A DNA stretch of 64,000 nt, from NCBI GenBank assembly GCA_034620365.1, contig JAQGEQ010000011.1, forward strand, positions 558,001 through 622,000, read 5' to 3'. The position numbers and the translations under genes were made by a program. Of this stretch, positions 1-64,000 are shown one piece after another; positions within the stretch are counted from its first letter, which is position 1; the number at the start of each line of letters is the position of its first letter. The notes under the pieces are model-generated. The model had not been told where the DNA came from, did no database searches, and saw only the letters and a program-made list of their open reading frames with translations. This stretch comes from Pegea sp. RAD2-039. Lineage: Eukaryota > Chordata > Thaliacea > Salpida > Salpidae.

Positions 1-1439
1 AGGAAAACTTATTGTAAAAAGTTTTGTAAACAAAAGCTGTTCCAAGAAACGCAAGATTTACTTTTAGCTTTAAAAAGCAATTATCTACATGATGAGAAAT
101 ATATTTCAAAATTTAATAATCCAACTTATAAAATTTCGATAATTCTTATAAATGTATAAACACAGTTTCCAGGATACCCACAAGTATTTTGTGGAAAATA
201 TCAATCTAGCTTAAATGATCTGTTTTTGCTTTGCTCTTAACTACTTTCGTTTTACTGTATCTGAGCCTTTTAAAGCTTGGGTTTTGAATGCTTTATTTGA
301 TAAAATAGCAAATTAAAGATAGTAGTAGTTTTATCATACAGCCAAATGATATAAATGAATGATCAATCAATTTAAACTATTATTGTCACGTCTACAGAGC
401 TCAACTTAAAAAAAATAATTTTATGAAATGTTTGTTGTAATTGATTGAGCAGAAAAAATTCTGGCTGAAAAACTTAAAAAGTCATTATTGACCTGGAAAA
501 CCCTATTTACCATTCTCAAAAGTCTTACATATTTTAAAAGTTAGCAATTGATTGTACGTGTTAAATATTTATTTGATCAAATAGAGAATATCTTAAGAAT
601 ATATAAACCTTAGAGGGTGTCACAGTAAACGCCTTAAGTCAAGTTTCTTTGATATTGTTGATTTATAGGAAGATTGATTAGCTAAAGGTATTAAAAAAAT
701 AGTTTATCACGTTCTAATGAACGGTTAATAACGACGTTTTAACATACTTGTATAAAAAAATCAATTTTTAATTGTTAGTTTAATTAAGTGAGTCACTAAA
801 AAACAATTTTCTACTTATTTTGAATTTAAATAAACACACATATAGAAAAAGATATAAAATAAATTAACACTTGAGCAAATTTTTTACTAAAATTAATAAT
901 TAACTAAAACTCTTTTTTTTTATAAATGCAGGAAATATTGTATTTGTAAAGTAAACAAACCTTGCAGCTTGTTTTTGCATACATTTTTTATAGACGTAAA
1001 TTATTTTAGGGAAGCATGTGTCTTCTCAAAGTAGATGTTTTACAGTGTTCTACTCCAAACAAGTAGATCTTTAAAACTTTATACTTTCATACGCACGGTC
1101 TAGTTCTATGAGAACTGAATATGAAATAGAAGCTAGTTCTGTTTTCTTCTCTAATTTCTCAAATAATTCAATACATTTTACAAAAGAATTTTCAGACTTT
1201 TTTTCTAAAAGTTTATTTTTATCAAGGAATCGGTTTTATCTTTGAAAATAGTTACAATAGAAATTTATAATCAAACGCTTATAGATTTTGCTTAAAAAAT
1301 TGAAAATAACAGATCTTAATCTGTCAACTAGTCCCAGGGAAAGCCTAAGATGATAGAGATCATTGAAATAAAAAATTAAAACAAAAAGATAAAAAAGTTT
1401 ACTGCTTATTTCTAACTACACTGCACACTGTAGAAGACT
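1..1439. other. Non-coding AT-rich flank
   Basis: I see no gene here. All frames on both strands are broken by frequent stops and there are no recognisable exons with splice sites. The last 100 bases before 1440 may be older sequence of the LINE fragment that follows. Confidence 0.6.
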
Positions 1440-2405
1440 GGTCTACGAATTGGCAGCTCAGAATCCAGCCCACACAGTCTGAACTTTCAACTTTTTCTCG
1501 TAACCCAACTGTAAATTGCTTGAACCAATACTCCATCAATAGATTTATTATTCAACGAGTATCTTCGGTCCTAGACCTTGGCATCACTCTATCATCTGAC
1601 TTTAAATGGCGCAATTATGTTTCCAAAATCTTTGGAAAATCAATCAACCTTGTCTTTCTTATTATAAAGACCTTTAATAATTCTAAGGATCCATGCTTTT
1701 TTATCAATCTTTTCAAATTGTACGTACGTCCAATTCTTGAATACAATGTTAGTGCATGGATGCCATATCAAGTTAGTGATATAAAAAAAAATCGAGTCTG
1801 TTCAGGCCACATTTACGAGTTTAGTATGCAGGAAACTCAATATTAAATATGATAGTTATAAACATCGTCTCAGCTTCTTCAATTTAGATACTTTGGAAGT
1901 TTGACGGATTAAATACGACTTAATTCTTATTTAAAAAATTATCCACAATTTAATTGACATTCAGTTTGATGATTTCTTTTCCATTAGTCCTTCCCTCAAG
2001 TTATATCAGCTCAGACGACACATTTACACCTTAATAAGCCTACATCACCTAGTACATTGATCAGAGCAAATTGTTTCTCATACCGTACAATTAATACATG
2101 GAATCAGCTGCCATCAGACATTGCCATGTCGAAGTCACTCGCGTTGTTCAAACAGAAGTTAAACCGTTATAATATTGCCAACATTGTCATTTCTAAACTG
2201 TGATTTTTTTTCTCTTTTTTATATTAACATTCCATGCAATTGTTCACTGTTATATGCTTTGAGTGATATCGAAATACCATGTGTTACATCTTTTACTTTC
2301 TATGTTTTTGACTAAATAGATGTTATTTGTGAGAATGTGTGTTAGCGAGAGGTGCTCTTTTCTGGTACCCTCCTTCGCATTTATTGAAATAAATAAAATA
2401 AATTT
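1440..2405 (+). mobile_element. Broken 3' end of a CR1/L2-like non-LTR retrotransposon
   Basis: The stretch encodes the C-terminal part of a LINE ORF2 reverse transcriptase, downstream of the catalytic motifs. Seen in sequence: a block reading DLGITLSSDFKW (about 1573-1608), then LYVRPILEY near 1720-1740, the signature of the thumb region of CR1/L2/Jockey-type elements. After a frameshift at the A-run near 1785 comes an IESVQATFTSL segment, an in-frame stop near 1903, then a terminal segment with SYRTINTWNQLPSDIA and SLALFKQKL around 2079-2165. The 3' end is a short TAAA-rich tail at about 2385-2405, typical of elements that end in short tandem repeats rather than long poly(A). It is truncated at the 5' end, shifted and inactive. 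The clade is uncertain without a library search. Confidence 0.85.
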
Positions 2406-3764
2406 TACTTAATTAATAATTTTGGCTGAAGATTTATTGTACTTGGTGCTACAAGCTAACTTGGTACGCAACGAGTACCAGAGATTTTTTAAGAAGTTCA
2501 AAGGTTTATAGTAGAAACCAAAAGATTCAGCTGATTTAAATGCCAGGAAACAGAAAATTCTTTATCTTATCCATCATCAAGGATACTTAAATCTTAGTGC
2601 TAGCAACAACTTTCAAACTTAGTGAAAATTTAGACCCTTGTATTAAAAAGATCCTATAAAACAAGATAGTAAAATATTGCTAGTTTTTATATCACTAAAG
2701 TTTTGTAAATTTTATGAGACATTAAACTATTTTGATGTTTCAAATGGTTGCCAGCATTTAAAAATTATAGTCAGAAAGTTTTGGCTTTTAAATAATTTTA
2801 GACTACTGATCTAAGGCCCCCAGAGGCTTTAGCATTCATTAATCTCAAGGTATAATATCTACTTATTTTACTGCTATAATATTTAAAATAAATTTTATCT
2901 TTAATTTTGATCTTTCATTTCGTGACCAGCAAGTTTGTGATTTCTTCATTTCAGTAATTGATTCTTATTTTTAAAGATTCTTTATTTGAATAATTATGTA
3001 GTAGAGACAATACGAAACCAAAAAATGATACAGACCCTTGGTTTATACAAAACCTAAGGATTATTGGGCTTATAGAAGTTTGTGAATTTATATGATAGTA
3101 ATGCTAATAAAAAAAAAACGATTTATTATTTTTAAAGTCTTTGTAACGGCTACTGACATCTAGTCTTTAAATTGTAGTAAAACGACAAAAAACTTTTCTC
3201 AAACTAGTATAACAGCTACTTAAAAATGAAAATTTTATCTGAAAATATCGATAAAATAAATAAAAGTCTGTAAGCTTTACAGCTAATACACTTAGTTGAT
3301 AAATTGGAATGAGAAAGCATGAAATTATAAAACTATCAATAACTCAACCAACTGATTCAAACAAATTAACATCATTTTTTTAATTTACAATAATTTACTC
3401 TGAAGCTTAAAAGAAGATACTAATAGTTGATACAATAAAAAACGATGATATAAAACTGAAGGCTAAAATTTCAAGTTTCATATAATCAGGATTTTGTTGA
3501 AAATATTTCTGGAATTAAATAAATTTAAATAAATGTGATTTCAAATAAAAAGAAAAAAGAATTAGTCTACATTCCTAAAATTGGAGAACAAATTTAGATG
3601 CCAATTACTAACTCACACAGTGTCCAGATTATAAATATTATTTGATAAAACTCAAGGAAACCAATCAACATTCTCTCTATAAAATCGAAGCTTGATTAGA
3701 AACATGTCAATTGGAATATTATTGGAAAGAGAGTCCTTTTCAGTTTAATATCATAAAAAATAGT
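2406..3764. other. Non-coding stretch downstream of the SMIM15-like gene
   Basis: No gene is visible. It should contain the 3' UTR of the minus-strand gene ending at 3765. A minus-strand ATTAAA near 3745 is a possible but weak poly(A) signal. Confidence 0.5.
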
Positions 3765-4040
3765 TTAATCTGCTTTCAAACGTCGCAGCTGTTTACGCAG
3801 CTTGTTCTTCTTCAACATTTTTTTCTCTTTTGATTCTTTCTTTTCAATCATTTTTGAAAGTTTCCAAGAAAGGAAAGCTGACATCAGCATAAAAGGAGAA
3901 ACAATTAGAAAAAAATTGATAAGAAACCCATAAGGATCTTTTCCAATCCATACAACTATGTCTACAACCCATTGCGGTGGAGAATCTTTAGAAAGAGTAG
4001 CTACATCTTCTCCCTCTATAATATCTTCTGCTACATCCAT
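3765..4040 (-). CDS. SMIM15: SMIM15-like small integral membrane protein
   Basis: A single-exon 91-residue protein. The core KDPYGFL (34-40), one hydrophobic segment (about 37-59), SWKLSKMIE (58-66) and a Lys/Arg-rich tail ending in RRLKAD match the metazoan SMIM15 family; the human protein is about 74 residues. The N-terminus is about 15 residues longer and acidic. The ATG at 4040 is chosen because it is the first in the frame and lies about 48 bases after a strong splice acceptor (AG at 4089-4090 on the minus strand). The molecular role of SMIM15 is not established; the expected form is a one-pass membrane protein with a basic cytosolic tail. It lies about 245 bases downstream of the WBP4-like gene on the same strand, an operon-like arrangement. 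The match is by remembered family motifs, not by a search. Confidence 0.85.
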   Translation of the reverse strand: MDVAEDIIEGEDVATLSKDSPPQWVVDIVVWIGKDPYGFLINFFLIVSPFMLMSAFLSWKLSKMIEKKESKEKKMLKKNKLRKQLRRLKAD

Positions 4041-4088
4041 GACTTCACGTTTGTATCGAGAACAAAAACTAAATTTTATGAAAAAAAT

Positions 4089-4090
4089 CT
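4089..4090 (-). other. Splice acceptor upstream of the SMIM15-like start
   Basis: On the minus strand an AT-rich stretch and a run of pyrimidines end in CTTTTTTCAG, about 48 bases before the ATG. No upstream exon with a matching donor is apparent before the WBP4-like gene, so this may be a 5'-UTR intron acceptor or a spliced-leader trans-splice site. Confidence 0.5.
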
Positions 4091-4174
4091 GAAAAAAGAA
4101 AATATTTTTTATTATGAGTTTATCAAATGTTAAAAATCATTTAAAAATCAAATGCTGAATTGAAATTGATGAAG

Positions 4175-4180
4175 TTTATT
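4175..4180 (-). terminator. Candidate poly(A) signal AATAAA of the WBP4-like gene
   Basis: A minus-strand AATAAA about 106 bases after the stop codon at 4286, and before the acceptor of the next gene. Its position between the two coding regions fits 3'-end formation of the first gene of a possible pair. Confidence 0.4.
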
Positions 4181-4285
4181 AACTCTCAGCTTATTGAGTT
4201 AATTTGATAAATTGTACAAAAATGATGACCAAAACTAAAAGAGATTTTGGAAGCCAGAAATATTTCATTTTCAAATTGGCAACAG

Positions 4286-4936
4286 CTAATGTTCAATTAT
4301 TCTTTTTCTTGAGCTTCTATTTATAACTTTCCGTTTTTTAAATGCAACAGGTTCTTCAGAAGAACCAGCAACACTAACTTCATGTTTTTTCTCCAAAATT
4401 TCAACTACTTCTTCTTTTGTAGGTTCAAATGAAGTAGGAACCACTGGCTTTTGTAATTCTTCTTCCTCTTCTATTATAGGTTCTTCTACTTCAACAGGCT
4501 CCCATTCACCAAATCTTCTGGTTGATAAATGATTGATTTTGCTAGATTCATGCCCACTATTAGTAGGTGGAGCCTGGAATTTCCTTTTCTCTCTTTTAAT
4601 TGGTTTGTCTATTGGTGGTGGAGGAGCTAGTCTATGCTTTTTCTTCATTGGATGAGAAATCTCTAACTTTGGAGCAGCAGTTAATCCCAAAGTACATTGA
4701 TCTGTTTGATACTGTCTAGCAGCTGCTCTTTCCATATTACTTAAATATTTATCAAGATTCTGTTCTTCCCGTTGCTTACGATAACTCCGTTTTCTGACTT
4801 CATTTAAAAACTTCTCTTTTTTCTTTTGGTGACTTCTGCCACGTTCATGAAACTCTATGCTGGCTTTGTTGTCAGCAATCCAACATTTACAATATTCACA
4901 TTGCTTTCTAGGGTTTGATTTCCAATAAGAAGCCAT
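4286..4936 (-). CDS. WBP4: WBP4-like U1-type zinc-finger protein lacking WW domains
   Basis: A single open exon of 216 codons. The start MASYWKSNPRKQCEYCKCWIAD and the matrin/U1-C type zinc finger (Cys13, Cys16, His30, His36, ending FHERGRSH) are those of WBP4 (FBP21), a spliceosome component that binds proline-rich ligands. A charged helix follows (about 40-70), then APPPP at about 104-108, a stretch with FGEWEPVEVEE and a Glu-rich run, and a basic C-terminus (FKKRK near 200) that resembles the WBP4 end. The family normally has two tandem WW domains between finger and tail and is near 376 residues in human; none is present here and no intron could hide them inside this continuous frame. Nuclear pre-mRNA splicing is the likely role. 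It could be a WW-less paralogue or retrocopy; an acceptor just upstream (AG 4954-4955) argues that it is expressed. Confidence 0.85.
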   Translation of the reverse strand: MASYWKSNPRKQCEYCKCWIADNKASIEFHERGRSHQKKKEKFLNEVRKRSYRKQREEQNLDKYLSNMERAAARQYQTDQCTLGLTAAPKLEISHPMKKKHRLAPPPPIDKPIKREKRKFQAPPTNSGHESSKINHLSTRRFGEWEPVEVEEPIIEEEEELQKPVVPTSFEPTKEEVVEILEKKHEVSVAGSSEEPVAFKKRKVINRSSRKRIIEH

Positions 4937-4953
4937 GTTAAAAATCTAGATAT

Positions 4954-4955
4954 CT
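4954..4955 (-). other. Splice acceptor upstream of the WBP4-like start
   Basis: The minus strand reads TATTTATTTCAG and then about 17 bases to the ATG at 4936. A 5'-UTR this short after an acceptor is common for spliced-leader trans-splicing, but an upstream 5'-UTR exon cannot be excluded. Confidence 0.45.
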
Positions 4956-6556
4956 GAAATAAATATTTTAATAGACTTTATAAAAATAAGTTTAACATAA
5001 AGACATAGAATAAATTTTTGAAGAAATAAAAAAGTTTATTTAATCAACATTAGATTTGTATAAAATATGTTACTAAAAATATATAAATATTAGAAAATAT
5101 AACTCATAATTTTTAAAATTACTAATAAAGCCAAAGAAACCATATAAAAATATTTGAAATCAAAAAAGTTAAATTTAACAATTATGAGGAATTAAAAATA
5201 CTTAAATGAAATTCTATACAAATTAATTGGTAGAAGTTTATATAAGCAAATATTTTGAACTTAATTTAATCTTTAAATTACTAAAAGTAAAATTAAAGCA
5301 TAAATTCGACAAATAGTAAAAGTTCTATTAAGGCTTTAAAAAAATCTAAAAGTTGTTGAATCATTTAAAATATAAAAAAATAATCAAATTTATTTTCATA
5401 AAATTAAATTATAAATCCCTTTTTTTTACTAAAGTAGCATTAATTGAATAATTAGAATTAATTATGATTTAAAATAACTAATGAACAATTATTAAGATAC
5501 TAAAGTTTCAAATTGTAACAGTAAATAACTAAAAAATAAAACTTAATTAGAAAATTAAGGAATAAAAGAATTATAGAAATTATTATTTTTTGAATTCCAA
5601 TTGTTTTGTAGATTGGTTTGAGAATTAAATAAAATAATATATTTTTAGTATAATAATTATGAAGTACATAAGTGATAAAAAGATCAAAGATATATGAAAA
5701 ACATAAATATTCAAATGGTAAGTAACTATACATTAAAAAATAATTTAATATATTAAAATAAAAATAAATTCAAAGATTTAGTTAAGAAATACTTAAAATT
5801 CAATTAATAATGCAAGGGTTTACTTTAAAATAATTAAAATTAAGCATATCATAAGATGTATAAATTAAAAAGGAAAGTAAAAATTAGTAATATTTTATAC
5901 CAGCTTGAAATAAGAAAAGGATTGATCTAAGTTACAAGAAAAAAAATCATATAAGATCGAAAATATAACCAAAGAGCAGACATTAATGAAATTGGACAAG
6001 CAGTTTATAAGTCGAAAAATAAAATAACAATTAGATAAAAGCGCAAAAATCGATTTTCTTATTCCAAATCTGAGTCAATAGTTTGTATGTACAAACAGAT
6101 ATGGACCACAAATCAAGGCCTAATTTGACCGTTTTATAATTTTATAAATGTAAAATACTTAAAAAAAAGTATAAATATTGTTATTTTTAGATTAAATGAT
6201 TCAATTTAATTATTTAATATTTTTGGTAATAATTTTATAATTTTTTCATTCTGAACATAAAATAGATAACTTAAAAATCCATGTAAATGTCTAAACTTTT
6301 CATTTATATCTAAGTTAAGTGTGGGTTAAAAACATATTACAAATAAATAATTTTTGCATAAAAACTACAAAAAAGTAAATTACAATTTCTTGTCTGGAAA
6401 AAATACTTTTAGATAAATAAGTTTCAATCGAAAATATCTTATGCAATAAAAATGTAAAGTAAAGTTGGAAAACGTTAATTTTCAAGCTTACAAATTAAGA
6501 ACTTAATCGTGATTTAGTCAAAAATGAATATAAAATTAAGCATCTTTCTTTATAAG
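4956..6556. other. Extremely AT-rich non-coding stretch
   Basis: Long A and T runs and no supported exon. The 77-codon minus-strand frame at 5500-5733 is a by-product of AT richness (Ile/Leu/Phe/Tyr only, no conserved pattern). Confidence 0.55.
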
Positions 6557-6859
6557 ATGTCAAAGGTGAAGTCGTGGTTTATGAAACAGTTTTTTTCGGT
6601 AGAAAATAACTATGAGTAAGGAAAGGTTAAACAGTTAAAATGTTAATATTTATAATCTTAGGATTATTTAAATACAAACACAAATGGATTAAACTTTTAA
6701 ATTACCTTAAAAATTTGTTTAATTTTAATCATACAGCGACAAAGTACTATTTGCTGCTTGGCGCTGCTGCCGTTTCCTCATGGCTATATACAGAATAGTC
6801 AATATTATTTTCCACTTTTATTGCTGTATGACTGTTCAAGGTGACAACAAAGAGTAAGA

Positions 6860-9800
6860 AAACAGAAAAAAAGAATTTCGCCTAACAAAGAGCTTTTATT
6901 GCTTTAAAGCCACTTTTATTTAAAAGAGTTAAGCGTTTAACAAGATAAAAAGTATGTCTTAGAAGCATAGTGACTGCCATGACTAGCTTTTAGATTGCTG
7001 CGAAGATAGAGAAAGATAGGGATAGATAATAGTAGGGAAAAAATTCTTATCGGATACAGAAAAATAATATGTCGCCACTGAGGGTGAAGCCTTGGCGATT
7101 TCTTAGGTATTTGAAACAGTACTTCCGTCAAATTTCCCGAGATATTCTTGTGATTAAAAAACCACAAACCATTAATAACCATGTTTGAGTACCAAACACT
7201 CCACCAAATTACTAATGATAAGTTAAAGTAAGCAACCATCCCTTGGCACTTTGAGATTGCGTAAACTTGATAGCTGTATATAACATCCTTTATTCATAAA
7301 TTGGACGAACTATAGTAAGAAAGATCAGATGATCATTTCTACCGCCAGATGCAATCGACAAGCATCACTCAGGATCAATGATCCGACAACTCTAGAAGGG
7401 TAAAGTTTTAAAAAAGTTATTAAATGCATCGTGAGCGGAAAGCAAAGCGACGATGCTTACAATCACACCTTTTTTAAGTATAGTAATACATTTTATAGCA
7501 AGAAAATGTCCTACTCTATCAATACAGAGTAGTTGTACCTCAGTTTATGCGTCAATATGTCTAAATATTGACACCCCTCTTACTAAATTACTTCAGCTAT
7601 GGAAAGAAGAACCCAATGAATAGTATTTAAACCAATCATCTCATCCACGAGACTCGAGCTAAATACTCTAAATTTGAGCAAAACGCCCTTCATAAACCGC
7701 CCTTTCTTCACTTGTCAAATATTCACCTAAAACGTCATTCGAAAACATACATGCAAACTTTTTTCAATTTGGTGGAAACTATTTACCTTGCTGTCGAAGA
7801 TAGGTTGTCAGATTGAAGTACAATTTTATTGTAGAAGAATTTTTATTTGATGTAGTGTTTAAACAGCTTCAGATAACAAGGTCATGAATTGTGGTTGAGA
7901 AATGGTTGTGAGCGACTTTTTACCGCAGTTACCGGCTTCTTGTTTACCGTACAGCACGATTTTTGTTCCAAATAAAGTTCAAAATCGTTACCTTATTTAA
8001 TCATAATTGTAATATAAATGAAATATATTTAATTTGGGAGTTTGTACTTTGCTATTTATCAAATTATGAAATGTAGTAACTTACAACAAGTTTTGCAATA
8101 ACGTTTCTTAGAAATAACTTGGGATTAAAAATAAATTATAACTTTTTTATCTCTATCATAACAAACTTCTTTACTCAGCATAAGAAACTTCATTCTATAT
8201 TTAAGAAAAAATGTTTTTGTTTATAAATTACATTTAACATTTTTTTTGAAATAATTTTTGAAGATTAATTTGCAGTTGTTGAATATATAAAAATTTATGG
8301 CTTTGGGTTATACAACAAATTTAAAGTTTACTAAAATCAAATTTTAAACAAAAAGGTTGTATGATTTACATGTTACATATTATTTTTTGTATTATTACTA
8401 AAATAATAAATTACATTTATGAGAATGTGGTCAAGACTGATAAAACTTCTTATATTATAGACGTCACAATCTTTTCAACTTAAGTATGATTAACTTATGG
8501 TTAACCACTAATCTAGTTTTTATATGTTTTTTTTTGTAATCTTACATCATTGATACAAAAAATAAGTCATTTAAGAATTCAGCTGTCATTAAAAATACAA
8601 ATTATTTTTAACTGTCAAAGAAAACTTACACTTAATTTAAATTTTGTTTCACATAACTTACATTTGAAAATTGAAATAATTTTCATTCAGTTTCTTACAA
8701 AATATAATTCAAGTTGAAGGAAAAATGCTGTACTTATATAGATTAACCTGAAATAGATTATAAGATAGTATAAAAATACCTAATATGACTTCTTAAATAG
8801 ATTTATTATTTTCAAATCCAACCACAAATTATAATAATCATTATGGGCAAAATTGAATGTTGCGTAGATTTAGCAATTATACTTCTTTTGTACCAAGAAA
8901 AGTTACTCTTACCAAAAGATCTAAAGTTCAAGAAATATCAATGAAATAAAACCAAAAAAAAATCCTATAAAGCGTATTTTATTCATTTAAATTTACAATG
9001 ATAATGGGTATAAAATGAGAGTAATTGAAAAGTTTTAATTTATTATTACATTAAAAGTATTTTTCATATATTTCGTTATAACTTGGAAGAAATAAAAATA
9101 TATTTCTTAAACATAAGTTTTGATACATTTTTAGAAGTTCTATAAAAATATTCTAGAAAAACTAAACTATTTAAAAAACAGTTTATAATACAAGTTTCAC
9201 TTTTTAGAATCATTTAACTTAGTCAGTTTTTAATTATTAAACGTAAAATTAATAAATGTTTAAATAAAATATGATTATAAAATAAAAATGAACCAAAATT
9301 TCAATAAACATTATTTGTACAAATCGAAGCTATTGCTCTAAACTTTATATATTATTAAGAATCAATTTAAAAAAAAACTTTTAAAGTAAATTATTTAAAG
9401 ACTTGTTGGATGCTTTTAGACTTGATCTAACTTTTTAAGAACATTTATTATTCAATCCACATATATAAACGGATAAAACCACTATATTATTATTATATCG
9501 TTATTAATTCGATTTGTGGAAATAGCTAAAAATCCTGCCAAAAATAATGCTTTTAAAATTTTAAGTGGCTTAATGTAACCCTTTTTTAACTTTTGATTCT
9601 TTAGTAGGCCTGTTTCATAATTTTTTCTCGAATTTTTGCAATACAGAATAGTGTTTACAATACAATTTTATATAAATTCGTTCAAAGTAATTATTGTTAA
9701 TAATAATTTTAATTTTTTAAACTAATAAAAACCTTATAAAATCATTTGATTATTAAGTTTTCAAACAAAACCAGGCAAAATAAAAACATTTTCTTTCTAT

Positions 9801-10564
9801 ACGTTTTTATTTTGAAGTAGTAACATGACCGGTTTAAACAAATCAAAAAGACGATAAAAAACATGATGAATGACAAAAAGTTTGCTCATCAAGTTATTAT
9901 ATGAAACTTCAATATAAGAAGAAGTGTTTACAATTCATAAATTCAAACAACAAAAGCAGATTTTATAAACTTGTTCAGTCAATAATTTTCGAAAGCACAT
10001 AATTTATTACATTCATTATAACAGCAAAAAATAAGAAAACTTATATTTAATTGTTCTTAGAGATGCTTGAAAAAAAGGAAAATTATTTTCTGAAAATTTA
10101 CATTAATATTTAATGACAAAAAGTTCAAAAACTTAACAAAGATACCTGATTAAGCTAATGGCATAAAAAAGTATTAAAAAATTAAAGTGAAAATAAAGAA
10201 AGTTTAGACAACTGGTATTGTTAAATTATGAATGAAAAAATATTGTCTAAATTTTGTTTGTATACACTTTCAAAAGCCAAGAAAATGGAATAAGTGCTGT
10301 AAACTAAGTTACAATCCATCATAGTCTGCTGTAGTTATTTATGTTTGTAGTTTAAAAACACCGCATAATGAAACTAATATTTAGATAAAGTGTCGATGTA
10401 TCTATAATTGCATGCATGTGTATGGAAGCTTATATGTATAATATAAATGTATGCTTGTATTAACATATATTCGTATATTTAAAGTAAGTTTTGTTTCATG
10501 ATTGTGTGTTGTGTAGAACGAAATGTTGCTGTAACAGCAGTGCTTGTATGTACAATTAAAGTTT
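6860..10564. other. Non-coding stretch between the WBP4/SMIM15 pair and the SFRP gene
   Basis: No recognisable gene. 6860-7990 is less AT-rich than its surroundings and holds a small inverted repeat (arms GCATCGT and ACGATGC at 7426-7432 and 7450-7456). 8000-10560 is AT-rich and featureless and should include the 3' UTR of the SFRP gene. Confidence 0.5.
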
Positions 10565-10569
10565 TTATT
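10564..10569 (-). terminator. AATAAA overlapping the SFRP stop codon
   Basis: The stop TAA at 10565-10567 lies inside a minus-strand AATAAA. If used it would give an almost absent 3' UTR; a more distal signal is equally possible. Confidence 0.25.
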
Positions 10570-13500
10570 TTCCCCCAGGTATTCCGAACATTGGACACGT
10601 GTTTTTGATAAAATATGTCTTTGTCGCCTTTTTAAGCTCTTTATTTTTCTTCTGCCACTTGTACAAAACTGTCACCAAAAGCTTTTGGTCAACTTTACGG
10701 CCCATGACTAAGTAAAAATGCTTTCTACGTCTCTTAACTCTCTTTTTCGTTTTCCTGTTTTCACCTTTGCTTCTTTTTGGTGCTTTTCTAGAAGATCTAG
10801 ATCTTGAGTTGGATGCTTCATTACTTAGCTGTGGACATTTGCAATTCATTCCCCCGATGATTAAACGCATACGTTTGAGATCTTGTTTTTCCAAAGGACC
10901 TTTCTTAAAGATTGATCTCTTCTTCCGATCGGCAGTGATCTCTCGTTCACCTCCGCTCAAATTCTCCGAATATCTTTTACTTCGTATCTTAACAACTGCA
11001 AAACGAAAAAGTTCAATATTTTTAGCTACTTGATAACAAGTTTTATTTAGAAGCTATTTAAACGTGGTATTTGCACAACGTCGGCAGTGAAAAGTCTAAG
11101 AAACTGTGAATAAGATTTACTGTGTCAACCCTGTTTTATTTAAATCAACAGAGTAGGTATCAACTCTGTTTTATTTGATTATTCAGTCTTAGATGTAGAT
11201 CAACAAAAAGCCAACTGCTAGCGGATGTCAATTAAAAGCTTTCTATCACCAAGATACACATCAAAAATCTTTACGTCATTGTGACGAGAACTTTTCTGTG
11301 ATATTGTTACACAGTCCTGCGTAAATTTGAAGTTTGTAATAACGTCGCCTTAAAAGTCAGAAGAAGAAAGACGTAAAGAGAAATGCTCTTAGGCGTACTA
11401 TGACTGAATCGTCTTGTAAAAATTGACAGGACTGAAAATACTTTTCTCACAGCTTGCCCTTCCGGTGTTTTAAGAAATTACAAAACCTATTTATTTTAAA
11501 TAGCGTAGATCGGCACGTAAAATTAGCCAGTTTGAGAGCATGGGATTGCGCAGGTGTGTTATGCAAATAAAGAATAACTGGGATTAATGTGCTGACAAAA
11601 TGATTTAAAGACATTTTTATGAAGACCTTTCAAGGATTTGTAAATCAATTTTGTAGATGTCATTTTGTATTTAAAACAGCTTGAACAGTGTTTACTTTGT
11701 AAATATTTTTTCCAAGTTTTTGTGTTATAATTATCTTTTGTTAGAAAGTATTATTTAATTGACAAAGTATGAACCTGGTATTATTGAAACGTTCATAAAA
11801 CATCTGTTTTTGAACATGCGTAGTTATTTTTAAATCGACAATCATTTTTGAAGGATAAAGTATTAACAAAACATTTCTAGATCAACTTTAATTTCTAAAG
11901 TCAAACAAACAGTTAAACGTCATCTGAATGAGTTTAAAAGACAAAAAACTGAACAGTTTCGTGAAAGAAAAGAAAATTTAAGACTTCTACAGATCAATTT
12001 TATTTTTTTTGTAATATCTGATTATCAGGCGAAAGTAAAATTAGAAAACAGAGTTTTTTGAATTTTATAATCAACTCTGGTTTATATTTCTTAAATTTAA
12101 CATTTAATTTTTAATCTACTATAAAAAGTTTTACAAAAGAAGAATAATTTCTAAAGAACTTCTACACAAAAAAATACAATCGTATAAAAATGTAATCTAA
12201 TAAATATAATAAAACAAAATTTACTCTTAAGAAAAAGTTAACAAAAATGGAACTTACCAAATTCGCTTGCACAGAAATTATCGTAGAGTGAGCTATCTAG
12301 TTGAGTTCTGCAAGGCGCACATATCGGGTTTGCTGTGAATTAAAGACTACATGAGATTTTTAACTATGAGTAAAAATATTTAATAGAAGTATTTAATATT
12401 GTGCTTTAATTTTTTAAGCCGTTAATAAATTTACCTTAACAAATAAAACAATATAGCTTGGTAAAACGTTATTTAAACACAAACAAAAAAAGTAAACGTT
12501 ATTAAAATATAGTCATTGATTGATAGCTTATTTTTATTTGTGTCTAGGTTATTTTTTGGATAAAATAATAGTGCTAACGAAAGTTGAAAACCGATTTTCA
12601 ATTCAATCTCATTAAAGTAGGAAACCATAAATCTACTACCTTTAAATTAATATGATTAGTTTTTTTATTGAAGTATCATGTAAAACACTAAAATGTAATT
12701 TAGCTAATAAGGTTTTGAAGTATTACTTTATTTTAACAAGTTTTCAGCTTTCTACTGTTGTTTAAAAATATTCTCTACTTTTTAAGCTTACTTGTTAAAA
12801 AAAGCAATGAATTATATTTTCTAATGTGATTTAGATTATGTTACTTGAATCAACTTAATTAATTAATTTTAAGTAAAAGTTACTGATCATATGATTTTGA
12901 TTCAGTCGATGACAAAACCATCTGGGATAAGTTGAAATAAACTTTTTATACTTTAAACAGAAATGAATCAATTTTTTTTATCCAAAACAAGACTAATTTT
13001 TTGGAGTATCAACTGAAATAGTTTTATTATACTGCTTGCATTATTTAACCTAGGTTACTAAATTTAAATAAAATATAATTTTTAGATATATTTTATAAAA
13101 TTTTGATTGATATATTTATAGATATTTCAGAATTTTGATAACAGTAAAAAATAAAAATATTCTTGTCACATTAAATCAACTACATCATTCTCAAGATTTC
13201 GATTCCTTGAAAAAAAGTTTATTTACTCGCATGTTATACAATCACTTTTTAAAGATCAGTTATGAAACAAGGTAAGTTTTTCATATAGAATTATTCTAAA
13301 AATCTTGATGAAGCTAAAAGAGAAAAAATGATTTTGTTTATTTTAAGAAGATTCAAATATTTTGAAAATCATTTTTTGGCAACTTAAAAATAACTATTTA
13401 TATATATATATGTATATTTGTTGTTTTAGAACTAATAACAGAGAAACGGAGAAAGTTTTGCCAAGCTCATCGTAACTAATAACACTAAAAACAGTTACAA

Positions 13501-14230
13501 ATTTAACCCACAAAACCAATTTAGCTAAAATTTATATTTTTTAAAAACTTTTGTTTGATAAGACTAATATCAAAAATCCACCTCAAGTTTTCGAAGTTAT
13601 GGACTACACTTTATATATTATTATATTTAACTGAGTATTTTGATTAGTTTTTATGATAATTATTACAATTTTAAACTTACATTTGAATAAATAGTTAAAA
13701 AAAAACTCACGTTTGGATGGTAAAGATTGCGGTGTTGCTGTTATTGATTCTGTTTCGTTCACTTTAACACATGGGTCATCGTCAGTGTATTGACTGCAAT
13801 TAAGCATTGCTGGCCAATCAAAGGTATAATCTTGCATAAGAGGAAGACACTGGTTTTTTACAGACCGACAAAAGGATTGGCATGGTGGTATGGCTCCCTG
13901 TACAGCAGAGTTGTCTTCTATTAAACAAACTGGTGCAAAGAGAGAACAGAGGAAAATTTTGGCATGCTTATGACAATCTTGCTTGACCAGTGGGACAAAA
14001 CTAGACGCTTGTTGCTTGACTTCATGAAGAGTTTCATGGCGAAGTAGGTTGGGTAAGACCATGAGCTTGTAGCCAACATCGTGACAGAGTTTTAAGTCGT
14101 CAGGAATTGTAACACATGATATATGAGATCGAGTGAACCCGCTATCATAACCCCGTGCAAGAGCAAATAAAGATATAGTAAGAAGGATCTGTACAATGAT
14201 CACGCTTTTTGCTAATCTACTAATCCTCAT
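10565..14230 (-). CDS. SFRP: Secreted Frizzled-related protein, SFRP1/2/5 type (3 exons)
   Basis: A secreted Wnt-pathway modulator of 341 residues. Exons: 13711-14230, 12258-12332, 10565-10995, with GT-AG junctions in phases 1 and 1 that keep one frame. Residues 1-27 form a signal peptide. The Frizzled cysteine-rich domain (39-154) has all ten cysteines (39, 49, 86, 95, 102, 117, 121, 128, 145, 154) and the SFRP1/2/5 signature (DLKLCHDVGYKLMVLPNLL, VKQQASSFVPL, FLCSLFAPVC). Exon 2 opens the netrin-like domain (NPICAPC, FCASEF). Exon 3 ends it (CKCPQL, HFYLVMGRKV, YKWQKKNKEL, CPMF), giving six further cysteines. Between CKCPQL and HFYLVMGRK is an inserted Ser/Arg/Lys-rich stretch of about 30 residues that I do not recall from the family. 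N-glycosylation sites are likely at Asn144 and Asn158. The start is the only ATG giving a signal peptide. Introns are 1,262 and 1,378 bases and hold nothing I can identify. Confidence 0.95.
11121..11181. repeat. Imperfect short direct repeat in SFRP intron 2
   Basis: Two copies of a unit of about 26-29 bases sharing CTGTTTTATTT, at 11121-11149 and 11156-11181, with a few differences. No function is implied. Confidence 0.4.
13398..13417. repeat. AT dinucleotide microsatellite
   Basis: A short (TA)n run in SFRP intron 1. Confidence 0.6.
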
Positions 14231-14307
14231 TACTTTTTACCTCCACCAGTTCATAGATTACTAAGAGATTCTTTTAGGACAATTTTAGTTTTTATCTTTT
14301 TGTCGTT

Positions 14308-15230
14308 CAACTTGTTAAAACTTAATCATCAGTGTTAAGTACACTTTAAAGGAAAAACCTTCAATGAAATAACATGAAGTAAACTGTAAATCGTTGATAA
14401 GAATACAACTAAGCAATTCAAAAATACAAGAAGTTTGATCTAAAAGACTAAAGTCGCATTCTAAAATCGAAAGAAAAATAAATACGGAATGCTATCAGAA
14501 TTAAAAAAAAAACATAAAGTACTAAAAATGATAGTGTTAACTAAATCATAGCGGATTTTTCAGAAAGATAATTTGTAGATTATCCTTTTAAAGATATTTG
14601 CAAAAGAAAAAATGATAAAACTTTAACTCTTGATTATAAGTTATTATAAGTTAATCTCTTGGCTTTTAACGAGTAAATCGTCCTTTAGTGAATAACCATT
14701 TTTCATAAAACAATGTCCTAATCAATAAATTTCGATTCGTTTTATCTTTAGTTTACTTTAAGATGAGAATTGTGTTAAATATAATGAATTATAATCGACT
14801 GATATATATTACTTGTTAGAAGTTTAACAGTGAGCTAAGTACACGTTAAAGAAAATAATCTACATTGAAATAACCTTAGTTTAATTGTAAATTGTTGACA
14901 AGAATACTGCTAGAAATTCAAAAACTACAAGTGCATTTGAACTACAGAATTAAATATGCAATGTAAAAGTCGAAAAATAAATAATTGTTGTTTGCTGCAA
15001 GACTTATAGAAACGCAAACTGATTGAACTATACCAAGCTCTGTCAACTCATAACAAAATTGTCTGAAAGATAATTTTGTAATTATCACTTTTAGCTTCTT
15101 GCGTTAGAAAAGAATTATCTAAAACTAACTCAAATTTTAAATGCAATTATGAATTAATATAAAAACCTCATAAGCTGTTAATTAGTAAATCATCATTTGA
15201 AATAATATAAGGCTTTATAAACTAATTTTT
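14308..15230. repeat. Old tandem duplication upstream of SFRP (two units of about 0.4 kb)
   Basis: Unit 1 is about 14308-14735 and unit 2 about 14812-15230, offset by roughly 500 bases. Colinear matching blocks include TAAGTACAC near 14336 and 14835; GAAATAACATGAAGTAAACTG near 14365 against GAAATAACCTTAGTTTAATTG near 14868; CAGAAAGATAATTTGTAGATT near 14560 against CTGAAAGATAATTTTGTAATT near 15062; and GTAAATCGTC near 14674 against GTAAATCATC near 15186. Divergence with small indels shows it is old. Unit 1 begins about 80 bases upstream of the SFRP start codon, so it probably covers the 5' UTR or promoter. Confidence 0.65.
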
Positions 15231-18200
15231 TAGTAATTATATCGAAGCTTAGTATCACTTATAAGAAAATAATTGCTTTTTACTCTCACATTTTGACTTT
15301 TTTGTACTAACTGATTTATAATTTTGTGTGTAGTAAGCATAAAATTACAAAAGTATAGAAATTTCGACACGATATAAGAACAATAACATGAAGACTCATT
15401 ATCCTTAAACAAGTTTTAACGATGAGATAGGACATTTTTATTTGTTTTCATTAAAATGTGTGGAAAAAAGAAACTTAAGTTTGTATTTTAAAGTTTCATT
15501 CTTTATTACTTCCTGTAAGTTCTAACTTCGAAAAAAAGGTTTCAAGCCACAAAAGCACTCAATGACATCAGTATTATATCTCATTCATAAAACTTTCATT
15601 TATGTAAAATCTTTTGATAGAAAAGAATATGAACAGAAGTTAATGACGTTTGCAGTGTGAATAGTAGGTAGTGTTACATATATTTTTCACAGCTACTCTG
15701 TTAACTTAAACAATCCTTAAAATTAATAATTTAAATGTTAAGAAACTGACAAATTTCAAAATAAATGATTTGTAATGGCCTTAAGTTGAAGTATAAATAC
15801 TTTGTGATAAAAATACATAATGTGAAACTTTTATCTCATTTCTTTTGGATACTTTATTAGATAAATTCAAAATTTAAGCAGTAACTTTATTTTCCATTAG
15901 GAATAATCAATGAATTATTAATGTAGCTCAGCTTCAAGTATAGAATGACTAGAAAAAAAGAACACACATTCTCAAAATACTTTGATAAGTTTGTATTTAC
16001 ACAAAAGCCGATCTTAACTTGTTAAATTATCATTCAAAGTTAAGCTGCTACCAAAATAATCTTGAAAGATACAATCAAAAATAAAACAACTGCAAAATTT
16101 AAAGCTGCCTCTAACAGACAGTCAACCAGCCAGGCTCTAACAAATCACTAAAAGTTTTTTTTTTCTTTTTTTTAGCTTAGCCTAACAAGGTTGTGCATTT
16201 TTTCTCGATAAACTGAAAACTGAGAGCTTTGTCAATACACCGTGGGAAACGAAGAAGAAGAAGAAGTCTGAGGTTCTCTCCTGTCTTGCAGTTTACTGAC
16301 TCTTCCAATAGACATTCAGCGGTTATTGTTAATTATCATTTTCAATTTAACTAAAAATAAAAATAAGAAAATAGGGAAACTGTTCTTGGTTGACACAAAA
16401 ATTGAAATAAGATAAAAAAGTTTTAGCTAAAAGCAAGAGTCCCCATTAACCTATTAAGTTCACGTGATCTTTTTATGATCTGGTGAAGTGAAAATATCGG
16501 TTAATTAATGAGATTTACTGGATTATTTTCAGTTATTAGGTAATAGCTGAATGTTTCAAAATCACTGAAGCGTAAAATCGAAGCTTGTGTCGGTCCTTAT
16601 GACGCAATCACGTGGTATAAAATCATGATTAAACATTTTTAAATAGACATGAGATGAAGTGCCCAGTCAAATTAAAGTAAAAGTTCATGCAGCATCACTC
16701 ACAGATTTAATTTGATGAAAAGAGGCAACATTTCCTTATGGTGCTTTGTTTGAAATGTTTAAATGTTGACAATTCATCATCGATTACAAATTGATTCTAT
16801 TTAAAAATGATCTGGTGCTGATTTAGATCATTAAGACTATCAGTGAAAAAGTTCTTATCATGATTTTACCGCCTCTATGTCACCTAGCTCATTGAAAATC
16901 ATCGTTGATCTTTTAAATGTAAAAATAAATATGTTTTGTAATATTGAATACAAAGAAGATTAAATGCTGCAAATTTGTCTGCTAAGCTTTACTAGTAAAC
17001 TAAATTAGTCTGTGAGTCTTGTTTTTGAGAAGCTTATAGAAAGAAAATTAAATAACGTTTTATTGTAATTTTAGTTAATTTAATTACTGTAACAAAGCTT
17101 AATTAGGGATGGCTTAAAGATGCTTTTGAGATTGTACAGTTTAAAGAAAAACAATCTAATCAATAGAAGCTATAAATTGTATCCCACTTCTTTTAACTTA
17201 GGAAAACAACTGTGATAAACTTAAGATATCAGTTAAACATTAATAAGTTTGAAAGCATTAAAAGAAATGTAATAAAAAGTAAAAGGTAAAAGTTAACGAT
17301 TTTCCACAATACAGTTAATTTGTCTGTATTTAATGTATGCAAAGTCTCTTAGGAGAAAAGAGCACACTTAACTAGCTTTTAATTTATATTGTGTTTATCT
17401 GTACAGTCGTTTTGGTACTTAAACAAAAATCTTATCTGGCTGCTAGGTTTAAGGTTCAAATTTTCTCAAACTTAAAAAATGTATTCATATTCAAATCAAG
17501 TAAGAAAGAGTACAAATAAGTGTCACCAAAATATCAAATCTTTGAAAGAATCTGAATAGAAATGGATTCCTATATGTAAAGCAAAGAAAAAAGTTGATGA
17601 AATCACTTGGAAAGCAACTTAATAATAATAAAGTTGTGTCTGGTTTTCTTTTACTCTTTAGCTTGGACGAATATGATTTACGGAATAAATTATGTAATTT
17701 CTATTTTCTGATTAAACGTAACAGAACAGTCCTTTGTGTCTCTTGAGGATTTTACGTAAACTTAAGCCTTATTAACCCTTAGTAATCATAAATCTGAATA
17801 AAAAAGATTTTCAATTTCAATGTCTAATTTAGTTTACTTTACCATGAGTATGTCAATTACAGTATCTACTTTATTATTAATTACCTTTTTATCCAAGTTT
17901 AACATGGTATAAACAGCATTTATTAGATATTTCCATTTATATCAATTTTAATTTTATATTACGTTTTTGAATGAATAGAAATGTATTTAAAAAGTTTGTT
18001 CAATTCTTTTACTTGTTTCCTAACAATATAGGAGTAAGTGAATCTTTGTTTTAAACCGTACAATTAATGCAGTGAATGATTTAGTAGTAAACAATACAGA
18101 ACTTTATTATTCTATAGTTAACCAATACATTTCTTATTAAATCAAAAAATTATCAATAATAATCAAATCTTACCTTTGTAAAAAAGATTTATGAATAAGC

Positions 18201-20640
18201 TTGATAGAGCATGTACATACTAATCTGTCAAATGTTAAAGTGATTAACTTTAATTTTTAATTAACTCGAAAGAAAAAAATACAATTTAGATAATGTTCAA
18301 TTGTTTTATTACAATATATTCATTTATTTTTCCTTAGAAATTTTCAACTATGAATTTGTTTTTTGATGTTTTAAAGTAAATACTTCTTTTGTACTACACA
18401 TAAGTATTTGTCTGAAACTCATTTAAATAAATTCTTAACACAGTGGAGTGTGCATTTATAAAATATGTTGCTTGAATAGAAAACAAATGGAATATGAAAA
18501 ATAATGAAAGTAAGAGCTTCTAGATTACAGCTGCCTTTCTTATATGACATTTGCTGCTTTATTTTCGGCTAGTAAAATTCTAAATAAGAACTATGCTATA
18601 ATAAAACATGTGTATATGTAGTTTCAATAAGTGTACTACTTAGCAGAGTAAAAAACAAAAATTAACGAATTTAATGCTTTACATAGATCAGTAGCTTACT
18701 TGAAAGACTACCATTCGCTTGAAAAAATAGAAAAAAATATAGATTAAAAGTATTTTGTAGTCAAAAACAATATAAATGTCATTTAATTACTTGTTGAATA
18801 CTATCTCAGCTCAAAATGAATTGAAGTATAAAATGAAACTAGCAATTCTTCTTTAGGTGCTTATTTATAAGGATAATAAAAATATTTCTTAGCGACCGTT
18901 TTAATTCTAGGTGCAATTTAGCTTGGCTGTTTTAATTTTACCAAACTACTAAAATATATTTTTTTGGCATCTAAGACTTTTGGCAAGCACAAAGAAAATA
19001 GGCTAGCAAAAGTGTACTATGCTCAACAAATTAGCTTATCGGCCTGAAATGCAGTAGACAGAAAATAAATCAACTCACAACCAGGAATATTAGTAATTTT
19101 CACCATGAATTTATAGGTAATTACTTGGTTTTGTTAAAACTTGTCAAACAAAAGTTCTTCTCTCAATAACCATTCTTAGAATGACTTTTTCAGGTTTGAG
19201 ATAAAATCAATTTGACTAGCCTTGTTTAAAATTAATGACTGAGCTCAATTAAAATTACTTACAATGAAAAATATATTTGTGCCCAAACAGATTAGTCTAG
19301 AGCTTATGTCATAGGACAACCTTGTATGGAAGAAAAAATAGAGATTTCAAGATTGACAGACTTTTTTGAGTAATCGCAAAGAAAAATAAAAGTATGCGTC
19401 AGTAAATAAGAGATACAACTAAAGAGTTCCAACAACAAATAAGGGTGCATGTAGTGATTAAAATGACAACGTTTTAAAGGTTTATATACATAAACTAGAG
19501 AAAGCAAAAACTAGTGAATCATATAGTTTTCAGGCATATGTCTTTTAACTGTATATCAAATAGAATTGCTTCAATTTCAAGATCAGATGTTGAAAATCTT
19601 GTTATTGGTGATATGAAAACATTAGAGAAACTGATTCTAAGATAATGTTGCGGAAAATTGGATCACAAAAATGTTGAGATTAACCAAACGTTTAAGTAAA
19701 AGGTTTAAGTTTAAGTTATAATAAGATCTATTTTTTAAATAAGTTTTAATTGGGAGCATTGTTATTGCATATAAATGCAAATGTTTAATAAATTTCTACT
19801 TCTTGTAAGAAGTAAACTTTAATTAACTTTATTGTATTATTACAAATTGAACAAATTATAAGACTCTTGTAATTTAATAAAACTTATCAAACGTCTTAGT
19901 TATATTATTTACAATTTATGATGCCAGTCTTATAAAAGATTTTCAAACTTGCTTGTAATTACTGATGCTTAATTCTGATCAAGTATAAATATGAAAAAAT
20001 CTTATTAATAAATAATTTATTCATCTATTTTTTGTTTTAATTTAGATTCAAGTTACAATAGAAAAGTATCGTTCATAATAATGATAGAAACAAACTACTA
20101 TTTAAAATTGAGAGTTTTATAAAAGCTGAATTCTTTTTAAATCAGTTTTTTTAAAAAGCTGCAGCAAAGAACACAAAAGAAAAAGGCAACTTTAATTTCA
20201 TTTATAAATAATTTTTGAAGTTTCTACTCTTTTTATCACTACATTATACTGAGCTGGAAAATTATGTCAGAATACACATATAAGTTTTTATATATAACTC
20301 AGAAAGAATTTATTAATATCTTCTATACTTGCTTTTGAAAAAATATTCTAAATTTAGCACAAAGCTTTAAATGTTCAAATATACGCTGAGTTTTGATCAT
20401 ATTTTTTGCTAAGTAAACTATTGTACTTTATTTGAGTAAAATTATCTAAACTCATCGTCATCATTATGATAAAGTTTATTGTATAAAATTCTATTTTTCA
20501 AATCAAAAATAAATAAATAAATTCTAAATAAAACAAAATTCTAAAGCAAAATTTGCTACAAAAAAATTGTCTACTTTTTGGCTGTACAAAAGTTGAAATG
20601 GTTACTAGACTACGATTACATTAATAGAAATGACTTACAC
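15231..20640. other. Gene desert, first part
   Basis: No supported exons. Visible: a (GAA)n run at 16251-16266; CACGTG E-boxes at 16461-16466 and 16609-16614, the second followed by TATAAAA at 16616-16622 on the plus strand with no gene recognisable after it. Small frames such as 19304-19507 (-) look random. Confidence 0.5.
16251..16266 (+). repeat. (GAA)n microsatellite
   Basis: About five GAA units following a short GC-richer stretch. Confidence 0.7.
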
Positions 20641-20666
20641 CCACAAATTAGTTGCACATATCTCAA

Positions 20667-20685
20667 TGACGTCATCAGTGACTCA
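20667..20685. promoter_or_regulatory. Adjacent full CRE and AP-1 sites
   Basis: A perfect palindromic CRE (TGACGTCA, 20667-20674) lies four bases from an AP-1 consensus (TGACTCA, 20679-20685), with an inverted near-match (ATGAGTC) about 10 bases further. They sit in a small GC-richer island (about 20640-20800) within very AT-rich DNA, as an enhancer might. The target is unknown; SFRP and nebulin flank the desert. Confidence 0.35.
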
Positions 20686-20799
20686 ACATCAACATGATGA
20701 GTCTACATCCATTCGATTGTAACTGCGACTTTCAACTCTTTGTAAACGTTGCTTGACCGTCATCCAAGCAGTTTAAACTGATCACTGTCTTTTACTTCT

Positions 20800-23700
20800 C
20801 TTCTTGTGTGGTTGACATTTACTAGCAAAATATTTTGACTAATTAAGATAAATAGTAGTACAATCGGAAGATCACCAACTGCTATTACTATTATTATTTA
20901 AAACAATTTTGACTGCTGAATTTTAGATATAATCTTCGAGATTTAAAAAGTTCTTTTCGTTTGTATCGGGGATTAAGTTGTTACTGCTTCCTACAGTGGC
21001 ATAAAATACGGTACTAGACTTGATGTAAGTCACAAATAGAGCCAATATGATTTTTAAATCACATATCCAATACGTTTCAGCAGTAAAAGTACAATTAATT
21101 TTTTGTTTCTTATAATTTCAGCCAATTTTCGTCGTTTTTTATTATTATCCCAGATTATTAGAAATGGTATTGTTCCGGTATTTACATTTGACTACTGGGT
21201 GGTTTACATTTCAAGAAAAATATTTGACTTTGATCAGCAGCTTTAATGTGTTTTGATGTACTCGTTCATATAGAAGAATATAATTTTCCTTTCAAAAACA
21301 GGTCATGGTGATTTAGTTTAATAATTGTAAACTAACGTTTTCTGACTCTTCTAAGAAATAGATAAAAGTAAATCTCGTGTTTTCTGCTATTATAAAAACA
21401 TTTTAAATTAAAAAAGATCGATAAACAGTGTAAATGAAATAGGAGTCTCTAATTTAATTAAATATCTGCTGGTGTTATTGATATGATAACAAAGTAAATA
21501 CAAGTATGCTACATATTACTGGGAAATAAAAATTCAATCTTCTCTGTCTTTACATGCGTTTAATAAAATTTTCAGGCAAATTGCTGAGGTATAGCCCAAA
21601 TATAGATACTATAAACAGTAATTAAACTACTTTACAAATTAAATAATTTTTTACATGAAGTTTCTGGCGAAGCGATTTCTGGAATCAGAATTCAATATAA
21701 GAAGTTGTAATAAATATTGACAGATTTTTCTTATCTTGATTGATAGACTAAAATGGAAATTGTTTTACCATCGATTGTTGTTACGTAAAAAAGCGCTTAA
21801 GTGACTGAAAGAGAGAAGTGCCACTGACAATACACCTTCTAACTCAATTGTACTTCAGCTGTAAATGATAAAGAAATGAAGAGGAAATTTCTAATGTGAA
21901 GACTAATGACTTTTCTATCAATGAGGTTTGCAACAGTAGAAAATTGCCATTTAACTTTCAGTTGATTTTAAAACATTTAGGATACTTTCAAAATTTAAGG
22001 TAACAACAACTAGCTAAACTTTTATGAATTCCTCTTTTCAATAAGTAGTCGGTATCAATTGACAACATGACGTCTTTATATGTCTCATCTTTCATTTAGT
22101 ACGCATTTTCTATCAATTTTACATCTTTATCTAACCCAGTTTATCTTTTATTCACACGTAAACTTATAATTGTCATCTTTGTGCATTTGAAGAAAATATT
22201 GCTTTTGTGATTGATGACCAAATAGATTTTTATACATTAAAATTTCAATACTTTTTATTAAATACTGACAGTTGAAATGGATCCAAGGAAGAAAACTAAC
22301 ACCAAACTTTGACATCGATTGTAAAATATTGCAAAATAGAGCTACTTTACACATAGGTACCTATTCGAGCTCTATATTGAATGTTAAGCCAACAAAAAGA
22401 TCGTACTCTGAAGCAGGAAATCTTTATGATTGATTGCTGTTCCTTAAAAGTTTTTACCCTCCCTGGTTTAATACTGATAAGTTTTAATCTTGCAAATGTT
22501 AATCGATCAAAAATATTTGGTGAACAATGTCTCTTCAATGTTCTTTGTGTTTTCTCTTTTTTATTCTTCCGCCTTTTAGTAAACTTTTCAATGGTGTTGT
22601 TTCAATTTTGTTCTTAAAGTTGTTTGTGATAACTTCAGTTGGAAGGTTTGAATTACTTGCAAAGTTTTTTTAAGATAGAAAAACAAACAAACTGTTTGTT
22701 ACTTTAATTGATTGTAGATAATATTATTTTAATTAAATTGTAGTTCACTTTAGGAAACGTTGTACTTTTCAATAAATATTAGCTCAGTGACAAAATTATT
22801 AAAATCATCAACTAAACACTCTGTAATTAAGATGTAACTATAAATTTCATGTTTTCTAAAAATTTCACAAATGAAACTTCACTGAGCTAAAATAAAACTT
22901 TTTGTCAGGCCAAAATTTTTCCCGTTAATTTGAGTTAAAATCAATTATTCCATTTGACAGAAGTGAAATAGAGAAGACTTAATTGATTTTTTATGGTTGC
23001 AAACCGATAAGTATAACTCAATAAACTATTAAAAGCTTTGATTAAAATATAATAAAGCATAAACTGAAGTGTGAAATTTCAATTAGTCAATTGTCAAACT
23101 ATAAATGTTTGTCTGTTTTAATATCAATGTGGTTTAAGATTGTAAAATAGTTCATGTTTTGAACTAACAAAGTTGATGACAATTAAGATAAAGACCATCA
23201 CAAAACCAGCAGCTTTAGAGCATACAAAGAAATATTTAAAGTAAATTCTAAAGAAAAGCTTAAAGAAATTTTACATTTCTATAAAATGAGAAAAAAATTA
23301 AGTTGCTTTACTTAGGGAAAGCTGGTAAATAGCTTTCTAACGATGAGAAAAATGAAAAAATGAAGAAGTCTTTATCTTATTTTGCTTTACACTACGGCGC
23401 CATTTGAAACGTGACTGGAATTGGTTGGCTTCGCGAGATTAATATAGTAATTCTGATAATGCAAATATATGTGGCCTATCGGTACCACAATTTCATGAGG
23501 TAAACGGAAAGCTCTTTCTCTTTACTGCATCATTCACTTAGCCAAGGTGTTTGTTCAAAGGTTCTCTCTTCTACTTAATAACAATGAAAGCTAAAATATT
23601 TCCAATTTTGCCAGTAAATTTTCTGCTCAAAATGATTATTGTCCGCGCAATTGAATAGTTTATTGACTCTTACGAATTCTAACTACTCTTCTGCTATTTC

Positions 23701-26700
23701 AAAGGCCAATTTTTTTGTTGCTACATCTTTTTAAAAAAATAGGATTTGAATTCATTGAAATTATTCTTGTGGATTTTTTAATAAGAAGCTTTAAGTCGTT
23801 AGGGTATAAGCGTAATTTGAAATTTTCTTATTTTTAAATTAAAAATGCTTGCTAAGGAAAGAATTGTAAAAAATAATTTTCAAATGAAATAGAGCTGACC
23901 AAAGAAAGCTTAAAGACATTAAGAAGTTTTTAACAAAATACAAAACATTATCAATTACTCAATATCTAAAGTTCTCTCAGTTTACAAAATTCAACTCAAC
24001 TCAATTTTTGCTGAATTGACTTTAATAATAAATTTCAACATATTTACTAGAAGAAAAATTATAAAAGTCATTTTACACATTTGTTTCAAAGGCTTCCTTT
24101 TTACCACAAGAAACTTGTTCAGTAAATATCAAATATTGCCTTTTCATTTGGTTCTTTCTATTTTATAATGAGCTTGAGATTTAAAAAAGTTGTTATTGTG
24201 GTGTAATTATTGCTTGTATTTTTCAGTAGCGTTTCAAAGAAGTATTGTCTTAAAAATATAGAGAGGAAATTCAAACATATTTACTAATGGGTTAATGGTT
24301 TCCTTAAGACTTCTCTAGAGATATTTATTATTTATAAATGGTTATTTGTGTCAAGAAAACAAAAGAATACTTTGTAGAAATAGGTTATAAAAACTGCAAT
24401 TCTAGTAATAAACTCTTAATGAAATTAAAGAGAATTTATTTTTACAATTTACAGAAAACCTAGGAAAGTAGCAATTTACATGAAGTTTGCTTAAATGACG
24501 AATAGGTCAATATACAGTTTTATTGAAGTCTTATTCACACATTGTAATTTGAATTACTGAATTTTTCTGATTTCGTAACTCAATAATACAAAGTTCAGTA
24601 AGTTTTTCCAATGAATAAATACCAATTAAAGAAACTTGTTCTTTTTATTTATTTTTCTATTTGCTGTATTATTTAATAGCGAAAATATTTGTCAAGAAAT
24701 AATTAACGATAAAATAAGAAAATTAATAAAATCTTTTTTTCCTAAAAGAGTACAAACAAACTTTGTAGAATATAGTTGCTAAACTATCATTAATAACTGA
24801 TTAAATTATAAATTCTAAACTCTAGTTAGCTTATATTTTTAACAAAAACATTTTAGAAAGGTAAGAAAAGCGATAATTCATTTTAAATATCAAACTATCT
24901 CTTTTAGTTATACTCAAATACTACACAACCCACTTTTCTTTCAAACATATAAAAAATACAAAAACTTTAAGATAAATGAAAAATGATTAATCCGATTGTA
25001 GCCTAGCTCAAAAATTACTTCTAACTTACTTCATCATATCTAAGTTATCGAGTTGTAAGGTGTTAATGCGGCATTCTTATTGAATTTTAATAATTTTTTT
25101 CTTTGCAATTTTTTTGAGCTTACTTCTTAGCCAGCTATTCTAAAGGTTGTGACAAACTTAAGGAAACTATTAAACTATTTGAGTGTTACCTGTTTGAAAA
25201 TTTAGTTCTGACGATGGAATGTAAACTAACATAAAAAAACAGAACTAAATAAAAAATGTGCAAATGCATGCATAAGAACATATGTGAAGATTTTTCTAAT
25301 TAAAACTTTTATATAATAAGTTACCAAGAGTTTTTGTAGATAAACTCAAAATAAGTAAAAGTTAATTAACAAATTAATTCTTAAGCACTTTATATTAAAC
25401 CAAAGAAATTTGAAGTTTGCAAGCTTGAAAATATCATGATAAAGTTATTTCTCTTTCTTGATATAAAAGTCTTAATAAATAGTTTACTACTTGCTCATGA
25501 AGCTCAAAGTAAAAAATCAATATTAAAACAGTTTTGCAATTAATTCTAACATATGCAAATTAGAAACCATTGAAACATTTGAAATTTTATGAGACATGTA
25601 TTTTTTCTACCAAATTTAAACTTATTTCAAATCTACTTCTATGTAGAAACTACACTTTAATTATTTGAAATAAAATATAGCAGCTTTATACGCTTCAGTA
25701 AGCTGTAGTAACAAAAACAATGAATCAGCAGATGTAAAGGACTGTTTAAATGGAAAGTGACATTAGAAATAAAGTGATTAAATCAACAGATACAGAATTT
25801 TGATGAGGCTTTTTATTTATTAAAAACGACCTCTTGAATAAGTAGATAAACGTACAAAAATATTGAAATCCAAAATCAACTACCTATGTTGTATGAATCA
25901 CAAACACATAATAAACTAGAGAAATCAAACTTTGTAAAACTAATGTACACGGTATAAGAATGGAAGCTTGATTTTTTAAAAGAAGGTACGAAATTAGTTG
26001 ATTTAATATTATAGAAAAGTATGATGTATAATACTTGAAGCTACACTTAAAATTAATTAATTTTAATGGCATTATCTTGAGCTTTAATTTGTTGCTTAAG
26101 ACTTCTACCAAATAATTGACAAAATTTTGTTTGTCTTACTCATTAATATAAGTATTTTTAAACAATTTATGTACTTTGCTAATGACTATATAAAGACAGT
26201 TTAATTATCTATCATTGCTATAATTAAAAAAATCATCTCAAAATTATGGAAATGGGTAAGTTTTGGTTAAAATATCAATATTTTTTAATAATATACCCGA
26301 AAAACTAATACAATATTAAAGTTTCTTTACTAAGCGAAATTTTAGCAAACATAAAATATATAAAAAATCATTTTTCGTTTGTTTATGGATTTAAGTTACA
26401 ATTATTTCAGCGTTGAAAAATCATTATCTTAGGATTTTTTGATGATTACATTCAAAACTCATTCAAATCATTTTTGTTCAATATACACATATTTTGTGTT
26501 TTTAAAATTTAATTTAAAATATGCTTTTATGAGTTGTTTTCTTTTAAATTTATTCTGATAAAAGAAAATATAAATTTAGTTGAAACTTGAATCAAGCACT
26601 TAATGATTAAACTATTAAGGTTTGACGTAATATTTTAAATGAAATTGTTTGTTTAAGTAAATAAGTTAGTTACAGATGAAGTTTATAACATTTTTTTAAT

Positions 26701-29531
26701 GAAATTGAGTTTAGTTTTATAAAGAAGTTGACTTTCATTATTTGAATTTTGTACTAATTATTCTAATTAATTTAAAATTTTACATATTTCAACCAATTCT
26801 AGAAAACAATTTCTTAGCTTTTTTTTCACTTTTTACTTGTGATTATATAAGGCAGTTTGTAAAATGGAGCTTTCCATAAAATTTCTTAACTTAAAAGTTA
26901 AATTTAGTAGAACAAATACTTAAAAAAATGTTATTTCATATAAAATGGAATTGAATTACGTGAAATAATGTATTTAGGGCTCTTATATAGTTACAACACA
27001 TAAGTAAATAACTGTAGATCTTATATTTCCATTCTTTTCAAATGTATACCCCACAAGCTGTTTTGGCCTGACCTATGTGCAATCAGGCATAACGACGAAT
27101 GTAGGCGTGAGAAACAATTTTTACAGAAAGATTTTCTTTTAAAAAGTACTTGGTTTGACACAAGTATTATTCAAGCGTAAAAATGATTCTGTTTTTCTAA
27201 GCGATAAATATTTCGATCCAGCATATGATTTTGTATTGACAGTTTGCTTTATCTCGTGTTTTTGTAAAGTTTTTGTAACAGGTATTAATATAAACCTCAT
27301 TACAACAATTTTGTCTTTTCATAACTTCTTTAGTTTAAAAATGGGAAAAATTCTATGCCACTAAAAAATACGTTTATATGAATTAGACATTTTAAGATTT
27401 TTTAAACTAGGCTTGATTAAATCAGGATTTTATTAAACTTTACTCAAATACCAACAAATCAAAATCATTATCATCATTATTATTAATTTAATATCCAGTT
27501 TGCTAGAAAATTACTAAATTGCAAAATTAATCACATGATAACGTTTTTTATCACCAAATAGTTTTATTGTTTGTTTTCTTTTATGGATTGTGTTTGCATA
27601 TTATTTTAAAACAGTTTTAAGTTGAAAATCTTCGGCTAATATTTGCTGAATTATTTTGAAATTCAAAACAGTAGATATTATTAGTTGTGTTACTTCTCAA
27701 ACATGGGAAGAAACAGTTAATTACATGAAAATTAAAGATCTCTTTCTTAATTGTCTATTTTGTAGTTTTACACAAATCTAGTCAAGTTAAAACTTTAGTT
27801 CCAATATAAGATTCTTTAATTATTATCATCTCTATATATTTGTAAATTTTTAAACTTTGTTTAATTGTTTAATTTTCAAACAAGTATTAAATTTATTAAT
27901 TTTAGGTAACTGAGTATTTGAAGTTATGTAGAAGTAGATTTATGAAACATTTATCTTGTTAAACAAATCATTATAGTTTTACATTGACTAGATGAATTTC
28001 CAAAAATATTTTCAACTTTTACATAGCTGGAAACAAAACTTTAATTGTGAATACTTTCACGAGAAGAAATAAAGCTACAAACTTATGTACTTACTTTTAA
28101 TTATGTGTTAGTACCCTCTTTTTTCTACACAGACACATTTATTGTGTTATTTATATCTTTATTCATTTCAAAATAACTTTATTTATTTCAATAAAGTGTT
28201 TATGTGAAATACAGTTTTGCTGCCAAACAATCTCTTTCAAATGTTTAATTTATAAATGAATTTGCACTTTCTTTGGTTGATAAAAAACTTTGCAGCGATT
28301 TCAATTTGATGTTTATCATTGAGATTGGCTGAAATAACTTCGCCAGTTAAAAAAAAACTTTTTCACATAATTTTTGGGGTGAACTAATGAAGGTTAAGTA
28401 ATGATTACATCACTTGAAAATTAAAAAAAATAGAGTTGTAAAAAATGACAAAGAGCATTAGTCAATTGAAGCTGTTATTACAAAAGATTTTGAATATTAT
28501 CTCATGAGAGAACTGTGACGTTATCGACTTTTTGATACAAAATCTCAACAATCTAAGCTGTTGATAGATAGTCTAGATAAATTTGTTCTTTCAAATTCTA
28601 TTTTTTAAGCTTTCTGTTTGGTTAAACTATTTGTTAAAAAAAACAGACATAGATAAATTTGTTTTTCAAATTTACCTTTTTACATATTTCATAAAAACAT
28701 TAAAACTTTCCTTTTATTAAATTGAATAAACTGTGTGAGGTAAATAGATCATCTAAACCTTCACCTACATTAAAAAATAGGATTTTATTTGTTTTGATAA
28801 ATAGTTTAAATATCTGGCTAAAAAGTTTAATATACAACAATTTTGAATAAGTAATTATTAATATTTAATTGAACAATTAGTAAAAGTTACGTTTTTATAG
28901 TTATCTACAGATTTGAATTGGTAGACTTAAAAAAGAAATGATAAATATTTTCCGCGCAGACAAGCTAGAAGCTCTATTTTCTTTTTCTAAGTTAAATTGA
29001 CATGATTGATGAGTTTTCAAGTTCTTGTTAAGATTCAGTAAATATTATTGTACTGTTTATTTTAAGTCTTGTCAGAAACTTGACTTTTCTACAGACTTTT
29101 CATCAACTCTTTGTTTTCAAGTTATTCAAATCTTAAAAACTGGCAGCAATTTTGATTTCAAAAACAACTTTTTTTCTGAATGCAGCATTTTTTGTAGCTT
29201 GATTTTTTGCTTTTTAAACTTCAATATTTTGTAAAACTTTAAAATTTTTGCAGCTACAAAACCACTATTTGTGCAGGCAATTATTTGAGTTTATTTGCTA
29301 TAATGCTGAAAAGTTGCAAAAATTGTTTATATAAAAATCTTAATTCGCAATACAAGGATGAAAGAAGTAAAAGTTAAAAGATTAAATCAACTCAAGTAAA
29401 CAGATTACTGAGTGGCAAAGTCACGTGACATGAAATTAGCAGAATGTGAAAAACAATTTTTTAGATGAATAAGATCAATTATCTAATAAAAGAGTTCATG
29501 AAGTTAGCTGAGTACAAAATCTATTTACATC
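20800..29531. other. Gene desert, second part
   Basis: No supported exons on either strand. A GC-richer patch at about 23390-23520 carries GGCGCC, an inverted CCAAT element (ATTGGTTGG) and an octamer ATGCAAAT. A 10-base palindrome GTCACGTGAC lies at 29420-29429, just past the 3' end of nebulin. Everything else is AT-rich with scattered short frames. Confidence 0.5.
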
Positions 29532-29537
29532 TTTATT
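29532..29537 (-). terminator. Poly(A) signal AATAAA of the nebulin gene
   Basis: A minus-strand AATAAA about 24 bases after the stop codon of the SH3 exon. Apart from AT-rich chance matches it is the first canonical signal downstream, so the 3' UTR is probably short. Confidence 0.6.
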
Positions 29538-29560
29538 TACAGATAATAAAAATCACGTAA

Positions 29561-29743
29561 TCAACCAGCAATTGGCCTGACGTAGTTAGAAGGCAGCATC
29601 CCCGACAAACCTGATCTAACAACTGTTCCCAGCATCCAGCTACCATCATCAATACTCATCGCGTTTATGATGACGTCACCTGCATTGAAACTAACTTCAT
29701 CATGAGCTGTAGCCTCGTAATTGTACATTGCTCGATGTTTTAT
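29561..29743 (-). other. Nebulin last exon: C-terminal SH3 domain
   Basis: Encodes 60 residues: MYNYEATAHDEVSFNAGDVI, then IDDGSWMLGTV and GMLPSNYVRPIAG, which is the ALYDY...DE(L/V)SF...DDGW...G..P.NYV pattern of nebulin-family SH3 domains. The usual ALYDY is MYNYE and the second Trp of the WW pair is replaced (GSWMLG). The acceptor AG lies at 29744-29745 and the exon starts in phase 0. Confidence 0.93.
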
Positions 29744-32700
29744 CTGTAAAAATAGAATATTGAAGAGTTTCAGGAGGTATTCTTGAACGAGGCTCACGCA
29801 CTGCTGGTCCTGGTGTAAGCACGCGATTCTCACCACGTGTCAAGTCATACTCAACAATCACTTTGTGTTGAGATCCAGTGCTGCTTGCAACGCTTTCACG
29901 ACCTGAGGCTGAAGTAGATTTATCAACTAATCATGTATACTTGCTGTTGCATCTATTACCAGAAGCTGGTCGAGACCAATCGCTGTAATTATTCACTTCC
30001 GGCTCGTATCCATAACCATAGCGACGACGCTGTCCAGATGCGGACCGTGGACGCTGTAAATTGCGCCAACCTTGATTAGATCTTGATCGAGCTTCATTTA
30101 TCGCCTCGTTGACTCCCTGAGCTGATTGCGGTCGGCCAATAACTGCTTGACGCCAACCTGAAGCTGTCTGAGACCTTGCCGGCTCGCTATGTTTTAGGAA
30201 CCCACCAGCTGTCCCATTTGTTGCAAAGTCTACAGAGACGAGGTCGATTTTAGTAAAGTGATCATTTTATTTCACTTTTACCTTTAGTGAAACCGCTTGG
30301 AGGTCTGTTTTGAAGTCGACTGTTTGACAAGTAAGCATCACTTGCCACACCCAAAGCTGAAGATGCTTTTCGGTTGTTGTTGTCACCCGCAATTCGAGAT
30401 ACACTTCTAGCATGCTGCATTCTCATATCTTCAACTTGACTGTGAACTCCAATATGTTGTTTATACTTGTTCTAATTTTTCAATAAAAACGTCAATTTAT
30501 TTGAAAAAAAATCGTTCTTTTTTAATTTCTTAATTTCATGCAGTTTTTATTAACCTGACTGAAATTTTTGCTATTTTTCAAAGCAGTCCTATATGCTGGG
30601 GTATCAAGACATCCAATTGAGGTTCTTTCTCTAACATCTTTGTATAAAACCTGAAAAAGAATTCGTTAAAACGAGAATGCTGAACAAATTGTGAAGTGAT
30701 AAAAATCTTACATCACTAAAGTTGTGTTGATTCTTACGAACGAGTCTCATATCAGGTGTATCTGTTGTCACCATTGTCTGGCTTCCTTTGCCCTTCAACT
30801 TTTCAGCTTCTGCTTTATAGTCCACCTACAATTGAACCATTTTTAAAATCTATAATTTCATTCTTAAGAATTCTATTTAATAAAATTGAAAAATGTTAAT
30901 CTAGTCAAGATTTAAGCAAACAAATTAATACAAAAGATATTAGTTTAGATCTGTCTGATTTTACATAAGCGTTTTAAACAAATGATGAATGATTGCCAAT
31001 AACTTTAAAGGTTAGGTTTTGATCTATAGTAAAATTTAAGCTATTTGAGAACATGATGAATATATTTAAAAAAATGAACAACAATTTTGCATATTTTACT
31101 TGAGAGTATATCTTTTGTGTTTTCTTTACACGTCTTAGATCGGGAGTATCTAGCATCTGAGAAGCACCTTTTCCGGTCATACTTTTTAAATCTTGTCGAT
31201 AATTAGCCTAAGAGGAACAAATATTTGTACAAATTGTAAATGTGTTTAATTAAAAACTTTTTATTCTTACTTCATTCACAATTTTAGTAGCTTTTTGAGC
31301 ACAAGCAAGTGACATAGTTGGTTCACTTGTAACAGTGGCTCCTCTTCCTTTAATAGTTCTTTCATAGTCAGCTTTGTATATTTTCTACATTTTATAATCA
31401 AGTCAATTACTGATTTAAGACAAAAAATTGACTTACATCACTTGAAAGTCTAGTAGCTTCTTTTGCATGGGAAACATCCAACGATGGTTCAGAAGAAACT
31501 ACTGCTCCCTTACCTTTCACCTTTTTCTCATAATCTTCATGGTATCGATACTAAAATCACAAAGTTTTCAGATAAATAAATTCAGAATAAACTGATTGAC
31601 TCACATCACTCTTAATTTCTTCTGCACGTTTAACATGATCGAATTGACAAGTACCATGTAAATCGTAAGTCATAGCCTTTCCTTGCATATTTTTTGTGTA
31701 GTCGGCCTTGTAGTCTTGTTTATCAAGAAGCTTTTGAGCTTTGACTTGTTGTACCATGATCGGATCTTCATCCATCGTTGCCATTGAACCACGAGAGTTA
31801 ATTTCTTTTGCTGTCTTTTGGTAATCGATCTGAATACAAAAAAAGCTTTCAAGTTAGTGAAATTTATGTTATACTTAGAAAATAATCCACTTTCAACTAT
31901 TATTAGTGATGGAAAGTTGACGATGGAGATATATAGTCTGTAATATTCAGTTAAATAAACATGTTACCTTATCAGTTAACTTTTGGGCTTCTTTGTAGTG
32001 TTCAATAGCAGGTGAAGCTTCAACTTGCCAACCTTTACCAATGTTATCATATTTGCGTCGATATTGAAGCTACAAAATTTATTAAATATTTTATTTTGTG
32101 AAGATGACAGCTTAGTAAGGATTTAACCTCGCTTTGTAATGTTGTTACTTCACCAGCGTGCTGAATTGATGGTGCATCTGGCGTAAAAGTGTAACCCTCT
32201 GATATCTTATCTCTATGTTCGCGTGTGTACTCATACTATTAAAAAAATATTGAAATTTTTGAGCTTCGTATGATGGTGATGAACTTACATCACTGATAAT
32301 ATCTTTTCTGGAAACAGCATGTTGAATGTCAGGCCTTTCTGTAACTGAAGTGACTCTACCAACATCATTTTCTCTATGATCTTTTGTGTATTTGAACTGT
32401 AAATGATTGTATATCACAATTGAAGATTTGTTAAACAACTTTCTTCTAAAAATATTTAAAAACCTGAGATTGAACTTGACTTATATCTTCAACATGTTTT
32501 TGAGATGGCATGTCTTTGATAAATCGCCATCCTTTTTTACGATCTATTACATGCTTTTTCTGATATTCCAACTACAAAAAGTAGGTAATATTTAAAGATT
32601 AACTATTTCTTAACACATTAGCTCAATAATAAAGTAGTATCTGGTAATAGAATTTGTAACTAATAAAGCTATATCATAAAAGGTTTCAAAGTAACCTGGC

Positions 32701-35700
32701 TTTGAAGTTTGTTAGCTTTTAACGCATGTTTCATCGCTGGAGTTTCTAAGCTGGAAATGGTTTTTCCCATTCCCTTTTGTTTGTAAATCAGCTGTAATAG
32801 AGATTAGAACATTATTAATAGGTACATCTTACAAGTAGCAACATTATGAGTCTTACATCGCTTTGCATCTTATTCGTCTTCATTGCATGTGCGATAGCTG
32901 GTGTTTGTTGAAGTATAGTAAAGTTCTTTGATTTATTCTTCTTGTATTCAACCTTAATTATCACATAAAACAAATAAAGATTATCTTTCAACCCTAAATT
33001 TGAGGTATCAATGATTGTATTCAATAAGAATGAGAAAAAACGAATATCAAAAAACTTTCAAAATGGTTCAGAAAAAAATCAGCATAACACAAACAATACT
33101 TTATGATCAACTGAAATAATCAGACTTAAAAAAACGGAAATTGTATGGTATAAAAATTTACTTGAGTCAATCAATTCGAAAATGACAAGTTGATTCATGC
33201 TGTTGAAAGATATGCAAAGTATAATGTAAAAAGAAAAAACCATATAAGGAAGCAAACGTAAAAGATAGAAAAGTTGAAATTTAATGATTCATAAATAACT
33301 TTGAAGACTTGAATGCTGAGTATTAAGTAATAAGTCAAATGATTTTAAAATTATTTTCAATAAGATGCATGAAAAAGCAAAAAGGAATGTTCATAAATCA
33401 TATATTTTGATAATAATTAGAGAGTTCTTGATATGAATCACCATGGTATAAAGCTTCTAGATGACTAATGGTAAAATGAAGCGATGAAAATCCACAGAAA
33501 ATTGAAGATGATGTTTTGGTATGACTCTTACGTACATCACTTATATTTTTCTGTGCTTTTAATGTTTGTTGCACTTCAATTGTTTCTGGCAGTACTTTTG
33601 AGTAGACAGTTTCATGACGTTGTTTCTTATCTTTTTGTTGATAACTGTTCTGTTAACAAATTTGAATATTTTAGTTCTATAAATTTATTTAAAATGAAAC
33701 GTATGGACCAATGCTTATGAAAAAAATAGGAGAATATAAAACAACATACTTTGCTTTGATGCTTATTCACTTGTTGAGCGTGTTCAATTTTCGGATCTTT
33801 TTCGAGTACAGTGTACTGTGATTTTGTCTTTTTATGATTTGCTTTATATTTAATCTGCAATTAAGGTAGGATAAATAATCTTTCTGAGAGTTTGGATTGA
33901 GTTGTTGCGATACTTACATCACTAACAAAAGCTGTGACTTTAGCTGCAAGTTTCGTTTGTGGGGTTTTTGCTAATACAGTGAAGTTTGATTTGTCTTTAC
34001 CTTCAGCTTCATACTTGATCTACATCATGAAAGTTTAAACTGAATCATTGTGGAAAAATTTAAGAGTTTTTTGAAAATGTACAAACCTGACTTATATGAT
34101 CAGTTACTTTACGAACATGTTCATATTCTGGAGCATCTGGAGGAACCATGGTTTGACCTTTCATTCTTTTAGACTCTTCCTTATATTTATTCTTTAAGAA
34201 ATTAGTAAATCTCAGTATATGCCACAAAGTGGTTTTTGTTACAATCTATTTTAAGCAAAATATTAAGAATCACAAAACTTTATTTACATCACTTGTAAGC
34301 TCATTAGCCAACCAAAGATACTCATTTTTTTTCTCTTCAGGTAAAGATGAACAAACGCCCAGGTTCTCTTTATAATCTTCGACATATTTATTATTACTCA
34401 CAACATTTTGTGTCTGAAGAAAGAAAATGTTGTTAAAAATAAACCTGCTTCTGCTTTTAATACTAAATAAGCTTTCTTACATCAATTGCTTTTTTAGTAA
34501 AAGTATCCGTTTCCTTTGCCTTATGGTGATGAATAACTTCTTTGTCCTTTGCTCGGTATTTCAACTTTAAATTATTATTTATTATTCAATAGCACGAAAT
34601 ATTTAGGTTAGAAGTACAACAGCTGTACAAACCTCACTGTTTATTGAAGTTGCTTTTTTAACAGCTTCGATCTTTGAATCAATTTTGTGAGGGTGCATAC
34701 GAGCTTTTTCAATCTTACTTGAATCTTTATATTTCACCTATAATTGAGCAGATAATTAAACTCCCATATAGGGCTAAGCGGTTATATTTTAGATTACGAT
34801 TTGTTTAAAAAAACTGAAATTGACTAACATCGCTCGTAAACTTGTTGACTTCTGACGCTTTTTCAAGAGCAGGGGTTGTTTCCAAGCTACTAAATTCGGG
34901 AGCGTTTTTGGAATCCTCTTTATGTTCTTTAATGTAAACATTGGAACTTGCAAGCTTAAAATTAAAACCAAGTTTTACAAAAGTGGTAATGTGATTAGAC
35001 TTAATCGATTACCTTGTCGGCTTGTTGAGCTTTCGAAATAATTGGTGTTATTTCATAACAACCTTTACCTTTTTCCAATTCATATTCTTTTTTATAATTG
35101 ATCTAATTAATAAAAAGTAAATTACTAAGAAGTAAAAGACTTCTTGTCTCCAGCAATCAATTTGAGTTTTTATTGATATTTTCATTTAAAAAGAACAATA
35201 AATTATTGTGAATATCATACTTGACTGCTGTTGATGTTAGCTTGATGAGCTTTGATTGCAAATGGTGTATTAGCAGCTTCCTCTTCTTGCCAGAATGGTA
35301 ATTCATGTAGGACCTCTCTTCTATATTCAGTCTGCATCATTAAATATAGACTTTAAATTAAGTTTTGTAAATAAGATATTATCAAACCTCATCATGAATT
35401 ATCTTCATATTTTTTTGATGTTCAAATTCACGAGCTTCTAAATCAGTAAGACCAACTCCTTGTATTTCCGTTTTAAAATCTTGCTTATAGACATTCTGAA
35501 TTTTAATTAAATTAAAAATAAAAAGATAATTTTTAGTTTTGTTTATTCTATTTCTTCATGTTTTTACACATACATCACTTTGTCGGATTGATTGAGCGAT
35601 TGCATTTAAATTAAAAGGTGTATCTGGTACAGGAATCAGATGTCCTTGTAGGTAGTATAAGTCAGCTTTGTATTTTACCTGAAACAAACAAATAAATAAA

Positions 35701-38700
35701 TCTTCTTCAACTGCAATGTTCTTTTTATCTTACATCTGATGACAACTCTCGAACTTTTTCAAAATGTCTCAGCAAGTAATTGTCCTTCAATAGAATTGTA
35801 TTATACCCACGTGCTACTATTCCTTTTCCTTTAAGCTTATAAACATTCTGAAACCAATTAGTTTATGAGATTCATGTTGACAATAAAGAGTAGAATACAA
35901 CTTACATCACTAGGTAATAAAGCAACATCTTGGGCATGTTTTATAGCAATAGTATCTTCCGGAATTATCACTTCTTTTAGTTGTGACTTTGCTTCCTTTT
36001 GGTAAGAGATCTATATATGGAAGAAATTTACATGAAATGATGAAATATACATTTTCATGAAAAGCGCTTTCACTTACATTACTTGCAAGAATGTTTGCTT
36101 TGATTTGGGTTTTCATGAAAGGCGATTGATGAAGATTGATAGCTCCAAAACCTTTCTTCTTTTCATATTCGTTTTTATAGATATTCTAAAAAGCAATTTT
36201 ATATACTCAAGATTCTATGCAAAGCTTATTTGAATGTAATAGGTATTTGTGAGAAACATACATCACTTAAGATATGCATTGCGTAGATAGCTTGCTGTAA
36301 TCGTGGTTCATCAGTGATTAAGTCGTACTGGTCCATTACGTCTTTAGCTTTTTTTCGGTATCGTCTCTGTAAAATGTAAAAGCTCAAATTACAAAACTGA
36401 TTTTCATAAACTCAACAAATTGTAATGAGTCACGTACGTCACTATAGAGGACTTTGGTTGACCGATAAAGAGCTCGTAGAGGTGTATCGGTGACGTATGG
36501 ACTGTGACGCAAGTCGTCTAAGTGCTCTTTAATGTACGCAATCTACCAAGAGTGTATATTGAGAGCAAAATGTGAAGATTTAAGATTAATTATAGTTCAA
36601 TCTATAGGATTACAAGTACTTACATCACCAATTGTTCGGTGCAATTCACTTGCAATCTGATACTGATTAGTATCTGTCAGCTTAAATTCAATTTTATGGC
36701 GTTCTTGTAAAGCTTCATGGCTGTATTTATTCTTTGATTGATTCCACATTGTTTTACTAGCTGCATCATATCTACAAGCAACAAATACATTAAAATTTTA
36801 ATGAAGAAGTCAAAAAGCGGCTGTGAATAAACTTACTCGTCGGTTAAATCAAAGGGAAAGTAAACCATATCTCGGAGCCGATTGTACTCTTCCTTATACT
36901 TGTTTATGGAACATAAGTCAGTTACTTTAATTGAATTTTTCACATCGTTACGCTCGTCTGCTGTTAGTCGTTGGTATCCACGAGTTTTTGTACGAATTTC
37001 TAACCCAGGAGCTTTGTACTTAACCTATAAAGGAATCTCTTATTAGCAATGTGTATTTAAAAAGTTTAACAAGTAATCTGACAATTACAAGCTTCATTAA
37101 ACTTTCTTGCTTAAGATTTCAGTAAAACAAAAATAAAGTGAAATATAATAAACTCACATCACTAGCTTGATCAACTGCTTTCTTAGCCTGAATGATTGGT
37201 GGTGCATCAGGAACGACATGATAATCATGCATTTCACTATCAGCTTTGGCCTTGTACGCTTTCTATATGACATAAGACAGATGTTAGAAAAGTTTGTGAA
37301 AATATCAATTTAACATTTGTACATTTGTTAGCTAAGGGACCGGTAAACATTTTTAAGTTTGAAATGATCCGCAGATAATGTTTCTATTTAATTAACTCAC
37401 TTGGTTTACAAGTTTCTTCATCTTCTTGTGATGAACAAATATTGGAATATTTTCATGATAATCCATACCAAAACCGACAATAAATTTCTTAAAGTCAACT
37501 TTGTAAACATTCTAAAAATGAATGATCGATAAACATTAGAGAATAGAAATATGATGCACAAAAAGAAAATAGATCTTACATCACTTGCAATGTAGTCAGC
37601 ATAAATCGCTCGTTGTATATCTGGTATGTCAATAGTCAAATTGTATTTATTCATAATATCCCAAGCAGCCTCTTTGTATACATTCTGCTCATTTTAAAAA
37701 CTGTTAAATCTTTTTCTCTATAAATACGTTATCAACAAACATACACTACTAATACGAATCTGAACATCCTTGATGTGATCATTAAAAGTGTCTTCAGCCA
37801 GTACAGTGAAGCCAGTAGCTCTCCATTCCTGGGCAGCTTTCTTATGTTTGTACTATTAAATTGAACATGATGAATATTAGTGTAAAGCATCTTTAAAGTG
37901 TAACTCACAATACTGAGAAGATCATCTAATTTCCTATTTATCAGATACTCCTCTATTTGGTTGTATTGATACTCTACCAGGTTCTTATTATTTTGATATT
38001 CCCGCTCATAGTTTGACTATGTTATATAAAATGTGAAAAATATTTGTAAGTTTGTTTCTTGTAAGCTTACTTTGCTTAAAACAGTCTTTGACGGAGTTTT
38101 GCTTTCATATTCTTGAGTGAAGTTATAAGGGAAGTAAACCATGTCTTTTGTATCGTCATATTCTGATCGGTAATGTTTCTACAAAAGTTTAGCATTACAA
38201 TTTGAAAAGAATACTTTGTTTTGGGTCCATGACACTAAGTTGATGTTACAAGTATTACCTTGCTGAACTGATGATTGAGTTTTTGCATTCTCATATACTC
38301 AGGTATATCTTGGAAGCCACATCTTTTATACCCTTTGCACTCTGTTTGGATCTTCTTTCCGTCTAGAGTATATTTGATCTAGATACAAACAACAAATGTT
38401 TGTTGAAAGTCTTGACTATAGCTGGTATAAATTACCTGGCTAGAAAGATCATAGACATCAACTGCATGCTTGATATTTCGTGCATTGAAGTCGTAGTTGA
38501 TATCGCTTAATGAGCCCAAGGCTTCTTTTACATAACGAATCTAAACAAAAAACTGATTAGTAATTGAAATACTTATTATTTTATTAATTATATCGTTAAA
38601 TAGTTTGTTTATTTAATCAACAGCGAGCTGAGTTTATGTTAGAATTGTAATGCCAACCATGCTAGATAGTTTATTTGCTTTGATTGGTTGCTGGATTGCT

Positions 38701-41700
38701 TGAGATTTCTGGAAATTTTTAGCACCCTTACCAACTTCGTTTTCCTTATAACTTTTCTGGTACAAAATCTAAAATGTATTCAATTATTGAGAAAATTGAT
38801 AAGAGAATTTCGAAGTTATACCAGTGAAGCGATATTAGTAGCTCGTATAGCAGTAGTTATCTGTGGCATGTCGATTGTCAGATTATATTTTCCAAGTATA
38901 TCACGAGCTCTTTTCTTATAAGAGTTCTGAAATTGATGTAAATAGGTAAACTGACATCAAAAGGATTTGAAAGTATCTTACTAAGCTGAAAAGAGGTTGA
39001 ACAAGATCAATGTTGTGAGCTTCTCGGTAATCGAGCACCTTAGTGTACTCTCCACTGCACTTTTCATTTTCATACTCTTGCCGATATTGCTTCTGTAAAA
39101 GTAAAAATGACATTTGACTAGAACTTCAAACTTAAATGGCTTAAGACATGAGCACTTACAGCACTTTTAATGGGTTCTAAAGCCTTCAGTTGTTGATAAC
39201 CTGTAGTTGTAGTCAAAGGAAAGTTACCCTGTCCTTTTAGGTTCTCGTTATACCATCTATGATATTCATCCTAAGACAAATGTTATTTTGTGATAGGTAT
39301 GAAAATATAGAGAAATATTTAAAAATATTTTTTGAATTATATAATCAAGTATACTTACATCTTTACAAATATCATAAGTTTCAGTAAAAGCGATGTACTC
39401 TGGTGTAAAGTTGTATGGAAAATAAACCAAGCCTAACTGATTGTTATAATCTTCTTTATACTTAATCTATAAATAGAAAATATCGATGTCCAACTACTTG
39501 TAATCTAAACTAAGTTGTTTACTTGATCAACAATAGCAGTGGATTTCATGTCACGTTTTACTACTGGATGTTCGAGACTATTCAAAGTATAATATCCTTT
39601 TAGATTAGCATCCTTCATTCCTTCTTTCTTGTATATATTCTAAAATTACAGTAATTGATCAATTGTATGATAAAATATTTCAAAACTTATTTTAATCTAA
39701 GAGTTAAAGTTGAAATGTACCTTGCTGATGATTTTATCTATCTTCTGAGGATGAACAATTGATGGCATATCTTCAGGAATTGTATACTCGCTCAAGTTTT
39801 CTTTTCCATCTTTTTCATAAATGTTCTAAACAAAAGTATAAATAAACATTTTATTTGAAGTGCTTTAATCCCAAAATCTTGCAGCAGCATTGATATTGAT
39901 TATAATCAAAAGCTTACTATAAATATAAACATCTCAAACACGATGTGATTGTATATACTATAAGTGATATTTTAATTACCTTGCTGAACAATTTGTCAAA
40001 CTTGATTGAGTGCTTATGTTCCGGGAATGTATCAAGTTGGCTCCTTAACACCTTTCCACGAACATTTTCTTCAAAATCTTTTGTGTAGAGATAATCAGAG
40101 CTCAACTGTTTTACATAAAATTGAATTAATCGAACTGCACGTAAATCGAACGAACATAGCAGTAAATACTACTTACTAAATATACATTTTACATTTATAC
40201 TAGTAGCAACTCAGTTATTTAAATGATAATTACCTTGCTAGCATGCAAGGCATGAGCTACTCGTCGCTCGTTTGCATCTAAGTTGTATTTATCCAGCATT
40301 TTCTTTGCTTGATCCTTATAAAAGTATAAACTAAGAAGAGGTTGGACAGCTTTGATATTTTCCATGCTAAAGCTGTCATCAACTGATGTAAAAGAGCTTT
40401 TTGCTGCCTCCAGACTATACTTGTGCTGTAAAAGATTTTATGATTATTCAAAGCTAACTTTCAATGATAATGTGTTTATAAATTTATGATTTGATATCAT
40501 TTTAGAAGCAGTTTAATAAATCTTACATCTCTCAATTTTTCCAAATCTCTGCTAATTTCATAAACAGTCGTATCTGTGACTTTGAAGTCATTTTTATCCT
40601 TTTCGCTCTCATAATCAAGTTTGTAACTTGGCTACAAAAAATCTTAATCAATTTAAGCCCTTCAAGGGGGTTTTATCATTTTAACTTACTCCTGTCACTA
40701 ATTTGCTTGCTTTCAAAGCAACTTCATAACCTTCAGTTAGATGAACAGGAAAGTATACAGTTCCGACTTCATCCAAATATTCTTGTTTATATTTTTTCTA
40801 AAATTGAAAAAAAATCAGGATTAGATATATAACTACTAGCAAGAAACAGCTGAAAAATATCATCATTTAGCTTTAGTTATTATCAGATACTTACTTCTGA
40901 AGTTAGTTCATTAGCATGGATTGCCTTTTTAATCCAAGGTAGTTCGTGGCTGGCTAGTTTATGATAACCTTGGAATCTAGAAGCTGTCTTTTTCCCATCT
41001 TCTTTATAAATAATCTACAAACATGGAAAGTAGTAGAAAAGAACCTACATACAAAAGTCCATATCTTACTTCACTTGCAAGTTTAGTTGAATTCTTTGCT
41101 CTCAACATATCGACTGAATCACGGGGTATAGTGCACACATGTAGCCTGTCTTTATCATCTTGCACATAAACAATCTTTAAAACAAATTGATCAGGAGTTA
41201 TGAGCTTTAATTCAAAATTGCTATCGACATAAAAAGAAATTGAACTAGTTTACCTGACTGAGATTCTTACTATTTTCTTTAGCTTTTATATAATTCGGAT
41301 AGTATTTTATACCACTAGCACTAATACCCTTTCCCCGATCTTCAACTAGATGTTGATGATGGTAAATATTATCAGATGCAAGTGGCTGAGCATGTATGGC
41401 ATGTGCTATCTGTATGAGATCCGCACTAATATTATATTTTTCAAGACTCTTTTTAGCTGCATCAGTGTAGATTTTCTGTAATTTCAAAGTTAAATTTGAT
41501 GGTTGAATTAAACATCATCTAATGTTTTATTAGAATTTACCTTGCTAAAAAGATTCTTCACTGACTGTAAATGTACATCACTTTTTGAATCAGTTGTAGA
41601 GTATATATCTTGTAAGCTGTTTAATCCTTCTTTTCGATATTTTTTCTAGAAGTAAAAAAGTAAACAAAAAAAGATTATTGTATCAATAATTAAATTGAAA

Positions 41701-44700
41701 ATACTCAGATAAGAAGCATACCTCTTCAAGAGTTGCTAGTTGTTGATCTTTTTCATATTTCTGAGTAGATACGACGTTGAACAAGTTTTGTTGCTTCTCA
41801 TTTTCATATTCAGCCGTATATTTATCCTGGTAAAAATTGTTGTTTATCATTTTTATTAAAAATTTTAAAGCAAAATAATTAAAAATCAATCAACTGACTG
41901 AAGCAGTGATACTGTGTAGCTTAGAAGAAATATCATATTCATCTGTTAGGTGATATGGAAAGTATACCACCTCCTTGTCGGTTTGGTACTGTTCACGGTA
42001 TTTTTTCTAAAGGTAAAATAAGTTTAACAATTTTCTACAAAAAAAAGAAGCAACAAGTTTCACCTCTGATAAAATGTCATAAAGATGATTAGATCTAATT
42101 ACAATAGGATGGTGAGAGCTATCAAGCTTCTGGTATCCTTTGTAAAGTTCAAGAACTTCACTTAAAGGTTTCTTATATTTGATCTGTCACAACAAATTCA
42201 TCATCATCTTAATGAATCATCATATTTACTCATAATTATATCAACTCTTATCAATTTTAAATTTGCAAAAGTCCTTACATCGCTGGCGATATTAGTCGCA
42301 TTTTTAACTCGAATAATTTCTGGAATATCTGCTGAAAGTTTGAAATTCAAACGGGCATCTTTGGACTCCTTAGTATAGACAAGCTAAGAAAATAATAGAA
42401 ACAATAAGAGTAATAATCAAATTAGATGGGTAACTTCAAGGACTCGTCACTTACTTGACTGAAGATCTTAGCACAACGACGTGCTCTAGCATTTTGTGGG
42501 TAAGATTGGTCATTTGTATCACTTGGAGCTTTTCCTAACACATCACGTTTAAACTCTTCAGTGTATAATTCTTTATCAGCTAACTTTTGGGCAATAATAG
42601 CTTGTGACACAGATTTCGAGTCTGTAAATATTTGTTTAGGAAAGAACTGATTGTTATTCCAGGTTCTTACTAGCATCTAAGTTGTAGTTTCCTAATACTT
42701 CTTTGGCTACTTTACCATACTGCTTTTTACTCAACAATGGAGCAATCAAACGTGAGATCTGCATTTCAGCTGTGTCATCAATCGGTATGTTATGTCCTTT
42801 ACTTGCTTCATAGTATTCATGATAATTTTTCTATAAAAATATATATTTGACATCTTTAATGACTTTATTTCAAAGTAAGATAAAAAGCTTACATCAAACA
42901 AAACTTGACGAGCTGGAAGACCAGCTAGATATTGTTCAGTTTTGTTGATTTGATATTCATGTTTATCTTTTTCTGACAAATGCTCTTTCTTGTAGTCCAC
43001 CTGTTTATTTTTTTAAAATTAAATATAAACTTTCAAAGATTATTTAAATTTACGTCGCTAAGGTTATGACCAACTGCATTGGCAGCTTCATAAACACGAG
43101 TTAGATGATATGGAAAATAAATCATCGATTTTTCATTCTCCCATTCTTCTTTATACACTTTCTGTAATAAATGATCAAGTTAAAAAACTGTTCGTCAAAA
43201 CTTATCTGTTCGTAATTTCACTTACTCCTGGATATATTTCGATTGACTTCTTGGTTTGAGTAACAGCGGGATGGTATCTGCTGTCCATTTTTTGGAAACC
43301 ATGACAATTAGCATTTATTTTTTTTCCTTCTTTTTGGTAAACAATCTAATACATAAAAGAGAAATTAAAAGAATTGATGGTTGATCAGGAATACAACATA
43401 ATCGAGTTTGAAAGATTTACTTACATCGCTAGCCAACAAAGTACTTTTTTTAGCTTGAATAACTTGAGGAATATCAGCGGACAACGTGTAATCATCTCTC
43501 TTGTCTTTTGCTTGTTGTTCATAAGATTTCTGCGGAGAAGAAGAATAGTTTTAAGCTTGACAAAATAAAAACTTTTGTTTGTTCTAAACCTTGCTGGCCA
43601 TCAATGTGTTCTTTTTCACTCTTGCATTATCAGGATAAGCAATAGTGATATCATCAGGTGCTTTTCCAACTACTTCATTAAAGTAATCTTCTAAATAGGG
43701 ACGCTTTTCTGATATTTGCTGAGACTTCAGGTCTTGCATAATTCCCAATGTACCTGGGTTTGAAAGATGCATTTTTACAATCAAATGTCAAAATCAGTTC
43801 TGAATTTCAGCTTTGTTAAAATGTACAACAGCAAACTAACCAATATCTAAATTGTACTTTTGCAATACAGCCTTAGCATCTGCTGAATAAGCTTTATCAC
43901 TTAAAAGCGGAGCTATCAAGTTTGAAATTATCATCTCTGATGTCTCTTCAATTGGAGTCCATTCAGATTTGTTAGCTAAGTGTTCTTTTACATATTTTAT
44001 CTACGAATAAAAAACATATTTAGTTTTAACTACTTTTAAATGTATTAGTTTACAAATGAGATAAAATTACAAATATTCAACTAACATCATTAACAATCTC
44101 GTCCAAGCTTTTGTCTCCTTTGTATTTATCAGTTTCTGTATAAACAAAACAGTTTTTATCCTTCTCCATTTCAGCCTCTTCAGTATATTTGCTCTAAAAC
44201 AAATTATTTGATGTTTAACTTAATATTTTATTTATTTTTGAAGCTCTTACATCTGCAGTTAAATTAGCTACTTTCGTCGAAACTTCATATTCAGCTGTTA
44301 AGTGAACTGGATAATACACCATATCCTTTTCCTTTTCCCATTCGTTCTTGTAGTGGTTCTAAGAAAACAAATTTAAATGAGCTATCTTAACAAACTAAAC
44401 CAGATGTCAATGAGTAAAGATATTTACTTGAGATGACAATTGAGCTACTTTATTTGCTTGTTTAACCAACGGATGTTCCTGAGGAGTAAGTTTTTGAAAC
44501 GCTTGACACGTTTCGTTAATTTCTTTTCCTTTCTTTTTATATTGAATCTGAAAATAAATGATAAAATTAAAATTTTGTTCATAAAAATCATTTGCATTTT
44601 TCTTAATCATAGAAGAAAGAGAGTTCTTATAAAGAAAGTTCTTATAAATGTTTTAGTTACATATTTTCTACTTACATCACTAGCATTAATTGTAGCTCTC

Positions 44701-47700
44701 TTTGCAAGATCGAATGCTGGTGCTTCTACCGGCATTGTTACATCTGATAATACTTCCTTTGCTTCTTTGACATATGGGATCTAGAAAAATATATAAATAG
44801 AAAAATAAATATTCCTTATGAAATAATTTTTTCTTACATTGCTTGATAAGTTGCTCATCTTCTTGTGATGTTTATGCTCTGGATAAGCAATTGCAACATC
44901 AGAGGGAGCTTTACCGACTTGCTCTTCATTGTATTCAGCTTTGTATTCGTTCTTAGACGCCAAATGTTGTGTATCAACAGCGTGAGAAATCTCTTGACCG
45001 TCTGATGAACGATTAATTAAAAAATGAAATCAGTGACAAACGAAAAACTATAAAATTGAAATTAGAAAAATTAAAAAATTTATCCACCTGATTTAAGATG
45101 AATATTAGGTCGTTCTAATTTAGCATCCTCTTCATATATCGATTTGCTTATTATTGGAGTAATCTTCTTAGAAATTATCATTTCAGGTGTCTCATCTGTG
45201 CCAATCATTTTGCCCTTTTCAAGATTAAAATTTTCTTTGTATTTTTGCTGAAATCACAAAGTATTTTGATAAGAATTTATTAAGTTACAAAAAGCAGCTT
45301 TATGACTTTGTATAATTTTCATGACATGCAAATTTCTTCAGTTTCAAAAATAAACAGTTTTTTAAAGAGCTATATTTTTGAATTAAAGTATGCATAGATA
45401 TTAAAGCAAAACAAGAAATTACATCTGAGAAGTTCTTGTTGCTTTCTTGCATGACAGCATAACCTTCCGTATCAGTCACCAGATATTCGATAGCAGCTTT
45501 TGTATCGTCATAATCTTGTTTGTAGTTCACCTTTAAACAAATTTATTTGTTCCCAAATAATTTAATTGAAACATTTAGTAAGCTTACATCTAATTGGCTG
45601 TTTGCTTTATTGATGTCATGTTGATGTGTTAAGTTGTAAGGGAAATATACTTGGGACTTTTCCGTTTCCCATTCATCTTTGTAAGCTTTCTATAAATTCA
45701 TTATATTTTTTACTATGAGTGCTCACTAATTGGTTTTTGTTTAAGTGACAATATTAGTAACTTAGTTGATTGTTCTGAACTTTAAGTACCTGACTGTAAA
45801 TATCATTTGCTTTACGAGCTTGCTTCACAGCTGGATGGTTAATTGGCTCAATATTTTGGAACCCACGGTACTTGTCGTTGGTTTCCTTATTTAGCTTTGT
45901 ATACTCGATCTGAATAAAACATATTCGTTAATGTAGTTTCTCATTGGTAAAATACAAATTTTGTTTTTCCTACAAAATAAAATATTGTAAATTTATTGTA
46001 AAGTTAATCCAGACATAAATATTAATAAAACAAACATCACTAGATTGGATATTGGACTTTTTGGCTGTTAAGTAAGCTGGCGTATCAACTGGCAAGTCAA
46101 TTTCGGATCGGCTTTGCTTTGCATCTTTAACATACTCCAACTAAAAATGTAAATTAAAAATTAGCAAGAATATATATTAAAATATAACTTTTTTGTGCGT
46201 AAAAGGTAGACTTTCATTGAATACAAGTTATTAAGGTACAACTTAAAAAACATTTTTATTTACATTGCTTGATAAGTTGCTCATCTTCTTGTGATGTTTA
46301 TGCTCTGGATAAGCAATTGCAACATTAGAGGGAGCTTTACCGACTTGCTCTTCATTGTATTCAGCTTTGTATTCGTTCTTAGACGCCAAATGTTGTGTAT
46401 CAACAGCGTGAGAAATCTCTTGAACGTCTGATGAAAATGATGTTTTAAACGCGAGAATGTTTAGTGAGATCGATTACCTGTGGTAAGTTGGATCTTTGGA
46501 AGTTGTTCCTTAGCTTTTTCTTCGTATGCACTTTTGCTAATGACTGGCTGAAGTTTTTTCGAAATCACCATCTCTGGTAGTTCGTCCACACTAATCATCT
46601 GCCCTTTTTGTTTGTTGTATTCTCCGCGATAATTTTTCTTTATTGTAAAAGGTAAAAACAAATTACACCAAATGATACCCAAAAAGTGTAAAAATTCTTA
46701 TTTACAAGCTAAGTACTGAATTTTTTGTTTGAAAATCAAGCTTCGTACCTCCGCTGTGACATCATCAACTTCTTTAATCACTGTATATCCCTCTGTATCA
46801 GTGACAAGGAAGTTGATATTTTGTTTTTCTGCTTCATATTCCTTGTTATAATTATCCTATCAAAAGCAATCTTGTCAATTATCGGTTTAAAATACAAAAT
46901 TGATATCTTCTTACATCATGTTGACGATTAAAAGCTTTAATTTCATATTCACTAGTCAAGTGGTAAGGATAATAAACAAATGATTTGTCGTTTTCCCATT
47001 CTACGGTGTAAGCCTTCTAGAAAAATATAAATAATTTTGAATTAGAATTGAACAAACTATTTGTATCAAGATGAAACCTTATTATTCAATGCATTTGCTT
47101 TAGCAGCTTGTAAAACAACTGGATGCTTTTTGGTTTCTAATGTTTGGAATCCACGATACTTTTGTACATTTTCTTTGTGTTCTTTTTGGTACTCAATCTA
47201 CAAAATAGTTTAAATCTTTATTTGGATTATATGTTAGCCAGTGATGATATCTACGTCGCTTCTGATAAGTCCTGCATGCTTTGCTAGTATAAATTCAGGT
47301 GCATCCACAGGTAACTGGTTACACTCTAGCAGTTTTTTAGCAACACGAACGTACACAGGCTGAAATATTTCATAATTTAATAAGTTGTCTTTAATTTCAA
47401 TATCAGTTTAGTAAAACCTTATTTGCCAACAAAGTCATCTTCTTGTGATGTTTATGCTCTGGATAAGCAATTGCAACATCAGAAGGAGCTTTACCGACTT
47501 GCTCCTCATTGTATTCAGCTTTGTATTCGTTCTTAGACGCCAAATGTTGTGTATCAACAGCGTGAGAAATCTCTTGAACGTCTGATAAACATTAACCTCA
47601 CATTATTGAGAAAATATCACAATGCTACGGTGAAACTGGCTAATCTAATTGCAGCTATAATTTTTCTTTAATTTAATCTTTAATTTTTAAATATGTTTAA

Positions 47701-50700
47701 ATATACACACTGTTAGTTTTTTGTATTTACCGGTAGAGAAGTGTATGTCTGGTTGGGTTTCTTTTGCTTTCTCACAGTAAAGCTTTTTACTGATTATAGG
47801 TTTCAATTTTTTAGAAATAATCATTTCGCTTGTTTCATCTGTTCCAATCATCTTTCCTTTAGCTTCTTTAAACTCTTTCTTATAGTTTATCTGAAACCAC
47901 AAAACGTAAATTTCAAATTGATAAAAGTTTATCTAATTAAGGATCTGTTTCTCACATCTCCAGCAACAGCTTCAAGATCAGCATCGAGTTGATACTTCTC
48001 TGTTTTAGTGACGTCATACTTGTTCTTTGCTTTTGTAGCTTCATGATCTTGCTTATACTCTTCCTAAATACCACAATGGCAAAATTGAAAACTTGATCTT
48101 GATGATTACTTTGAGATACTTACTTCTATTTTCTGATTAACAGCATTGATCTCATACTCTTCAGTAAAGTTGTATGGAAAGTAAACGTAGTTTTTATCTT
48201 GTAACCACTGTTCCTTGTATACTCTCTACAAACATAAAGAGATTTAGAACAAATTTCTCTTTCAGATAACTTGTAAAATTAGTTGACTAACATCAGATAG
48301 AATCTTTTTCATTTCTTCAGAACGCAGAACAACCGGGTGATGTTGAGAGGATAAAGTTTGATATCCTCTGCACTTGCTTTTAACTTCATCGCCCTCTTTT
48401 TTGTAGGCAATCTTGTAGAAATTATTTATGTTATCAACAGCTTCAATTTGCACAACAATTTCTTACATCGCTTGCCAATATTGTGGCGTTTTTAACTCGA
48501 ACCATATTAGGAGTATTCACTGGAATCGTGAACTTTTGTCTCGCCGCGATACCTTCTTTAGTGTATATGAGCTGACGAAAGAGACATTTTAATAAATTAG
48601 ATGGCAATTGAAATTTCGGGGTAGATAAAAACTATCACCAATTAAGATAAATTTTCCGTAACTTATTTAGAAAAATGAAATCATTGAAATTTGATAGATT
48701 AAATTTTGCATAATGAAAAATAAAAACTGATCATTAAATGATATACCTGACTGAGTATCTTTGCACAGTTCTTAGCTCTAGCATTTTCAGGATATGATTT
48801 ATTACTAGCATCACTTGGAGCTTTACCGTATACATCACGGTGGAAGTCAGATGTATATAATTCTTTGTCAGTTAGTTTTTGTGCGATCATTGATTGAGCT
48901 ATTACTTGTGTCGCTAAAAAAGTCGTAATGTTACACAACTACTAAATAAACTAAGAAATTAATTTTGTAATATTTAGTTTTTTGTATATATGCTTAAAAT
49001 GTTCTTTTAAGAACTTACAAGCATCTAGGTTATACTCAGACAACATTCGATCAGCGGCATCTCCATATGTTTTCCGACTTAGTAATGGACCAATCAGTTT
49101 GGAAATAATCATTTCAGTCGTTTCTTCTATTGGATGGTATTTACCGATTTCAGCAACATGTAGTTTTTGATAATTTCTCTACAAGAGTTATTATGTTGTG
49201 AGATTGCACCGTTATAGCCAATAAAGTTAGTAAACGATTGTAAAAACGACCAGTTTATGAGTAAATTCAATATGAAAATGGTATTCTCTAAACTTACATC
49301 AAACAAAACATCTCTTGCTGCTTGTCCAGCTTTAAAATTATCAGTTTCGTTTATTAGATAGTGGTTCTTCATTTTTGTTTTATTATGATCCATTTGATAA
49401 AGACTCTGAAATGATACAAGCTTGTAGCTAATATATAATTTTTAAAAGTAAACCAGAAGCTTATAATAATCATCTTAGACTTACATCACTCAAATTGATA
49501 GCAGTTTGATAATCACTATCATAACGTGGTGTCAAATGATAAGGATAGTAGACATTAACTTTTTCATCTTGCCAAGATTTCTTGTAAATATTCTATTAAA
49601 TTAAAAACGTTTATTAATCAGTTTGATCTAACAAATTGTTTCGGATAAAAAAATAATTCAAATATAAAACGATTTTATGCTAACAAATTTACATCTGATA
49701 TTTGTTGGTCTGCTTTTACAGCTTGTTTGATAGCAGGATTATGCGATGACAACAACTGCTGATAACCATGGCATTTGTCATTAATTTCTTTACCTTCCTT
49801 CTTGTATTGAATCTAAAATTTATTTTAAAACTATTAATTGCTTGGCTTCCAAAGAAACTAATAAAATTTATACAGATGTATTTAGAGTTTTAGAAAACAA
49901 CTTGAAGTGTTTAGATGATCTTACCTCACTAGCGTTCTTAGTATTTTGTTTTGCTCTTTTATTTTCAGGAATATCAACTGGAAGTGAATAATCACCACGG
50001 CTTTTTTCAGCATCTTCTTTGTAGATATTCTATAAAGTAATTGAAGTTTTTGTAAAATATTAAGTTAATAGAAAAGAATATTTATTGAGTCAGTGAAAAA
50101 CTCTTACTTTGCTGGCAAGTATAGTGGCTTTTTTAGCTAAATCATTTTCTGGATAAGAAATTGAAATATCCTGAGGTGCTTGGCCTTTAACATTCATCAA
50201 ATAATCTTCAAAGTAAGGAAATTTGGAAGAAAGCTTTTGAGAGCTTACAGCATGTTCAATGCCCTTTGTTCCTACAGAAAAGGTTAATTTAGAAAAAGAT
50301 CTATTGAAGAAAGTAAAAACTACGTTGGTTACAAATTGTAAAAATAATCTAGCATTTGAAACTTTAAAGAATAAAAAAATATCATCAATTTATGAAAGTT
50401 TAAATGATTTGCTCTTTATTGAGATCTCTTTACTTTTGAGTTTTTATAAAATGAGCTGAAAATTTATTAAGAGTATGAATATTTTCAATTAGGCAAACCT
50501 GTATCCAAATTGTACTTTTGCATTATTGATTTTGCATCATATGAATAAGCCTTTTGACTTAGTAATGGCGCAATCAGTTTAGAAATTGTCATTTCAGCAT
50601 TTTCTTCAACAGGATGTAGCATACCACGCTTAGCAAGATATTCTCTTACATAGTTATTCTGGAAAAATCACAAGAAGTAGATTTTTAATCTTCACATACG

Positions 50701-53700
50701 TGCAAGCTTACATCACCAACAATTCCTTCTAAAGATCGATCTACTTTATACTTATCAGTATCCGTATACAAGTAGTGATTTTTTATCTTTCCGCAGTCAA
50801 CATCTTTAGTGTACGAATTCTAAAATAATATTTCAATATTAAACTGATAATTTGCTGAGATATGTTGAACTTACCTCGCTAAGATAATAAGCAGCTTCTT
50901 GTGCTGCTTCATATCCAGGGGTAAAGTTAACTGGGTAATAAATTTTATCTTTGTCTTTTTCCCAATCTTCAATATACAGTTTCTGTAAAAATTAATTATG
51001 TAAAAAAAGTCAATTGGACAAATATAAAAGTTTTTACTTTTGAGGTTAGCTGTGAAGCTTTAAGTCCTTGCTTAACAACAGGATGGTTCTTTGATTCCAA
51101 AGTTTGAAATCCCCTACATTTGTCGTTGATTTCTTTACCTTTCTTCTTATAAATGATCTAAAAAATTCACAACAATTCATTAGCATCAAAGTAATATTTC
51201 TTTCAAACATAAATGATACAAACATCACTGAGTTTTTTCATTGCATCTTTAGCAACTGTAAACTGTGGTGCATCAAGAGATAGTTTGTTTTGTTCTAGAA
51301 TAGCTTTAGCTTCTTTGATGTATTCCGGCTGAAATTGAAATAATATAAAACGTTAAAGAGAAAATTTAAAAAAATATGTAACATTTGGAATTGAAAAAGT
51401 GTTTAGTTTCATTGGTAGCATTAATAAAACCAACTTTGTTCGCAATAAGAGTCATCAACTTATGGAAATCATGTTCTGGGTAAGCTACTGCAACGTTTGC
51501 TGGAGCCTTGCCAACTAATTCGTTTTGATAGTCACTCTTATATTCATTCTTTGAAGCTAACGGTTGTATTTCTAAGGCATGAGAAATTTCTTGTCCATCT
51601 AAAATCAAAATGAATGTCAAGTAAATAAAATGTTTGTTTTTTAGATGATCAAATAATTAATTTTACTCTTCCAAAATTTGAATATATTTTTAATAGACTC
51701 ACCACTATTGATATGTACATCAGGTAAAATATGTTTTGATTCAGCTTCATACATGTTTTTACTCGTGAAAGGAAGAATCTTTTTAGCCAATAAAGTTTCA
51801 GGTGTCTCTTCCACACTTATTTTATTTCCTTTCTTTTCAATGAACTCTTTTCGGTAATTTTGCTGTTGAATCAGTAAGTTTTTGTGTTAAAGGTTTGTGA
51901 GAATACTCGAAAATTGTTGTAAGAAATTAGGAATCCTAAAGATATCGAGTCATAAAGATAACAATTATATTAGACTATAATTTTCAATCCAAGTTACCTC
52001 AGCAACAATTTTATCGACGTCACTCATTTGTTTATATCTTGGGGTTGATGTGAAAAGGTATTTGTTTTTATCTTTTGTATCTTCATGATCTTTAGTATAA
52101 TCATCCTAAAAATTGAAGAAATTTTTTGATTGATCTTAATGAAATTGAATTTAGCCAGAAAATTGACTAAACTCAAATTTATAACTTTTTGAAAATAGTT
52201 TCTTTACTACTTTATAAGAAAAGGATCTTACCTGCATTTGTGAAATTGCAGCTTTAGCATAATAATCTCCAGTAATGTGATAAGGAAAGTAGATAATCTC
52301 TTTATCATGCTGCCAGTTTCCTTTGTACGCTTTCTGAATTTTAAGCAAAAGTTTAAACCACAGTGAAGTAATTGAACGCTCAACGATGCATCAATCACTA
52401 AAAGTGAATAAAACTTACCTCATCATACAAATCATTTGCCTTTTTAGCTTGCTTTACCGAAGGATGGTGTTTAGTATCCATAGTTTGGAACCCACGATAT
52501 TTGTCGGAAACATCTTTATCTTTTTTCGTGTACTCAATCTAAGAAGTTCAAAAATAATTTGAATCTATTGATACTTTTCATCTAGTACTAAACTAATTTA
52601 TCTCGTTTTAAAATTCTTTAGAATATCCATTATTTTCTCATTATGAAAAATTTAGTTTGTTAAATATAGTTTAAACGTTAAACTGGTTTTAATCGTTATA
52701 TGATTCAATTGGTAAAAATGAAGCTTATTTTTCAGTATCAAACTAGCTGCTAATAGTAGTTTTGATATTTAAACAACTCACATCACTAGCAATCTTGTAA
52801 GCATCCTTGGCAACTTTAAAGGATGGTGCATCAGCTGTTAGCTGGTTGGTTTGCAGTTCATCTTTTGCTTCTTTGACATATTTATTCTGAACATATTTCA
52901 AGTAATTAAAGAGCTTACACCTCAAAAAATATTTGTTATATTTAAAAGATTTAACAGCTTTCAAAGTTATATTTATAAAACACAAATCAGTTTTTATGTC
53001 GAAACCTGATTAGCAATTTCCATCATCTTCTTGTGATGTTTATGCTCTGGATAAGCAATTGCAACATCAGAGGGAGCTTTACCGACTTGCTCCTCATTGT
53101 ATTCAGCTTTGTATTCGTTCTTAGACGCCAAATGTTGTGTATCAACAGCGTGAGAAATTTCTTGGCCATCTATCATAAGATATTTGAATAAAAAAAGATA
53201 GCTTGAGTAATATTCATAACAATGAATGTCACACAAACCTGGTCCTAATTTGTTAAATTGACGACTTGCTTTTGCTTTGTTTTCATAAATGCTTTTACTT
53301 TGAATTGGTTTTAACTCTTGTGATATGGCCATTTCAGGAGTGACCTCTACGCTTCGCTTTTGACCTTTAGCTTTGTAAAATGCTTCTTTGTAGAATTTCT
53401 ACGAAATGTTTTGACCGATATTTCAGAAATTTGTATAATAGCAAGTTATTTTGTGCTTTATGCATTTAGAATAATTTTTATATGCGCAGAACTAATTATG
53501 TAAGATATTAAATCAAGAGAGAATCTTACATCAGCTGTTTTCTTCTCAACATCTTGCAAAACATCGTATGCTGGTGTATCGGTCATCAAATATTTGTTCT
53601 TCGCCTTTTCATTTTCAAATTCTTTTTTATAGTCTTCCTGTTAAGTCGGAATTTTTCAAAATTAATTATCCAATGGCTTCGTAAATTTTACTTACATCAA

Positions 53701-56700
53701 TTTGATGGATAATTACTTGAGCTTCATACTCTGGTGTGATATGATAAGGATAGTAAATAACTTCTTTATCATGTTCCCACTGATCCTTGTATGCTCTCTG
53801 AATACAATATTTGGTTTATTTACTACCAGAAACATGGTTGACATATATTGGTTAAGAACTACTTTTATTTCTAAATTGAAACGACTACAAACGATTTTGT
53901 TTTACCGCATTGTTAATGTCATTATTTCTTTCCACTTTTTTGACGTCAGGATGTTCTCTAGGATCCATAGTTTGAAACCCTCTAAATTTATCTCCGATTT
54001 TTTTGTTATCTTTCACATATTCAAGCTGTAAGATCAAACATTTAGATTTATTTAAAATCTTTATTATTAGATTGATGTGTTGGAAAAGTTATATTTTTTT
54101 GAAGTTAGCTTTTTAATTATGTTATCAAAAAGTGTTTTTTTTTTCTAAACATTACTTACATCACTTGCAAGCTTAGTGGCGTTTTTCACTCGTTTAAATT
54201 CAGGAGCTTCTGCATTTAGTTTGTTTGTTTGCAGAAGTTCTTTTGCATTATTAACGTATTCGTCCTGAAAATGATAAAATATTTTAAGAAATAAGAACAA
54301 AAATTTCAATTACCTTATTGATTAGTTTTGTCATTTTTCTGTGATGAGTATGCTCCGGATATGCAATAGCGACATCTGTTGGTGATTTACCAACTACTTG
54401 CTCAACGTAGTCAGATTTGTATTTATTTTTTGAAGCCAAAGGTTGTTTGTCGAGTGCATTTGCAATTTCTTGGCCATCTAAATATAAAAAAAATTTCAAT
54501 ATTCAAACCAAAAAGTTTAGATTAGAAGTAGATATTTACTAGATGCATATTATAAAACTGTTTTTGTGAAGTCTTGCCTAAACTTACCTGCATTAACATG
54601 GACATCAGGTTGTTGCTCCATCGCTTTTTCCTTGTATAGCTTTTTGCTGATAATAGGCTTTAGATCTCTTGCAATTTGCATTTCCATAGTTTCATCAATA
54701 CCTATCAGCTTTCCTTTATTTTCAAGGAACTTTTTCTTATAGTAGATCTATATCAGTACAAAAAAGCACATTGAAAAAATGAAAAAAGTTTCATGTGACT
54801 TTTTAAATAATCAATTGATTTTTTCACTTTTTTTAAACAAAATTTTTAATTAACTTTTTAAAAACGTGATAATTTGATTTTAGATAAAATTAGCAAATAT
54901 TCACGTCATTGGTCGACTCGTTGATGCTTTTCAGCTGATCATAAGCTGGTGTAGCTGCCATATTAAATTTATTTTTTGACTTTTCCATATCATGTTCTTT
55001 TGTATAATCCTCCTTGAAAATAAATTTGCAATTACTTATGAAATATAATTTCGAATATATTCAAAGCTTTCAATCCACTTTGGAAAATTAACATTTGTCT
55101 TTCATTAATTTGAAGCAATAACGCTACTTACAAAAATATATTTCATTATCTTATTTCATTTCAACTATTACTTATTAGCTTACATCAAGTCTTTGTATGT
55201 TGTAGTTAACTTCATATTCAGGAGTTATATGATATGGAAAGTAGATAAAGCTCTTGTCGTTATTCCACTGGTCTTTATATGCTTTCTGCGAAATGTTTGG
55301 AAGTGTTAACAAAGCTTCGACTGTTTATGTTGTCGTATAGGGAATTAATTTAATGTTCAAAAAATTACTAGACAAGTAAAAGTGATTAACTTGTCACCCA
55401 CCTCTGAAACTAATCCAGCAACTTCTGCAGCTTTTCTTAAAATTGGATTATCTTTGATTGCAATTGATTGGAATCCCTTTGAAGAGTGTTTGATGTCTTC
55501 CCCATCTTTTTTATAACTAATCTGAAGTTTGGTAATTTAAAAATAAAAAGAAACTAATTTATACAGGATAAACTTACATCACTCGCTAACTGGGTAGCTT
55601 TCTTAGCAATTTGTATAGCTGGCATATCTACAGGAAGTGTAAATTTCACTCTAGAAGCAGCACCTTGCTTTGTGTACTCCAACTATCAATGAAGTTTAAT
55701 AAGAAAACTACAAAACAACTAAAAAACTGAAAAAAGATGTTTACAAACCTGACTAAGTATTTTAGCACATCTCTTAACCCGATCATTTTCAGGAAAATCT
55801 TTATCTCCCTCTCTTCCTTTTCCTCGAACCTTATTTCTGAAATCCTCTGTGTAAGCTTCGTTATCGACTAGTTTCTGAGCATGAAGAGCTTGAGAGAGGG
55901 CAATTGCAGCTGTAAACAAAAGCAACTTACAATAGTTTTTATATTTTATCGTTAAGGTTCGTGTAAGGCATTCAATTGTAAATTTTCGGAAATTTGTCAA
56001 GATTTAATTATAAATGTTGTTGATTATATTTACATGCATCCAAATTATATTCCTCCAATTTGCGTTTAGCAGTTTCTCTATAAGCCTTCTTGCTAATCAA
56101 AGGTGAGATCAAACGAGATATCACCATCTCAGATGTTTCTGCAACTGGAATATTCTTTCCGAGATTTTTCATATGATCTGCTTGGTATGCAACCTAAAAA
56201 GGGTTTGATATCAAATTAACTTTGAAAGCAGTTGTAAAACAAACTCAATCTTACATCAGAAAGAACATCTTTGTTAGCTTGACCAATTTTATATAAATCA
56301 GTTTCGTGGTATTTGTAGTGATTTTTTGTTTTTGTATTTTCATTATCCTTTTTATATACATTCTGTTGAAAAACAAAATTATAGAAAGCTTTTTTATTAC
56401 TACCCTAAAATGATTTAATAATAAAATCAGCAATTAAATCAAAACTGTTTTTGATCAAAAGCATCATATCGTGCTGGATATTTACTATTCTACTATTAAA
56501 TCAGACTCACATTGCTGAGATTATCAGCAGCAATTTGGTTTGCCCAATAAGTTGCTGTGATATGTTCAGGATAACATAACATGGCTTTAGTATTCTCCCA
56601 GTCTTCCTTATAAAGTTTCTACGATCGACAAATACATAAATAGATTGTCAAATAATTGTTTAGTAGTTTAACTTAAAAGTTTGTTTAGCTAAAACTGTTC

Positions 56701-59700
56701 AAATGTTAATATTATCAAACAAAATAGTTAATTGACAAAATCTTATTTTCATGTATTTTTGTAAGTCTATCAAATCGTACTTGAGAAGCAAGTTTAGTTC
56801 CTTTAACTGCTTGCAAAACATCAGGATGAACTCTAGAATCCATAGTTTGATAAGCTCGGCAACTTTCTCGAATTTCTTTTCCTTTCTTTTTATACTCAAC
56901 CTAATACAGGATCAAAATAAATTTTATCAACAAATATTTTAGATTTATCTAATACGTACTTTGCTGATTTGTTCGGCGTTTTTCTTAGCAAGTTTATTTT
57001 CAGGTATATCTAAAGAAAGATTGTATTCTCCAAAATTATCCTTAGCTTGTTGTGAATATTTTTTCTGATAACAAATTTTGTTATTTAAAAGTATTTTTTC
57101 TTTCAAACGTGATAACTTGACAAACAAACCTTGCTTGTTAGATCTGTAGCATGCTTAACACGTTCATTTTCAGGAAAGGCGATAGCTGAATTATTTGGAG
57201 CTTTACCAACCATTTCATTTCTGTATTCGTCAATGTAGGGTCGATCATTATACAGCGTTTGTGAATAAATAGCTTGTTCTATTCCCTTTGTTCCTAGGAA
57301 CAAAATCTTAAGGTCATCTTAAGCAAATAAAATTAAATTTTATAACGCTAGTCTGATAATGAAATATCAAATATAAAAAATAAGTAAAATTTACCCACCT
57401 GTATCGAGGCTATACTTTTGCATCACATCTTTTGCACCAGCACTATAAGCCTTATTGCTAAGCAAAGGTGCTATAAGTTTTGAAATTGCCATCTCAAACG
57501 TCTCTTCAACTGGATGTAGTTTCTTGAAATTCTCTAAGTAGCTCTTATGATAATTGCGCTGTAACAAATCAAATTAAAGTAAATATATAAGTGAAGCAAA
57601 TGGTGAAAATCCAAACTACTTACATCTCCAACAACATCTTCAAGATGCTTATCTCCCTTGTAGCGATCTGTATCAGTATAGAGGTAATGATTCTTTATTC
57701 TATCTTCTATAGCATTTTGTTGGTATATTTTCTGCATCAAATTAAAGTAAATCAAACCTTGCATCTTTTATACTTGTTATCTACAGCTTCAGGATTTTAA
57801 ACTTACATCACTAGAGTACTGAGCAGCTTCTTGTGCTGCTTCATATCCAGGAGTAAAAATAACTGGGTAATAAATTTTGTCTTTGTCTTTTTCCCAATCT
57901 TCAATATACAGTTTCTGTAAAAATTAATTATGCAAAAAATGTCAATTAAACAAATATAAAAGTTTTTACTTTTGAGGTTAGCTGTGAAGCTTTAAGTCCT
58001 TGCTTAACAACAGGATGGTTCTTTGATTCCAACGTTTGAAATCCCCTACATTTGTCGTTGATTTCTTTACCTTTCTTCTTATAAACGATCTAAAAAATTC
58101 ACAACAATTCATTAGCATCAAAGTAATATTTCTTTCAAACATAAATGATACAAACATCACTGAGTTTTTTCATTGCATCTTTAGCAACTGTAAACTGTGG
58201 TGCATCAAGAGATAGCTTGTTTTGTTCTAGAATAGCTCTTGCTTCTTTGATGTATTCCGGCTGAAATTGAAAAAATTTTTGTTAAAATATTTATACTTTT
58301 TTGGTTAATATTTTCTGTGACATTGATCTATAATCGGCTAATCAGCCTTCTTTTATTTTGACTAGTTTAAATTACAAATCTCTTACATTTTTGATTAAGT
58401 AATATTTCACAACATTTTAATCTAGAAATTATCATGAGATCAAATTAAGACTTAGTAAGTTTTTGATTAACTTTTTGTAATCTTTAAAACTTTATTTAGT
58501 AATTAAAACATGTTTTATTCACAAACCTTTTTTAGCAAATATTGCATTATTTTGTGAAGATTATGTTCTGGGTAAGCTATTGCTACATCAGTTGGAGCTT
58601 TTCCCACTTGTTCTTTGTAACCAGTTTTGTACTCAATTAAAGAAATTAAATGTTGTTTGTCAATTGCATTAGCTAGCTGTTGACCATCTGTAAATAGTAT
58701 AAGGTTTATGTTTGAAATAAGTTAAATGTTTGCAAAAACAACTTAATTAAAAAATAGAGGTATTTTAATTACCGATTCCATAACTCTCTTTTGGCATAAT
58801 TTCTCGAGATTGGGACTCATATTGTTTTTTACTGTAAATAGGTTGTAGCTCTTTGGATAGAATCATCTCAGGAGTTTCTTCAGTACTTATTTTTTTGCCC
58901 AGGTTGTTGACATACTCTTCTTTGTACTTGTTCTGTAAAATTAATTTTGAAAATATGTATAATTCAAGCCTTAAGAAAGATATTTGAAAAAAAAAACAGA
59001 TAAACCATTTATTTAATTATGTTTTGATTTCAATAAACAAGATTGACTATCTTTAAATCTTACATTTGATGCTAAAGCATCGTTTATTTGAACTTGATCA
59101 TAATGTTTAGTTGATGTTATATCGTATCTATTCTTCGCTTTGTTTTCTTCAAAATCCTTTTTGTAATCTCCCTATAGATAGAAAATATGTTGATTTTATT
59201 TCATGATTTATTGAATTACTAACCTGTAGTAGCTGATTATTGGCGATTACTTCATACTCAGAAGTTATGTGATATGGATAGTAAACTATTTCTTTGTCAT
59301 GTTCCCAATTTTCTTTATAAGCTCTCTGCATAAAGTATTGAATAGTTTAACAAAAGGTGGAACAGAAATAACCTATTAGTAATAAGTATTCAATCTTTAG
59401 AATTTCTTACAAGATTTGCACTAGTAAAATATTAAGGTTTATTACATTATTTGAAGCAAATAATTTGTTCAGTGATTACAAATAACTCTTGAAAGAAGGA
59501 AATAGTCAAAAGGATTAGAGTTTTTAACATTATTTTTTGCTCACCTCATTGTTTAGTTCGTTTGCTTTGGAAGCTTGTACCACTGCAGGATGTTTGCGTG
59601 CATCCATTGTTTGGAATCCACGGTATTTATCTACTATGTTTCGGCTATCTTTTTTGTAAATGATCTAAAATTTAAAAAATAAATATTTAAAAACAGTGAG

Positions 59701-62700
59701 AGATGCAGATTACACTTTGTCATATTAAGATATTTTTGAAAAACTAACAAATTGTTGTCATTCTCTAAAACGTTTATTATAAAAAAGTTTATTGATTTAC
59801 ATCGCTCAAGATATTGTCAGCATTTTTAGCTCGCTTAAAATCAGGTGAATCCACTGGTAGCTGATTAACCTCCAATAATTTCTTGGCATCTTTTTTGTAA
59901 CCATTCTATAAAAGTATTTCAATAAATGATCGAAAAAAACTTTTTATCTAAATATTCACAGAGTCAGCAATCTCCATCATCTTCTTGTGATGTTTATGCT
60001 CTGGATAAGCAATTGCAACATCAGAAGGAGCTTTACCGACTTGCTCTTCATTGTATTCAGCTTTGTATTCGTTCTTAGACGCCAATGACTGAGATTCAAT
60101 TGCATGTGAAATTTCTTGGCCATCTGTTTCAGTAAACATTAAGTTATAACTAAAATGTACAAAGATGACAATTAGATATTAATTTGCTTGTATAAGAACA
60201 ATAAAAGCAGCTCTTCAATAACTGTTTAATCTTTACTTTCCTAAACTATTAGATCAGATTGAATAGAGTTTTGTTAACTAAACGTTCTTGTTTAGTTTTC
60301 AAAACATCGTTTAATTTTTGATATACAGCATTGTAATGTAACCCACCAGTTGTAACATGAACATTAGGTTGAATTTCTTTTGCAGATTTTTGATATTTGT
60401 TTTGACTAATAATTGGTTTCAATTGGTTTGAAAGAACCATCTCTAAAGTCTCATCAGTTCCCAACATTTTTCCTCTATTATCATTGTACTCTGCTTTGTA
60501 GTTTTGCTGCAAAACAGATACCAATACTCTAAGCAATAGATTTTAAAGGTTGTCACTGATATTTTAGAGTCTTATAACATAAGTATTGTGAATACGGTAG
60601 AAAATTACTTCAATCATCATTTGAAAAACAAAAAATGTTAAAAGTATTATATCGTAATTATCTTTAATCATTTTATTTGTATTAGTGAAAACTAAATTTC
60701 TGATGATTATTTTCAAATTCATTTAAAACCAAAATTATCTAAGAAAATACATAAAATTGCAAACTTACATCACACTTAATTTTATCAATATCTTGATAGT
60801 GTTGATATATTGCCGTGCCAGTAACATCAAACTTGTTATTTGCTTTAGTTTCATCATATTCTTTAGTATAGTCCTCCTAATAAAAATGAAGTTCAATTAC
60901 ACGTTTAGATGATATGTTTTGCTAGCATAATGCAGCTACTCACATCAATATGTTGAATGTTTTGCTTCGCTTCGTATTCTGGAGTAATATGGTATGGATA
61001 ATAGACATAGTTTTTGTCGCTAAGCCATTCCTCTTTGTACTTTATCTATTTTCCAAAAAATATGGTTAAAAAAATGCCCGATAAATATTTTAATCTCAAA
61101 TACACTTTAATTTTAAAAGTTGAGTATTATCTATCACAATGTTTGTTTGAAAAACTCAATGATATTTACATCACTGATCAATTCATTTGCTTTTTGACCA
61201 CGAACAACATCAGGATGAACTCTCGAATCCATAGTTTGATATCCTCGGTGGTTAGCTACTGCTTCTTTTTTACCTTTGGTGTAGATAATCTGCAAAAGTA
61301 TTATTTCATGTTAGTTTGAAATTGCTTCAACAAATAATGATTGTAAGAAGAAAACAATTTACATCACTAGCATTCTTAGCAGCCTCTTTTGCTAAAACAA
61401 ATGTAGGAGCATCCACAGGAATATTTGTAGTTTCCATCATCTTCTTAGCTTCTTTTTGGTAACCATCCTGTAAATGACACCGGAAACTTAGCAACAATTC
61501 ATTTTACAAAAATAATTTCACCTTATTTGCTAATAAAGTCATCTTCTTGTGATGTTTATGCTCTGGATAAGCAATTGCAACATCAGAGGGAGCTTTACCG
61601 ACTTGCTCTTCATTGTATTCAGCTTTGTATTCGTTCTTAGACGCCAAATGTTGTGTATCAACAGCGTGAGAAATCTCTTGACCGTCTGATTTATGAAAAG
61701 TAAAAAGTTGTATGTGATATATCAATACTTTTTAACTTTTATGAACCTATAAAAAGATGATTTTTTGTCATTGCTTTCTTTGCTTGATCTTCATATGCCT
61801 TTTTATTTACGAATGGTTTGAGATCTCTAGCCAACGTCATTTCAGGTGTTTCATCTGTTCCCAACATACGACCTCTATTTTGCTCGAATTCATGTTTGTA
61901 GTTTTTCTACATATTTTTAAATAATCAAAAGAAAAAGATAACAAATATTGATCTAAAGATGATTTTAGTTCAATCATAAAATAAAGATTTAATTATAAAA
62001 ATTCAAATTAAAATTGGCTAAAAATAGTAATGTAAAATTACATCATTTGTTATTCTTTCAACATTTTGACTAAGTTGATAAGCTGGTGTATCTGTAACAT
62101 TGTATCTGTTCTTTGCTTTGGTTTCTTCATATTCACTTTTGTACTCTTCCTGTATTCAAACAAACATTAGAAAACTTTAAACAAAAGCTGAACGTTAAGT
62201 GCTTTAGTCCAAAATTACTAACTTAGAAAACCTAAATTAAAAATCACTTTGTAATAGATATTATAACTTTAATTTGCGCATAATTAACAGTATTTGTGTA
62301 AAACTAATTTATATTTCTGCTAAAAGTTTGTATGAAGTTATTTTCCTTAAACTCTAAACAGTAGATATAAATTTTTTTGACACTTTAATTGCAGAAAAAG
62401 AAATTAATGTTTTTTGAAAGACCTTACAAAAGTTTTTAAGATTTATTATTTTTCAAAGATTTCTATTTATTAATTAATTAATTAATGTCTCTTCAATAGT
62501 TAGACACTGCAAGCATAAAAAAGAAGACATACATCAACTCGCTGTAGATTAGCAAGAGTATCATACTCGTCTGTAAGAGTGTAAGGGAAACAGACAACAC
62601 TTTTACTAAGCTCATAATCTTCTTTGTAAGCTTTCTGTACAAACATGAAAAACAGATTTATTAGTCAAAAATTGTTATAATATTTTTGCAATTTTTTAAC

Positions 62701-64000
62701 TATTTTCAACACAGTTACTCACTTCATTCATTACTTGTGCTCGATTAACTTGCTGAACAGAAGGATGATGCCTGGGATCCATAGTTTGGAATCCTCGATA
62801 AGTCAATGGAATCGCTTTTTTGTCTTTTGTATATTCAATCTATAAAAGTTGATATGTTTAGCTTGACTGTAGCTGAATAAAACTGATTAATGTGAATAAA
62901 ACTTACATCACTAGCGAGCTTAACAGCTTCTTTGGCTAGTTTAAAGGGTGGCGCGTCGACAGGAATTGTATAATTCATTTGAAGATTCTTTGCTTCTTTA
63001 ACGTACTCGGGCTAAAAGAATTCAGTCAAAATTTTAAGGACTTTTTCTGTTATTTTCAATTTGATATCTTACTTTTTTAGACATCTCTGTTAGTTTCCTA
63101 TGGAAGTTATGTTCTGGATAAGCAATGGCTACATCTGCTGGAGATTTACCAAGTATATTTTCTTTATAATCTGCATTATACTCATTGGCTGAAGCAAGGG
63201 ACTGTGTATCGATAGCATGAGATATTGCTTGACCATCTGTAAAGTTTCATTAAATTTCTTCTTTGTTATGTAAGTCATGTTTTAAGAATTTAAAAGTGTT
63301 TCAATTAATGTATTAGCACAAGCCAAAAACTCTCTCAATTAACCTGATTCAACATGAACTTTTGGCATGATCTTTCTTGCCTTTTCTTCATACATTTTTT
63401 TACTGATAATTGGTTTAATTTCTTTGGACAAAACCATTTCAAGAGTTTCATCAACTCCAACCATTTTTCCTTTATTAGCATGATACTGTTCTTTATACGG
63501 AATCTGATATCAGACAGATTCAAAGTTAATAAACTTCTAAAAAAGCTTAATACTTTAAATATTTGACAAATGATACTAATTATTTGATAAATAATTAAAT
63601 AAAAATGTATAGGTGTTAGTAGACTTACATCTCCAGTAGCATTTTCATGTTCTTTTTGGTGAGCATACAAAGGAGTTTCAGTTATAAAATATCGGTTCCT
63701 AGATTTTGTTTCATCATATTCATCCTTATATTCATCCTTAAATTTCATAGATGTTAAATGCAGTCAAACAATAAGTAAAGCTTACATCAATTCTTTTACT
63801 AATTTGCTTGGTCTCATACTCTTGAGTTATATGATATGGATAATAAACAAAGCTTTTGTCTCCTTCCCATTCTTCACGGTATTTCCGCTTCAATTAAAAA
63901 CCAATTGTTAGTTTAAGATTCATTCAAAATTTGTTACAGATTCAGTCAACTAATAAAATAGTTACAACTCACATCATTCGAGACATCAGTTGCCTTTTGG
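29561..64000 (-). CDS. NEB: Giant nebulin, 3' part (157 exons; 5' end outside the window)
   Basis: Nebulin is a thin-filament ruler of muscle: ~35-residue modules with an SDxxYK motif each bind one actin subunit along the filament, and a C-terminal SH3 anchors it at the Z-disc. Here 157 exons, each joined by GT-AG introns, form one continuous frame of about 19.4 kb (about 6,470 codons), still open at the 5' side. Exon order from the C-terminus: SH3 exon, Ser-rich linker, about 30 single modules, then 20 complete seven-module super-repeats and the start of another. Most exons are one module (96-126 bp) with phase-0 introns falling inside SDxxYK, so exons end in SD, SK, SE or SQ and begin xxYK. 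Most introns are about 50-150 bases. Human nebulin is about 6,670 residues, so this gene already reaches that size without its start. Exon edges were read by eye and may be off by one base in a few places. Confidence 0.97.
29802..30471 (-). other. Nebulin linker exons before SH3
   Basis: Three exons (30282-30471, 29960-30229, 29802-29908) run from the last half module (NKYKQHIGVHSQVEDMR) into a Ser/Arg/Gln-rich, low-complexity linker (for example GWRQAVIGRPQSAQG, QRPRSASGQRRRYGYGYEP). This is the place of the Ser-rich region that precedes SH3 in nebulin, and it is likely disordered. Introns are phase 1, 1 and 0, unlike the uniform phase 0 of the module exons. Confidence 0.85.
30555..36542 (-). 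other. C-terminal single-module region of nebulin (about 30 modules)
   Basis: Exons, low to high: 30555-30650, 30712-30825, 31100-31207, 31271-31384, 31437-31550, 31605-31829 (two fused modules), 31968-32069, 32128-32235, 32289-32396, 32464-32571, 32696-32791, 32857-32952, 33536-33649, 33750-33854, 33918-34019, 34087-34191, 34288-34413, 34481-34564, 34633-34737, 34829-34954, 35013-35102, 35221-35331, 35388-35495, 35574-35678, 35734-35847, 35906-36010, 36078-36185, 36262-36366, 36438-36542. Modules read like VDYKAEAEKLKGKG...TDTPDMRLVRKNQ..FSD. Lengths vary (28-42 residues) and the seven-module rhythm fades toward the linker, as in the C-terminal single repeats of vertebrate nebulin. Exons 34481-34564 and 35013-35102 are short modules of 28 and 30 residues. 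The intron 32953-33535 (583 bases) is the longest here and I see no exon in it. Confidence 0.9.
36624..41645 (-). other. Four diverged super-repeats with mostly one exon per module
   Basis: Exons: 36624-36771, 36837-37024 (phase-2 junction inside a module), 37158-37262, 37401-37511, 37580-37684, 37745-37852, 37909-38016, 38071-38178, 38259-38378, 38436-38540, 38658-38756, 38822-38926, 38982-39092, 39160-39270, 39359-39466, 39523-39639, 39721-39825, 39980-40105, 40234-40425 (fused), 40527-40631, 40690-40797, 40895-41014, 41070-41174, 41254-41475 (fused), 41541-41645. Each set of seven modules contains one KGYx-type module (about 38320, 39595, 40965) and one VYFPY-type module just C-terminal to it (for example 38071-38178, 39359-39466). 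These repeats are clearly older than those further 5'. They show the ancestral one-module-one-exon layout and several different exon fusions. Confidence 0.88.
44838..45001 (-). repeat. Homogenised DGQEISHA exon, copy 1 (unit I, C)
   Basis: 164-bp exon encoding DGQEISHAVDTQHLASKNEY, then KAEYNEEQVGKAPSDVAIAY and PEHKHHKKM. It is almost base-identical to 46264-46427 (two or three changes, giving D-to-N and G-to-V) and to the core of 47418-47581, 53006-53169 and 61522-61685, although other exons of these super-repeats differ at many sites. Confidence 0.92.
46264..46427 (-). repeat. Homogenised DGQEISHA exon, copy 2 (unit I, D)
   Basis: Its 3' end (KKMSNLSSN) is shared with copy 1 rather than with the D copies of units II and III (KKMMEIA), as is the adjoining donor region, so here the transfer ran past the exon end. 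It reads DVQEISHA because GGT became GTT. Confidence 0.88.
47418..47581 (-). repeat. Homogenised DGQEISHA exon, copy 3 (unit I, E)
   Basis: Same core, but the 3' end reads KKMTLLANK, matching the E copy of unit III (61522-61685). It also carries the GTT variant (DVQ) of copy 2. Confidence 0.88.
50891..51340. repeat. 450-bp segment nearly identical to 57823-58272 (copy in unit II)
   Basis: Covers most of one exon, two whole exons and their introns in super-repeat C. By eye only about a dozen differences separate it from the copy 6,932 bases away, in introns as well as exons, while the sequence on both sides diverges abruptly. Confidence 0.9.
53006..53169 (-). repeat. Homogenised DGQEISHA exon, copy 4 (unit II, D)
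   Basis: Same core; the 3' end reads KKMMEIANQ, matching the D copy of unit III. A few synonymous differences lie at the start (TTCTTGGCCATC side). Confidence 0.88.
57823..58272. repeat. 450-bp segment nearly identical to 50891-51340 (copy in unit III)
   Basis: Partner of the segment in unit II, at the same place in the higher-order unit. The intron sequence 58090-58155 is identical or nearly so to 51158-51223, so exchange was recent. Confidence 0.9.
59960..60123 (-). repeat. Half-homogenised DGQEISHA exon, copy 5 (unit III, D)
   Basis: Bases 59972-60085 match the common core almost perfectly, but 60086-60123 differ at many sites (AIESQSLAS instead of AVDTQHLAS), so identity stops abruptly inside the exon. 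Confidence 0.88.
61522..61685 (-). repeat. Homogenised DGQEISHA exon, copy 6 (unit III, E)
   Basis: The core is identical or nearly so to copy 1, 16.7 kb away, with an E-type 3' end (KKMTLLANK). Confidence 0.88.
62042..63503 (-). other. Nebulin super-repeat F, outside the A-E rhythm
   Basis: Exons 62042-62149, 62533-62634, 62723-62839, 62907-63011, 63073-63236, 63344-63503. If the five-unit rhythm continued this would be type A, but its long exon starts DGQAISHAIDTQSLAS like C-E, and its third exon is 117 rather than 120 bp. It may mark the N-terminal edge of the amplified zone or a unit of another block. The intron 62150-62532 (383 bases) holds an AATT-type microsatellite at 62469-62485 and nothing else recognisable. 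Confidence 0.85.
62469..62485. repeat. Short AATT-type microsatellite
   Basis: Four to five TTAA/ATTA units in the intron 62150-62532 of the nebulin gene. Confidence 0.6.
63629..64000 (-). other. Start of the next nebulin super-repeat (cut by the window edge)
   Basis: Exons 63629-63736 (DEYKDEYDETKSRNRYFITE...) and 63786-63887 (RKYREEWEGDKSFVYYPYHI...), and a partial exon 63973-64000 ending QKATDVSND. The reading frame is open at the edge, so the gene continues 5' beyond the window. Confidence 0.9.

Follow-up and report, generated by a model that had tools for sequence, protein, structure and literature searches.

Three times in succession, super-repeats of a giant nebulin gene follow one another in the order D-D-C-B-A (read in gene direction: SR28-32, SR33-37 and SR38-42). 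The window, by which we mean the whole stretch of 64,000 nucleotides analysed here, is the 3´ part of this gene on the minus strand and codes for the Z-disc-side portion of the protein. This five-type order is probably the trace of old block duplications, and it is plausible that whole blocks of five super-repeats were duplicated.

Results

Identity and architecture of the gene

Nebulins are known as F-actin-binding proteins in which each module matches one actin, with a Glu-rich N-terminus and tropomodulin-binding modules. In the gene described here, acidic, Ser-rich ORFs lie directly upstream of the first nebulin modules. Each super-repeat (SR) consists of six exons (e1 to e6), together about 253 amino acids and seven modules. 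In this assembly, the complete set of six exons is present in 43 SRs of the central region (e6 being irregular in the exon models of SR42 and SR43), and the translations of SR1-SR41 measure 249-255 amino acids. In an alignment of eight of the 42 translated SRs, Tyr is invariant at positions 20, 58, 93, 133, 167, 203 and 238, a spacing of 34-40 residues, and G-K-x-P is invariant in one module. With splice sites predicted from DNA by a picker restricted to AG and GT or GC, 250 exons of SR0-SR41 join over 10,530 codons with zero stops. The parts of the gene in the window are as follows.

61747..63236, minus strand: SR27, an extra D-type super-repeat 5´ of unit 1, outside any cycle (exon models, identity)
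54588..61685, minus strand: unit 1, SR28 (D), SR29 (D), SR30 (C), SR31 (B), SR32 (A) (exon models, trees)
47731..54477, minus strand: unit 2, SR33 (D), SR34 (D), SR35 (C), SR36 (B), SR37 (A) (exon models, trees)
41427..47581, minus strand: unit 3, SR38 (D), SR39 (D), SR40 (C), SR41 (B), SR42 (A), its e6 model incomplete (exon models, trees)
30265..41405, minus strand: C-terminal part, SR43 and SR44 (irregular), then about 35 single nebulin modules, counted by eye on ORFs with exon edges unrefined (exon models and ORFs)
29564..29743, minus strand: C-terminal SH3 (IKHRAMYNYEA...NYVRPIAG), then the stop, the coding end (ORF, PDB matches, Pfam SH3)

PF00880 exceeded its cut-off of 20.1 bits in all three spliced SRs scanned, SR28 (D), SR41 (B) and SR37 (A), with 30.6-53.5 bits. 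It is weak on single exons: one of the five module pieces scanned passes, and in the genome scan many single exons score under the cut-off. For the SH3, PDB gave LASP1, nebulette and two nebulin sequences as the four best matches, at 61-63 bits, with the next one at 44.8. By eye, a Ser-rich linker precedes this domain. PDB searches with a single SR and with an eight-SR profile gave no matches at E <= 10, and Rfam gave none on the window at gathering thresholds.

In the available text of PMC7109182, a WLKGIGW motif is described for each super-repeat of vertebrate nebulin; in contrast, W..G.GW had zero matches in the six frames of our window, a search that an intron-split motif would escape. We file the gene as nebulin despite this, because repeats, super-repeats and SH3 are all present. 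The preliminary description had named it nebulin, and PF00880, the seven-module super-repeats and the terminal SH3 of nebulin/LASP type bear this out.

Super-repeat types recur with a period of five

The window holds 16 super-repeats, SR27-SR42, the last exon of SR42 being modelled in part only; the units are 6.2-7.1 kb long. On the minus strand, A-type peptides occur at 42604 (QAIIAQKL), 48896 (QSMIAQKL) and 55892 (QALHAQKL), and B-type peptides are found at 43754 (GTLGI), 50272 and 57294 (both GTKGI). Exact DGQEI occurs at 45002, 51599, 53170, 54478, 60124 and 61686, and of the nine D-or-C copies the other three have DVQEI (SR38, SR39) or DGQQL (SR30). The positions given for these motifs in the preliminary description fit the low ends of the exons as modelled here; its three cycles, its spacing of 6.3-7.2 kb between like motifs and its 16 super-repeats were found again.

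Within SR27-42, amino acid identity averages 0.49 at distance 5, whereas distances 1-4 and 6-8 give 0.35-0.41; taken exon by exon, distance 5 ranks top among distances 1-9 in all six. The matrices used for distance, likeness and nearest-relative tests include apparently mis-called e5 of SR35, SR37 and SR40; the incomplete e6 of SR42 enters the distance, upstream, likeness and e2-e6 matrices and depresses SR42 values, and the incomplete SR0 and SR44 onward were left out of every distance test. Shuffling the order 5,000 times never matched the distance-5 value when the exons were pooled, and matched it in 0-0.42% of shuffles for single exons; a stricter control, which let any distance between 1 and 8 count, gave 0.02% and 0.1-3.1%, respectively. 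When only e2-e6 of SR28-42 are compared, distance-5 identity is 0.477, and 0.442 without the recently copied pair SR30/SR35, neither value being reached in 20,000 shuffles.

The length of e4 is likewise a period-five marker over SR28-41, with 36 codons in SR30, 31, 35, 36, 40 and 41 and 34 in the other eight; e4 of SR42 has 36 codons, unlike SR32 and SR37. The length of e5 was dropped as a class marker: in SR35, SR37 and SR40 this exon is short, apparently through a mis-called donor, and for SR37 and SR40 the DNA permits a 36-codon e5.

Copies group by position across units for C, B and A but not for D

Trees were built from 31 of the 43 SRs with e1 and from 27 of the 43 without it, most near-identical upstream copies being omitted. 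The five groups tested were the sets five apart predicted by the finding, with the letters C, D1 and D2 assigned in this analysis. The whole-SR tree united A (SR32, 37, 42; support 99/93, starred), B (SR31, 36, 41; 100/100, starred) and, with moderate support, C (SR30, 35, 40; 91/85, not starred). Without e1, B (98/96, starred) and C (89/94) were recovered again, and A was neither recovered nor rejected (p 0.445). Both D position sets (SR28, 33, 38 and SR29, 34, 39) were rejected, with e1 (p 0.020 and 0.026) as well as without it (p 0.0036 and 0.015). The D neighbours SR38 and SR39 are sisters (98/90, starred), and identity of D neighbours (0.476) exceeds that of same-position D repeats (0.437), other D pairings giving 0.433-0.438.

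Comparison exon by exon gave a similar picture. In SR28-42, the nearest relative of an A, B or C exon lies 5 or 10 SRs off in 34.7 of 53 comparisons (14% expected randomly) and in the adjacent SR in 5.3 of 53 (13% expected), the total being 53 and not 54 because e6 of SR42 was left out. For D exons the corresponding counts are 10.8 and 11.0 of 36. The classes disagree on branching order: in A and B the copies of units 2 and 3 pair up, in C those of units 1 and 2, and it is the C pair that carries recently shared DNA. The proposal of the preliminary description that super-repeats cluster by position across units therefore stands for A, B and C in the whole-SR tree (A being undecided without e1) and falls for both D positions, where neighbours are closer than repeats five apart.

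Exon e1 calls for separate treatment. Its DNA is 82-100% identical among nine SRs that were picked for similar e1 and include young tandem copies with common introns, and flanking exons and introns are mostly not alike. SR40 belongs to class C by its remaining exons and carries a D-type e1. As e1 is homogenised across positions and mismatched in SR40, we rejected it as evidence of block structure when taken alone. The high identity of e1 between mostly dissimilar flanks, together with the closeness of neighbouring D repeats, would suit a reading in which there is no third level of repetition, neighbours are closest relatives and the e1 motif cycle is a by-product of exon-wise gene conversion. 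We nevertheless hold this to be very improbable. The distance-5 peak persists without e1, B and C still group without it, which refutes the reading for these two classes, and sister status was rejected for each of the six pairs of neighbours put to the test, all from C, B and A (p <= 0.00043; six of the 14 pairs in SR28-42, chosen after viewing the matrix). Closest kinship of neighbours, named in the preliminary description as the result that would count against it, was accordingly rejected for C, B and A in each pair tested.

A divergent tract marks each unit

Likeness of each exon to nine upstream SRs was scored, and the stretches least similar to the upstream array are the following, with approximate edges taken from match positions.

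55401..57914, minus strand: divergent tract in unit 1, from about C.e4 to A.e3, some 14 modules (per-exon likeness to upstream SRs)
48291..50982, minus strand: divergent tract in unit 2, from about C.e4 to A.e3 (per-exon likeness to upstream SRs)
42063..44358, minus strand: divergent tract in unit 3, from about C.e4 to A.e3 (per-exon likeness to upstream SRs)

Since D positions do not group by position and D neighbours are closer to each other, the element that returns every 35 modules is this tract of about 14 modules, set between array-like D repeats, and a clean five-SR copy finds no support. Along the exons, scores of likeness to the upstream SRs show broad correlation at distances of 5-6 and 10-11 SRs (0.42, 0.39, 0.38, 0.51), without sharp peaks at exactly 5 and 10.

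Over e2-e6, copies in different units are 29-49% identical except for one pair at 79%: 29-45% for A (the low values coming partly from the incomplete e6 of SR42), 44-45% for B and 47-79% for C. SR30 and SR35 have 483 bp in common, introns included, at 95% identity. This pair aside, BLAST between units found only short matches of one to two exons, so block edges are invisible.

These results leave room for a smaller copied unit, namely a divergent C-B-A tract, two to three SRs long, that came to stand three times in a D-type array, with the spacing of five partly coincidental. Rejection of D homology by position in both sets of trees, the greater closeness of D neighbours and the limited span of the tract all speak for it. 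However, exactly two D-type SRs separate the tracts in both gaps (SR33-34 and SR38-39), which is simpler under one five-SR duplication, and homogenisation of e1 in D repeats can wipe out the signal of position. We consider copying of the tract alone possible, though the less likely course of events. Block duplication of five SRs, as put forward in the preliminary description, is thus favoured by the order and by the grouping of C, B and A, and opposed by rejection of the D positions as groups.

The cycle does not extend upstream

SR1-26, upstream of the window, have no distance-5 peak; identity declines steadily with distance. Continuation of the cycle into the upstream genome, where the preliminary description had proposed to look, was therefore rejected, and the pattern is local. 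Protein identity is 97-100% among SR3-11 and 91-100% among SR15-21, with introns alike too. Such near-identical arrays could be miscounted in an assembly, but that the order of types is itself an assembly artefact is scarcely credible: the three units are too dissimilar for assembly copies, the gene region contains no N, and the 10,530 codons are free of stops.

Discussion

Our preferred explanation, which we regard as likely, is that an old block bearing C-B-A was duplicated twice, that D repeats were homogenised and that younger upstream growth went by single super-repeats. By homology with vertebrates, the protein would lie along the actin thin filament, each module matching an actin and each super-repeat of seven modules a tropomyosin/troponin repeat. 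Two duplications of a block with a divergent C-B-A tract, presumably by unequal exchange, would give D-D-C-B-A three times. The intervening D repeats may have been homogenised, or turned over jointly with the long upstream D-type array, in which case the record of duplication would have been lost at D positions. As these positions do not group across units, the duplicated unit may have comprised fewer than five SRs. Upstream growth would be younger and mainly by single super-repeats. The 35-module order would then record growth of the ruler and not a working period.

Under another reading, selection has kept the 35-module period, with a distinct binding surface every ~190 nm on the filament. 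Survival of class differences despite deep divergence between units (the e2-e6 identities above) is in keeping with such selection; yet the units number only three and occupy one part of the SR region, SR1-26 have no such order, and old duplications by themselves yield the same pattern, and we find selection improbable. Similarly doubtful, at best a long shot, is the more specific idea that the C-B-A tract, coming every five SRs, has a surface of its own with which it marks the filament on the Z-disc side every ~190 nm, the rest of the 43-SR ruler being free to grow and shrink.

The closest known parallel to the preferred scheme is in human. As far as the available parts of PMC9109913 and PMC7109182 describe it, the NEB triplicate region (exons 82-105) consists of eight exons three times over, TRI-S1 to TRI-S6 being two super-repeats times three. 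There a block of super-repeats stands in tandem three times and forms a third level, an arrangement that the three cycles here probably share. The statement in the preliminary description that known nebulins have two levels overlooks this region; a third level of repetition in nebulin is already known, and what differs here is unit size, age and SR number. The human block has two SRs and 10 kb, against a period of five SRs and units of 6.2-7.1 kb here, and the human copies are, on the same partial basis, highly similar and variable in number, whereas ours are old (29-49%, one pair 79%).

Vertebrate nebulin has in common with this gene seven-module super-repeats in mid-protein, followed toward the C-end by single modules, linker and SH3. 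It differs in number, with 22-29 super-repeats in human and 21 in zebrafish (PMC7109182, PMC11153343, from the text available) vs 43 six-exon SRs here. Titin A-band super-repeats, with 7- and 11-domain patterns in the accessible portion of PMC9140763, are likewise repeats of repeats in a muscle ruler. Titin is built of Ig and Fn domains and belongs to the thick filament, unlike this thin-filament nebulin. The nearest described relatives are presumably Ciona nebulin, reportedly treated by Nishikawa in 2019, and amphioxus nebulin, reportedly by Hanashima in 2009.

A single ruler protein would thus hold two growth records, an old block order on the Z-disc side and young single-SR arrays toward the N-terminus. 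The available text of PMC7109182 gives 38.5 nm per nebulin super-repeat. If the count of 43 SRs holds, the SR region alone would by arithmetic (43 x 38.5 nm) span ~1.66 um, so that the nebulin ruler idea could be tested outside vertebrates on the length of this animal's thin filaments. Homogenisation of e1 offers a natural case for the study of conversion confined to about one exon.

Other observations in the genome

COX1 had no matches in the assembly. The host is most likely a tunicate; a rotifer, considered at first, was dropped in view of the GH6 and Hox results. A GH6 gene was reported in 8/8 tunicates and 0/35 other animals surveyed (PMC6523144, available part). We found one PF01341 exon, on contig C14, which passes narrowly with 27.5 bits vs a cut-off of 27; ORFs next to it look membrane-spanning by eye, in a stretch at 32% GC. 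In Corella, Hox12 and Hox13 share one scaffold, according to the available part of PMC7337526. Two posterior-type homeoboxes lie ~22 kb apart on contig C235.

Identity and extent of the gene

The long gene on the minus strand is nebulin. Each of its super-repeats (SRs, numbered in gene order) comprises six exons, e1 to e6, encoding seven nebulin modules. All three spliced super-repeats scanned exceed the Pfam nebulin cut-off. In an alignment of eight, tyrosines are invariant at positions 20, 58, 93, 133, 167, 203 and 238, one per module, and the coding region ends in an SH3 domain whose top hits in PDB come from LASP1, nebulette and nebulin (61-63 bits; next family 44.8). A six-frame search of the window for W..G.GW, the pattern of the vertebrate WLKGIGW motif, gave 0 matches. 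PDB searches with a single super-repeat and with a profile built from eight gave no chain at E <= 10. In a PF00880 scan of the Pegea genome that scored the best candidates only, the listed matches above cut-off lay either in this gene (contig C13, 588-665 kb) or on contig C262. At C262:1794 kb, a second, short gene combines a few nebulin repeats with a long acidic ORF; it is perhaps LASP-like.

In the assembly (105.7 Mb, 387 contigs), C13:538001-558000 and 622001-802000 were examined beside the window (C13:558001-622000). Protein word counts reveal a chief repetitive tract on the minus strand, running from about C13:666 kb to below 602 kb. Iterated exon profiles gave 284 module-exon matches, and a picker restricted to AG with GT or GC assigned splice sites to every one (282 GT donors, 2 GC). 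There are 43 complete six-exon super-repeats (SR1-SR43), SR27-SR42 within the window and SR1-SR26 beyond it at C13:622-666 kb, whereas human nebulin has 22-29 (accessible text of PMC7109182) and zebrafish nebulin 21 (likewise, PMC11153343). Exons e1 to e6 measure about 54, 35, 40, 34 or 36, 36 and 53 codons; the 250 exons of SR0-SR41, when joined, give 10,530 codons with 0 stops. Median intron length is 85 bases, and GC content is 36% in exons and 23% in introns. Judged by exon positions, the e3-e4 introns of SR4 to SR11 (eight) are 0.6-1 kb each, against that median.

A recurring order of five super-repeat types

In gene direction, the window reads D (SR27), then D-D-C-B-A three times (units SR28-32, 33-37 and 38-42), the letters denoting super-repeat types. 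Mean identity within SR27-42 over all exons, at distances 1 to 10, is 0.41, 0.37, 0.35, 0.39, 0.49, 0.40, 0.36, 0.36, 0.38 and 0.44. Distance 5 is the maximum over distances 1-9 in every exon taken singly. Its value was reached by none of 5,000 shuffled orders for all exons together and by 0-0.42% of 5,000 for single exons; when any distance from 1 to 8 was allowed to reach it, the figures were 0.02% and 0.1-3.1%. The peak is 0.477 without e1 and 0.442 without both e1 and SR30/SR35 (0 of 20,000 shuffles each). The length of e4 (36 or 34 codons) also tracks period five across SR28-41, and SR42 breaks it. The three-fold cycle of five types, as first described, is real, the peak being present in each exon and rarely or never matched in shuffles. 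It does not extend upstream: identity by distance shows no period of five in SR1-26.

Trees were used to compare equivalent positions across units. With all exons, support was 99/93 for A, 100/100 for B, a more moderate 91/85 for C and 87/86 for B with C, and all six neighbour pairs tested among C, B and A were rejected as sisters. Without e1, B (98/96) and C (89/94) persisted, and A was neither recovered nor rejected. Both D positions (SR28/33/38 and SR29/34/39) were rejected as groups with and without e1. D identity is 0.437 at the same position, 0.433-0.438 in other pairings and higher, 0.476, between neighbours; the neighbours SR38 and SR39 are sisters in the all-exon tree (98/90). Therefore, three of the five positions fit the predicted clustering by position and two do not.

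In the all-exon tree, B and A each join units 2 and 3 (support 89/79 and 96/76), the B pair being weak without e1 (83/36). C joins units 1 and 2; its members there, SR30 and SR35, share DNA of recent origin, 483 bp at 95%, introns included.

Each unit is least like nine upstream super-repeats between about e4 of C and e3 of A, a divergent tract of some 14 modules; roughly 21 array-like modules separate one tract from the next. Single D exons, such as e5 of SR39 and e6 of SR34, are equally low. Along the exons, upstream-likeness shows a broad correlation, at distances of 5-6 and 10-11 super-repeats.

Probable recent copying within the gene

Near-identical e1 exons occur in the window, with further copies upstream:

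45001 (high end), minus strand, near-identical e1 exon
46427 (high end), minus strand, near-identical e1 exon
47581 (high end), minus strand, near-identical e1 exon
53169 (high end), minus strand, near-identical e1 exon
60123 (high end), minus strand, near-identical e1 exon
61685 (high end), minus strand, near-identical e1 exon

They belong to D-type super-repeats and SR40; distant copies are alike and neighbouring exons mostly are not. In a set of nine super-repeats picked because their e1 exons are alike, DNA identity of e1 averages 90% (82-100%), against 62% for the next e2, 64% for the previous e6 and 54-55% for introns (shuffled level 51%). Between SR28 and SR40, e1 is 100% identical over 152 bp, the match ending near the exon edges. 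From these comparisons of sequence, the pattern looks like gene conversion confined to about one exon.

Upstream, protein identity is 97-100% within SR3-11, 84-86% between SR12 and these, and 91-100% within SR15-21. On such identities, SR3-12 and SR15-21 look like two young tandem arrays.

Comparison with known nebulins

The old five-super-repeat order is real. It covers 15 of this very long nebulin's 43 super-repeats, and types C, B and A mark it. The preliminary description is borne out in part: the old order stands, and duplication of full five-super-repeat blocks is plausible, though the D positions do not group. As the likeliest explanation, the order records how the gene grew through unequal exchange. 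These results lend no support to a working 190-nm period, an unlikely reading.

A Ciona nebulin has reportedly been described since a 2012 statement on nebulin-repeat proteins. That statement, in its accessible text, gives vertebrates and amphioxus as the sole groups in which those beyond the LASP class had been found (PMC3305314). Known nebulins had been credited with two levels of repetition; the available portions of PMC9109913 and PMC7109182 already give human nebulin a third, eight exons repeated three times (TRI-S1 to TRI-S6). Our searches of open-licence papers, by listings and available passages, gave no description of a five-super-repeat period; Bjorklund 2010, Hanashima 2009, Nishikawa 2019 and Gohlke 2021 lie outside that comparison.

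Other loci

Upstream of the first modules, C13:666340-668036 holds acidic, Ser-rich ORFs with KQGGGGSS twice and one variant, perhaps the nebulin N-terminus. Further 5' of the gene, ORFs at C13:672-678 kb resemble C-type lectin domains by eye, and two more places rich in repeated protein words lie on the same strand at C13:690-694 and 702-710 kb.

Contig C235 carries two posterior-type homeoboxes about 22 kb apart. Against PDB, the first matches a two-stretch engrailed chain (77.4 bits), then HOXB13 (69-75), abdominal-B (68.9), HOXA13 (67.6) and HOX9 (65); the second matches the same engrailed chain first, then HOX9 (60-63) and HOX13 chains (55-59 bits). Corella has Hox12 and Hox13 on one scaffold, according to the accessible part of PMC7337526.

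A GH6 exon at C14:74 kb scores 27.5 bits, narrowly above the cut-off of 27. A survey in the portion available of PMC6523144 has the GH6 domain present in all 8 tunicates and absent from all 35 other animals. The homeoboxes and this exon point to a tunicate host. The GH6 locus may represent the cellulose synthase fusion gene of tunicates. The ORFs adjoining the exon look membrane-spanning by eye.
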